A DNA stretch of 64,000 nt from Mesaphorura yosii (lineage: Eukaryota; Arthropoda; Collembola; Poduromorpha; Tullbergiidae), in NCBI GenBank assembly GCA_009869945.1, contig WIXG01000221.1:62001-126000 (forward strand), read 5' to 3'. Below, in pieces: positions 1 to 64,000 of the stretch (its first letter is position 1; each line of letters starts with the position of its first letter). A model generated the notes under the pieces. That model made no database searches and had not been told where the DNA came from. It worked only from the letters and a program-made list of their open reading frames with translations. The position numbers and the translations under genes were made by a program.

Positions 1-1055
1 ATGTATAATTTTCTGTGAACAAAGCAAACAAGCAAACACGACGACGGCGACGAGATTCGGCTGTTTGTAATCATGATCGAATTACAAAGTCACAAAAATA
101 ACTCGAGATTATTCGCGAGCTGCGAACTGCTGCCAAATATTTCGCTGCTACTTTATCGGCTCGGCAGAGACAGGAAGCGAGTCTGTTTTCTGTTTCGTGC
201 CAAAATCAAATGCCAAACTGTCTGCCACGCCACGCCATCCCAATCTTCATCAATCTCGTCCGTCTCCAATCTGACCATGGAACGAGCCAATAAATTCGTA
301 ATTCGTTGCTGTTTCACGTTGCTCTGCTCATTCTTGGTTCGCAAATTCTTGTTAGCCGCTGGCAAAAAATGGCTGTGTTTAATTTGTGACTCCCATTTAA
401 GAGCTGTATTAATTACAAATACAAATTACTGTTCTCAAGCACTCAAGTCCAAGTACGCGAACGCGTGTTTGTCCAACGCAGCATGCATGCTAATTAGTCA
501 CGCGAGGCAAAAATCGAGTTTGGGTGACTTTGCATCTTCTACGATGTAATCGAATCTCAGGCAGGCCAGGCCACTCAAAAGAATTCTCGTAATTTGTAGG
601 TGAATGAATAGGAGCATGTCAGCCAGAAAAAAGACACTCGAAATTGCAATTACAAATTACAAAAGACTGATTTGCGTTTGAGTGACAGTTCCGTCCAGCT
701 GCTGGCTGGCAAATTTTTTCCACAGAACTCGAGAGTTCGCACATTCGCAAGCCGCGTATCGCCAAAACATTTTGCAACGCAAATTGGGAATTTGAAAAGA
801 CTTGCAAAGATTGCCGATTGGTGACCTTGTCCCCCTGTTTTTCGTCTTCTTGTAACTTGTCTCGCAGTCGCGTCGTCCATCACCTTTTGATTTATGCTGT
901 AGTAAAATTTATAATTAACTTTTACACGCCACGTCTTCGCGTCTCGCACCTGTCCGTCGTTAATGAAGTGCAGGTCAAAAATGGAATGTGAATTAAATTG
1001 AAATTGAACTTCGTATGCAAACATGTGTCGTCTGTACTGTTTTTATGCGTTTTAG
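1..1055. other. Intron or upstream noncoding DNA of aquaporin 1
   Basis: No reading frame here looks like protein. The stretch ends in a TTTTAG acceptor directly before an aquaporin exon, so it is most likely the intron between the exon coding TM2 and the exon carrying the first half-helix. It is rich in short words such as TTGCAAA and ATTCGCA, like the rest of the noncoding DNA up to about 19 kb. Confidence 0.6.
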
Positions 1056-1907
1056 GCAATTGGACACGTCAGCGGAGGACACATTAACCCAGGTAAGGCT
1101 GGAGGCTGCGCTCCTGCGTCCTGCGTGCCACCTTCAAGGAAATCTTGACTGACCGTTTTCCTTGCTTTGCATTTGCAGCGGTGACTGTCGGAATTCTGTT
1201 CTCGGGCCAGCTGAGCATCCTCCGAGCGTTCTTCTACATCCTTGTTCAGATTGCTGGCGGTATTCTCGGCGCTTATGGAGTGAAGGTAAATAGGAACCCG
1301 CCTTCTTTAATGTGTGTACTCCTTTCAGCTCTCCGGGAATTTAATTGCACATTTTGCTTTCATTTCGCGTCCGCAGTTGGCCGCAGCTTTCGACCCAAAC
1401 AACGGTCTGGGTGCGAACTCCCTTCAGGCAGGCGTCACCGTCGGCGGAGGATTCCTGGTGGAGTTTGTAGTGACCTTCTTGCTGGTTCTCACCGTCTTTG
1501 GCTGCTGTGATCCCAAACGTAACGATGTCAAGGGCTCCGTACCGCTAGCGATTGGGTTGGCTGTCGGAGTGGCGCATTTGCTCTCTGTAAGCGTGCCAGC
1601 GTATAAATCAGCTACCGAATTATCTCAAATACAATGACATGATTGCAGATCGGGTACACCGGGGCCGGACTTAACCCCGCTCGATCACTGGGACCAATGG
1701 CCATCAACCCGGACCATTTTCACAGCCAAGCATGGGTAAGGAGATCCTTGTATTCACTTTTCGTCACTTTTCTTGAAAACTAGATTTGCTCAAGCCCATA
1801 TGTGTACATTTCAGATATACTTCGTCGCCCCGCTGGCTGGAGGAGCAGTTGCAGGCCTCCTGTACACGTTCTTGTTCAGGGCTCGTGGAGAATCGGCTGA
1901 CCTCTAA
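1056..1907 (+). CDS. Aquaporin 1, 3' exons (5' end lies before the window)
   Basis: Exons at 1056-1092, 1179-1285, 1377-1586, 1649-1735 and 1815-1907 join in frame to 177 codons ending in TAA. Every junction is GT-AG. The protein is the C-terminal two thirds of a MIP-family water channel. GHVSGGHINPA is the first NPA half-helix and GLNPARS the second. The His of the aromatic/arginine filter is seen in VAHLL, and the filter Arg follows the second NPA. TM3 to TM6 are visible as hydrophobic blocks. The first intron splits the NPA motif itself, between the Pro and Ala codons. The tail is short and ends RGESADL. The filter residues match water-selective insect aquaporins such as the Drip/Prip group, and this assignment is inference. 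The N-terminus, TM1 and TM2 are outside the window or in an unseen upstream exon. Confidence 0.93.
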
Positions 1908-2194
1908 ATTCTAAATCCACCTTTAATTTCATCTTCTCTCAATTTCTATTCAGCCTTGCAAGAATTTTCATTATCTTATCATTTTGCCTGTGTATTGACC
2001 TAAATGAAATTAATTCACATTATTGTTCTTATCTGCTACGTACTATACTACGCCACGTGTGTTATCATTGTCGTTATATGTTTGTTCTTCAATTTACAAA
2101 TGCATTGTGCCACACTATTATTACAAGATGTTCATGCATAAAACATGGAGCATTTGAAGTTAATTGACGATTTGATTCTGTTTGATTGTTAGTT

Positions 2195-2200
2195 AATAAA
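2195..2200 (+). promoter_or_regulatory. Poly(A) signal of aquaporin 1
   Basis: AATAAA lies about 290 bases after the aquaporin 1 stop codon, in AT-rich DNA with no competing gene on this strand. Confidence 0.55.
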
Positions 2201-2536
2201 ATCTGCTTGTGTTCAGTTTTAATGTTTTAAGAGATCCACCTTGAACCACAATTTATAAATAGCCAGTGACGTCATATCTGTGACAGGCTAGGTTTAACAT
2301 GTGAATCCTCATGCTCTAGTCTAATACATTACAATTTCTCCCTAACTCTAACCTTACCTGACGACTGATGATGCACCCTATTATCCGCTTTCAAATAATC
2401 AAACTTGCCTGCAGTGCAATCAGATTAATCAGATTTTAATTCCGGAATCACTAAGCTATAACATGTGAAAAATAAGCAATATTATAGTTGGGTATAATAA
2501 CCTGCCCGTCGAATGGCAGGTCGGTCTTGCTCAATC

Positions 2537-3305
2537 TCAATACACGCAGCAATAACAGGTGCCCCCATACCATTGAGGATACTCGAATTTGTTACCCAGC
2601 GGCTTGTTACGGCACGCCGTTTCCCGTCTTCTTTCATCGTTGTGCCAGCATCCAGCCGGACCATCATACTTGCTGCAGGAAAACAAGTTGTCGAGTTTAT
2701 CGACACCCTGTCGAAAAACATCTTCCGGAATTACTGAGGTGAGAACGTAACCTTCCTTTTTCTTTGTGGCATTTTCAACTAACCAAAACGCATTTTTAAA
2801 TAGGGGAGTGATTAATTAATCGTATTTATTAACTGGGTGTTAAACTTACTGAGAGGAATCGTTCCATCAGGGTATCTTACATAAAGTTCCAATTGTTGAG
2901 CCGCTGATTTCAACCAGGTTGCAATTACTTCCAGCTTGGCTTTATTTGCAGGTGTGGCAGGGATGGCAATATCATAAACCCATATACCTTCATTATATAC
3001 TTGATTGCCATTGCTCCAGGAACCTTGAGCTTCCGATCGTGTGAAACCGCCAAATTCTTGGTGAAGTTTTGTTTCAAATTCGGATTGAACAGCTGATAAG
3101 GATGTGCCGTCATTTGTTGTCTTTGGTAGGATAATTCGGGCTTCTGTTGAGTTAAAATGCTAACCATTAGTTACTTGGGATGCCTCAATTTAATTAAGAA
3201 CCGTGAAATTAAGGACTCACCTCCAACCTGCCTTCGGGGCCTAGAACTTGAGCAAATGCTGATGGAGAAGAGAGCCACGAAGACAAATGAAGACCACGCG
3301 CTCAT
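2537..3305 (-). CDS. Small secreted protein with cysteine-rich C-terminal exon
   Basis: Three exons read on the minus strand, 3305-3221, 3143-2850 and 2733-2537, join in frame to 191 aa. Donors are GTGAGT and GTAAGT; acceptors are CAACAG and CCTCAG. The start was taken at the Met opening a clear signal peptide (MSAWSSFVFVALFSISICSS). An upstream in-frame Met at 3353 would bury it. Exon 2 codes an about 98-residue globular segment with the motifs FGGFTR and IWVYDIAI. Exon 3 adds a tail with six cysteines that ends in TCYCCVY. The protein is probably exported from the cell. I do not recognise the family, and no catalytic residue is evident. Each exon lies in an open frame without stops, which supports a working gene. 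Confidence 0.7.
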
Positions 3306-4795
3306 GACTTCTGGAAACGGCAAATGGCTGGAATTGTTTTTCAATAAATTCACTGACGGGCACTAGCGTTGATAACCCAGAGTCTTGGATTTGCTTACCG
3401 TGAGCCACCGCGAGCTCAAAAGAGACTAAAAGGAAAGCTTGCACGGTGCTGAAACAACCTTCATGCTGCTAAGGACGAGCAGCTTGACATTGTACGGCAT
3501 GGCGCATAACAAAAACCAGTTTTTTATTCCAGGAATTCGCGTCACACCATTAATGAGTTCTCTTACATAATAATGACTGCGTGAAGATTTTTGTCAAGTG
3601 GATACGAGGTTCAAAATTCTGTGAACTTGCAGTTAGTATAGTTAGTGACCACGTATACCCCCAGCGTTTAAATTTTCAGCGTTTAGAAAGAATAATGTCG
3701 AATTTCATTCACTTGTGTCCAGTTTAAAGTATCCCGCCATTGGTAGGATGTGTCATTCAATTTACGGTGAACTTCGAAATGGTCTCCTTTATCTTCATTT
3801 GTTGATGCTTCAAATACCCCTCAATTTTGTAACTGAAGTCCCATTCACGAAAGCTAAGCGTTCACTTGGTGACCTCTACAGTATTTAAGGCCAAATCTGC
3901 GTAGCAAACTACCATGGATCGATCAGAAAATTCTCTCGCAAATTCCCGTACGGTTTTTATAATCATCCGTCAAACCCGCGCATAATGACTTTGGCTGACG
4001 GAGTTCCTCGCGACATTTGGGCCCAATATAACACACTGGGAAGGTAAACTGTCACGCGAGTCCCGGATGAGAAAAATAATGCGTGCATTCCATCTGAAAA
4101 ACCAGCCAAATTAACCCTTGTTAAACGATACTGTTACATATCAAACCTTTTTTTGGAAGCAGTTGAATTAACAATTAATACATCTTACTTGGAGGGTCGG
4201 CTCGTTAAGGGCTGCCTTTCCAGTGGCTGAGAACAGCACGGCATGGCGGGAATCACGCTTGCGTCGAACGTTATCTGAGCATACTTTTCCTTTTGCCATA
4301 ACCAGGCACGGCGCGGCAGGGGTTTAACGCTAACACATTCAAGACAAGAATTGTAGGGTCACCGCAACAGTACGTTGTTGGCTGATCACGTCTGTTTCTG
4401 ACACGTCCGATGCCCCGCACGGTCAGTCGATGGATCCGGCAGAAAAATGTTTGCTAACATCTCCGTTGCCCCGCATCACACGGTACGACATGAACGTACC
4501 ATGCACCGGTGCATTTAATTCGATTACTATTCCTGCAGACTAAGCCTAGAATCTACACTATGCACATGGCGAACGAATTTCAACAATCTAGGCATTTCTA
4601 CATGAACAAATATGCTTCAGAATTGCCCACTTCACAAAAACGAATGCTCGTCACCGGCTTGCATCAACCCAACCACCAAGTCGATGACTTCTTGGCCTTT
4701 CATAAGACCTTGTCTGTACAATTGACACGACCACGGCATCGTCAATATCCACACAGGAGCTTAGCTCAAACAAATATACCGTACATATTTTGACG
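3306..4795. other. Gene-free stretch
   Basis: I see no convincing exon on either strand. A 94-codon ORF at 4509-4793 has no protein-like composition and no splice partner. Short GC-rich phrases built around GCACGG/GGCACG recur between 4230 and 4500 but do not form a regular repeat. Confidence 0.5.
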
Positions 4796-4915
4796 AGAGA
4801 TAGGGAAATAACACAGCACTTTTCCATAAACCCCAATCTAACTAAGCCTATACTATACTATCCTACCCTTCGCCTTACCATCTTACCTAACCTACCCTAG
4901 CCTAAAATTGAATGT
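4796..4915 (+). repeat. Degenerate CCTAA patch with the conserved flank motif
   Basis: GAGATAGGGAAATAACACAG and TTTTCCATAA stand directly before a run of degenerate CCTAA-like pentamers. The same arrangement occurs at 49476 with nearly identical sequence and more loosely at several other sites in the window (see findings). GGGAAA and TTTTCC within the flank can pair as a short stem. Confidence 0.6.
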
Positions 4916-4953
4916 TCACTAAAAGAAAAAGAAAATAGAGCTGGCAACAACAT

Positions 4954-4959
4954 TTTATT
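4954..4959 (-). promoter_or_regulatory. Poly(A) signal of the CUB-domain gene
   Basis: AATAAA on the minus strand, about 95 bases past the TAA of the CUB-domain gene. Confidence 0.55.
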
Positions 4960-5052
4960 CATAATTTAAATTTGAAAATTAAACAGTAGAAGCATGGAAT
5001 CAAATCAAGGGTTTCGTGCACACACCCAACCACCGGATACGCTGATTCTTGA

Positions 5053-6159
5053 TTAGTTGAATGCCAGTTTGAGTGGGGCTTCTTTGCCCAACGCAAAGGT
5101 GTCTGCTTGGGCTCCAATACTCACGTTCGTGAAAAAGCAAACCTGAACAACGAAAGAACACTCTGCCTCAGACGCTGACGCTGGTGCACCACATGGCACA
5201 ACCACACCGACCAGATTGTCACCGAAAAATCCAAGGTGGGCTTCTGTCTGACAAGTGGAGTTTTCCCTCGGACATTTTGTTTGCAGAATGTGGCAATCTC
5301 CACCTGGAAGTGCCGGAATGGCTGGTGGTGGTGACCCACAAGTTTGATTTAGTGGAACAAATGACCAATAGAAGTGCAGGTCAGCTACGCATCGCTGATC
5401 GCTCGGTGCATGGCAAATCAAGCTTACATTCTGTTTATTGCCGCCAGCAGCAGATATGAATCCGGTGAAGGGACAATCTCCAGCCTTTTCAATGCATGGG
5501 GTGTTGCCGGCGATAAATAGTTTTGTGGTTGGTAGCGGGCAAGGGAGGTTCTCTACATTAGAGATAATGAATAGATAGGAATTAAATTAGAATAGATTTA
5601 CTAGTGAAGAACTTACGTTTAATGCAACGAATCAAACCGCCAATGTAGGAGGCAACTGTCGGTTGGTAGCCGTTTCGTTGAAAATGCGTCAGAAAAAACT
5701 CGTTGCCAGTGGATCTCAAGTAAGTTGGCGGGCGCCTGAACCCACAAACCCTATCCAAGATGATAAATGAACAAAATCTCATAATCATCTCACATTCTGG
5801 AACTTACACAATCCCAATTTTCGTGCTTACCTCTGCTCTAGGTTCTCGTCACCAAACAGAAGGTACTGCTCCTCGCAGTATACGTCTCCTCGTTCATAGT
5901 GGGTCGTCTCGAACTGCAGTGTGCAGTTCCCACGAGCCTTGAAGTACCACAAGCACTCTCGAGGAGCATACGGCTGGCCGGTGAGGTCGTACTTCGGAGG
6001 GAAACTCTCGATCACAAACTTCTCGCCTCGTCTCAGATATCGTTTCATGTCACAATTTTCTTGAAGCGGTCCATATGAAGCAGGCTGACCGCGTCCGTGG
6101 ACTACATAAAGCAGAAACGCAGTTCCAAGCACGAGTGCTACAACCGTAAAGAATTGCAT
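5053..6159 (-). CDS. Secreted protein with CUB-like domain and cysteine-rich C-terminal half
   Basis: Exons on the minus strand at 6159-5831, 5735-5617 and 5552-5053 join in frame to 315 aa. Junctions are GT-AG (donors GTAAGC and GTAAGT). Residues 1-22 form a signal peptide (MQFFTVVALVLGTAFLLYVV). Residues about 35-150 resemble a CUB domain: an early Cys, an ECLWYF block, a hydrophobic FETTHYERGD strand, a second Cys pair and a late FLTHFQRNGY strand. The last about 165 residues hold about twelve cysteines and the proline-rich phrase CGSPPPAIPALPGG, with several N-glycosylation sequons. The protein probably acts outside the cell as a binding module. The C-terminal half is not one I can place. 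No active-site triad is visible, so it is not a CUB-serine protease. Confidence 0.8.
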
Positions 6160-6647
6160 GGTAAAGTGTCCTTTGGTCTCTAGAGCGAAGTGCAAGATTC
6201 TGAACTGATCTTGATCGTGACGAATGCCAAAATGATTATTGAAAATTTTAACTTGTTGGTATAGATTTGAATTCATGGTTGCATTGACGTGATAGCCTGA
6301 ATACCAACCCACTCTCATCTCTCAACCATTTAAATTCCAAACTTCATCACTTGAGATTAAAAGTCGTCGAACTAATTACGAAAACATCTCAAGTACAAAA
6401 TGGTAGTGCAAAATGATGACAGACTGCAAAAGTGCGAATACATTTCGCATGGCTTGCAATATCGGATGTGTGGAATAGAATTACAATGACAATGAATTAA
6501 ATTCCGTCATCCACCTGGACTACACCGCACATAATTTAAATTCGCGAACTGGCAAACGATTGCAACAGTAGTCATGCTTTTGACACTGGAAATTTTTTGG
6601 ATGTGAACAAGAATTTGCCTGTCTCTGCAATAATCAGCTGTCCTAAG

Positions 6648-6851
6648 TCATACGAAAAGAAGCATAAAAAGTACCCCGGTTGTAAGTTGACGTTGAGCCG
6701 GGCCCGCACAACCTTCGAGAGCATCGTCACAGTTATCGCAGCCGCAGCTGAGCTGCTTTGAGTTGTCTGGTGACTGGTCACTGGAAAAGTCGTCATTTGG
6801 CAATTGGGAATTTCTAAGATTGATCGGAGTCGATGAATTATTGAAATTCAT
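6648..6851 (-). CDS. Possible short Asn/Ser-rich peptide, hydrophobic end
   Basis: A 67-codon frame runs from ATG to TGA. It has an Asn/Ser-rich first half, a cluster of four cysteines (CGCDNCDDALEGC) and a hydrophobic C-terminus (GVLFMLLFV). A plausible donor (GTTAAG then GTGAGC) on the same strand near 6917 could belong to a 5' noncoding exon. An overlapping 74-codon frame (6572-6796) is equally open, so the assignment is weak. Confidence 0.25.
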   Translation of the reverse strand: MNFNNSSTPINLRNSQLPNDDFSSDQSPDNSKQLSCGCDNCDDALEGCAGPAQRQLTTGVLFMLLFV

Positions 6852-7108
6852 TTCTTAATGCACTCTTCAGATTTGAGTTGATAGCGAATATGGTGAAAAG
6901 GGTGAGAGTTCGCTCACCTTAACAATGGAGGAACCTCAGCAACAAATTTAATTGGAAATATGAAAATCATGGAGGAGAGTACGCACTCGCACTTTCCATA
7001 GGCTAAGTGAGGATTGGGAATGTCGCCCTGAGTACTACCTTGCGCTCTACCGACAGGGGAAGGAGTTCTACAAAAAGGGGAGGGAAGGAGCAGATAAGAG
7101 TCAAGATA

Positions 7109-7593
7109 ATGCCGCCGTACACAATTCCCCAGACGTCGTTTTGCATCTTCGCCCACATGCTCACGTTGAGTCGGCTCATATTTCTGGCGGCGCTTGCCTA
7201 CTGTTCTGCCCTCGGGCTCCTGCTCGTCCTCCTCCTGACCTTCTCGTACGTTTTCTGGAGGGCCAGCGACATCCCACTTTACTACTGGTACTAGACGTGG
7301 ACGAGCACGCTGTCAACGCTGAGTTTTAGTCGAGAGGAGTTTGAATTGGGAAGGAAAACCTCTTCAGCAAGCGCGTCGCCTTCGTCGTAGGATACGCGGT
7401 CATCCTCGTCGTACTGTCCGCGATCTCCTCAGAATTCGTGGCGCCGGTCAAATTCTCCCGTCTTCTCACAATGTAGGGGGCTCTCGTCGTAGTGTACATC
7501 GCCGGAAATTTCCTGCAGTATTTGGAGCGGTTTGGGTTCAAGAGGAAGCTGGGCAGAAATTACGATATTTACATCACAGAACACACGGACTGA
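7109..7593 (+). CDS. Possible small multi-pass membrane protein, unresolved structure
   Basis: Two adjacent open stretches both read as membrane segments. The first, 7109-7294, starts MPPYTIPQ and holds a long hydrophobic helix (RLIFLAALAYCSALGLLLVL). The second, 7360-7593, holds VGYAVILVVLSAISSEF and GALVVVYIAGNFL and ends in TGA. In the second stretch a TAG at 7474-7476 interrupts the frame. A splice from the weak donor at about 7288 to the CTTCAG acceptor at 7366 would join the first helix to the second in frame, and TGTAG at 7476 could itself be an acceptor. Alternatively this is a decayed gene. I cannot assign a family. Confidence 0.3.
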
Positions 7594-10500
7594 ATTCGAT
7601 TTCGAATTAAAGAAACTGGGTTGAAGCGGCCGCCGACGGTTGAGAGTGATTCAAGGATTCGAGAACCAACTTGAACTGAATTGAGCAACGCGACGCAGCA
7701 TGGCAACATGTCATTCGATCACTTATCAATCATAAAATCTGCGTTTATGGAGTACTTTTGTGTCGTAAATGAAATAATTCACTCATGTACGAGTTTAATA
7801 CCTTGTTGCAAAATAGTTACGAGGTCGCGAGTGATCTCGAGCATCAGACTTTCAGACTGTAGCAGATTGGCTCCATTTTGCTCGCGAATTGCGATGATTC
7901 ATGAATTCGCAGCGCAGGTCCTCGAGGATATTTCGCAATTCGCATTGATCTCGGAACTTGAGTACACAAATTCTGCGTCTGCCTGCTTTTGTTCTTCCCA
8001 TTGCCAAACTGTGTTTTTGCACACAATTTATGATCCCTTTCCCTTTCATGTCATTCTGCACGCTTTTTTGCACGCGTGATTTGTGATTTTGCGTGAGCGC
8101 CGAGCGCTTCCTTCCTTCCTTCCTCGATTTCAATTTTGAGCCGTGAGCATGAGCTCTTTTGAACGAGACTGTCATTCATCATCAATGCGAAAATTCGCTG
8201 TTGCTGCTGCTCATTGAACAGAAACAATCCACGTCCATTTTAATTTAATTACGTTGCTGCGTTGTTCAGGATGAACTTGAAGATGAAACGCCGTGCGGCC
8301 GCAGCATTGAAGATTTGAAATCTTGAGTGGCTCTGCCGTAATTGCGCTTGTAATTGAGCCGATCATGAATTCGTTCTGTCAAATCATCCTCTCGAAGATC
8401 AATTACCCATAAACACGCGTCCGCTAAATCTCGTCTCGTCTTGGCCGACCTGCAAATTTCAATTTCTCTTTTGTGTCCGGCCAAGGAAGAGAGATTTATT
8501 TTTAGCATTGCAAATTCACGAGCGCGAATGCAAAATCGAAAAATGCAATTCAATGTGCATAAAAACAAAAACTTCGATCCTTCGATTTCTAATCCTGCCA
8601 CATTGTGAATTTTGTGACTGACAGGACGTTAATTCTTGGTAATTTATAATTTGCAATCGCAAATTAATTTGCACATCCTGCAATTAGAAACACAACCACA
8701 ACACAACGCGTGAACGCGTAGTACGTGCTTTAAAATCCGCAAATGCCTAAACAAAAGGCTGGCAGCCGAATTGACACACTTTCATTGAACCTCGGCAGAG
8801 TCAAAACTCAAGTCAAGTCAGAATCGTGCATGCGAGTGCGAGTCGAAAAATTCGCAATGATGAAGTTGTAAATGAATTGAAGGCCTCCTCCTTCCTCACG
8901 TACGAATACGAATGGACAACAATGAATTCGCAAACGAGCCTGCCAGTTTTTGCGAATTCGCAATTGGCGAGTATCATGTCACATTCGCAAACTGTCATGT
9001 TTGGAAGTTCTCGTTAAGGAAGGAAGGAAGTGATTGAATCCAAGTTCCGAATTCGAATTTGAAAATGGCGTTTGGCATTTGGCATGCCATAAACGTGCAT
9101 GTATCGTGTCAATTGAAGCGAGAACAAAAGACGGCCGAGACAAAAGAATCGCCATCGCCAATCGAGAATTGGCGATTGACGATTTGCAAAGGAATTATGA
9201 CATGTGCCTTTATTGTGCGTGATTAGCTCACGTTTTTGGAATCGAGTCAATAATACAAAAGACAAAAAGCAAAAGCGTGTGTTTTTCGCAATGCATATGC
9301 AGGAATTTTGCAATACAATAAAATAAATTGAGCCCCTGACCTACGGCTCCGCCTGACCCTGGCCACGATAACAATGAGCAATCTGAGACATGAACAGCTG
9401 CAAAATTTGGCAAAGTGTACGAGAATCTGTCACGAGACAATAAAAGGCTGGTTGTGAAACGCGAAAGGGATTTGGGAATTGCGAATTACAACTTCCGACA
9501 TGTCGACCGCGTCGACTTGACTTGACACCTTTTCAGGAAAAAACTCATAAAATTGGCAAAGGCAAAACAAAGTTTAGCGATGGCGATTCGGAAGACAATG
9601 GAAGCAGTTTTTAGTTTTTAGCAGCATAAATTAATTTTTTCCTTTGTATTAATTCGCAGTTTGTTTACTTGAACTTCATTTCCGCTTTTGACCACCCAAA
9701 AGCGTACGCGTGCCGTCAAGTCGAGTTTTGGCACTCGATCATCGTCTCAGTGTGTGTCAAAACAATTTCATAATTCATAACTGCCATTTTAGCCGTATTC
9801 GTATAGTAGATTGATAATTATTCATAGTTCAAGTTTGTGCGCAGGTTAATCGCTCCCACGTTGCGCCACATGTGCAAATAAGATGCCAAAATGTGCCTAA
9901 ATGGCATGACACATGTTTTCGCGCTACCGAACTCCGTATTTGCAAAATGACAAGTGCAGTGGCTAAGCTCGCTTGACATTCTGCTCTCCTTCACAGCCAC
10001 CAATTACCAATGCTAAATAGTGCTTGTCGTTGCCCTGTCGCTTTGGGATGTAAACACGAAAATATTTGCATATGCACGGAGATGCACAGATTTTTCCGTG
10101 CAGTGCAGATGCGGTTCCTCAACCGAATCGCGCGTGCACTGCAAAGCGATCGAAGCTTCTTCTCTGTGGCAATTATGCTTATCGCTATCGCTTATCACTT
10201 AACATTGATGCTAATACTGGTAAAAGCTGCAGTATGCAGACGAGTATCGCGTCGATGATAAAATCAGTGCACAGCATACAGAACGAGGAAATGCTTCAGC
10301 CCGTGCAAATTTGCAAATGCATGCAATGCAAATGACAAGTTTAAAGAGTGAGCATGGGTTGGCGTGCTCGAAAGGTACCTGATTAAAGATGGCTTGGGAT
10401 TTGGCAGGCGAAGGGAAGGAAGACGAAGAGGAGAGACAAAGGCCCAACAAATTTTACATTGCCACAGCGCAGTGTTAGTACGCCAAGCAAAACCTTCGTC

Positions 10501-13500
10501 GAGTCGTTAACCAGAAATTAACGTAAAAGAAAGAAATTGGGTGAGATTTGCAATCAAACACGCCACAGCATTCGAGCCAGCGCCTTGCCTTCCCTGCTCT
10601 GCTCTTTGATCGCTCCTTCCTTTACAGTCGAAGCCAATTTATTATTAAAGCCCATCAAAGCCTACAAGCACCAATCTCGCAAGTCTCTCATTTATTTGCA
10701 CGTTCAACTTGAACTTGAAACAAGAAACAAGTTTCGTTACCGTTGTTGTTGTCTTTTTCTTGTCTTTTGCCAAAGTACTCATTTTCAATTTCGAGATTCG
10801 TGTTTCGTGTAGCAAGTGAAATTTCAGTCTTGTCGCGTTTGAACATTTCATTTGGGCTTGCAATTTTGCAATTTTCTGTCGGCCGTGCCCTAACATTTCA
10901 AGTGAAACGTTCCAGTTCATCTCCAGCGTTTAGCCGTTTAGAGTCAAACCGTTTCAGCGTCAAAAGGCAATCATGCGTCAAATTTTGGGAGGTAAGCCGG
11001 CAAACTTTCTTTTCTTTTCATGTTTGATTGGACGCTTTGTTTGCTTGCGCGAGGCGAATATTTGCTTGGCTTCCTCACTGTGACAGCTTTGCTTTTGATG
11101 TCTCTATTTTCGTTCTGTTTGAGAGCCCACACGCGAAGCCAAAAATATGCAAATGGCGTAGGGAAAATCGATAAGGCACCCAGCAACCTGTTGGTGCTTG
11201 AACTCGAACTATTTCTGGAGAAATTCGCACTGCAGTTTCCAGTTCGCATCTTACAAAAGTTTCTCAGCGTGGCACTTCAAAACTTTTCCAATTATCGCCA
11301 TCGCGGGGAATTGAGAATTGCTCAACTTCGGCTTTGATTGCGAATCGCGAATCGCAATCGCAGGTCACGTCACAAGCGCAAAGCGTCTGGACAAGTTTTT
11401 TTTTGGTGTGATAAATTAGAATTTGACAAGTTGCATAATCAACCGAAATTTTCCATATGTAAACATGCAGCATGCAAATTCTTGTCCACAATTTGCATAG
11501 CACGTAAATTAGAGCTTTTTCTCGCTTCATTGCAACGTTTTTCAATTAAGCCAGCGAGATTTACTCTCAAGCGTCCAACTAAATAAATGAAAAACAAAAC
11601 ATGCATTGCTAAATTGATGGGAAAATGAGGAAAGTTTAATTGTAATTGTAATTTGGTTAATTAAACTGCGTCTTGTGCATTCATACGTGGTCCACAGCCT
11701 GTGTTAATCCAATTTGCGAATTGAGGAAAAGAAAAGCGTGAAATCACAATTGCAATTGCGATTTTGTGCTCCACCGCATCGAATCTGCGATTCGCGATCC
11801 GCAAATAGCGCATGCGACGAGAATTTCATCCAATTACAAACACACAAAGTGTGTCAGTCGTGAAACAAATACGAAACGCGACGAGAACCTCACTCGAGAT
11901 TGACAGAACATGCAATTTTGCAAATAAAGCGTGTCAAACCAGCAGCTAGCTTGAACGAAGATGAATCAAAGATGCTCATGCTCACACAGGAAAGTGCATC
12001 GCATCGCTCATCAACAAAAAACCCCAGTCGCGTCTCGCATCTTTGCGTCTCATCCCAGCACGACACAGCACAGCACCGTTTAAGCGTGTGTAGCGAATTC
12101 GTAAACTGTAATCTGCAAATTTGCGATTTCACGCTTACGGCTTATGAAGGGACTTAATCTTAATTACCGACAGACCCAATTTTGATGAATCTGCAAATTG
12201 CGAGCGCGGATGAACGACCGCCCGACTGACTCTCACTGTCGTGCGATTAATATTTTATGGGTCTTTGCAAAATATTCACAACAACTGGGATCGTACGTTG
12301 TTTACATTCTCACGATAGAAAAAATGCGTGTTGTGTGCCGTTCGCTGCTCTTATGGTATCAGAAATAAATGTCCAACGCACGCGTCACGTTAAGTTAGGA
12401 CACGCAATTCGCGAAAAGCCATACACAATTGGCAATTTTCGAATTCGCGAGTCTGTCATTTGCAGCAATGAACGAAAACGCTGACGAACTGATTAAAAGT
12501 CCCAGTGCAGTGCCAAAGTGCACGATGGCGAGACAAAACAAATCACAACTTCGGATCGTGACAGAAAGTAAACACGATGCACGATGAGCAATCAATCATC
12601 CTATCAATGCACCGGGCATTGTCCCGTGCCGTGCCGTAATAAACAGAACAGATACAGAACAGACAATGTGAAATCACGAGCTGATAAGAGAAATCAATCC
12701 GAATACGACTGCGACGCGGTGGCAGAAGACAGTTTTTGTCTGGTCACCTGCTTCGATTTCCTGGTTACCGAACTCTAACCGTCGCTGTGGCCGGCCGAGT
12801 CGTAACACGGAAGCGTTCCAGGAATTGCCATTAATTCTAGTCCGTACGTCCAAACGCACGTAACGCGTGCTCGTTTACTATTTACAAGTCACTGAGGTCG
12901 TCTTTTCTTAGAACGGGACATTGACTCTTGGGACTCGACTCTCTTCGTCTCCACGCAATGCACAAGTAGCAAGTGCGGCTGTCCTGTACATGACCGGGCC
13001 AGTTGCAAGTTGCATAATTTTGTATAAGTCGCGTATCCACTTTTTATGAACAAAGCCAAGAAATCTTGCACTTGACATCGAAAATGTGTGGTGAATAAAT
13101 TATCTCAGACCGCGCCGCTTTTACTTTGCCCCACTCGCACTCGCACGCCTGCTTGGCTCGAATCATTACCAATGAATGAATTGCGACAATTCCAATTTAT
13201 TCGCATTTCAACACGCTCCCATCGTTTTCGCACCGCACTGCATTTGTAAAGGTTAAGGCTATAATGATGCGAAAATTGCGAAACTCCAACTCTTCGCAGG
13301 CGCATTCGCATTCGCGTGTCTCTGTCGTAAGACTAATTAGTCGACTGCAATTAAACAACTGAACGTGCTACTAAATGGCAAGGCGAATGAGACACTGCTT
13401 GGCAGTTGCGGATTGGTAAATCGCCACTCACAATAAAGCAATCAAAGTTAAATAAATTATTTCTACATCAGTGAAAAATTGCACATCGCCGCCGAGTACC

Positions 13501-14923
13501 TCAAGAAAGTTGCGATTTGCGAATGCGAATCAATATTTGCAAAGAAATGTAATTACTCGCAAAATTTTCATTGCCATTTTCGGGCTGTTCGTGTCCGGTG
13601 CATGACTTGCTGACAATCAAAACTGGAAACATTTCTGGAAAATTGCTACCCATTACAGAGTTAAAGTACGACACGACAAAAACTAAAAAAAACACAAGAA
13701 ATGAATTGAAATTGTGAAGGACACATCAATAATTCAGGTTCGCGTGGTTTTAAACTCAAGAAAGGCTTGGAAGATGTTCGGCTTACGCCAGAATTCCAGA
13801 GTATCAATCGTCCATTAAAAACATACGGACACGAACTCACTTAAAACTAAAAACTGCGCCAGTTTCTTTTTGCATGCTTTTTGTTGTGTTCTTTTACATT
13901 TTTGGCCTGTCCAAACTTTTCCGTGCTTGAGTCCAGCACAGCTCAGTCCAGTCCCGTTTTAACGGTGTACGTGAACTCTACGCTCACTGGACTTTTGAAC
14001 TCGTGGCAGCAGCCAACGGCCATTCAAGTGCAGTGATCTAATCAGTAACAATAACTCTAATCGCAAATCACAAATCGTGAATCGCCGATCGTGCAATTGA
14101 CATTCCGATCGGTGCTGTGTGACAGTTATTCTTGTATCATTTTCAATTGAAAATTAATTGTGAATCCGGATCAATGTGCAAATTGGTCATCGAAAATTGT
14201 TTACTAGCCACGCCGGCAAACCGGCGGTTGCGGTTCCAAGAATAATTCCATTGCATCGCATTCGCATCTCTGCCAAATTCCCAGCCAGAGCCCAGTTGCT
14301 TGTTATTCCCAAGCTTGTTTCGTGTTTCTGTTTCTGCTTGCGTGTTTTCGTGTAATGTAAATGTAACTGTAATGTTTGATGATAGTACTCACTTCATTTG
14401 ATAGCCAATACAAAGCACTGATGGCCAGAGCCTGCCACACATTTACTTTTACATGAACACGTTCGCTACGTGCGCGGCACGCAGAGCGTTTTGTAATTTT
14501 GTTCTGTGGCCAAATGTCAGTGCTCAGTATCTCTTTGGAGAGCCAAGGAGACAGAACGCTAAGCTAGTCCAAATCAGCACTTATGCATTAACGAGTAGTA
14601 GGCAGTCAGTAGCAATGTTCTTAGCTTCAGCTTGTGATTAGCTATTCTACGAAATTTGACCGGAAGAGTTCTTGAGTTCTTCGTCTTTAAGCTTTGCTCC
14701 AGTGCGCTCGCTCGCACGTGCACCACGCGTTTTAGCGTTTTTTGTTGACAAGCTGCCAGTTGTGACGGGAATCTCCGCTTAGGTATTGTACTCTTTTCGC
14801 CTTGCTCTTTGCATTTTTTTTTCTACCTTGTAATCTAGACCCAGATAGCGCCTGCCTAATTAGAGCATAGATTAGCAGCGCCGCTTGCCCTCTATCCTTT
14901 AATCTCCCACGCCACTAATCTAC
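7594..14923. other. Long noncoding stretch upstream of aquaporin 2
   Basis: Over 7 kb with no exon I can defend on either strand. The many short ORFs have Asn/Ser/Cys-biased, low-information translations and no shared splice logic. Composition is distinctive: short AT-rich words with a CG or GC step, such as TTCGCAA, GAATTCGC, TTTGCAAA and their complements, recur throughout. The last about 300 bases probably carry the promoter and 5' UTR of aquaporin 2. Confidence 0.6.
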
Positions 14924-17900
14924 ATGCTGGTATCACTGACCTCATTCACGTCTTTCTTCGCCGGTGCCACAAAAACGAAAAGTAACGCAATCTCCGCCGT
15001 CCCCGTCACGCCAAAGCAGCAGCTTGTGGCAGCGGCAGCTCCCGCCGCTCCGAAAATTACCCGTGCCTTCGTGCACGTCCACTCCACAGACAGCGCAGAC
15101 GCAGACGCCGATGACCCGCCAAAACCCGCCCCTGCCGTCGTAATGAGCCACCTCACCCAGAATATGCTCCTTCGCGCCGATTCTTTGCTTGCCCCGCGCC
15201 TCGACGGCGCGGGCCTGGAAAGCGTGTCCGGGCCGGAAGGCGTGGGTGCCGGGAGCCTGATAAGGAGCCATCCCCCACGGCTGAGCATTGCAGCCGCGAA
15301 AAGCTACAACAGCTACAGCAACAACGGCGGGCTGGGGCTTGGCGCGGGTTCCGACAGCCCCAAGCCGAAGTTGTCCATGCAAGGCACGTCGCAGTCGAAG
15401 TCTCAGAGTTTCCGGTCGCAAGACTCGACGTCCCTCCTCATCCCGCCCTCCTCGTCTCTGCCACTGCCCCTGCCTGGCCCGTCCTCGAGCGGTGCGCCAA
15501 CGCTCTCTGGGCTTCCGCCCCTGAAACCCCGGTACCTCGACAAAATCAGCAGCGGCTTCAAGAAACCGGGACCGCTCGACGGCAGTGTCATCGACATAAA
15601 CAGTGTCCCGGGCGCCATAGCGTCGACCATCGCGACGACAGCGAGTACGGCGAAGGCGCTGACCCTCGGCGAAGGCGCAAGCGCTGGAGTCGCCTTGGCT
15701 CCAGGGAGCAGCACGGTGGAGGCCCCGAAGCTCGACCCTGCGAAGCTGAATGAGTCGAAGAAGCTGAAACGCATGTTTACTCGAACCACGTCGATCATCA
15801 ATCTCAATAACAATTGCGGCAGCGCTGGCGGTGATGATAAGGCTGATAAGACGGCTAAAGATGTTAACGCTACTAATGCTAACGCTCGCGCTAATGCGAA
15901 TTCGGCTGACGCTGATAAGCTTGAGATTTCCATGCGAAAAGCGCGTCTCGCTAAATTGTTCTCTGCTCCGCCTCTCGCAGACATCTTCAGCATGGGCCGA
16001 ATCCAAGAGTTTCGGGCAAAGGTCGGCGGTGGACAAATCTCATTCGTGCAAAAGGACATTTGGCGGTGTCTCGCCGCCGAGTTCCTTGGCACCTTCCTCC
16101 TCGTCCTGATTGGCTGCGGGAGCACCGTGCAAATCGGCGCGCGTGCGCCCACCGTCGTGGATGCCGCTTTGTGTAAGGAAATTACGATACCAAAAAAGCT
16201 TTAATCAAAAGTTATTATTTCTAGGCTTGTACATCTTTTGCAGGTTTCGGATTGACGGTGGCCACGCTCATTATCGTAAGTCAATTTTCTTCTACTTCGG
16301 CCTGCAAAACAAAAACAGCGCACTGCATTTACTTTTCTTATCAAGATTGCAATTAGTGCGAATTTGCCAATTTGTGAGGGGCAAAATGAGACAGGCAGGC
16401 GGACAGGCAGTAGGTTTACATTTGTTTGTTTTTCTTACCAAAATAAGAGGAACGAGAATTCCCTATCGAATGTTGATCTACATTCACGTTCACGCGCAAC
16501 AAGTTATCGATTTTTATCAAATCTCAAGCCGGGGGATTTCCCAGCCCGAAAGACCGGAATTCCGTCCGGCGCAGCTCAGCGGACCCGCCATCATAAAATT
16601 GACAGTTGGCAGCCTTGGGCCGGGTACTGACCAACGGGCGGCGCGCCCGTTGCATGTAGCACGAAGGCCGGCCTTGTTTAATTAATCTGAATTCAAAAAA
16701 TTGCCAGTCGCTAGAAGGCACGCGTGACATTCGCGACATGGCGCGCTCGATTAATTGCGCGTACGAAAGGCGTATGACCAAGCAGCATTGGATTCATTTC
16801 ATGTGTACGCAAAAGACAAAACCAACAATTTACTTGAATCGCTCATAAATCACAGCTACTTGGCAAATGGCAATGGCGTGGCAGTGCCATAATCACGTAT
16901 CGCCCTCAAGTACAGCAAAACAGTAGCCGCCTGCAGACGTTGCGGGCTCAAATTCGCAAATTACGATTTAAACACGGGCCTTGCCTTTGCCTTGTGTACG
17001 TACGTGTTCGTTGCTCGTAACGGCGATTGTTGAGACGTCAACTTGACGCCGACAGTGGAAGGTCAGTGTAAGGGCAGGGCAATAACTCCAAGCCTCGAGC
17101 ACTCGACTTCTCAATTAAAACCAGCAATCAGCACTTTCTGCTCTGAGTGATTAACTCTCAATTCGCAACTTGAATTCACAAGTGTCAGAAGTGACTCAGC
17201 AATCAGCAACAGCAGTCACTGATAGCGATACTTTCGTGTTGACGAGAAATTGAATTGTCATTTTTATCCTGAACGATTTATTATCGGCATTGTTGTTCTT
17301 ATTGCCAACTGCTAGCTGTGAACTGCGAATTGCCATTTTAGCACACTTGTACTTTGCAGCTCACAAATTCGCACTCGTGCGTGCGTACGTGCGTGTAATT
17401 AAAAGTCAAGTTTATAAACACGGCTGCGACTGCGATTGCGTAACTTTTCGCGGCTCAGCGTGCAAATGCAAATGCGAAACAATGCGAAAGTGAGTGTGGC
17501 CCAGTAGCCAGTCTAAATTTAATCTTGGCCGTCCTGGCGTGATTGACATCTTGTCTGCAGACAAGACTTCATACATTTGCATAATAATGCCGGCATTGTG
17601 CTGTTGAAAAGAGTGGAAATAAAATGATTATGCAAATTTGCAAATTTGATCTCTCACTCACGCCACGCAGCGCTCAGCCAAGCGCGTTGATTCTGCTACG
17701 TTGAGCGCTCGATCACAATATTTTGACGGAGCGTCCGTCAAATCAACAATCGACGGGTTTCCAAGATTAAGAGCCGAAATTTGGCCGGGTTAACGACTTT
17801 TGAGCTTGCTTTTGACCCGTTTAATTGCGATTTGAGGTAAGGTAAGACGGTTTGGGGGCAATGTGAGACAAAATCTTGTGTCGTCTTTCGAAATTTTTGC

Positions 17901-19989
17901 ATGGTATGACATAATGGAAGGGAATTCAGGCCGCAATCACAACACGACAAATTTGGAGTCAGAATCCTGCGCTGCACTGATGCTTAACTTCATTAAGTGC
18001 AAGTTAAGCCGCTTTGATTGCAATTGCAGTCATTTCTTTCTTGGTATTTACATGACTCATCAATTTTGACCCGATTTTAAGGCAGCAGCGCAGTGCAGCG
18101 CGTCAAAGCCAAAGCCAAAGCCAGAGACATTTCATTGCATGCATGCATTTGTGGGCACGATTGTGTTCTAAGCGGCTCTTGACGGCTCACTTGGTCACTT
18201 CGGCCAGTCTCGAAAACAATAACAATTAATTGTTGCAACTGCCACACTGCAGTCGCTGTGTGTACTCAGCCTTCATTTGGCAGTGGCAGGCATGGCGAAC
18301 ATTAATTACGGGCGATGCGATGCAATGCAAATGCAAAACCTTGTCTGAGATTAAAAGGCTTAAGCAAGCAGTTCTTTTGCTCTCCAAATATTAACTTTTG
18401 AATATTGAGTCTTTGTGCCACTGCTGATTGTACTGCGCTGCCATAATTTGGAAATGAGTTCAAGGGTCAGTGCAGTGCAGTGCAGCGCATTGCGAATTTC
18501 GAATTGCGTAATTTGCACTCCCACTGATTGTCAATACCGAGAACAATGCGAGTGAGTACCCGAAATGGACGCAGATAAGCTCCATTAGTCTCAAGAAGCC
18601 CAAAATTCATCTGCAACGAAATAATGAACCATGCAATTCAATTAACGGAAGACAAAGACCTCAGCTGAAATTGACTCACTGAAAAATTGCTGCAAATTCA
18701 GAATTTGCACCGAAATTGAACGACTTTTGTGACCCACGAGTTTAAAAATTGTACCGCGTAGTTTCTTATCGATTTTCTGACTGATACGCTGCGCTGGCCA
18801 AACTCACGAAAATTATGAAAGTGTTTACTTGAAGCGGTCGGCGCAGCTGCTGAAGTCAGTTAACTACTTGCAATTTGCAAATTAATATCGTTAGTTTAGT
18901 TGGCAGCTGGCAAATATTTGATGTAGAGCCATTAACTGTTACTATTACTTGACTTTAATTTATTGTGTCTTGTGTGTTTCTGTTTCTGTCTGGTCCGCCC
19001 GGCTGATTGCAGATGATTGGACACGTCAGCGGATGTCACATCAATCCGGCTGTCACCTGCGCCATGCTCGTCACTGGCAAGATAAAAATCATCAAAGCGC
19101 TCCTGTACATCGTCGTCCAGTGTGTTGGGGCTATCGTGGCTATCGCCGTCCTGAAGGTAAGGCAAGGGCGGCCACGCCACGACAAAAAACTGACCTACCA
19201 CGTCGTCGGACGTCATTAATCAATAACCATACATTAATTAGTGCTTATCCTTTTTTGATTTCACTCCCACCCACGTCGGCGGACGATTCGCCCAGTAATT
19301 AGATTAATGCCTTGACATAATTATGATTAATGATGCCGTCAGTGTCCAAATACGGCGACGCGGCCACAACTCCTAAACCTAAACCATCTAATCATCTTGT
19401 ATTATTTGATAAACAGGCTCTGTCTCCGCCAGCCGTGCAGAACACCGACATTGGCTACATGACACTGGCGACTGGAGTCACTCCACTGCAGGCTTTCGGC
19501 ATTGAGTTCCTCCTCACCTTCGTCCTCGTCTTTGTCGTCTTTGGAGTCTGTGACGAACACCGAAATGACGTAAAGGGATCTGGCGCTCTGACCATCGGCC
19601 TGGCCCTCGCCTCACTCATCCTGTACGGAGGGCCCCTCACGGGTGCTGGTATCAACCCCGCGCGGGCACTCGGGCCGTGTGTCATCAGCGGGAAGTTTGA
19701 AGATCACTGGGTCTACTGGCTCGGTAAGTTCCTGATTAATTTGGCGGCTTGCAACTTGCATGGCAATACATTTTGAATTTGCCGCGCGCGCTGTTTCTCT
19801 TTCTCAGGCCCGATTGGAGGAGGACTCGTCGCGGCTGCAATCTACCAGCACGTATTTCGCGCCCTGCGACCCGAAGAGGTTGAAGCAGCAGAAATCATGA
19901 GGGACAAGAAAATCCGGGAGATGGAAGCCAGCAAGGAGCACGTCAACGTCAACATAAACGGCAACGGGAGCCCGGTGCCGTCCGTCTAA
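14924..19989 (+). CDS. Aquaporin 2 with an about 380-residue N-terminal extension
   Basis: Exons 14924-16172, 16244-16275, 19013-19156, 19417-19723 and 19808-19989 join in frame to 637 aa, all GT-AG. A 32-base exon 2 supplies the end of TM2 ([10 protein letters not shown]). The channel core starts near residue 385 ([20 protein letters not shown]). It shows [10 protein letters not shown] as the first NPA half-helix and [10 protein letters not shown] as the second, and resembles the insect Prip/Drip group. Two features are odd. About 380 residues rich in Ser, Pro, Ala and Gly precede TM1, far longer than usual for the family. The His expected in TM5 of water-selective channels is replaced ([12 protein letters not shown]). 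Start chosen at the first in-frame Met; Met at 15143 is an alternative. The tail is charged ([17 protein letters not shown]). The large intron 16276-19012 holds nothing else I can support. Confidence 0.92.
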
Positions 19990-20591
19990 ACTACCGCGTA
20001 GAAGAGGGGTCATTCTCATTAGGGTTAAGTTAAGAGCTGAGCTGGTCACAAGCAGTAGTAATTGCAGTAACTAGATTGAAGTGAATCACTAACATGTTAA
20101 TTTATTTAAGGAAATTGATGTACACTGTGCAGGCGTAAGAATAAAGCACATTAACTAACGTTATTTTAATGGAAGCTCGAAGGCAGTCTGTGGTTTAATC
20201 TATTAAGCATAACTTTAAATACTCGAATTGTATTAATTAACTTTAATTTTGACTCAGGCATCTTTTTTATTGTTTTATCCGCAGCGCCGAGACGTGCAGT
20301 CTATTTCTGAACTGTTTTAGCCCACAATTCTTCGTTTTCGCATGTTTTAGTGTTTAGGCTGTAAATAAGCTGAATTGAAGTAGAGAAGAGCAGCGATAAT
20401 TGTGTTGTAAGTTAGTTTAGTAAAGAATTCGACATGAAAAGAAGCTGTTTTGACTTGTCTTTGAAATCGTGTCGTCGTCGTGTAATTGTAAATACTGAAT
20501 TCCTTGACTTATCAAGTGTGGAGGGTTAATGCAAAATAAACTAGCTGATAGCTAATCTTGATCGTGGCTGATGGCCAAGTTCATTTGCTGA
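19990..20591. other. 3' UTR of aquaporin 2 and convergent intergenic DNA
   Basis: An AATAAA at 20140-20145 (+) is a good poly(A) signal for aquaporin 2. On the minus strand an AATAAA-like word near 20265-20272 could serve the gene ending at 20592. Nothing coding was seen. Confidence 0.5.
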
Positions 20592-22713
20592 TCAGGCCTC
20601 CTTGTGCACGTGGCCGTGAGCCGAAACCCCCGTTCCGTGGTGTCGACGCATCGCGGCCACTTCGTGCTGCAGTTCTCGCTGCACGAGTTCGTCCTCGATC
20701 CCGTCCAGCTCGTACGTGACGGGTTCGTTAGCAGTTTTCATCATCGACTGCTGAAATTCCCGCTCAATTCGGTCTCTCGCCCGGGCCAGCACGTCTTCGT
20801 TTTCCTCCGCGAACCACCGCACGTAGTAGTCCGTCGTCGAGCCTGCGGGCGAGGCGAGGGTGACGGAAATCTCGGGAACCCCCACCCGTCGATAGAGCTC
20901 AGGGAAGCAGGAGACGTACAGCGTGTTCAGGCCCTTGCGGATCATTCGCCAGAACCAACTGCACCACGGCTCCTTCGGGGCAGCGTGGATCTCCGCCCCC
21001 GCAGGCACTTTGATCTCCTCCACGGGGATGTCAGGCTCCTGATAGTGCGGGTCCTTGCTGACAGGAGCGAAACCAAACAGCCTTCCGAGCCAGCCCGTCG
21101 TCCGCGTGAGGTGCGGGAACTTTTCGAGGAATTCTTCGTCCTCCGCCAGCGTGGCTGCGGGCGGGTAGTCCATGCATGGACTCGACAGCGGGTAAATCCG
21201 CTGGTGGCTGTCCATCTCCGAGTCGATGATTGGCTCCACGGCGCTCTCCTCCAAGTTCAGAAATAGCCATCCGAGCCGTGACTCCTTCAAGTCCTCCAGA
21301 CGACCGTCTATCAGCGAATGAATGTACTCCAGGCGGTCGCGCCGGCGGGTCAGGCAAAGGAATTGGCCGTACGTTTCGTTGAACTCCGCCTCGAACTCTG
21401 CAAATCGTAATCCATCAACGACGGTCCTTAATTTTATACCTCTTTGGCCTTTGGCGGTTTACCTTTCTGGTGAATGTTCATGTTGACTTTGCAGTACACC
21501 GGAACTCCGTTCTGGAATTCGACGTGATGGGCGGTGAAGACGCGGGGCTTCGCCAGTTTCTCCGGCTCCACGAGTTTCTTGCCCATACGCTCGACCTGCT
21601 TCGGTTTCTCAAACACGAACGAGTTGATGGTCATCAGGTGCAGCTTCTCCGGGAGCCGGACATTGAAGCAGGAGTCCGTGGACTCGTCCGGCTCGTTGGC
21701 GATTCTTGGAAAGAGCGAATTGGACACGGCTTCGAAGATTGTGCAGTCGGTATTCTTGAGCTGATTGCTGTGCCCGTACCCGAAGGCTCCGTACGAGAAG
21801 ACAAACTCGTAAATGACCTTGGCCGCTCGGAGTCCGTTTGACCACATCGTCGTGTGATTGATTCCATGCACTTCGCGAATGAGCTGGTAAAGGTGAATAT
21901 CCTTCGACGAGATCTGAAAGAAGTGCAAGCAAACGATAAATGAAATTCTGGAGCTGGAGCCCTACGCCAGTTCACCTTAAATTCAAACTTCAAACTTACG
22001 ATGTAATGAATTTCTGGACGCTGGAATGCCCAAAGCTCCAGTCGAACCTTATTTGCCAGATTGTCCCGGTACCGGGAAACCTGCAGCGAATTCGAGGCGT
22101 GGGCGTGAGGAGTAATCAATCATCGAACAATTGAAATTCAGATGCAGCGAGCCTAAGAATTGAGACTGTGTGCTTACCCGAATGCTAAAATGCATCAGCG
22201 AATCGATCCTGACTCGATTGTTGTCGTCAGTGATGGCGACATTTGTGAGGCGCCGGGCGTTGCCAATTGTGACCAGCAAGTAAAAGAACATTGGCAGCGA
22301 TCGATCAAATGCTGGAATACAAAAATAAACGAATTCAGCCATGCCAGGTCGAATTATTTCTGATAAAGCAGCCTTTACCTGTACTTACAAGTAACCCGAA
22401 TCGACACGTTAAACAGTTCTAGGATGTGGAGCGCAATGACGGCGTCAGGTTCGGTGAGTACGCGAGCGTCTGAGCCGTCGACTCCGTATCGGAACCTTTC
22501 TGGGTCCGCATGCTGGCTCTCGGCTTCTCGCAAGTTCTTCAGGAGCTCCAAGTGGCGGGAGTAGGGCCTGGGAAGCCCGAGAGTGTAGTCCACTTCTTCG
22601 GCAGGCTCGTGCTCGAGATTCCCCACCTCCTCCGTGTCGCTGAACACGGCAACGGAGCTCACGGCCATCGGCGGAATACTGACCCGCTTGTTGCTCCTAC
22701 CAGTCTTCTCCAT
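20592..22713 (-). CDS. Orphan five-exon gene, 598 aa
   Basis: Minus-strand exons 22713-22389, 22311-22178, 22080-22000, 21913-21463 and 21397-20592 join in frame to 598 aa, with GT-AG at every junction. I do not recognise the family. There is no signal peptide and no clear transmembrane segment apart from a short hydrophobic run (MFFYLLVTIG) in exon 2. Visible blocks include LELWAFQRPEIHYI, HLYQLIREVHGINHTTMW, VIYEFVFSYGAFGYG and RLGWLFLNLEES. The C-terminal 150 residues are charged and Glu-rich and end GHVHKEA. Alternating hydrophobic residues in exons 2-4 suggest beta-rich folds, and a C2-like module is possible but unproven. The intact splicing and long open exons argue for a functional, probably cytosolic protein. 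Confidence 0.75.
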
Positions 22714-23063
22714 TTCGATTTCGGGCGCTGCACTGATTCAGATTCGAGTTCGAACACCTTCGATGTCGATGTGCAAGAAGTCCAGCTTCGATTTTGACGC
22801 ATGACTTGCCTGACTGCTCAGTTACTGTAGGTGAGTCCATTTCATTTTTGTTTTCCACAATAAATTAAGCTAAGCACGTGTGTACTGTTGCCAAGCAATT
22901 AAATCACTGGAGACAACCTGCTGGAGAGTTAATTTTTGGAAGAAACACATGAAACTTGTTATGACGGGCTCGAAGAAATTTCTCCAAGTTTCCATGGGAG
23001 CACAGCTTTAATACAATGCACATGCGATCAATGTAGACTGTTGTACAAGAGTTCTTAGAAGGT
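22714..23063. other. Intergenic region upstream of the 598-aa gene
   Basis: About 350 bases holding the probable promoter of the minus-strand 598-aa gene. No coding signal or repeat seen. Confidence 0.4.
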
Positions 23064-23508
23064 TTGATCCACTGGACGAATATCACATACATCGCAAATG
23101 CGTATCCAGCAGATATTTGGGTATCCTTTAATAGTAGTCAGTTGGCACTTGGCAGTATGAAACTTGAAGCAGAGATTGGAGCAAGTGGGAACAGTGATAG
23201 GGTTGGTATGGAGCCGAAGAAGGATACCAATTCATCTTGGATCAAGATCAATTCTGGTGGTACTCACAAGAAAGAAGATCAAGGTGGGAAGAGTTATGTA
23301 ACCGTAGTGGCTTCGGCGACCTTCAATCTACAGCAGCTAAACGGGAAACTGGAGTTACCGTCCTTGTATTTAACTATGAGGTCATGCCAAATATGTTCTT
23401 CATTGTGTCAAAAGGTGGTGAATTTCTACAGCAAAAGTACGGAGCTGGTCAAATATAACCGACTAATCCACAAATTGAGAGCATGTGATTTATTGATCTG
23501 CGGTATTT
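23064..23508 (+). pseudogene. Unassigned protein remnant with a frameshift
   Basis: A frame opening near 23064 (WTNITYIANAYPADIWVSF) reads like a folded beta-rich protein up to about 23345 (YVTVVASATFNLQQ). Sensible protein then continues in another frame (VTVLVFNYEVMPNMFFIVSKGG), ending in TAA at 23456-23458. The change of frame without splice sites indicates a small insertion or deletion near 23340-23360. I cannot name the family. It precedes the kinase pseudogene but shares no frame with it. Confidence 0.45.
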
Positions 23509-23866
23509 AAGTTCAGGGTGCGCGGGATTTGAGGACGGCGCTGCCGTTCCGTTCCGTTCGAGGTCAACCCAACCTCGTATCGCTTTTCATATCGGCCACG
23601 GTCATTACCACTGACCCCGTATTTTGGAGGCATACAAGAGCTGCAAGGCCAACGGCACCCGACGACATTCGGCCATTTCAACGCTCTCGAACGCCGAACA
23701 AAGTCGAGAGGAACTCATCACCGCATTCCTTGTTCAAAACTCGCAAATATATAAATCCCATTCAAAGCTGTCATGTGCTTGCAAAATCGTCGGCGAATCT
23801 CCTCCACGTCAACCTCACTTGTTGAAAAGACCTAATCAAGACTGGTCCGCTGTGCGTGTTGACATC

Positions 23867-25356
23867 ATGGTCTCCGCTTACAATAAATTCTTTCCGAGAT
23901 ACAAAATTGTATCAGTACTACAAAATAAAACTTCCAAAGTGTACGTGATCAAAGACAGATGGGGAAAGAAATTTGTGCTCAAGATCAAACCGGCACCTCC
24001 GACCACTGGACAACCCGATGTGATTCCAGCGTTTGGACAACATGTAGAACTACGGGAGTATAACAATCTCAAAGCTGTCCGGGATGCAGACGGTGCGCCC
24101 ACGAAGCACCTGCTGGAAGTCGTCGCATGGAAAAAACTTCAGCGTAGACGCAACAGTTTCTGTGAATTACCGAAGGACTGCAACCAAGGGCTCCCCAACG
24201 CCATTGCGATTGTGTTTGAACTTTGTGACCAAGATTTGGCTTCTAAAATCTAAGAAACAGAAGAGGGGCTGACCCTAGACAATAAGCTTGCAATTGCTGA
24301 TCAGATGATATCGACTTTGGCATACTTGCATGGGCAGAACGTGCTACATTGCGACTTCAAACCACAGAACGTCTTCCTGAAAAAGAGAACCACGAACGAG
24401 GTTATCAAGTGGATCGCAATTATAGGTACTGAGTTGGAAATCATTCTCGAACTTTACCATACTTGTTTATAATTATTCCATGTGCATTAACAGGAGATTT
24501 TGGGGAATCGATTGCCTGTACCACCGTAAGCACAACAAGAACCCACACGGCGATTGGCACCAACTTGTACATGGCTCCAGAGATCCAGAGAGCTAATTAT
24601 GGAAAAGCCAAGTACAGCGCTAGAGCAGAATCCTACAGCCTGGGACTGACCTTGGTCGAGCTTTTTCACAAATTCAAGCCGCTAAGAAACGTAAAATCTT
24701 CTCAGGCTCAGGAAGAGACGTCGGCTGGTGAACAAGCTTGCAGAGAATTCCACGAGTGGGACTTTGCCGACTGGAAGAAAGACCTTGACCGACGCACCGG
24801 ACGTGACGCATGGGAGCAATGTTTCCAAAGTCTGCGTGACCTTCCAGAAGAAATTAAACTCTTTGCATGGGCTTTAACCCTGAGCTCCACCGACTATCGA
24901 TATGACGTCACTGAAATTGCCCGCATTATGCAAGGTCAAGGTCAAGAACGATATTCGGAGAACATCGAGGTTACAACTTTTCAAGAAGTGTATTTCAAGT
25001 TGATCGACTACGAACAAAATATTGCAGGGATTAACGACGAATTGACATTGTGCGACGAAAACGTTAATCAAATCGGGTGATATTGGGATGGCAAGTACAG
25101 ACTCTCTGAATTTATAAACCTCGTTCAAGCTGTAATCTCGTACTGGAGAGCAACTGCGAAGTTACTTGCTGAACTGGAGGAGCTCCGACCTGAATCAGAT
25201 AACACTTGCGCTAATAAGAAAATTACACTAGCGGTGGACAAGTTGCTGGATAAATGCTGGAAAGCGTGGCGACTAGCTCAAAGAGTCCATAGTCAGGCAG
25301 GGACTGTTTTGGATAGGTGGCCATTGCAAATCAATATTAATTCTGCAAATTCTTAA
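23867..25356 (+). pseudogene. Protein kinase with two in-frame stops
   Basis: A eukaryotic protein-kinase fold is readable from MVSAYNKFF at 23867. FVLKIK carries the ATP-binding Lys, VLHCDFKPQNVFL is the catalytic loop (HCD instead of HRD), GDFGES is the metal-binding loop and LYMAPE is the activation-segment end. One intron runs from the donor after 24426 to a CAG acceptor just before GDFG. The frame is broken by TAA at 24251-24253, directly before the alpha-E region, and by TGA at 25078-25080. It then stays open to TAA at 25354-25356. After the kinase domain about 150 residues of helical, charged sequence follow. All key loops remain, so loss of function, if real, is recent. Readthrough is the alternative. 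Confidence 0.7.
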
Positions 25357-25891
25357 TTTTGTTATAGAAGCGAAAGAAAATAAAGAAAAGCAGCGTGAAA
25401 GACACGCACACAGACAAAGATTTGCGCTAGCATAAGTTCATCTATTATGTGCTAATAAATTTGTGAGTAGAGTTGTTCGTCCAAGGCGGAATTTTTTGAA
25501 ATTAGGCACCGGCTAGAAGATTAGAGGCTGGGAGTCTGAGGCGAAGGGGTGCACAGTCAGTGGACCTCCCCGACATTGCCTCTTCCAACATTGTCGATCC
25601 CGTTCTTGACCTGGACCTGGGGGATCGGTTCAGGCACTGACCACTCGTAATTTATTGAATAAAAGCGCTGATTCGACTTCCCGTGGGCGGTTTTTTCGGC
25701 CATTGACGGGTTTACATTAATACAAATTGCCTCATTATCACGTGCTTCTAAAAACCCAGTAATCGCACCTCTTCAGAAGAATCCGAAGAATCCCGCCCAA
25801 ATTCAATGAATATTTCTATGGCATAACAGAATACAGACAATAGAATAGTGCGACAATCATTCATTCACATGGCTGTGCGGCACAATAGCAT
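25357..25891. other. Gap between kinase and TPR remnants
   Basis: AATAAA-like words just after the kinase frame (25377-25384) could be its poly(A) signal. At 25560-25640 a short open frame (VDLPDIASSNIVDPVLDLDL) ends in TGA and may be a stray exon end, but nothing joins to it. Otherwise empty. Confidence 0.35.
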
Positions 25892-26200
25892 ATGCGATTG
25901 GATATAGAATTGGATAGAGAGAATGATCACAATGTTCTGAATTATAAGCACGACAAGGCGATGGCTCTAAAAAGACTAAGAACGTTCGAAAAATCGCTCG
26001 AACTGCTGCACTACGTTCATGAAAAGCGAGTGAGCATGCACGGGGAGAACGACGCCAGGACTTTAATGACCAAGTCTGAAATCGCATGTGTTCCCTACGA
26101 GAAGAAGGAATTTACGAAGGTTCTTGAAATCTAGAAGGAATTTGAAGCCGAATACAAACACGTGCTTGGAGACGCGCACGTACATAATCAAAGTACGAAA
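25892..26200 (+). pseudogene. TPR (kinesin-light-chain-type) remnant with an in-frame stop
   Basis: Residues such as KALKRLRTFEKSLELLHYVHEKRVSMHGENDARTL (shown here only in part: ALKRLRTFEKSLELL, then MHGENDARTLMTKSEIA) fit the 42-residue TPR units of kinesin light chain and related proteins, where A..YE.AL and GENHP.TL..  patterns recur. A TAG at 26132-26134 breaks the second unit; KEFEAEYKHVLGDAH continues it in the same frame. The remnant is short and has no start region, so it is a fragment. Confidence 0.5.
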
Positions 26201-26266
26201 GTTCATTGCAGACTGCAAGGCGAAACTCTCCCAGTGAGCGAATCGAGCCAGCCATTGCCACATTGT

Positions 26267-26690
26267 CTAATTTGTAACCCATTCTAATATGACATGACGG
26301 CTTGCACCAGAACCTTGCCACCCACCTGCGTCACTTTGCGTCACTCCGGATGAAGATGAACTTGTGCTCTTCCTTCTTGGATCTCCTGCACCATTAGTCA
26401 GCTCTCAGCGAAGTAATGGGGACTCACCTTCCGTCTCTGTCTTTGACAGTGACAGCCTACGGACACGCTCCTCCACCACGTAGTTCTTCGGAAAGATGAT
26501 GGGTGCGTACAGTGTTCGGTCGTCGCCCGGGTCTCGCTGTCTCCTCAACTTCTGTACAGTCATCGTAATCCTGGATGACCTCTTCTCCCTCCAGGGAGAC
26601 GGAGGCGTGACGTCGGATGTGCTGCCCAAACTCTCCCTTCAGGAAGTCGTCTTTGTGCTCGAGGAAGCCTTCGCAGGAAGGAAGCGGGGT
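26267..26690 (-). pseudogene. Unassigned gene fragment downstream of the SecA-like gene
   Basis: On the minus strand protein-like sequence starts near 26690 (GFLEHKDDFLKGEFGQHIRR). It shifts frame near 26560 to TLYAPIIFPKNYVVEERVRR and reaches a good GTGAGT donor after 26428. A CAG acceptor opens 26385-26267 in the matching phase, giving a Ser-rich tail ending WVTN. The two exons support a former gene and the frame change argues that it is broken. I do not recognise the protein. Confidence 0.35.
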
Positions 26691-26917
26691 AAATCAAGGA
26701 GTATATGGAAGGATTGGGAGCGGAGACGGCGGACCTTGAAGATTTCTATGCAGGAGCAGTGTGCAACAAGAGGTGTAGGCAACAGTCTGGAGCTGTCGTG
26801 TCGAGTTGAGTGTCATGATTTTGCCAAAATAAATTAGTAAATATTCCTCAAATTGAATATTAGGGAATTTATTTCTGAAAGGTGACAACAACAATCGAGG
26901 TAATCATTTTGAACTGT

Positions 26918-29900
26918 TCAGATGAGTCTCATCTTTCGAAGGACAGGAAGCCCGGCCTCCTCTGCTCTCCCTCGCAAATGCTCAGAGGCTGCGTCCAGAA
27001 CAAAGACGGCACTGGTGCCATGGAGACCGACCCCAGCCTTGCTGGTGTGTTGGAAGAAGTGGACGGAGTGTCCAAACACCTCGAACACCTGCCCCACTGT
27101 CTGTCCACAGTTGGCCAGGATGGTGGAGACGGGGATGTGGTGGAAGATGTTGTTGCGCAGCTTCCCAAAGTCCCTTCTCTGCATCTCCCTCCGGATGTCG
27201 GCCTCTGGGGAGAAGGACTCTTTCCAGTTGCGCATGAACCATCCGTCCTCCCCTCCCTCCACTCCACTCGCCATGGTTCGGTTGAGCTGCATCTGTTTGT
27301 CCTTGAAGAGCGAGTCGAGTCCTTGTCCGAGGAGTCTATGTGTCAGTTCCTTGGCTGCGGGCTCAATGAGTTCCCGTTGGAGGTTGAGCACCGAGTCCTC
27401 CAGCAGCTTCTCCTCCAGGTCCACGATGTAGTCCTTCACGAACTTTGAGTAAACTTCTGATGCGCTCTTTCGTTCATCGATGCCGTACCTGTCACTGGTC
27501 TTCGCCTTCAGCTTGTCGGCCTCCCTCTCGAAGTGTATGGTGAGAGATTCCACTTGTTGCACCGCAAAGTCAAAGATGGACGTGAGTTTGGCTCTTGTGA
27601 GAATGGACGAGAGGCCGAGGACTTGGAGCGCGGCATGGAAGCCCTTGACCACCCATCCGTAGCGCCCGCAGTATCTGGTCACCTTGTCTGTCAGTTTGGT
27701 GAGAATGTAACGAGCGAGAGTGCTGAGCACTCGCTGGAGAGCGTGGAGGTAGGCACTCGCCTCCCCATGCATCCACTGGAAGGACATTGCAATCTTGTTC
27801 TCTGCCTGCCCTTCCGCGTAACTCGCCTCGTGCAGTTTGTCGAGAGCTGCCTCGAGTTCAGTTATGGCCACCTTGAATTTCGTGGAAAGGAAGGCGCCCT
27901 TGAGCAGTACTCGGAAGTTGGTGAGAACGTAGTTGCGAGCAGAGTCGAGGAGCGTCTCGATGCCCATGTTGGCAAATGTCGTAGCGAGACCCTCCAACGC
28001 ATAGCGCCCTGCCGTCCAGAGCGTCTTCTTAACGATCTCCTCGAGGATCTCCATCCCGACTCGTGCTCCAACAGTGGCTCCAGTAGCACCCGCAAGACCC
28101 CCTGTGCCCACGGAGAAGGCGACGCTGATGATTTTGTGGAGAGCGTACTGCTTCCACGAGAAGGAGCCGCTGAGTCCGCTCTGCACTGCAAACAGAATGT
28201 CGCCCCCGCCCTCCGAAATGAGGATTGCAGACAGATTGGCGGCGGCGCCAGCTGTAATCACCGCCAGTGCGATTCCTGCAGCGATCTGGAGGACGCCAAA
28301 TATGGCAACGTACATTGCCCCATTGGAGTACCATGGAATCTTTCTTCGAACTCGAGGGATCCGTTCAAAGTCTGCCATGTAGAGGTCGACCAGTTCCTCG
28401 AGGTTGGAGGTGGGGAGCTGGACACCCTTTTCACCCGCGCTGTAAGTCTTGTCGATGGTGTCGTAGTCACGGGTCACCTGCAGACGGTCGAGAGTTTTGA
28501 CGGTCCCCACGGATCGAACGAGGCCTTTCCGCAACGCCTTCAAGTATTTACCAAAGTCAGACTCCGACTCGATGGTGTGGTACTTTTTGAATACTGCGCG
28601 AATGGCGGTGCAGAGGCGGTGCTCCTCTCCTCCGAACAGAGAGTCGATGTCATTCAAGACTCCCTCCACCGTACCTGCCATGTGCTCCTTGACCTCCAGA
28701 CTCAACTCCGCAATGCGCTCCTTCGACAATAACTTGTTCTTGAGGCATTTCTTGATGGCAGCCACTCGACTGCTTTCCGCGTCGAGACGCGCGTGAAGTG
28801 GCCAGTAGACCGCCACAGGCTTCAGAATGCCGTCTTTCATAAGCTGCCCCAAGATGAGCTTCTTGCCGTCCCCCTTGTATGGCGTCAGTCCGGTGAGGTC
28901 GGTTGTGCGAAGTTCTTTCTGGGGCAGACCGAGCTGAGCTCCCGACACCGGGTCACGCGCGATGATCATAAGACCCAGCAAGTGCGCGCAGGGAGCGAGC
29001 GAAGGAGGGAGTCCCTTCAGAAGAAACCGCTTCCCACCATCGACCTCATCCACCTTCAACTCGTCATAATGTTGGTCTTTGATTTTGGCGATGTAATCGA
29101 CCTGATGGAGAAGAATTCCCTTGTCCTTTAGCAGTTCTTCGACCTTCTCCCAGTCGCCAGCAATGGCCGGTCGCTGGAAGGGAGTGGCAGTGTAGGATTG
29201 GAAGTTGAGACGGGCCAGGAGGCGACCAATGAGGATCTTGTCCGTGTGACTGATGCCAGTGACGGAGCGGAATGCGTCCTCGTCGTAGTTGACAACCCAC
29301 GACTCAACCTCCTCCTCGTTCTCCACAAACTCTGCCTTCGTGAGGAGGCTCCAGAGTTGTTCTTTGGTGAGGAGTACTTGCTCAAAGTCCGATTCCTGCA
29401 GATACCTCTTGTTGACGTCCCTTCGTAGGACCTTCTGAAGTTTATTGCTCATGGCGTGCTTATCGCACCTGGCGTAGCATGCTGGAACCACTGCCACGGC
29501 AGCCGACGTGAGGCCCTCTTCATCTCCCCGACTCTTGTCGAGCTGTGCACGGATGGTCGCCTCCAGCCCTTCGGCGTACTCGCTCAGAGCGTATGTCCAC
29601 TCCAACTCCTTCTCTCCAAACATGAGGCGGTTGTCTGATGCTCGGAGCCACAGTTTTCTGCTGAGGCGCATGGGTTTGAGAAGACGTTGGTAGCCAGTCT
29701 CTTCTTTGACTGCCCTCACGTCCGCCTCGAGGATGGCGGCGAGCATCGCCTCTGCCTCTTCCCTGTCCTTGTCCACTCCAGGAAGCGAAGCGAAGAAGTG
29801 CTCGTCCACCTCTGTCCCAAGCAAGTCATCGAGAACGCGGAGGTGGCGTTCGTAGAGGTCACACTCGTTCTTGAACTGGACCTCGAGCAGGACGTCCTTC

Positions 29901-32900
29901 CCGCTTGCCTTCGCCCCCTCTTCGCCGTCCGTCTTTTTGAGCTTGAACTGGCTGATGTCCACGTCTCGTTTCATGTCTTCCAGGTTGTTTATGTTTCTTT
30001 GAATGGCTCGTCTGGCAGCCTTGAGGTGGTGGCGTGCGAGCCATCTCGTTCCAAAGCTCTTCTGCTCTCCGTCGAGTTTGAGGAGACAGACACCGAGGTA
30101 GTAGTGGGCGATCTCGTTGTAGTAGGGCTCCACCTCGATGGCCTTGAGGAGAACCTGCACAGCCTCCGCCACCGTGCCGTCCTCCTCGTACGCACGCGCC
30201 AGCTTGACGTAGTCTGCTGCGGCGCGGCAGAGTCCCCACTGCTGCGCTGCCTTGCCCTCCACGTCCTTCCAAAAAAGGTCAAACTTTGTTTCGAGGAGTT
30301 TCTCCCCCTCTTCTGATTCTCCCTTCTGATTGTTTCTCTTCAGATGGACAGATTGGACGAAAACTTGAACACTGTCCAGCCAGAAGGCCCACTCGTTCTT
30401 GACCAAGTCTCCGTACACTTTGGTCACCCCTTTGCTGTACTTTCCCGAAAGCCCTTTGACCCCTTTGTCTGATATCAGTGCGTTGTATGCGGACGTGAAC
30501 CGTGCAAAGAGTTTCTCCTCCACCTTGATCCCTGGTAGTTGCACCGTCTCCACTCCGCTGATCCTCGTCGTCTCCAGTTGAGCGGTGGCTCGTTGGTAGG
30601 CGGTGATGGAGTGTTCCTTCATGCCGCTCAGCTCCTTGACGATGTACTCCGTGCTCCCGGGAGCTCCAGCACGGGAGGTTCTTCCGAAGGCCTGTTTCTC
30701 CACTCGCTCATTTGGGGGCACGGTTGCGAGAATGACATGAAGTCCGCCACACTCTTCGTCAATGGGGAGGTCGGTGCCCCGCCCTGCAAGGTTGGTGCTG
30801 ATGATCACGTCTCCACCAGTGCACGGATTTTGCTTCGTGAATGTGTCCTCGAAGTCTTTGGCTTGTGAGCTGCTCGTGTACGCGAAGGGGGGTCTCTCGC
30901 GTCCCTGCATGAATGGAGACGTCTGCAGGTGCCGCTGCACTGCCTGCGCGTCCTTGACGTTGCTGCAGATGATGAGGATCGGTTGGCTCTCCATCTTACT
31001 CTCCACAGAGGATGCAATGGCGGTCAGGTAAGTCTCCTCGTCCGGAGCAATGGTGCCTGGGTACTTGATGCACCGTTTGAACTTGTAGCGTGGCATTTTG
31101 AAAAAGTCGACGTCGTAGACAGAATGGAGGAGCTGGCGTGACTTGTGGCAGCCGAGGGTGCCCGTGAGTCCAAACATGCGGAAGCTGGTTGACTTGCTGC
31201 TGAAGTGTTTGAAGTAGCCCATGTTGGAGACGAAGATGGCCTTGAGGCTCTCCGCGCTCAGCTTCTTGCCGTACTTGAGTTGGAGGAACTGGTGGAGGCC
31301 GTAGGAGTACTGCGAGTTGCTCTGCTCAACGCCCGTCGGCAAGTCGACCACCGTGACTTTGGTGGAGACCACAAACTGGTCGTCTTTGGCCATCTGCTTT
31401 GCGTCGAACGCATAATTCACCCAGATCGGCAGTCGGTCCAGAATAAACTGACGGAGGAAGAGGGAGTAGGGCACCTTGCCCTCTCGAACCTTCTCGGTCA
31501 TATCCCTCAGCACCCTGCCTGCCCCCTCCTTTCCCTCTGGGCTCCTCTTGACTCCATTCCAGATGTCGATGAATATTCGTTTGAGGTGTCTGAGTTCTGG
31601 GATGGAGTGCGAGATGTAGAGCACATGGGAGCCTTTGTCCAATAGCATCGAGTCCACTTCGTCTACAATCATAAAGTTGGTCACTCGGCCATTCTTGGCG
31701 TACGTCTTGCCGAGATTCTTGTTGCGGAGGAAGTCCGTCTGGAGCGAGCCGATGTCCGAGTAGATGATCTGCGCCCCGTACCGTTTCCGCAGCTCCTCCT
31801 CGGAGTCTCCCGAACCCCGTTTGCAATTGTCGTCGCAGATGTTGCTCATCTGCACTCCAAAGAGGGCGTAGAGTGGCGCCACATCTTTTGCGCTATCAAC
31901 TGCGAGGATGGGCGAGGAGGAGATGATGTTGCCGTTGAAGCCGCCGAGGGCGAGGTGGATGGCGAGGAGTGCAGTGATGACGGTCTTTCCTTCTGAGGTG
32001 GCAATTTCTCCGAATCTGCCCCTAGTGTCCCCGCCCCCTGCCCAGCTGTCGAGGAAGAGGAGGACTGTGAGCACCTGCGTGTCTCTCGGCGGGTAGCCAC
32101 GCAAAAGCTGCATCCCTTGTCGGATGACCGCCAACAGCTCCGTCTTGTGTACCTTGCACACATTCACTTCTCTCCTGAGTTGGGTCACTGCCTCCACCCA
32201 TTCTCTCACCTCCTCCAGTTTCCAGTAACCAATGGGTTTTCCTGTGGTCTTCAGAATCTGAGATTCTCGCATCGCATTTTTGATCGATCTCAATTCAGTC
32301 ACGACCTCTGCGGCCCGGCCTTGATCCCAACCCCGACAAATGTCAGCGTTGAGGCCGAGATCGCGGAAAGCTTCTACAAGTTGCTTGCCCCCGAGGTCCT
32401 TGAGCTTCTTCATTTCATCCGTCATCTGACGCTGAATGTCGCGCGGATCCCTGCCCAGCCTCCGAACGATGTCTGCAGCGAGGATCCAGTCTCCGTTCCT
32501 GATTTTGCTCAAGTGCGCCGCGAGTGACTCGGGCTCCTCCCTGAGGACGATGTCTATGAAGGGCTCGGTCGAGGTCCGGAACTTTTTCTCGACAGCCAGG
32601 CAGAGCTCAAGGGTGGTTGGTTGCCACACTCCTTTCCTCTTGTAGACGCATACGCGAAGTCCTTCGTCCCAGGCTGCCACACTCAACCCCTTCAGCTCCT
32701 CCACCGTCAACCTATCAAACTCTTTCTGTTCGCACAAATCTTGAAGGGTTCGCTGGAGGAGGGGCCATTCTAGTGGAGCACCTCTCTCGCTCAGTTTGCC
32801 GAGTAGGCACTCCATGAAGGTCTCCACGCAACCGGCATCTGCGGGCTGAAGAAAGTCCTCCAGCTGTGTGAGTGTCTGTTTGATACCCTCACTTCTCTCC

Positions 32901-35900
32901 TCCATCACCTTGCTGAAGGGGTACAGGGCTCTCAGTTGTTCCCTGAGGAGGAGATGGAGGACAGCACGAGGCCAGTCCGCTGCGGTGTTGGTCTGGAGGA
33001 CGTGGGTGAGGGCGGTCAAGTCCTCCGTCTTTGAGGCGTGGAGCAAGACGGAGTGGAGCTGAGCGAAGGAGATGGGGCACACTCGACACACCTCAACGAT
33101 GGTCCCCACCAGCTCTGTCCATTTCTGCACGAGTTCGCCGTCTGCTTCCGTTTCCTTGTCCAAGAGGTAGACTACAGCCTGCCAATCGGTCATGGCGCTT
33201 GCTAACTTGTCCTCAACTGCCGGGCACGAGACCAATTCCAAATTGGAAAGCTGAGCCTTCACGTAGTGTCCAGGCAGAACTCCACGGTTCCATTCGGAGG
33301 GTCGCTCTTCTCGAAGCTCCTGCAGAGGGACCTGGAGTTGCTTCCCTGGACCCAGAGCCTTGGATGCGTCCTCCAGGTACCTTCGTTCTTGAGTAGTGAG
33401 CAAATGAGTTGCCAGGACTGGGGTTTCCAAAGCGAGACTGTGTAGAGCGTCTTTCAAGGGTTGCAGGGACGGTTGAATGGTCTGGTGCTGGAGGAGAGTG
33501 GACTCGAGCCGAGAGTAATTCTTGCCCTGAGTGTACTCAGCCCGCGCCTCTTCGCTCACGGCGAGTGTCGAGTGGAGTCTGAGCACCAGCTCTCTGCTTC
33601 CCTGGTCCAGTTCCGGTTTGAAGTAGAGTCTCCCTAGTACACTTTTCAGTTTGTCAAGTTTGTCTTCCTTAATTGGTGGGAAGAGTGGATCCGAGGTGTA
33701 GATGACCTCCCAGAGAGCCGCCCTGAACTCCTTCTCGTCTCCTTTCTCTTTGTTGGCAGGAAGGCGGTCAAAGAGTATGTTGTGCAGGGAGGCCCAGCCT
33801 TTCCTTAGTTCCTGGAGGTTGTGTTGGGGCTTCTGGAGGAGCTGAAGGAATCCTGACCGGAGACAGCGCACCATCCCCACGATCTTTTTCGGTGCGTTGA
33901 TTTGAGTTAGGCAGTTGAGGGTGTATGCGGTGAACACGCCCAGAGACTCATCCCCTGCCATGCGCTGGAAGAAGGCGTAGAGCCAACGTGGGTCGTCCTC
34001 CCGTCCTTCGTCGCCTCCCGACGCGACGTTCAATTGACTGTTGCCAACGCGGATCCATGCGCCCAGTTCCAGCTGCATCAGATCCTCCACTCGCTTCACA
34101 TTGATCGCTTGGGAGCGAATGACGTCCTCCCGCAGCTCCGCCACGTACTTGGCTCTGAGCTCGGAGAGAGTCGCTTTGGCGCGTAAAGAGGAGACGTGAG
34201 TGCATTGCTCCAGCTCAAAGAGACGTTGACCTGTCCAGCTCCGGAACTCTTGCAGCACGGCCTCGACTCTCATCCCTTGCTTTTGCAAGTCGGACTGGAG
34301 GAAGGAGACCAATTGAGGCAGGTCGCTAGAGATGACAAAGAGTGTGAGGTCACAAAAGTTGCGGACCATTTTCGACGAAGGCGGGTTTGGGTACTTTGGT
34401 ATGCGCAGATTCTTGAGAGCACCTTCACAGTTTTCTTTATCGAGCACTGAGCTGATGGGACACTCGAACTGAGAGAGGACGTCCGAAGAGAAGTTGGCGA
34501 GGAGGAGGAGGGTCAAGTCACGAAGGAGAGACGTCTGGTCCCCACCCTTGTACTCCTTCACGAGGTTGATGTAGTTCCGAAGAACTGTCGGCCTCTCTAT
34601 CAGCGTCTGGACAAGTTTGCTCAGCTTCTCATCCCTCTCCAACTCATCACACCAGCGGCTCATTCTGTCCGACGTGCATTGAGCGAAGCTCTTGAGGTGA
34701 AGGTCCAGCACGCCGGTGATCTTGCATACCAACTGAGCGGGTGAACTCCAGCCTTCCAGGTCGCGAAGAGCCGTGCTGGTGGTCTGCATTCGGTTCACGT
34801 GTCCGTGTTCGAGGCAGAGAGCCGCAAGGAGCTCGAGTTTGAGTGAGAGGAACTGCGTCACCGACTCCGGGTCCACAATCTTCTGGTCCGTGGACAACAG
34901 CTCAATGTAGGAGTGAATGGCACGGCCCGCCTCCGCCTTGTCGGCGAGGAGGTGCTCCATATCGTATCCTTCAGCCACCGTGTCAGATATTGATCCCACA
35001 CAAGTGGACCACGCAATGCTGAAGAGAGTGCAAGCGTCTGCCGTTGCTTCCCTCAACAGCGCGTCATTCTGAAGGCGCGTGTCTTTGCTCACCACTTCCA
35101 TGAGTCCCTCGAACTTGGTCTCCACCTTGCGCAATTCGTCGGCGGAGAAGCTCTCAAACTTGAGGACGAAGCCAATGGCGCGTACCTGAGAAGCCCAGAC
35201 ACTCGCGTCTCTCGAGCTCTTGGACAGACGTTCGATAGCGTCGGGCAAGAGGTGGCGGCGTCGGTCTCCGCTCAGTTCCTCCTTCTTGGCCACAGAGTCG
35301 CCGAGAAGTGTCCGGAGAATCTTTGCGCACACCTCCACGTACACTTCCTCCGTGCGCCTCTTCAGCGCGTACGCATCTTTGCGAAGAAGTGCTGCAGTGT
35401 CTCTGTACAAACGGATCTTTTCTTCAAAGTCCAGTCCCGCTTCCGGTGCCTCCACGAGCGCCACAAAGTCCTCCGTGAGCTGGTTGTTACCTTCGGTGTG
35501 GTCGAGGAGAGTGTGGATGCTCTCCAGGAGTGAACTCTTAAACTTGTTGTCGTAAATGTCTTTGAGGATCTGGAGAGTCCACTCTTGACTGTGCTTCGGC
35601 TGTTGTAGGGCTGCCGTCTGTAGCTGAGCCAACTGCCCTTCATCCCCCACCAAGTAATGGAGCAGAAATTTGTACAAGCTCGTCGTCTCGCTTTTGCCTC
35701 GAAGTGCTTTCAGAATGTCGCTGAGTTGTGTCTTGGTCACATCCGCCAGGACGAAGACGAGGACGTCGTCCCTCTCCATGTGTTTGGTGGCCAGGTCCAC
35801 GCAGACCGACAGCTTCAACTTCTTCTCCGAGTGTTCCTGGCAGAGCTGTCGGAAGACGGGCAGCAACTCGTCACTGACCTTAGTCACCCACGACGCCAAC

Positions 35901-38900
35901 TGCTCCTCACTCAGCTTGCCGGCTCCGACGTCGCCTGTTAGCACTCCTTTCGCTTCCTTGGCGACAGCCTTTGCTTTCGCGAGCAGACCCTCGTCGCCAT
36001 TCGTGAGACGATCCTTCATGAGTTCGAGGAGCTGCCACTCGAGTGCATCGAAGAGCGTACCACGCATCTCCTTGTTGTACCGATACGGAGCCTTGAGCAG
36101 AGCCTCCTCAAAATGTTCCAAGATTGACTTGTCGAGGCGCACTGCATGGAAGCGGAGGATCAGGATGTGGAGGCTCGACTCCTTCTCCCAGGCCTTGTAA
36201 TTGTCTTTAGGCAGCAGCTCATTCCAGCGGATGTCTCCATTCGCCTCCTTGTGCACCACTGCAGCCACCGCCGCCAGCTTTCTCAAGATGGCCACCAGCT
36301 GTGGCCCAGGAAGGGGTGGAGTGGTATGGAGGAGACTGTCGAGGATGTCCAGGGCATCCGAAGGGATGCGTCCTCTGAAGTGGGCGAGAAGTTGCTGGAC
36401 GCAAGTGCCAATAGCGCGAGTCAAAGGAGCAAAAGCTGAAGTCTGGCGGAGAATGGCTTGGATCCGAGAGTTGAGGGTCGCGTTGTTGCTGGAGCAGACG
36501 AGGCGGTCCTTCCACATCTTCCAATCCTCGACTCCGCTCTCGTCCTCCTCACTCACCGACTCCTCCAAAGCAGTCAGGGACAAGGCCTTTGTTGCTGGGT
36601 TGTCGACAGTCACGTTGACCGACTCGCTTTCTCGGAGTTGTGACTCCATGCGTTGCGCGAGATCAGCGTCCATTCGGTTTGACATCGCCTCCTCAAGCTC
36701 TTGAAACTTTTGCAGGTTAGTCGACAGCTCCTCCCGTTCTGCCTTCGCACGCTCCTCCTCCTCTTCAGCCCCTGCAAGGTCTCCCTGCACACTCCCCAGC
36801 AGGGACTCTGTCCTTCGCTTGCTGGCCAAGAGCCCTGCCTCCGTCTCCGCCCTCAGACCCGCCTTCATGGCGGCCAGGTCGTGCCCGCCCTCTTTCGTCT
36901 CCTTCTTGCCCGCGTTGGTTCGTGCTCTGAGGGCATCGCGCACTTGCTTCGCATTGATCGACTTGTTCTTGGCGGCGACACTCTGCGTCTGTTGCTGTGC
37001 TGCGCTCTGCGCCTGTTCCCGCCTCCCTCTTTGACCCTTTTCGGAGCGTCCCTTGGGACTCATTGTTTTGATGGTGTAGCCCTTGTGTACCCATCCGTCG
37101 TAATAGACAGCCTCCAGAAAACCTTCGCTCTTGACCCACGGGTATGTCCAGAAGGCGCTCTCTTTGGACCAGGCCCTGTCCTTCCCATGGGCCCCTCCAT
37201 CTCCGCCCTCGCCCTCCTTGCCAGGAGCACCTGTCTTGCCACAAGTCCCGTCCTTCGACTACAAGCGAAAAAGACAACATCATGGGTTTTAGAATTGATT
37301 GAGACGCACGTTCGAGAAGTGCCGAGGCGAGACAAATGGCTCACCTTCAGATTGGGCAGTTGCTCGTGCTGCCTGGTTGCCAACTGTGGCTGTTTCTCGA
37401 CTAGTGTTTCCCCGGCAGAGACGATCTGGATGACACCTCCCGCACCTGCACAGCCTCCGACACCAGGAACTCCTGCATCGCCCCCATTCTGACCCAACTC
37501 CCCAGGTTTCCCATCTTTGAACTGAAGTCTGACACCAGAAGCGGTCGGTGGCTCTGTTGTGATTTCCCCATAATCGCCATCCTTCCCATTCTTGCCATCC
37601 GATCCGTCACCCCCATCTTGTCCATCGGTCCCGTTGCCCCCGTTGGCAGTGATGTATAGCAGGGCCTGGTTACCCTGAATAGGCTTCAGGGATTCGATGC
37701 GCACATGTCCCGCAGACTGCCCATTCCCTCCATTCTGTCCTTTCTCGCCATTGATGCCCGTCCCGCTGCGTTTGGGGGGTTTGGGTGGAGTAGGTTCGCC
37801 ATGTCGTCCGCTGGTGTCGATGCAGAGTGGTTCCCCTGCATGGGCAGGCTCAATTTTAACCACGTCGCCCAGGATGGAGAGGTTTCTTCCCTGCGCGACC
37901 TTGTTCTTGACGCCCACGTCCAGCCAGACGGTTCCCGACGCCAAGATGCAGATCTCGTCGACTTCGTAGGCTTCGTTCAAGTAGTTGCGGAGCTGGACGA
38001 GGGCCTGACTCAGGCGGATGTGGGTTCCGGCACAGGTGAGCAGCCGACTCTCTTCGTTGTACGTGGTTTCAGAGATGGAAAGCTGCTCCAGAATCTTCTC
38101 CAGTTCCCGTAGGTCTTCCCCCACCTTTTTTCTGCCTTCATGACTTGTCAATCTGTCTTGGAGGCCAGGAAACTCGTGTTCTTGCATGTCGAATGCGGTG
38201 AGGAGTCGTTGGTAGAGGCTGGGCAGTTGCGTGTCCTTGTCCAGGGGCACATGGATGGAGCTCAGTTGGCTATTGGGCGTGTCCTGAAGCAGTCTGCTCT
38301 TGAAGTGGTTCCAGCTCTGCTCCTGGTAGAGCGCCTTTAGTTTTTTATATTTGGGGTCGTCCTTGATGACGTGATAGTCGAGTTGGCCATCGTCGGAATC
38401 CCGCAGCTTCTTTGTCTCTACCGTCTGTAAACCGCAATGGCAAGCATTAGAATTTAGAAACACCTTGTTGAGATTCGTATTTGGTAGTTTTGGGTTTGGT
38501 GTGACTCACGAGTTGTTGCTGGATGAGTTCCGCGTGTCTTTGGAGTTCCTCTCTGGCCTCCTGTTGGTCGTTTCCACGAATGACTGCCTGCTCTTGCATC
38601 TCGAGATTGTACATCTTTACGGCGGAGCAGAGTGCGCAACAGATTTGCTTCTTGAGTGCATGGAGTGTGTTTTCACGCTCTTCGGGGCTCCATCGCTGCT
38701 GGCCCCCTTCCATCTGCGCCAGAATCTGGAGTGGGTACAGGTTCGAGATTATGCTGGTCCGAGGCAGTGCCTTCACCACCTGTGCCACGCTTCCACACGA
38801 GGCGATCTCCTCCAGCACATCCTGCGCCTTCCGGTACAGCTTGGCCCAGTCGACGCCCATGGCGATGAAGAGGTTGAGCCAGTTCTCAAAGCAGCTGGAA

Positions 38901-39668
38901 AGGAGTCCGAACTGGTCCAAGTCCGTCACCAGGTCCTGCGCGTACAGACTCCAGTCGCCTGCATACAGCTGTAATCTTGGGATGACGGGGGCATAGACGC
39001 CGTCAGAGTCTCTGTACAGCAGCAGCGTCCCACTTGCGAGCGACTCCGTCAGGCAGAGAAGGAGCTCCTCCTTGCTCATCTGGGTGGCCTCTTGCAGGAT
39101 TACCACGGCGCCAGGCAGAGTGAAGAACTCCCGAATGAGGTCCACGATCTGTTGGAAGTTGTCCGTCTGGAATACAACCGAAAGTAGCTTTTGGAGGAAG
39201 TCTGTCTGCCACACAGCTCCTTTCCCTCTGGCATGGTCGTTGTCGCAGAGTTGGTCCCACTCGAGTGAGGAGGAGGCGAAGCAGATGTCGTCCAGCTTGA
39301 CTCTGGCTCGGTAATTCTTGGCCAGGTGCTGGAGGAGGGAGATGAGCAGTGAAGGACCTGCCAGCTCGTCGCCGCTCTCTCCGATTGTCCACTCCAGCTC
39401 ATGCAGGCGGAGGTAGAGTTCCTCCTTTGGGTCGAGGGACTTCTTCCCCCGTTGGCGGCGCTGGTTGAAAATCCCCATCATGCGTTCGAGGGAGAAGAAG
39501 GCCTGATGCGCAGAACCATTCCGAATACCCACGCGCAGTTTCCGCCAGTTGCTGGTAACTCGCCTCTTGACTTCCAACCTCTTGGCGACATCATCTGCAA
39601 ACAACATCTCGTTGAAGTGTGCATCAACCGTACATCGTACTCAACTCACCTTCACTCTCGGCAGCCAT
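26918..39668 (-). CDS. Giant SecA-like motor protein, 4,174 aa
   Basis: Minus-strand exons 39668-39650, 39594-38510, 38424-37345 and 37258-26918 join in frame (19+1085+1080+10341 bases), all GT-AG. Residues about 589-695 and 729-755 are glycine-rich with collagen-like NGG/DGG/GKPG steps. The motor lies at about 2420-3010. Its ATP loop is IATSEGKT (Lys about 2486), Walker B is DEVD (2594-2597), then come LAGRGTD (2887-2891) and FGRTSRAGAPGS, all in the order and wording of bacterial and plastid SecA. A TPR-like stretch follows (AVQVLLKAIEVEP, about 3100). Near 3706-3800 are hydrophobic Ala/Gly-rich helices. The rest is mostly charged helical sequence. SecA in bacteria drives preprotein export with SecYEG. 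No SecYEG partner is seen here and the role in an animal cell is unknown. Introns and a 10.3-kb open exon show a nuclear, maintained gene. Confidence 0.9.
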
Positions 39669-40493
39669 TTTGAAATTTAAAAATGCTCGAAATTCTCAGA
39701 AGTTTTCTTTCCTTGTGACTTTGTATCCGTTGTTGGTTTCGTTTGTGTTTGATCTGAAGACGAGACAACAAAGTGACCGATGTCCGTCTATTTATGGAGT
39801 TGATGCGGCTAAGTGGGGCCGCAGAGGTTTTTTACGAGACTTGCGGGAGGTTATGGCTCGATTCAAAACACCCTTATCAAAGCTGACATGTTCTCTGTTC
39901 CAAGAATCGAGTTTGCAGTCACTGATAAGACGTGTGTTTGAATGAGTTTTGGGTATTGAAACAGGTTAAGTCAACAAAAAGCAGTCACTCGAGTATGTAG
40001 TTAGTTGCACGTTGAATTGCAGAGTCTGACTCTGTCGATTCTTCGCACCAGAAGCTGTTCAGTCGACATTCGTTATTATGGGAATTTGAGAATTGAGAAT
40101 GGATGCCGATAGGCACTGGTGTCAGGTTAGCTTGGAATTGATGACTGATACGAGCGCTGACTGAGTTTTATTTGTTCAAGGACAACAGGGCAGTTTGCAT
40201 AAATCTCAACTTGAGAGAGATGCGACGATAAATCTGCTCTCGTTTTCCACTCTCTTTCTGAGAATTGAGAGTCTGCTGCTGAGAACGCTTGTGATGTGTT
40301 GAAGAAATCTCATAAACATGTCACTCTAATCTTAATGTCTCCAGTTGTGTTGAACTCAACAAGTGTTTGATTACATAACGCAAGGAAGGACAAAGAGAAG
40401 GAGAGCCAAACATTTCGTCCATGGCTTACGACAGTATCTCAAAAGACTATCACAGTTTCCTCGACTGCGTGTTGCGCGCCGACTGCTCAACAC
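39669..40493. other. Intergenic region upstream of the SecA-like gene
   Basis: No exon seen. It probably contains the SecA-like promoter on the minus strand. The divergent membrane-protein gene starts at 41481, beyond a foldback element. Confidence 0.4.
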
Positions 40494-41272
40494 GGCACAT
40501 TGGTACGGGACCGTGATTCATTGGGCGGCATGCATTTTTGCATTGGCAAGCACGTCAACCGTAAACTTTGACCAGCTGCCACGAACCGCCAGATCAACGT
40601 AGGTAGGTGAGGTTTGCAGTTCTGAACAGCCCAGGTTCTAAGCTTTCCAAAAACATGTAATTTGGGTGGGATCATAATAGAACCCTTTACCACCCAAATG
40701 GCGCTACCCCAAGTTTGGGGTTGGGGATTTTGGAGCAAATGGATTGTCAATTAATTACAATTACCAATTGTAATTGTAGTTAAAGTTTATTTTCTAATTC
40801 AAGTCCATTACGAAACTCGAGTTTAAGCTAATGGAGAAAACCGTACAAAAACCTCCATAATTTCCCGAGGATCTGGGACTTTAAAAAATTTTAGAGTTAA
40901 ATTAATTGGTAACTTTAGGATAAACTTTCTCTAGTCTCCTTCAAAAGCGCAGTCTGGGGTTTGGAACACTGGTAGCAATGATTAGTACCTGCTTGCTCCC
41001 AAAAATCTGCCTGCGGTCTCTGCAGAAGCCCACAGAAACGGAACCCCCAACTTGGGGTAGCGCCATTGGGGGGTAAAGGGTTCTATTATGATCCCACCCA
41101 AATGACATGTTTATGGAAAGCTTAGACCCTGGGCTGTTCAGAACTGCAAACCTCATCTTCCTACGTTGATCTGGCGGTCCGTGGCAGCTGGTCAAAGTTT
41201 ACGGTTGACGTGCTTGCCAATGCAAAAATGCATGCCGCCCAATGAATCACGGTCCCATACCAATGTGGCGCG
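40494..41272. repeat. Foldback element with about 230-bp inverted arms
   Basis: Bases 40494-40725 and 41042-41272 are inverted copies of each other, aligned by eye over about 230 bases with few differences. Both contain the phrases CATTGGGCGGCATGCATTTT and GGGTGGGATCATAATAGAAC. The centre is about 316 bases of AT-rich DNA with no coding capacity. This is the form of a non-autonomous DNA transposon of the foldback or long-TIR MITE kind. No clear target duplication was found at the ends. Confidence 0.8.
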
Positions 41273-41480
41273 CGGATTCGAAATAAGTGAACTGAAGGAG
41301 TGCGAAACTCTCAGGCGCCGAAACGCTGACTCAGCTGCGACTGTTGCATTTCTCAACTGAACCTGCCTGGCACTCCCTCCTCCTGACTCATCATCGCTTC
41401 ATAACTCCTCAACGGAAGACATACCTGGTAAAGGAAACGAGGTCAGTGCCTACTAGCTCCAAGTGTACCAACTCCCAGCA

Positions 41481-42344
41481 ATGTCCGGCATCTCGACAAG
41501 CGTCAGTAAGTCACATAAAGTGGATGGACAATTCAGCTCAGCACAATTTCCAAATTGTTTTATTGAATTCATCTGCAATTACAGGTGAGAGTGCGAGGGA
41601 TGAGATCACTGTGCAGATCGGTGCCTCTTCCGCCACCACCAACGCTGCTGCGATGGTTGCTGGTCGGGTGAGCAATGCGAGACAAGATCGGGCCAACGCG
41701 GCGACTTCAACGGGCATTGTAGCGCAGATCAATTCACAGACGCGAGAAGAGTTCAAGGACGCCTTGGCGCAGTGTCTCTCCAGTTTCACCGATTTCGCCA
41801 AAAAGTTGGGACTTGACATCGATGCTTACCTTCAGAGTGCGGCCTCGGCACTCAACATGCCCACTCTGAAGAAACAGTTCGAGGCACTCAATCCGCTGGC
41901 CAAGTCTCTCCTCGTGGTGGCTCTGCTGGGGCTCCTTGCCCTCCTGCATTTCCTCACTTGGGAGTCCATTCAGTATCGTAAGTTCTCTTCACTATTCCAA
42001 TCAAGAGTCCACTTTAACTAACGTCTTTGTGATCGTCCCCATTTCTATCAGTGTGGGGGCAGCTGATGGAGTTCATCAACTCAGAGACTGGGCAGCAGAT
42101 CCTGGCAACTTGCACCGACGTCTTGACTTTTATCAACACGTCGGGACTCGTTGGATCTTTTGGCGTGCTCCTGAACCAAGCGGTGGAGATATATGCGAAG
42201 GAGGGCGAGGACATGGACACAGATGTGACTCCACAATTGGACGTGAGTCTGGAGACGCTCAAGATGCGAACTCCACTGCTGGCTATTGTGACCTTGCTCA
42301 CGACCCTCTTCAGCTTCCTGAAACAGAAGGCCACTGTCAACTAA
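41481..42344 (+). CDS. Small single-span membrane protein, 236 aa
   Basis: Exons 41481-41505, 41585-41977 and 42052-42344 join in frame to 236 aa; donors are GTAAGT, acceptors TACAG and ATCAG. The first exon gives only MSGISTSV. Residues about 10-60 are Ala/Ser/Thr-rich. A strong transmembrane helix (LLVVALLGLLALLHFL) sits near residue 125, and a second hydrophobic run (LLAIVTLLTTLFSFL) lies close to the C-terminus KQKATVN. Between them are amphipathic helices. No family recognised. It is transcribed away from the SecA-like gene with only repeat DNA between them, so a shared regulatory region is possible but unproven. An ATTAAA word about 45 bases after the stop may be its poly(A) signal. Confidence 0.75.
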
Positions 42345-42644
42345 CTTCTCAGCTCATTCATTGTCGAATTTTGACGTTCATTTTGTCATTAAAGAATTAA
42401 AGTTTGACCTTGTGTTCCCATCGTGTTCAATTACTGGGATGATTGGACATGTCAACCTGCTCCTTGAGTCCGTGTTCAACTTGGGACCCAAACAACGGAA
42501 TTTAATTGACGCTCATCATTTTCTGACCTCCATTCCGTTTGAATGCATTGGAGTTGAGTTTGAATCGAAGTCGACATTCAGTGCACATAATGTTGACCAC
42601 CAAGAGTCTGAAGACGTTGCCCAACAACATTTTTCCAAACGGGG

Positions 42645-43020
42645 ATTTTAAAAGGGGGACTTATGAAGGGGGGTTTAATAAAGGGGGTTTTATAAAGGGG
42701 GAATATATAAAGGGGGAATATATAAAGGGGGAATTTATAAAGGGAGAATATATAAAGGAGGGATTTATTAAGGGGTATTTTATAAAGGGGGAATTTATAA
42801 AGGGAGGATTTATAAAGGAGGATTCATAAAGAGGGGATTTCTAAAGGGGGATTAAGAATGGGACGATTTATAGAGGAGGGATTTATAAAGAGGGGATTTC
42901 TAAAGGGGGTTCATAGAGGGGATTTCTAAAGGGGGATTAAGAATGGGACGATTTATAGAGGAGGGATTTATAAGGGGGATTTTATAAAGGGGGTTTATAA
43001 ATGAGGGATTTTTAGAGGGG
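42645..43020 (+). repeat. Purine-rich 15-bp minisatellite
   Basis: Tandem, partly degenerate units of the form TATAAAGGGGGAATT. Because the unit is 15 bases, one frame reads as repeating KGEYI/KGEFI pentapeptides over about 60 codons. No start, splice or neighbour suggests that this is translated. Confidence 0.85.
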
Positions 43021-43271
43021 CATGCACGTCAACTCGCGAACCGATTTTTAAATGCACATTTTTGAGGCATACATATCCCATTTATTTGAGAGATTGCTTT
43101 TAGTGAATTAATTCCCATCTAATCATGAAGCAAATTTAGGTTCAATTGATTTTCTTGCTGCGCAGTTTGGGAACAAATTAGTTATGTGTACGGTCATTTA
43201 TGCAGTATGTTTTCCAGAAATAATAAATTATATTATATTATATAAATTATAATTATTTACATAGTAACTAT

Positions 43272-43865
43272 TTAAGCACAGAGTAAGAAAATAGTTTTGT
43301 CAACCACTGTGTCCCAAAACAGAAGCACAGTTAGCTCGTCTACCTTAAACCCTAATGCAACGCCACCTTCACAACCTAGCTGGACTTGAACTGGGCGAAG
43401 AGTACGGAGCATCCGAACCTCAATCTGCCATTGACGTTCAAATGAGCCACCTGCTCGTATGCGAGTCGCACCCCAATACGCAAGAAGTCCCTTAGACAAC
43501 CTGTATAGATTTCCGAACCGTGCGAGCAGGTATGTTGAAAAGGAGCCTCCAATCGTCACAATGAGCCCGGCGACACAGCGATCGAAGGCGGTGTCAGATT
43601 TCAAACCACTTTTGCATGCAAAGAAAAGAGCCAGGATAGAGAACAGAAGAAGGATCGATTCGACGAAAGAGTAGAGACTAGACAAGGTTTGGGTCTGGAG
43701 ATCCATTGTAGCATGTGCGGCTCTGTATACCTGGAATATGGGTTGAGTATGTCTTGAGGCTTGGAGGGAAGGTGATCGGGCTTTGGAGCGGACGAGGTAG
43801 TCAGCGGTTGAGAAGATTGTGACAAATACGGTGACAAGAGCGTTAAGACGTAGAAAAGCGGTCAC
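43272..43865 (-). pseudogene. Gustatory-receptor-like C-terminal fragment
   Basis: About 190 codons end in TAA at the low-coordinate side. Two membrane helices are visible (SFVESILLLFSILALFFA and VAGLIVTIGGSFSTYLLA), then LRPVQVQLG and the terminal block LTVLLFWDTVVDKTIFLL. The last helix and the R-x-L-x-P block resemble the C-terminal end of arthropod gustatory-receptor-like seven-helix proteins. The upstream coding part is missing. The Tc1 element begins ten bases beyond the open frame, and the sequence on the far side of the transposon does not continue the frame. It may be a broken gene or a last exon. Confidence 0.5.
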
Positions 43866-43874
43866 TTTGTTGTA

Positions 43875-45336
43875 CAGGGTCGTTAAGAACCTTTGCCGCC
43901 CTATCTATATTCTACACTATGTACAATTTTGGCGAGTGAGGAGTCGATTCTTGCATAAAATCTTCTTCTGAATCCAAAGAAACCAACGCCGGGACGATCT
44001 GGCCGGAAATAAAAAAGTTATGAGTATTTTAAGTGGCAAAAGTGAGAAAGGCTGGGGTTTCACCTGGTTTAGTAGTCGGTATTGCCACCATTTGCTCTTC
44101 TGACAGCTTCCAACCGCTCAGGAAAAGATTTCAGAAGCTTCTCGAATAACTGGGCGTCACTTTTCATTTCATCCAAGATTTCCTGGAGAATTTCCATGAG
44201 GTCATTTTCGTTTGCATCGTTCCGAGGAAATCGTATGACCAACTCCTTCTCCACTCGATCTTTAAGAATTGCTCCAAGATTTTCAGTGGGATTCAGGTCT
44301 GGCGAGTTTCCGGGCCACTGGCTGTTGTCGAAGAAGTCAATTTCATTGTTTCGCAAAAGTTCTTGAGTCTGAAATGCTTTCATGCACGGAGCTCTGTCAT
44401 GGAGAAAGGTAACCTGTTCTGGGTCCAAAACGTTCGCAGGATCACGGATGAACGGAATGACGTTAGTTGCCAAAATTTCTCTGAAATATTCACCATTCCA
44501 GCGCTGGCCGTATGGCTTCAAAACGAATGTCAAAGCTTTAGCGGAGAAGCAAAGGAAAATGCCAATGCATTTCGGCCGAGCTTCCAATTCGTTCATTGTC
44601 TTCAATAGCATCAATTGTCCCAGCCCAACTGCGATCGTTCTGAAAGTTGGGTTTTCTTTTAAGGTAAATGAAGAACTCATCACTTGCAACCACATGCAGG
44701 AAATCATTCTCATCCCAATTCTTGAGATAATTCACAAACCAAAGTCGGTCCTTCCGATTTTGTTCAGTTTTTTTCGGTTTTCGGATTTCATGAAATGGCC
44801 GAAGTCCAGACTTCTTGCGAAAATTGCGAACTGTGCTGGTGGCCACACTCTTTTGTCTTTTTGTTAAAATTTCGGCTGCTAATCCAGCATTGCTCTTCCG
44901 ACGTTTGCCAGAAGACTCCAAAATAATTTGTTTGCTTTCTTCACTCATGACGTCTGGACGTCCTTCGCCAAACCGCGTCTTGACTTCCTCGTAAGTTTTG
45001 GTCGAATTTCTGGTCACCCAGCTCTCTGAACGCTTCAATTCTTGTGCTACCCACTTTTTTGTGACGAAGTCACAACCACAATCCTTCACTCTCTTGAATG
45101 CAATTGCCTTAATGCGGTCAAAAACTCGATTTTCTTCAGTATCACCAGCGAGTCCAGCCATTTTTGGCACTTCTTCACTTAAGATGCTGATAACTTTTTT
45201 ATTTTTAGTCAGACTGGAATGTGGGTGGTTTCGTTCGATCCAGGACAAGATTTACTATAAGAATCATCTTTTGCCTTACAAAAAATGCTCAAGTTTTGGC
45301 CGGTAAAAAGGGCGGCAAAGGTTCTCAACGACCCTG
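43875..45336 (-). mobile_element. Complete Tc1/mariner-type element with broken transposase
   Basis: Terminal inverted repeats begin CAGGGTCGTTAAGAACCTTT on the left and end with the near-perfect complement on the right (about 28 bases, one mismatch). A TA flanks each end, as expected for the Tc1 superfamily target duplication. The transposase reads on the minus strand. It has an N-terminal helix-turn-helix region (WVAQELKRSESWVTR), then ASDEFFIY with the first Asp, FLHDRAPC with the second and SPDLNPTEN with the Glu. I count 37 residues between the second Asp and the Glu. The frame shifts near 44600, so this copy is probably inactive. Length is 1,462 bp. Confidence 0.92.
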
Positions 45337-45504
45337 TATTATCCGGCACACTGAAGGCCGCGAGTGCCGAGGGCGGCTACTTGTGCAGCAATAAGGGTAA
45401 ATAACACGTTAAACCATGTCTAAAGCCGTGCAGTCGTGACACCGTTTTAACATAGATGTCTTTCTTTCAAATGGTAGACTGCGGAACAGACGTTATATAG
45501 TCAA

Positions 45505-46590
45505 ATGGGACTGAGCAGCTGCACTCGGTCCCTCCCTAATTTCTCTCTGTCCAGCCACTCTTACGTGAAGCTCACTGAACTGACCGAGAAGATAGGATTA
45601 GAGTCTAACAAGAATATTCTCGCGTACCAAAACTTGATTAGGTACTTCTTGTATTCGTATTGAATTGGTCGCAGCTTTAACCTTATGACATTTGACATGA
45701 TCGCGTTTTTTGTGGGTTACAGTCAAGGCTACCCTCGAACCCAAATCTTAGCAACACTCGCCGCAGAGAGGCCACCTATATGCACCAAGGTCCCGTCCTG
45801 CGACCCGCGGTTCCCGTACCGGTCAATCACTGACACCTGCAACAACCTTGCAAACCCCCTTTGGGGCTCCATCCTCACTCCCTTCACACGGCTACGGGCC
45901 ACCACGTACGCGGACGGGTTCAACGAGCAACGAGGTGGACGAGACACCGCCACGAGTCGACTCCCGAACGTGCGAGTCGTGAGTTCGAGCATCCACAACG
46001 ACTTGATCTCCTCTGATCCAAGCATCACAAACATGGTGGCACAGTTCGGCCATTTTCTCCACCATGACCTGACCCTGGCGCCAGAGGCTGACAAACTGTG
46101 CTGCACAAACGCCATCGCGGATATCGACTGTTGGTCCATTCCGGTCTACGCGACCGACTCTTTCTACTCGAACCGAATCCGACCACAGACGTGTCTCGAT
46201 TTCACACGCTCGGCGCCGTACTGTTTTCCGAGTAAGCGTGGGCCGCCAAATGCTTTCCAATTTCAATTGCGCGCCATCGCCCGGTGTTGTTAATCAATGT
46301 TTTGCTGCTTGACATTAGCGTCAACTGGAGTCCGTCAGCAGATGAACATCTTGACAGCGTTCGTGGATGCATCCATGCTGTACGGCTCGAACGACGAACG
46401 CGAATTTCAGCTTCGGGAGTTCAACCCCAGCAATGGTGAGAGAGCACAACCACGGTCTGGCGAGCTACAGCGAGTATCGCAAAGTGTGTTACATGAGTGG
46501 GTTGACCAGCTGGAACAATCGCCCAGCCGAAATCCGGCCGGAAGTCTGGTCTCAGTTCGTCATCGGACACGTATTTGATCCCAACTGGTC
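45505..46590 (+). pseudogene. Haem peroxidase (animal type), internally deleted
   Basis: Possible N-terminal exon 45505-45641; clear exon 45723-46231 (CDPRFPYRSITDTCNN, then QFGHFLHHDLTLAPE); exon from 46319 (QQMNILTAFVDASMLYGS). In animal peroxidases the LLDHD motif carries the heme-linked Asp and the distal His. Here the Asp is His (LHHD), and the preceding catalytic Gln is also His. After NPSN at about 46433 the sequence jumps, with a frame change, to REHNHGLASYSEYRKVC. In the family that block lies some 150 or more residues later, after the proximal-His region, so the middle of the protein is missing. The gene is then overrun by the reversed aldo-keto reductase fragment near 46573. Not functional as a peroxidase. 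Confidence 0.8.
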
Positions 46591-46995
46591 TGTGAATCAA
46601 GTACAAATCCACATAGGGCAGCTGGAGGGCCGTCAGTGATTGTCGCAGAAAATGTTCCACACGGTCTGGGTGATTTCCATGAAACGGACGCTTCGTAGTG
46701 ATGAATAGCTCGTCTCGTTTCAGTTTACCGGCTCCGAACCACTCCTTCAGCACCTTACCAAGCACTGCTTCGTTCTTGTAAAAGTACGCGGTGTCGAAGT
46801 GTCGATATCCAATTTTCAAAACCTCATGAATTGTGTTCTCCAGTTTCACCGGGTCGGAATCCTGTCAATTCTCATTTAAGCTAGTAAAAATGTGATTTGA
46901 GGACGACTGCAAAGCTGGCAGCTGAATTGGGTGAAAAACTTACCATGAGGAGCCCCAGACCAAGCATGGGCATTCTTGAATGTCAAATACTCCAT
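46573..46995 (-). pseudogene. Aldo-keto reductase N-terminal fragment
   Basis: Minus-strand exon 46995-46944 (starting MEYLTFKN, then MPMLGLGLL in another frame) and exon 46861 to about 46573, joined by a GTAAGT donor and a GACAG acceptor. The second exon carries the hallmark block of the family: IGYRHFDTAYFYKNE includes the catalytic Asp and Tyr, then ELFITTKRP with the catalytic Lys, and YVDLYLIHRPVG. A small deletion between FKN and MPM breaks the first exon, and the C-terminal two thirds are absent where the sequence meets the peroxidase remnant. It is a 5' fragment of a cytosolic NADPH-dependent reductase gene. Confidence 0.82.
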
Positions 46996-47297
46996 TGTGG
47001 ATCGGAAACTTGCGAAATTTTACGAAAATACGGTAACTGTTCTGTACCTCTTGAAAAGAGGGGCACGAATGGTGAGCAACGTGAGCATTCCAGCGTAATA
47101 TGAGCTCAAGGATGAGACGGGTTACATAAATCGTGTATGTCAGTGTAAGAAATGCACTTTCTGAATGCAGTCTCGAGTTGTGTTGTGTCGTTGAGTGGGC
47201 GGAGATCTTCTCGTTCTCAAGTTTCTCAAGAGAACTCAAGTTTGGAGTTTGGACCTCCTTTTTATTATTAAAGCTTATGAACCCCAACTTTTGGGTC
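46996..47297. other. Gap beside the retroelement remnant
   Basis: No coding signal seen on either strand in about 300 bases. Confidence 0.35.
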
Positions 47298-48054
47298 TTA
47301 ACGTTTCAAATGTCTTTTCTCTAACATAATGCATGATTGACTTTGAATGTTCATGTTTTCACATTCAATGGAGCACACCCTTCCACACGGCAGGCTGATG
47401 GTGAATAAATTCATCATTCCAGGATACAGTTGATTTCGACTCCACAGTCGTGTTGCTTCCTTCAGAATTTGATTCCCGATGAGCATTCGACCAGTGATGT
47501 ACGAGATTGCAAAGTTTGTCGATGTGAAGCGCTCTTTGAACAAATCAAAATCCATTTCATGTGTTTCAAGCTGCTTGACAACACCAACCAAATCATTCTT
47601 AAACTCTCCAATCGCCTTCTCAATGTGCTGAATTTTAGTGTCAAGCCGATCAGTCTTTTTTCAGCTTCAGCCATTTCAAAATTGTGCCTATGTCATATTT
47701 GTTTGACACGCCAATGACAAGACCGGTAGTTGCAATTCCTGCAGTCAGGATGACACTTCCAATTGCAAGGCCCGCCAACCATACACCTCTCTTTTGAATT
47801 GTAACTTCTGTGTAGTTCCTTGCAAAACACATGTTTTCAATCTCTGCCATGGCCAGAACATCATGATGAACTGTCTCATTTGAAAGAAGTTCGCATGGTG
47901 ACACCAATTTGACGAGAAGATGCACGTCATAGTGTCCTGTTGTAACTTGCGTGTCGCTCTGCCTCAAAAGAACTGGCTGACTGTTCTTTGTATTAATTGC
48001 TGAAGCTATTGCCAAGAACAGAGCGAGAGTTGGAATCAGCATTATCTTACTCAT
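47298..48054 (-). pseudogene. Env-like (class I fusion-protein-like) frame behind copia RNase H
   Basis: From Met at 48054 the sequence opens with a signal-peptide-like run (MLIPTLALFLAIASA), then about 70 residues with two cysteines and two N-glycosylation sequons. A dibasic QKRG site follows (Lys-Arg at about 47793-47788). Directly behind it is a Gly/Ala-rich hydrophobic stretch of about 26 residues, as in a fusion peptide. After a one-base frameshift near 47650 a heptad-repeat region follows, then a segment with clustered cysteines, ending at 47298. No C-terminal membrane anchor is visible, so the frame is broken and truncated. The order signal, cleavage site, fusion-peptide-like stretch, coiled coil is that of class I viral fusion proteins. 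The identification is inference from architecture. Confidence 0.5.
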
Positions 48055-48740
48055 TTTCAATGAACGTTGAAGCATCTGCTTCGCATGTGGCTTTCCTTTG
48101 GCTTGCTCGGCCTCCTTGCCGATCAAATTCTGATGTGATTCCATGTCTTGCTGTTTGGCTTTCTGTAGTGGCTTTGTCAGAATGTCAGCAAGTTGTTGTG
48201 TTGTCGGGACATACTTGACAGTGATTTCTTTCTTCTCAATCAGTTCACGAGTGAAATGATACTTCACCTCGATGTGCTTTGACCGCTTATGAAATTCAGG
48301 ATTGTGCGCGAGCTTTATTGCGCTCTGATTGTCAATTCTGATTTCACTTGGTCCAGTCAGGCCAATCTCATTCAGAAATCTTCTCAACCAACTGATGCTC
48401 GTGCCGCGGACGCAAGAGCAACGTATTCGGCTTCCGTCGAAGAAAGGGCAATGATCGGTTGCTTCTGACTCGACCACGAAATGAGACCCTTTCCCAGAAA
48501 AAAAATGAAACCACCGGTTGACTTTCTCTGAATCTTACAGCCCGCGTAATCCGAGTCGCTGTACCCGGTGAGAGCGAGGTCTCGAACTGGCTGGTAGCAA
48601 AGTCCGAAATCACACGTGCCTTTCAGGTAGCGGAGCACGTGCTTGGCTCCTGTCCAGTGAGTTTCATCATAACTATTCATGAATTGAGCAAGTCTTCACA
48701 CTGCATACGCGATTTCTGGTCTTGTCCGTACAAAGACATC
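47298..48740 (-). mobile_element. Copia-type retroelement remnant (RT end, RNase H, env-like frame)
   Basis: The minus strand reads the end of a copia-type polyprotein. TRPEIAYAV and HWTGAKHVLRYLKGT are the RT/RNase H linker, SDSDYAGC and SSTEAEYVAL are RNase H, and KYVPTTQQLADILTKPL is its last block. A TGA replaces a Ser codon near 48700 and a one-base frameshift lies near 48395. Everything upstream (gag, protease, integrase, most of RT) is absent, and no LTR was recognised. Unusually, the frame does not stop after RNase H but runs into the env-like frame described in the next entry. Confidence 0.85.
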
Positions 48741-48819
48741 TTAGAGACTCTTAGACACAGGACAAACATCCGGTGTCCCTAATTTATCTCTACCTACTTG
48801 ACGCACCATGATAAGGCCA

Positions 48820-49437
48820 GGACAGGGACAGAGACAAAGGACAGGACACGGTTTGTGTGTCCTTCTTTTTTGTGTCTGTCCTCATCTCTCTTCGGGCAAG
48901 GACAGGACAGGGACAAAGACAAAGGACAGGACACGGTTTGTGTGTCCTTTTTTGTGTCTGTCCTCATCCCTCTTCGGGCAAGGACAGGACAGGGACAAAG
49001 ACAAAGGACAGGACACGGTTTGTGTGTCCTTCTTTTTTGTGTCTGTCCTCATCCCTGTGCGGGCAAGGCCAGGACAAGGACAGAGGCAAAGGACAGGACA
49101 CGAGACGAGTGTTCCAGAGCCTCTTGTCTGTCCTGATCCTTGTCCGGACAAGGACAAGACAGGGACAAAGACAAGGGACAGGAAACAGTTTGGGTGTCCT
49201 TCTTTTTTGTGTCTGTCCTGATCCCTGTCCGGACAAGGACAGGACAGGGGCCGAGACAAAGGACAGGACACGAGACGAGTGCTCCAGAAGCTCTTGTCTG
49301 TACTGGTCCCTGCCCGGACAAGGACAGGACAGAAACAAAGACAAAGGCCAGGAGACGGTTTGGGTGTCCTTCTTTTTCGTGTCTGCGCTGATCCCTGTCT
49401 GGACAAGGGACAGGACATGAGAATCTCTTGTCTGGGC
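48820..49437 (+). repeat. About 85-bp minisatellite, seven units
   Basis: Units begin GGGACAAAGACAAAGGACAG and include TTTTTTGTGTCTGTCCT and GGGCAAGGACAGG. Unit starts near 48825, 48910, 48992, 49078, 49161, 49247 and 49332 give lengths of about 82-87. Two unit subtypes occur: one with GGTTTGTGTGTCCTTC, the other with GAGACGAGTGTTCCAG. Because stops are absent, long ORFs exist in several frames on both strands; these are artefacts of the repeat. Confidence 0.9.
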
Positions 49438-49475
49438 TGATCTTGCAATCATTTTAGTAAAATATGTAACCTAAG

Positions 49476-49826
49476 CGAGATAGGGAAATAAGACAGCGTT
49501 TTTCCATAATCCCCAAACCTAACCTAACCTAACCTAACCTTGTTACCTAACCTAACCTAACCTAACCTTGTTACCTAACCTAACCTAACCTTGTTACCTA
49601 ACCTAACCTAACCTAACCTTGTTACCTAACCTAACCTAACCTAACTTCTCAACTTCTCAATTCGTCACTTCGTCCCATTGTCAATTTCTCAGTTTGTCCG
49701 TTTGTCAGTTGTCAATTTGTCAAATTTTGAATTTGTCAAGTTTTGGGTTTGGGTTTCTTAGGTTAAAATAGGTGGGGTTGCTCGGTACTCCCTATTACCT
49801 AATCTAACCTAACCTAACCTAGCCAA
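49476..49826 (+). repeat. Telomere-type CCTAA array with conserved flank
   Basis: The flank GAGATAGGGAAATAAGACAG and TTTTTCCATAATCCCC is followed from about 49515 by CCTAA repeats. The array is not uniform: blocks of three or four CCTAA units are separated by CCTTGTTA four times, forming a higher-order unit of about 25-35 bases. A second, shorter patch lies at 49797-49826. CCTAA/TTAGG is the usual arthropod telomere repeat, and here it is interstitial. Confidence 0.9.
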
Positions 49827-50255
49827 GGTTTACCTCAATCCTAGTTCCCTCGTCTGTCTGTTGGCAAAATGAATTCTCGCTTAAATGCTTACGATTCACG
49901 ATATGGTTTACACAATAATTAACGCATGCTGATAAAACTCTTCTCATGGCCAATCAAGTGTATGCTGTCCACTCCATCACTAAATCTTTTTATCATCAGA
50001 AATCAGAAACCATCCAGTTGGAATGCTCAATATAAATGGGTAGCTAGCACCTGCTTCAAAAAAGCCTTGTATTTCTATCAGTCCACAAGAATTCAGGTTC
50101 GTGATTCTGGCTTCCGCCAAATTCCTTCACTGGATAAAAACCGGCCACGTATTCAACTTGTATAGTGAACATTCTTATTCGTATTCGTAACTAAAACCAG
50201 TTGTATCCAGATCCGTGACTGAGCTTGGAGCCTGTAGTTGGACAGAGTTCGCAAT

Positions 50256-51590
50256 ATGGCACCAACCCAAGGACGTCAACACAACTCCCACGACATTTTC
50301 AAGGCTGTAGTCCAAGGATTCGTCAACTTTAACAATCAAGACACAGTTTTATTGACCAAATACCAACCAAAAGGGAACCTAGGAGATCAACAGCGGCTGT
50401 ACCTTTTGCACGATAATCGCATATTCTCCTTCGCTCTCCCAATTGGTGCTGATGAACGTGAAGATGTTGAAAAGACGAATAATGAAGCTCGTCGGATGAT
50501 TCTCAGTTTAATCACGACACCAAAGTTTGGTCTGCTGGCTTCGACCTACATATTCTTTCGTCTGCTGGATAACGCCTTGCTGTTTGCATTCTTCCTAGTC
50601 TCCATAATGAACAGCGGGATTCCCATGTTTCCCTACGAAAATGAGGTCGCATTGTTTGCGACAATTAGCGTCGAATTGTTCTACACCATAATTGTCCAGA
50701 CACAACGCTTCTGGTTCCTCCATCGTCTTCATCTCTGCATTGGTTTGATATTCTACGCTGTTTATGCAGGATTAATATGGAATGGTGGTTGGACAGGAGA
50801 ATACGAGGGAGATGAGATGAAGTTGATAGAGTACGGGTTTTGGACGAGATTGACAGCTTTCTTGGTGGAAGAATAGGTGGACATCGCTCTCGATATGGTG
50901 CTCCACAATGACATTCTATGGCTTGATCAATTACGACTTGCTAAGTTGAAATCAATTGCTGCCGGAGTTGCTGGGCAGAGGCATCAAGCTGATGTTGAAC
51001 CTCCATCCAACATTAAAGAAAGGGTCAAGGCATACAAAGAAAAGGTCGAGGCATACTTTGATGTGTCCAATTCGGTCCAGATGCCTGATGATATTGAATA
51101 CAAAGGATCGTTTTTTGCGTGGGTTGCCCACTCTACAACGACAGGCGACGAGAGTGCCTGGAGAATGGACGCTTTTAGTAAACCCTCCATCGTAATCATT
51201 CTTTCTCCAGCCGTAACTGTTTCTCTTCCCCTTCTGCTTTGCATTGTGGTCGTATGTCTCTTTGCAATTCTAATCATGGTTTTTTTCAGTATTCCATTCA
51301 TTATTTGGCATAGACTGTTCCGGAAGAGCAAGAACAACGAATGTCGGATGGGGTTTTACTTTTGTTCAGTTTGTATGATAGTCCTCCTTTCACCAGCGAT
51401 ACTAATTTCGATCCCAATTCTAATGGTTATTGTGGTTCTGTGTCTCTGTGTATTTGCACTCATGCTTTTGCTCAGTATTCCGTTCACCATTTTCCATCAA
51501 TTCACCAAGACCAAGGAGACTGACAAGTCTTGGTTCTGGAAAGCAGTGGAGGGTATCAAGAAATTACTCCGGGAAATGTCCGGATTTTAA
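50256..51590 (+). pseudogene. Multi-pass membrane protein with one in-frame TAG
   Basis: One frame runs 444 codons from ATG 50256 to TAA and is interrupted only by TAG at 50874-50876. The N-terminal half has about four helices (YIFFRLLDNALLFAFFLVSI, LCIGLIFYAVYAGLIW and two more). The C-terminal half holds two similar long hydrophobic segments: SPAVTVSLPLLLCIVVVCLF with FSIPFIIWHRL, then SPAILISIPILMVIVVLCLC with LSIPFTIFHQF. These look like an internal duplication. Family unknown; chemoreceptor relatives are possible. AATAAA at 51688-51693 fits its 3' end. It is either a recent pseudogene or a readthrough gene. Confidence 0.55.
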
Positions 51591-51943
51591 GAAAACGGCA
51601 CTGTCCTTGAATCTTCCTTGTTTCTAGATTTAGATTTGATTTCAAAGTATAAATGTTGAGAAATTGGATTGATAATGACCAAGATAAATAAAACAAATTT
51701 CAATATCACAGAGAATCATGTCAATAAAACCTAAATTTACAATTTTAATTTTTAAAACCAAAAACTAATCCTTGGTAAGAGACCTGATGGAATCTTACAA
51801 AGTTCCACGGGAGAGTATTCCGGCTTGTCACCTTCGAAGAAACTATTTTCAGTAAGAGTATTTCATAGATAGTTCATGTATTTCCGTTCGTAGCTGGTAG
51901 ATAGTAGCCCTTGGGTCCCAAGCTATAGATTTGTCTTTGTCGC

Positions 51944-52150
51944 TTTACTGACGCCACTTTTTACTGGCCCAAGTCATTTTGACGCCGCGCCGACGCCACG
52001 CCATTCGCGGCGCGATGACGCCGAACCCATGACAGTTGGACGCTTTTCTCATCACCGGGACCAAGTCATTTTGACGCAGCGCTGACGCCAGCCCATTCGC
52101 GGCGCGGTGACGCCAAACTCTTCCTTTAACCCAAGTCATACTGACGCCTC
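51944..52150. repeat. GC-rich direct repeats
   Basis: CAAGTCATTTTGACGC followed by GCCATTCGCGGCGCG/CCCATTCGCGGCGCGG occurs twice at a spacing of about 115 bases, with a partial third start near 52131. Short GACGCC and GCGGCGC words recur inside. No coding role seen. Confidence 0.65.
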
Positions 52151-52195
52151 GTTTCTCGGGCCCATCTTCACACCAGACCTAATTCTACTGGCCCT

Positions 52196-52250
52196 ATCAA
52201 ATAACACGGCGATTTTCCTAAAAACCCTAACCTAACCTAACCTAACCTGT
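52196..52250 (+). repeat. CCTAA patch with conserved flank
   Basis: AAATAACACGGCGATTTTCC followed by TAAAAACCCTAACC and three more CCTAA units. The same flank words occur beside the other CCTAA/TTAGG patches of the window. Confidence 0.7.
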
Positions 52251-52254
52251 CCCA

Positions 52255-52545
52255 GGAAGGGTCTACATAAAGTTAAGCGAGCATTTCATGCCGCCCCTTA
52301 GCACTCTCTTCAGCCAGCGATGAAGGCTCCATGGAGGGGTCCGCATAAAGCTAAACGAGCAGTTAAGCCCGCTGTTCAGCACGCACTTCAGCAAGTGAGC
52401 AAACGACCACTCAAGCTAAGGGATGTGGATAAAGTTCAGCGAGCAGTTAAGCGCGCTCTTCCGCGCCGACTTAAGCGCTTGGAGTATTCTGGGTTACGGA
52501 CGGATTGGGTATACAGGTATAGGGAAATAACATTGCGTCCGTAAA
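52255..52545 (+). repeat. Diverged tandem repeats reading as a basic peptide
   Basis: The phrase CATAAAGTTAAGCGAGCA and its variants recur about every 60-110 bases, each time followed by GC-rich CACTTCAGC-like words. A 74-codon ORF (52320-52544) across them is rich in Lys/Arg/Ala; I consider it a by-product of the repeat. Confidence 0.5.
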
Positions 52546-52618
52546 TTACGTGTAAAATAGGGTGAAAAACGCAGGGTGGAAGAGGTCTGATTTTCCCTAA
52601 CACCTAACCTAACCTAAA
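52516..52618 (+). repeat. CCTAA patch with split flank motif
   Basis: TATAGGGAAATAACATTGCG at 52519 is followed about 60 bases later by TTTTCCCTAACACCTAACC, as if the usual flank had been separated by an insertion. Confidence 0.5.
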
Positions 52619-53378
52619 TGTAACTTAGGATTTTTAAGAGCCTTGAGTTTGTTTGATTTTGTGCCCATAACATCTTCATCATTGTCGCTCGTTCCATGCG
52701 AAACCAGATGGCTCATACGAAAGAACAAACAGACGTGATCTCGTCAACCCGAATCCAAGACACCTACAAACATTATATCAAAATGAGTAAATGTGAATGC
52801 ATTTTTTCTGTGAAACCAGTCCTCAAGCAACATCAAGGTCATCTGTGTACGATCTTCTCACTGTAGTCATCACTCTAACGACTTCAGTTTCTCGCAGTTA
52901 ACGATGAAGTACATATATTTGAATTTGAACACAATTAATCAATGTTCGTACTTTTACATCTTTTTGTATCTTATCAAATTCTCTATCGCGTTCCAGCGTA
53001 AGATAAAGAGTGCATTAAATTGCACTTGATTCACGAACACAACATCGACACTTGTGCGTCACGCCAGTCACGAGCCGTTTGACTGATTAACCTGGAAGTA
53101 TACTCGTAAGTTGGCATTACTACTTAGCTATTGTTTGGTCACAGCGCAGTGATCAGCGAGTACAATTTTCCTTTGCTCTAGCCACGGCAGCAGTATCTGA
53201 AATGCCTACAAGGAAGATAAGAATGATTTACCAGAGGCGGCAGCTTTTTTGATTTGGAGAGATGATAAGTCAGCGGCAAGCTGAAATTGTCCGAAGTTGA
53301 ATTTAGATTAAATATTTAGGATGCTCACATCATTCATCAGGTGATGACTTACTTCTTCAGAAGTAAGATATTCAATAG
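52619..53378. other. Region upstream of the helicase exons
   Basis: I searched it for the missing Q and GTGKT motifs of the downstream eIF4A-like gene and found none on the + strand. No other exon seen. Confidence 0.4.
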
Positions 53379-54428
53379 GTCGGAGAGGTGTTCGTGAAGT
53401 TGACCCAGTTCATGAAAGTCAAGTCAGCTGTATACATCGGTGGAACGGGAAAGTCGAGAAAGGAGCACGAAGAATTGGCGCGTCTTGGCATTCAAGTCAT
53501 TATCGGAACGCTGGGACTGTTGGCGAATATAATCCGTGAGTCGATAGTTGATCCCCTCGCACTGAAGATATTTGTCATGGATGAGGCTGATAAAATGTTG
53601 ACAGATGGCTCATTCAGACGTGATCTGAAAACCGTAAGATATGAAAGAAAGTTATATATGCATAATACTTTATCATAGCACTTTACCTGTTCACCTTCAA
53701 AAAGCTGTCGAATTTCGTTAGGTGATTTCGAGTATAGGTTATGGGTCCCCATGCTCAGCTGATCCTGATGTCGGCCACAATGCCCAAAACTGCACTGCGA
53801 TACGCTACGGAAATCACGAGGAATGCAAAACAATTTCTGATTCCAAGCTACCAACTTACTCTTGAAGGAATCAAACAGTTTTATGTTAATGTTGGAGACA
53901 ATGACGATGCCAAACTGGACACTCTGCACGAACTGCTGCCAATTGTAGCACGGAAGCATACTCTCGTTTTCTGCAATAGTCGCAAGAGAGTTCGATCACT
54001 GTTCCAGAAGCTAATTGATCGCGGACATGTGGTCGGGTCGATTGAAGGGGAGCAACAGCAGTCCAGCCGGCTGTCGATTCTGGATCGCTTCAGAAGGTCT
54101 GCGGTCAGCACGTTGATTGCGTCTGAGTTGCTGGGTCGTAGAATTGACGTGCAACAAGTGTTCGTTGTCATCAACTACGATTTGCCGGACAAAATGGAGG
54201 AATATATTCACAGGTGAAGCACTCGGATCATTCAATTGTGAGGTCAACAGGTAACATATTAATATAATATTCTTACGCAGAGTTGGAGGAGCTGGCCGCT
54301 ACTGCCGTAACGGAATTGCAATCACCTTTGTGACAGATCAGTCTCAGGAGCGCATAGCCGATTTGGAAAATTTTTACCAGACGAAGATTGATCCGATGAC
54401 CGCGAACATTGCAGATTACATTGTTTGA
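53379..54428 (+). pseudogene. eIF4A-like DEAD-box helicase lacking its ATP-binding exon
   Basis: Exons 53379-53633, 53738-54213 and 54281-54428 join in frame to 292 aa, GT-AG throughout, with AATAAA at 54500. IGGTGKSRKEHEELA is the GG region, MDEADKML motif II, SATMP motif III, and LTLEGIKQFYVNV and VVINYDLPD match eIF4A closely. The protein starts only after motif I; no upstream exon with the Q or GKT motif was found. Motif Ib reads TLGL instead of TPGR. Motif VI reads HRVGGAGR instead of HRIGRGGR, losing an Arg needed for ATP hydrolysis. So although the splicing is intact, ATP-driven helicase activity is unlikely. It may be a degenerate paralogue of translation factor eIF4A. Confidence 0.75.
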
Positions 54429-54599
54429 ATGTGTGTTAAAAAACAATCCACTTTCCTAATTTCATTTAATTATTTTCTATTTGTTAATATTGTCAATGAA
54501 ATAAAACGAGGCATTATCAGAGAATCTGTTACAATGCACCCGGGAGAATGTCTACCAGATAAGATGAATGGGGTCATGCTGCGAACTCATGTGGTATCC

Positions 54600-54783
54600 A
54601 GGTAGTAGCGTACATTTGCCCGGACTACATTAATTGCACAGTTGGACGCGGAGGGCGATATGGCGGTAAAGGAATTTCAATTACGTGGTTGGCTAACTGG
54701 AAGGTCGAGATAGAAGGTGTGTCAGATTTGGAATGCTTCTATCAGACGAAGATCAACCTGATGCCACGGGATATTTCAAACTA
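54600..54783 (+). pseudogene. Second, truncated copy of the helicase C-terminus
   Basis: VGRGGRYGGKGISITW, then FYQTKINLMPRDISNYA, repeats the last exon of the gene just upstream (which has FYQTKIDPMTANIADYI). This copy keeps the VGRGGR wording of motif VI, and an insertion of about ten residues separates the two blocks. It has no start or preceding exon, and it ends at the inverted repeat at 54785. Confidence 0.7.
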
Positions 54784-54784
54784 T

Positions 54785-54832
54785 GCGACACGACTCCGAC
54801 ATGATCCCGACCCGGTGTCGGAGTCGTGTCGC
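54785..54832. repeat. Perfect 16-bp inverted repeat
   Basis: GCGACACGACTCCGAC at 54785-54800 is exactly complementary to 54817-54832 across a 16-base loop. Variants of its words (TCGTGTCACGA, GTCATGACATGATG) continue to about 54915. Probably repeat-derived. Confidence 0.8.
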
Positions 54833-55195
54833 GAGAAGTTGGGTCCAAGCGTTCTTGACATCGTGTCACGATATGACCCAGACACCACCCGTGACTCCCT
54901 GTCATGACATGATGCCACGAGAACATTTTCCGGTTCAAATCGTTCATGAAACTTATGTTTTACCCCCACGAAAGCCCATTTTTCAGGACAATAATAGTAT
55001 GCGCAAAATCTATAAACATTTGAATTGTAAGCTCCTCTTAACCTTGCGATAAGTCCGACAGCCTAAGCGCCTTTCTCGGTTGTTAAAAAAGAAAATGTCA
55101 GAACTCATAGACCGGAGACCCTCCAGCCACAAAACACAATGCCAGACCTCCTAAATCGGGGACCCGGCTTCACAAAACGTTGATGCTGAAGCCCA

Positions 55196-55305
55196 GTGTA
55201 AGAATTGAACATGGAGTGCTAGTGGCTCTTACTGAATAACATGAGCCACTAGCCGTTAACATTGCGTTTTCTCCTAAAACCCTAACCTAACTTAACCTAA
55301 CTGCC
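55196..55305 (+). repeat. CCTAA patch with conserved flank
   Basis: AACATTGCGTTTTCTCCTAA then ACCCTAACCTAACTTAACC. The preceding 60 bases (GAATAACATGAGCCACTAGC) resemble, in reverse, the sequence beyond the TTAGG patch at 61405. Confidence 0.65.
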
Positions 55306-55860
55306 ACCAGAGCCGGGTATGGAACTCATCTTCCACGAAGCTTTCTGCCATATTCGACTGCGAAAATATAGATATGGCATGAGACTTCAGTTCTAAGCTC
55401 ACCAGATTAAAGTACATGAAACAAAATGAGGGAATAGAGAGAAGTGCCGACGCGAACTTTGGTACTCTAAAACAAAACTTAGACACTTACCAAAATGTAC
55501 TACAATTTGATCAGCACGGAATCCGGTCAATTTCAAAGTGGCAGATATTTGTCTGGCTTCACGTCGTTTAACTCGACACGTTCTTGTGGGCTGCGTGCAA
55601 AAATATACATGAATTATGATTATGTATTTAATGCCAATATTAAAACCAAGCTGTGGAATGTTATAGTTTTGAAACTGCTGATAGCATTGTTTTCTCCGTC
55701 GCCTTTTGTTCCAGAAATGTAATCGGTCATAAAAGAGCTCGAGAGCGTCCTGCTATTATCTAATAAGTTATTCCTGATAAGGAAAATCGCATACACAGAC
55801 AGCGAAATATTATTATCCATGCTCAACGAACAAATAAATGCTTTTCGGCTAGTGTATGGC

Positions 55861-56926
55861 TTATCCATTGTTCAATTGTTCCGCGACAGTTTCATTAATT
55901 TTATATTTTAGCAAATAAACTGCTCGAATATATTTCAGATAAGCGGTACTGGATTGGTAAAGCTCTAACTGCTTTCTATCACCCAAAAGAACCTTCACCG
56001 CTTGGGCTCTTAAAGGAGCGTCTATACTACCTTCAATCATGACAAAGCTTGGTGGGACTGACACCTGCCCTTCCGTAGTGCTTACCGCCATTCCATGGTG
56101 GACACTTCGAATAAAGAGAATTAACGCTGGCGCATCACTGCCGTCGTCAACGTACGATGTTAGACGTAAGATCTGGTAACACTCCTTGCATGATGGGAGG
56201 TCTGGTAAATTCAACAACGCCGGGCCTGACGCGAAGCGATGAGTTCCTGTTCCGGGATTGCTCCTCGCTTCCACTTTCGAAGTAGAAAATATTTTGTATC
56301 CACTCTCCGCCACATCCTGAAGTTTGTCGGGGACATGCGGGATTACTTGCTTGATCATGAGTGCTGCCATTATTCCTGAATAACCATTTGATAAAACTAC
56401 CGTGCCTAGCAACCATACGGTCAGAACCAAAACAAATCGAGTACTGACAAGGCGGCCGGAGAACCCTTGCCCAAGTAATGTTCCAAAGAGTGTCACGGTA
56501 CAGGTGAAGGTTTCGTTGCAATCGGATTTAATTTCCCTCTGAAGGGTGGGATACGAGATGACGAGACCAATGATGGAGACAAAAGTGAGGACCCAGGTGG
56601 CCTTGTCCATGGCTGTCAGCAATGCATTGATGTTGGATTCAGCAATGTATCCCTTGTCGAGTACAATGAAGAACCTGAATGTCACGATGTCGACCTGCAG
56701 TATTTCAGTGCCGTGTCTTCCTCCTATGTACCCTATGTTGCCAACAATGTTATTCTCAATGAAGTTACCAAACATTTCGTGATGGTATTCTCGATGTTCC
56801 ATTGGACTGTAGGTCACGTTTGAAATTTGTTTCAGTTGTAAAAGGAGGCAGGGGAAGCGTGAGAGGAAAACATGGTCACCTCCAAGAAAATAATCCATCT
56901 TGTTTCCACATTCTGTTCGCCTGTAC
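55861..56926 (-). CDS. Ionotropic-receptor-like channel, 3' exon
   Basis: The open frame covers 345 codons from Met 56898 to TGA near 55861. A TACAG acceptor at about 56927 would extend it by nine codons, so the Met is probably internal and 5' exons are missing. The iGluR/IR channel core is clear: first helix (WVLTFVSIIGLVISY), pore loop (FGTLLGQGFSG) and second helix (VLVLTVWLLGTVVLSNGYSG). A second ligand-binding lobe (YKIFSTSKVEAR ... PPSFVMIEGS) follows, then the region of the last helix (LKYIRAVYLLKY). The SYTANLAAF motif of glutamate receptors is replaced by SNGYSGIMAAL, as expected in divergent arthropod IRs, which act as ligand-gated cation channels in sensory neurons. No 5' exon was found between 56930 and 57060. 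Confidence 0.75.
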
Positions 56927-57069
56927 CTAGCTTAATTCCCTCGCATGTACGTGCAGAGACAATGACCCGCTACTAACCTTCCGCTAGTAGTATTATAGTT
57001 GGTATTTATATTTATTGAACTATTTCCTCACTAATTACAGATACAGTAAGTGAAACCTGGCCGGACGCT

Positions 57070-57453
57070 ATAACCAGTAATAAACCTATTCTCGAGCTAG
57101 TTGGACAAAACAGGGTCCTAATTTATACCCATACGCTGAATAGAATTCTGTCAATTGTTGGCGATCGACCGGTGGCCATTTACTCAATCAATGGAAAGAA
57201 ACGGAGCGGCAAATCGTTCTTGATGAATCAATTCTTGAGGTATTTGCAATTTGGCCGCACAAACCCAAACGACTGGGTTGAGCAACCCTCGCCTAAAACT
57301 TTCACTTGGCGTGGTGGCTTAAAACGGGGTGCAACTTTGGTCGGAAGTTCACTTTGTGCGGGTAGGAAGTCATGAGGTAGCTGTCGTTCTTTTGGATGCA
57401 CAAGGATTATTTGATGAGCAGACGGAAATGAAGGGAAATGCGGTAGTCTTCGG
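57070..57453 (+). pseudogene. Atlastin/GBP-like GTPase fragment cut at a TTAGG patch
   Basis: LIYTHTLNRILSIVGDRPVA leads into the P-loop GKKRSGKSFLMNQFLRYL, then FTWRGG, which match the N-terminal GTPase domain of atlastins (G-x-x-R-x-GKSF; FSWRGG). A one-base loss near 57352 shifts the frame. VAVVLLDAQGLFDEQ continues it and corresponds to the LLMDTQG motif. Coding resemblance ends at CTTCGGTTAGG, exactly where TTAGG repeats begin. The remaining GTPase domain and the membrane helices are absent. In life such proteins fuse ER membranes. Confidence 0.8.
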
Positions 57454-57560
57454 TTAGGTTAGGTAAGGTTAGGGTATTAGAGAACATCGCCATGTTATCG
57501 GGTAGGGACAGATGGTATTCAGTAGGGCTCTCATGTCCTCCGTGTTAAATCCACAAGAAT
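57451..57560 (-). repeat. TTAGG patch with conserved flank (reverse orientation)
   Basis: GGTTAGGTTAGG is followed by GTTAGGGTATTAGAGAACAT, CGCCATGTTATCGGG and then GTATTCAGTAGGGC. This is the reverse of the flank seen before the CCTAA patches, and it extends the shared sequence to roughly 80 bases. Confidence 0.65.
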
Positions 57561-57596
57561 AAAGACGACAGAGTATAACGTTCTACAGGCGTATTT

Positions 57597-58012
57597 TTGT
57601 TGGTCTAACCCAAAGAGCATGGCGTACTACGGGCGTACTACGCCAGCGTAGGGCGGAGCGTACACCTGGCGTAGTTTTGCTCGTCTCCTCCAATGAGCAT
57701 GGCCTTCTACGCCGGCGTAGGCGTAGCGTACATTTGGCGCACTTTCGTTGGTCTGCACCAGAGAGAATGGCGTACTACCGCCATACTACGCCGGCGTACG
57801 CCGTAGCATCGGCGGAGCGTACACTTGGCGTAGTTTTGCTCGCCTTCTCCACTGAGCATGGCGAACTACTCGGGCGTACGATGTAGCGTGCATTTGGAGT
57901 ACTTTTCCTGGTCTGCACCAGAGAGAATGACGTACTACGGGTGTACTACGAGGGCGTACGGCGTGGCGTACTTTCGTTGGTCTGCACCAGAGAGAGTGGC
58001 GTATTACCGGCT
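57597..58012. repeat. Satellite-like repeats built on GGCGTACTAC
   Basis: Units of about 70-95 bases contain GAGCATGGCGTACTAC, GCCGGCGTAG, GCGTACACTTGGCGTAG and TTTTGCTCGTCTCCTCC or its variant TTTCGTTGGTCTGCACCAG. About five diverged units are seen. No coding role. Confidence 0.75.
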
Positions 58013-58837
58013 GATGTTAAGTTGAAGTAGATCAAAACATTGGATTGTGGAATTCCGTAAATCCGAGGAATTTGTGATGTTTGAAAGCTGTAAGCTTAGT
58101 TTAGAAGTCCTCTCAGCCTATCTAAAGCCTTAAGGATGCTTATAAAGAGCTGCCCTTGCCCATTTTGACCGATCCGTCACTCAGAATGGTTTCCCAATCC
58201 TCTAGAATCGTGGTTCTAGCATTGGCAATGACCACATGTGCTGTATTGCAAAAGATCGCCATTTGCACAGAACTTGACCAGCAAGGAGATGGCATTGTAT
58301 TCCGATAAAATTGGAACTGGATGAATGTGCCAGTGATTATAGCTGTATGAGTCTTTTTATTTCCCCCGGGTTGTTCGATCGATATTTCCTAATTATATGT
58401 TGAGAGCATTTAAAGATCTTTTCCCTGGTTGAAGCGAGTCGGTTTTAGCGCTAACCAGATTATTCGAACGTCTGTATTTTATCCATTGAAGTGTGCGAAT
58501 CGGGAGGACTCCATTACCCAATCTAATTTAATGAGTACTTTGTTCTATTTGACTTGCCATGCTGAATTTTGGCGAATCTCATACAAATAATGCCTCCCTT
58601 TTATTATTCCCTAAGTATTATTCTATGTGTGGTCGTATGTACGTTCTAAGTTTCCAATTCTTCCGGTTAAAAATTTAATCTAATTTAATGACACCAATCG
58701 GCGAAAGGGAATGAAATGATCCGTATTTCAGTACTCAAAATGGGTAGTATTGTCAATTGGTTTTAGTTTCAGCAAGCCTCAAGAAGTGTCAGGAAGTGTC
58801 AAAAATCAACTTTTGATTTCTGAGCAACGGAGGCAAC
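58013..58837. other. Gene-free stretch
   Basis: No defendable exon. It precedes the receptor-like pseudogene and may contain its former promoter. Confidence 0.4.
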
Positions 58838-60168
58838 ATGGCTTGCAGACTGAATGAGCGCCAGCAGCAGTACCGAACAACGGCAACGCCGTTTCCTTTC
58901 AAGGTCACCTCCGTATTCTTTCGACTCTGCGCCAACGTCCTGCATGTCACTCCATTTCTTTGACCAGTGGTGAACGCAAACCGTGTCTATAACCCGATTG
59001 CCTTGCTTGCTGACCGAGTTAAAACTCGGATCAAGTGGCACGCTGTCACTCTATATCAAATCGGGTACACCGGGTTTCTGTACTGGCAACTATACGTGCA
59101 CTGCAAGGAGTATTTCCTCAACGATGAGTTTGTGGCCAGCGTAGTGCATATAATCTGGTGTCTGGGATTTGGTCTCGTTACAAATATTCGCGCGCATCAG
59201 CTGCGGCGGAACGCTGAAATGTTTCTGGCTTTTAACCAGGTATACTGCTTTGCGGCTCGTGCAATTGGTAAGTTCTAGCGTTGAAGGTGGCGGGTAACTA
59301 CCATGAATGTCGGCCCAAGATTGACCAAATAATGTTGCAGTAGGCGAAACGGCCTTGGCGGGGCAGTATTTCGGTCGATGGCGGCTGTATGACAAGGTGA
59401 TGCTGCTTTCCTTCTTCGTGCTTCTTTTCGGTAGCCTGTCATTCGCTACCCTTCTGGTCACTTACCCCTACCATAAGCGCTACTGGTACTCATTTGTTCT
59501 CGGACCCCTTTATGGTGATAGTTGGACCACCCTCGCTGCTCTGTTCCTCGTCGAGTGCGTGCAAGCGGCCTCCATGTGGGCTGTGTACTTTATGGAAGTA
59601 TTTCTCACCATTTTTATAATCGAGACGATGGGACTGGCGTCGCGTGCTCTCAATATGAAAAACGTCGAACTCTCGGATGGCAATACGTTGGAGAAGCGTG
59701 TCAGGGCGTTCCGTCAAATTCATATCCTCAACACACTCTACGGAGAGGGATTCAACGGTCCGTTCGGAGTGCCTGGCTTAAAATTCATTGCGTCGATGAC
59801 AGCGCTGGCATGCACGTCGGTCGGCATTCGGCTCTGGGGTCACATCAACCCAATCGTTATTTCTGGTTTGTGCGTCCGTCTCATGCGTTGCGACACTCGG
59901 GCTGCTGATCCTGCTTTCGGCTGGCGTATACGAGAACACGCAGAAATTTCAGGTTTTAAACTTCCCGCCTGCGGTGCGGGATACTCGCGCGTGCCACGAG
60001 ACGGCACGGCAGCTCAATAGGGCGGTGATTGCAAGTTGCAAACCATTTGCAATCAGAATTGGATTTCTTTATCATGTCCAACGGGGCACGGCTCTCACGT
60101 ACCTGAACCTTTTCCTGACTAATCTCATGAACATCTTGATTGGCATGAGTTTCTACTCCATAAAATGA
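58838..60168 (+). pseudogene. Gustatory-receptor-like seven-helix protein, stop plus frameshift
   Basis: From ATG 58838 the frame reads VFFRLCANVLHVTPFL, is cut by TGA at 58961-58963 and continues PVVNANRVYNPIALL. A GTAAGT donor after 59267 and a GCAG acceptor before 59341 join exon 2. Hydrophobic segments include FLYWQLYV, VVHIIWCLGFGLV, VMLLSFFVLLFGSLSF, WTTLAALFLVE, MEVFLTIFIIETMG and FIASMTALACTSVG. Near 59860 the frame shifts. The remainder (ATLGLLILLSAGVYENTQKF ... FLTNLMNILIGMSFYSIK) ends in TGA at 60166-60168. Topology and the last block fit divergent arthropod gustatory-type receptors. Two lesions make it a pseudogene. Confidence 0.6.
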
Positions 60169-60362
60169 AGGGCACTCAACCAATTCGTCTAACCGCATCT
60201 CTCCCCATCGGGGAGTCAAAAGATCTGGCATTTTGACTGAACATGGTCTAACATGGGAGGGCATGGAAGAAAAAATCATTTTTTCCCCTGTAGAACCAGA
60301 ACACGCAGTAATCAGGACCCGGTCCTAATTGTATTTTTGTAGCCCTGTGAGAGCCGCACCCG

Positions 60363-60662
60363 ATGGTGGTCACGAATTTTGAAAATCGTGCACCGCCCAA
60401 AATCAAAGGGACATGCATAAGGTCCTTTGTTGAAGCAGGGAAAATAAACTGGTACAAGTTGACATACGAATGCACTCAGGATGATCAGATAGCGTGCGTT
60501 ACGTGCATTCCCAAAGCAAAAACAAAAGAACTGTTCCGACTGATAAAATCCTCATTCGAATCTGTGATTGCAAGAACCGAACTTACGGCTGTGCGGGACA
60601 CTTTGGCAGGATTAGGATTCGGTAATGAAAGGTTCAAAATTTGTGAAATCAAACACAACTGA
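60363..60662 (+). CDS. Hypothetical 99-aa ORF
   Basis: ATG to TGA without intron. The composition is protein-like (VEAGKINWYKLTYECTQDD, ELFRLIKSSFESVIARTEL) with three cysteines. A stop lies just upstream in frame, so this is either a complete small protein or a degraded exon. No family recognised and no signal peptide. Confidence 0.3.
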   Translation: MVVTNFENRAPPKIKGTCIRSFVEAGKINWYKLTYECTQDDQIACVTCIPKAKTKELFRLIKSSFESVIARTELTAVRDTLAGLGFGNERFKICEIKHN

Positions 60663-61404
60663 AGGGAAGTTGTCCGTCATTTAAAGTGAATCATTAATTA
60701 GTTAATTGTTTGCAAAGCGCGTAACGATGAAATTCTTTTCATCAAACCTACCTTTGATTATAAGGTTGAATTTCTAGCACAAAATTATTGTTTGATAATA
60801 ATCGTCAATTTTGTTTTGTGAATTTACGGTGAATAAATTACAGAGTTGAATCAATAAATCATAAGACAAAGTTGTGATACATCTCCTTTCACAATCAGGC
60901 CTGAATTATCGCTGTGGCGTTGAATCAAATTGAAATCCAATATATAACGACGTTATTCAATCCTTGAATTATGAAACTGACGTCCTGTTTGTTAGTCCGT
61001 CATAAAATGATAACGGAAAATCAATGATTGTGTAATAACTACGAATATTACATGGTTGATGAAACAAAGAGTAAGCACTCGATTTATTATAATAAATTCG
61101 CATGCACATCAGTCTCTCACAGGTACACATACACCGGAAAGGTTCGACTAGATCCTTTCTAATGGCTCAATTCAACAGACCATTAACAACAGAACTGGAA
61201 CTCTCAAACGTGTACATCGATCAACTTCCAAGCGGAGCCCCATTTCCATTTTTCCGTTTTTCCATTTTTCCAGTTTTTCATCTTGCCTTTAAACAAAAAG
61301 AAAAATGGAACAATGGAAGAATGGAAAATGAAAATGCAGAAACTTAAGACGAAATGGGAAATTGGAAAAAGCAGTAACTTAGTAATGAGCTACTGTTTTC
61401 AGCA
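60663..61404. other. AT-rich gene-free stretch
   Basis: No exon seen. A short polypyrimidine run of TTTTTCCA units at 61245-61290 is a simple repeat. Confidence 0.4.
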
Positions 61405-61515
61405 TAGGTTATGTTAGGTTAGGTTAGGGCTTTAGAGAGTAACGCAATGTATTTGCCTAGTAGCCCATGTATTTCAGTAGATAGCAGTTCCTAGCCCTTC
61501 GTGTTACATTAACGC
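61405..61515 (-). repeat. TTAGG patch with extended conserved flank
   Basis: GTTATGTTAGGTTAGGTTAG is followed by GGCTTTAGAGAGTAACGCAA, then TAGTAGCCCATGTATTTCAG and TAGATAGCAG. The last words also occur near 51875-51910 and, reversed, near 55230, which extends the shared element beyond the telomere-type repeat. Confidence 0.65.
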
Positions 61516-61794
61516 GGCTCGGTCGGTTGAGAACGCTTGTGCCTAGCCTTGCGAGAGGAAATGAACAGAAAATTGCAACAACTGGGAGTGGGGATAATAA
61601 ATGAGAAACACCTCCATGAAGATTCCAATGCGGTACGATTTATTCGACAGGTGACCTTACACACAGTAAGGTGGAGGACTCCGTAATATACTCAATGGGC
61701 GGCCGGCTACACATTAATTTATTAGAACGAGAAACAGCCTGCCCAAAGCAAACGCCATTAATAGTACTAGAGAATATGTTTCTTTAAAAAAATG

Positions 61795-61955
61795 CATCGC
61801 CGCCTGGTTTCCTGAGGGCTAACCTAACCTGTCAGCCAAGTTAGTATGCTAATAGCAATTTAAAAGGGATTTAGGGTGGAAACTCGAGGTTGTAATGTTC
61901 CTGAATTTCCCTATACCTAACCTAACCTAACCGAACCTACCCTAACCTAATCCTT
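61795..61955 (+). repeat. Two adjacent CCTAA patches
   Basis: GCATCGCCGCCTGGTTTCCT then AGGGCTAACCTAACCTGTC (to about 61832), and TGTAATGTTCCTGAATTTCC then CTATACCTAACCTAACC (to about 61955). Both show weaker versions of the flank motif. Confidence 0.55.
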
Positions 61956-62245
61956 CCTCCGGCACACATCCTCAACCCTAAACACGTTGCCCAACTTATC
62001 AACATTTGAGGCTTCGTTTAAACCGATTCAGTGAGCCGTTTCGCAAAAGTGAATTACATTGATGAGGGTCGGTCAGGAGACACAAGTTAGAGAGTATGAA
62101 CAAATATAGTGAAGTGACTGCTCAAGAGTAGAACACTCAAATGGTATTCCATGCATGAAATCCACGTCAGCGCTTTCAGCAATTTTAGCTCTTCTACTCC
62201 GCGTCTCGACGAAATTTCTGAATATTCGCAGTGTACTCCCAAATT

Positions 62246-64000
62246 ATGTTCCTTAACCGGGCTCAATCTCTGCTAGTTCTCTTTGTCTTCAATTCTGTCT
62301 CCTATTGGACTGTAGCTCCCGGGGATCCATCTCGCCCTGGCTTGACAATCACAAAACTAATCGCTGGCCCATTCAAAAAGTGTGCCATCCAACTGGAAAT
62401 GAATTCAGTCGAGGCTGAGCTGCATGGCGCGGTTGATTCTTACGCGCAGTCGTTTCAACAGCACCAGATTCCAGCCGTGCTGCCTCACGCCAGGGTGACG
62501 TTCTCCAAAAAGTGGGAGGAATACCACATCAGGAATCCTGAGCGGAGTCATGTTCCACTCGGTCTCCCATTAAGGCATTTACAATGTAAGTCAGTGTTTA
62601 TGCTGTGTACGTGGACTTCCGTCAGCACAATCGAGACCAGCCCCTACTGGTCCCAACTGGAGTTGAACCGTTACTCAAATGAGGCAGTGGATTTCCTCGT
62701 GCTTATGACCGATAAGCTGGCCGAGGCGGATCGTGACCAAGTACGGCGAAATGCGATGGCGAGAGTTGGGTACAGAGAAGTTGTGATGGAGATCACAGGC
62801 AGCAATAACGGAAACGGCGGAAAGGATGTCAGCCTGGTTTGTGCACCATGCAACAACAAGCTTCAAATAAGTGCGATTGGCGTGGAATGGTCTATGTAAG
62901 ATAATCCAGACAGAATTCAAATGCATTGGAAGCAAATGTACGACAATGGGGGAAACATGCCGTTATTGATGCAGCCGCCATGGTACAACACTCTGTTGAG
63001 GAAGGATGCCGCTGAATGCGGACGATTCACCTCGGGGAAGGTCAACTTTGGCCCCGTTCAGTGTTTGCACCTCGAACTGGCGAAACTTCGCAATCTCACA
63101 TTGCAGCCATTCGGCAAACCAGAAAACGAGCAACTAGATGTGTCCGGTGCATTTATGGTGTATGACGATATCACGGAGGGCAATCTGGACCACTCACAAA
63201 GGCGAGACCGGAATGTGCTGACGGTTGAGGTTATCCAACCCAGACTGCTGATTGTCCTGGATAAGAAATTCATTGCACTTACAAATGCTAACGCGTTACT
63301 GACATCTATGGACCGTGGCTCGTGGCTCTGTGTTTGGTTGACCATTATCTGCCTGACAATTGCTTACGTCCAGTTCCATCGGCATTTGACGCTCCAATGG
63401 AATAAACTGCCGCCCTGCCTACTGGAGCTATTCGGAACTCTCCTCGGTCAAGCGTTCGTGTTTGAGGTTACTAGCGTCAAATTCTCAGTTGTTATCGGAC
63501 TGTGGTTCCTTGCCGCAGTTATCATCTCTAACGGGTATTCAGGCATCATGACTGCTCTTATGACGAAACAAATCATTCCACCGGTACCACGGTCACTGCA
63601 CGAATTTCACAATTCTGAGTTCAAATCTGCCGTCTTCTCAACAACTTTCGTCACTAGCACTATTAATGGTTCCATGATTGTGTTGCTGATGACTTGGCAA
63701 AATGCGACCGGCGCAGTCTCCGGTGAGTTTCTGAACACTGTAACCTACATCGAGCCGGGACTCATGAGCGCAGGGAAACGCTTTGGCTTGATGGTTCGAG
63801 CAATTCGAACTGAAACTCCGGTGAATACCACGAGTGGCCCAAAGCTGATCCCTGCCAATTTTGTCCTCTTCGAGAGCAGCACACAAACGATTCATGTAGT
63901 TCAGTCGTTGTTAGTCGGCCAGAAACAGGTTGCATATAATGGACCAGTACAGCAGTTCGTTCGGATCGGGCTATGGGTGATTTCCAACAATCAAATGCAC
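62246..64000 (+). pseudogene. Ionotropic-receptor-like gene with one in-frame TAA, runs off the window
   Basis: Start at ATG 62246, which opens a signal peptide (MFLNRAQSLLVLFVFNSVSY). An N-terminal extracellular region follows. A TAA at 62897-62899 is the only interruption; the same frame continues (MHWKQMYDNGGNMPLLMQPP) through the first helix (WLCVWLTIICLTIAYVQF), pore loop (LFGTLLGQAF), second helix (VVIGLWFLAAVIISNGYSG) and second ligand lobe to the window end. The channel core matches the minus-strand IR-like gene at 55861-56926. GTAAG around the stop resembles a donor, but coding resumes at once with no room for an intron. With one stop in about 585 codons it is either a very young pseudogene or a readthrough gene. 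Confidence 0.72.

Follow-up and report, generated by a model that had tools for sequence, protein, structure and literature searches.

Structure of the giant gene and its surroundings

The window, a stretch of 64,000 nucleotides from the collembolan Mesaphorura yosii, harbours on its minus strand (39668-26918) a gene whose four exons join in frame to encode exactly 4,174 residues. Its parts, with a polyadenylation-like signal, are:

39650..39668, minus strand, exon 1: the first 19 coding bases, with the start codon
38510..39594, minus strand, exon 2: ends at residue 368; 33% identical to the exon of the paralogue on contig C837
37345..38424, minus strand, exon 3: residues 369-728; 49-51% identical to the C837 exon
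26918..37258, minus strand, exon 4: residues 729-4174 and the stop codon
26868..26873, minus strand, AATAAA polyadenylation-like signal: begins at 26873, just 3′ of the stop

The three introns are short (55, 85 and 86 bp) and all have GT...AG ends. Since exon 4 stays open over 3,446 codons and a full-length paralogue exists, a chance origin of the gene is disfavoured. A preliminary description had claimed that the four exons close in frame and that the motifs SEGKT, DEVD, AGRGTD and GRTSRAG stand in SecA order, and both observations were reproduced. Its view of the product as a spliced, giant multidomain protein with a SecA-type motor fits the predicted exons, the GT-AG introns and the Pfam matches.

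Six of the ten frames scanned outside the gene had a Pfam match, three of these six under the cut-off; they resemble a kinase, a Tc3-like transposase, an aldo-keto reductase, a helicase, an ion channel and, weakly, LapA. Downstream of the giant gene lie frames at 23615-25077, the second of which (24433-25077) matches Pkinase at 36 bits. A Tc3-type transposase fragment was found at 44541-45251 (HTH_Tnp_Tc3_2, under cut-off), and repetitive frames at 48815-49470, of the type GQDRDRDKGQD..., are likely a tandem repeat. About 0.8 kb upstream of the gene start, an inverted repeat with arms at 40493-40697 and 41066-41270 (205 bp, 96% complementary, 368 bp apart) resembles a small repeat element of the hairpin kind.

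The motor retains the ATPase motifs and a predicted SecA fold

SecA is the export ATPase of bacteria and plastids, with a length of about 900 residues. The corresponding region of the window protein contains the following features:

30233..32155, minus strand, SecA-type motor: about residues 2430-3070, comprising NBD1, preprotein-binding region, NBD2 and part of the helical scaffold
31982..31996, minus strand, Walker A, SEGKT: residues 2483-2487, with S2483 where most relatives have G
31652..31663, minus strand, Walker B, DEVD: residues 2594-2597
30098..30211, minus strand, helical, TPR-like stretch following the motor: residues 3078-3115 (TPR_14 at 14.6 bits and TPR_8 at 13.9 bits, both sub-threshold)

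In an alignment of 38 sequences, the E, G and K of Walker A and the T preceding them were invariant, as were the D, E and second D of Walker B. AGRGTD and then GRTSRAG follow downstream of DEVD. The translated protein matched SecA_DEAD at 82.4 bits (Pfam cut-off 24.6), P-loop_SecA (NBD2) at 27.8 bits (cut-off 27) and Helicase_C at 24.4 bits (cut-off 23.5). The proposed SecA motor thus passed the SecA_DEAD search, whereas the preprotein cross-linking profile (SecA_PP_bind) reached only 18.6 bits, under its cut-off of 23.5; the region nevertheless lies inside the SecA fold match. Among relatives, SecA_PP_bind was above cut-off in P0001, P0004, P0121 and P0186 and under it in P0012 and P0053.

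SecA_SW (wing/scaffold) had no match in the window protein at E <= 1 and was reported in none of the 23 giants scanned with Pfam, whereas a standard SecA used as control (L100) scored 199 bits. PF07516 (SecA_SW) was also absent, as judged by eye, from the precomputed domains of 240 listed relatives (120 of 321 and 120 of 259). In the structure model, the motor is predicted to adopt the SecA fold, with an alignment reaching SecA residue 776 in the scaffold region. About 128 SecA residues had no counterpart in the fold alignment, close to the size of the helical wing domain.

Conserved modules and the C-terminal tip

Outside the motor, we distinguished three further parts:

37489..38091, minus strand, N-module, glycine-rich: residues 480-680
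27863..28525, minus strand, C-module: about residues 3640-3860, signature LISEGxxDI...GxFSWxxYxxxK, hydrophobic segment 3708-3743
26921..27862, minus strand, C-terminal tip: residues 3861-4174, without Pfam match

The N-module was found in 83 of the 120 listed relatives of the window motor (321 in all) and in none of the 120 listed from the search with a lineage-B paralogue (see below). The C-module is predicted to be helical in a low-confidence structure model (pTM 0.42), to which no PDB entry matched at E <= 0.001; only one hydrophobic segment was above threshold. No recognised toxin or other Pfam domain was found in the tip (residues 3861-4174). Among the 248 proteins compared, the tip resembles only that of C837 (29%), and no tip exchange was detected for the window protein in this set.

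The genome encodes two lineages of SecA-motor giants

The whole genome (93.0 Mb, 1,127 contigs) contains nine SecA_DEAD places, eight of them, the window gene included, in open frames of 2,999-4,724 aa. The gene is therefore not the lone oddity that it had seemed, as eight further SecA_DEAD places occur in the same genome, seven of them in giant frames. Contig C837 carries a near full-length paralogue, in which three successive frames match window residues 64-367, 380-727 and 727-4174 at 33%, 49% and 35%, so that the alignment runs from residue 64 to the last residue. With splice sites read by eye, introns 2 and 3 stand at matching positions in both genes, in phase 0. The C837 donors are GTAAGG and GTAATT; the acceptor of intron 2 is ambiguous (two sites), and its position is good to a residue or two.

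Between the window gene and C837, dN was 0.61 and dS 2.84 over the long exon, where dS is saturated, and 0.32 and 2.12 over the motor (both NG86); for the tip the values were 0.72 and 2.4. The strong selection claimed earlier for the coding sequence is borne out as signs of purifying selection, with dN well below dS throughout this comparison.

A second lineage (lineage B) of SecA-motor giants is found on contigs C546, C593, C762, C804 and C918. These proteins are closest to Paramacrobiotus and, further off, to ciliates and intracellular bacteria. For C918, the best named relatives among the matches listed are three Paramacrobiotus metropolitanus proteins (51-52%), two of which group with C918 with a support of 100. 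On C546, a JHBP-family frame lies about 6 kb from the giant. Short relatives of the giant proteins with internal stops, possibly decayed copies, were seen on C995, C636, C994, C1035, C876 and C928, and the search, which used three protein parts and ignored introns, also returned more short matches without stops and a partial copy on C471. The stop-bearing fragments suggest birth and death of the family within this genome.

Giant relatives occur in animals, ciliates and intracellular bacteria

Searching with the motor region gave 321 giant relatives, of which 120 were listed. The nearest of these 120 is from the springtail Folsomia (42%); others come from Daphnia, Moina, Anopheles, bees, flies, Apolygus, Chilo, Artemia, rotifers, Clytia, Mytilus, Amphiura, a ciliate and Wolbachia, and no tardigrade was found among the 120 listed of 321. 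The search with a lineage-B paralogue gave 259 relatives among 7,992 candidates scored, and the 120 listed include Paramacrobiotus, ostracods, Hyalella, Bradysia, rotifers, Tetrahymena, Paramecium and Hydra. Giant relatives span arthropods, rotifers, cnidarians, a mollusc, an echinoderm, ciliates, a tardigrade and Wolbachia. The likeness extends beyond the motor, with matches between the window protein and Wolbachia P0053 at residues 496-663, 2250-3239 and 3679-3834.

In the genome collection, 229 stretches encode relatives; of the 80 kept, 21 combine a motor with a C-module, which scores weakly in one of them (L049). The carriers are Rickettsia, Orientia, other Rickettsiales, Legionellales (including Legionella), Parachlamydiales, Bandiella, Arcanobacter, Cytophagales, other Bacteroidetes and broadly placed proteobacterial bins. 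Most of these bacterial groups live inside or with eukaryotic hosts. The build did not arise in the host lineage, as motor and C-module are shared with relatives from Rickettsia, Orientia, Legionella and Parachlamydiales. SecA giants are a little-studied gene family common to animals, protists and intracellular bacteria.

A motor tree of 52 sequences (631 columns, LG+G4, 1,000 ultrafast bootstraps, rooted on standard SecA) placed the giants in one clade (support 100) apart from standard SecA. Lineage A (support 99; FastTree 0.993) contains the window motor, C837, C67, Folsomia, Pseudolycoriella, Daphnia, rotifers, Stylonychia, Clytia, Mytilus, Amphiura, insects, Wolbachia and two bacterial bins. 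Lineage B (support 95) contains many intracellular bacteria and a eukaryote group (support 100) made up of five paralogues of the host genome, Paramacrobiotus, Bradysia, ciliates, Hydra, rotifers, an ostracod and an amphipod. A FastTree of 166 sequences gave the same placement of the window motor. The rooted tree is consistent with a bacterial ancestry of the motor; a bacterial or protist source had been proposed for the gene. Since the groupings do not track any species tree, they are most simply read as horizontal movement. A 4,433-aa SecA_DEAD protein from an Elusimicrobia bin (L064), in which no C-module was found, branches just outside the giant clade.

Apparently exchangeable tips of related giants

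To compare protein ends, we used 248 proteins (240 retrieved, seven paralogues and the window protein). Pair statistics rest on the 195 with a C-module and at least 350 residues beyond it; the 53 dropped comprise 24 without C-module and 29 with shorter tails, including the window protein (tail 332). Where the two motors were 80-90% identical, the C-modules were similar in 88/88 pairs and the next 150 residues in 88/88, but the last 150 residues only in 37/88. On the N-terminal side of the same pairs, the 150 residues before the motor were similar in 73/73 and those 600-750 before it in 67/73. With motors 60-70% identical, the C-module was similar in 244/244, the next 150 residues in 242/244 and the last 150 in 58/244, while the 150 residues before the motor were similar in 168 of 182 pairs and those 600-750 before it in 131 of 182. 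At 40-50% motor identity the region 600-750 before the motor also fades (58/1057), and the last 150 residues match in 28/1652. Looking at the ends of the 80-90% pairs, 38 of the 88 had at least 80 unrelated residues on both sides, 26 matched to both ends and 24 differed on one side. These statistics are inflated by eukaryotic gene-model errors, as in P0180 and P0181, which have identical motors and different ends. Tips often differ between otherwise similar proteins, while motor and C-module are conserved.

The Wolbachia proteins depend less on gene-model errors than the eukaryotic pairs. The motors of P0063 and P0064 are 99.9% identical over 826 residues; the two proteins agree up to ...RLPISLGAFGG and then continue with tip A or tip B. 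The alternative tips set P0062/P0063 apart from P0053/P0064, on a near-identical chassis and after the common GAFGG stretch. Tip A is identical in two named Wolbachia proteins, 95-100% identical in three further proteins and 52-64% in entries of Chilo, Nomia and Halictus; tip B agrees at 90-100% among four named Wolbachia proteins, with 67% in an Osmia and 32% in an Apolygus entry. The insect entries might include symbiont DNA.

Whole-protein Pfam scans of eight relatives, which are not a random sample since they were chosen for extra entries in precomputed domain lists, gave the following domains in the direction of the C-terminus, and a bacterial bin added a further candidate:

P0217, residues 2209-2297 of 2318: AHH nuclease
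P0213, residues 2256-2348 of 2348: Ntox17
P0121, residues 3864-3956 of 3991: T5orf172/MUG113
P0178, residues 3933-3970 of 4107: Lipase_3
P0186, residues 3755-3888 of 3907: phage lysozyme
P0054, residues 4301-4524 of 4537: thioesterase
P0046, residues 2976-3052 of 3520: OTU
P0012, residues 2767-2841 of 2982: Endonuclea_NS_2
Legionellaceae bin, residues 2245-2369 of 3274: Scabin-like under cut-off, Pertussis_S1 just above cut-off

AHH and Ntox17 derive from polymorphic toxins. In 14 of the 23 giants scanned, including the window protein, Folsomia P0001 and Wolbachia P0053, no C-terminal domain was found over the Pfam cut-off. An OTU-like stretch, so labelled from a motif, was detected with a home-made profile in 39 of the 248 proteins, always after the C-module and before the tip junction; Pfam did not report OTU in P0053. 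It is a speculation that this stretch releases the tip. Elsewhere, a Cytophagales bin has an OTU before the motor, and P0004 has an ILEI domain near its start.

The order of parts is constant in the family: a SecA-fold ATPase motor, then a helical, partly hydrophobic C-module and, in many relatives, a variable tip. Judged from their sequences, relatives of the window protein appear to end in exchangeable parts, much like some bacterial toxins.

Possible function of the window protein

Our preferred reading, which we hold tentatively, is that the window gene is resident in the genome under purifying selection and belongs to an old, horizontally mobile family of polymorphic-effector-like giants in which a SecA motor would thread or remodel polypeptide. 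A polypeptide is the probable substrate of the motor, and it may be the C-terminus of the same protein. The motor would keep the polypeptide clamp of SecA and use ATP to thread or remodel unfolded chains, most plausibly the C-terminal region of the protein, with the C-module engaging the membrane at or across which this takes place. The protein would then resemble a polymorphic effector with a translocation engine built in, and would have its tip delivered. In this host its role might lie in conflicts with microbes, parasites or rival cells, or it might be a domesticated form of an effector of this kind. Several observations weigh against this reading: the window tip has neither a Pfam domain or recognisable enzyme nor an exchanged counterpart, the eight relatives with tip domains were hand-picked and 14 of the 23 giants scanned have no C-terminal domain over cut-off, the pair statistics include gene-model errors and fading N-terminal flanks below 50% motor identity, and the C-module model is weak, with a single hydrophobic segment above threshold.

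More doubtful is a fully domesticated host protein that lost its effector role after capture and became an intracellular ATPase scaffold, for example in protein remodelling or in a membrane or innate-immune function; for the window protein itself, we regard this as nearly as likely as the effector reading. The introns 2 and 3 common to C837, dN values under dS over all of the long exon, tip included, a tip without Pfam domain and a start in which no signal-peptide-like stretch was seen by eye all agree with domestication. However, eight giant copies of two lineages together with fragments, some with stops, look like turnover and not like one housekeeping gene, and relatives bear effector-type tips.

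We consider it unlikely that animals and ciliates encode their own polymorphic-effector system, in which the SecA motor delivers an exchangeable tip through a membrane and tips are traded with symbionts, the window tip being an unrecognised one. Somewhat less likely again is a selfish or conflict gene, symbiont-derived and mobile between symbionts and hosts, that persists by harm to competitors or non-carriers. Bordenstein and Bordenstein 2016 (excerpts of PMC5062602) count SecA as one domain of the eukaryotic association module of phage WO, the motor tree mixes phyla and there are fragments with stops, but no terminal repeats were found at the edges of the window gene and its conserved introns point to a long stay in the host.

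It is very improbable that the protein is a true export ATPase with the Sec61 channel of the host, or a SecY of an organelle, as its partner: the predicted fold match does run into the SecA scaffold region, but the missing SecA_SW, the unmatched SecA residues and an overall build unlike SecA argue against it. Contamination or an assembly artefact is hardly credible, for although six of the seven other giants lie on contigs of 16-40 kb, the window contig measures at least 126 kb, the gene has spliceosomal introns, and transposase-, kinase- and ion-channel-like frames near it and the JHBP-family frame on C546 also speak against this.

If the effector-like reading is true, SecA, the export motor of bacteria and plastids, has a second life as the engine of giant effector-like proteins in animals and protists, with the same components passing between animals and Wolbachia-like bacteria. 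The roles of many animal proteins named 'protein translocase subunit SecA' or 'uncharacterized' would become testable, as would the use of toxin-like effectors with exchangeable tips by animals.

Comparison with known systems

Compared with bacterial SecA (6itc, 1tf5), the modelled motor has the same predicted fold of NBD1, preprotein-binding region, NBD2 and part of the helical scaffold, with the same ATPase residues. In contrast to SecA, the window protein has no match to Pfam SecA_SW or SEC-C, and the motor makes up less than a quarter of the chain.

Giant, horizontally transferred eukaryotic secA genes have already been reported by Duplouy et al. 2013 (PMC3639933, in excerpts). There, the Wolbachia gene wBol1_1092 has 11,829 nt and a SecA domain in a eukaryotic clade apart from bacterial SecA, and giant secA genes are described from insects, Daphnia, ciliates, Wolbachia and Amoebophilus, with horizontal transfer. 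We judged Wolbachia P0053 to be the orthologue of wBol1_1092 from size only. The window gene is like that family, as the excerpts present it, in size class, SecA domain, giant clade and horizontal spread. Most annotated introns in giant secA genes were called spurious in that account, whereas the three introns of the window gene, two of them common to a paralogue, look real. The C-module and tip exchange are features found here that those excerpts do not describe. Our limited search of the open-licence literature likewise found no description of C-terminal domain exchange on animal SecA giants.

Secondary SecA_DEAD proteins without SecA_SW have been described by Kamneva et al. 2015 (PMC4452313, in excerpts), and the window protein shares this combination with them. 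Unlike the giants, the proteins of this kind met here have about 650 aa and neither C-module nor tip. One of them, a 650-aa planctomycete protein of the same build (L063), groups with one other sequence immediately outside the giant clade.

Polymorphic toxins and endosymbiont effectors combine a constant chassis with an exchangeable C-terminal domain, including OTU and nuclease tips, and SecA-like domains are mentioned among Amoebophilus effectors (Zhang et al. 2012, PMC3482391, in excerpts). The relatives of the window protein likewise appear to combine a constant chassis with an exchangeable tip, OTU and nuclease tips among them. In contrast to polymorphic toxins, the SecA giants sit in animal and ciliate genomes and have a built-in SecA motor.
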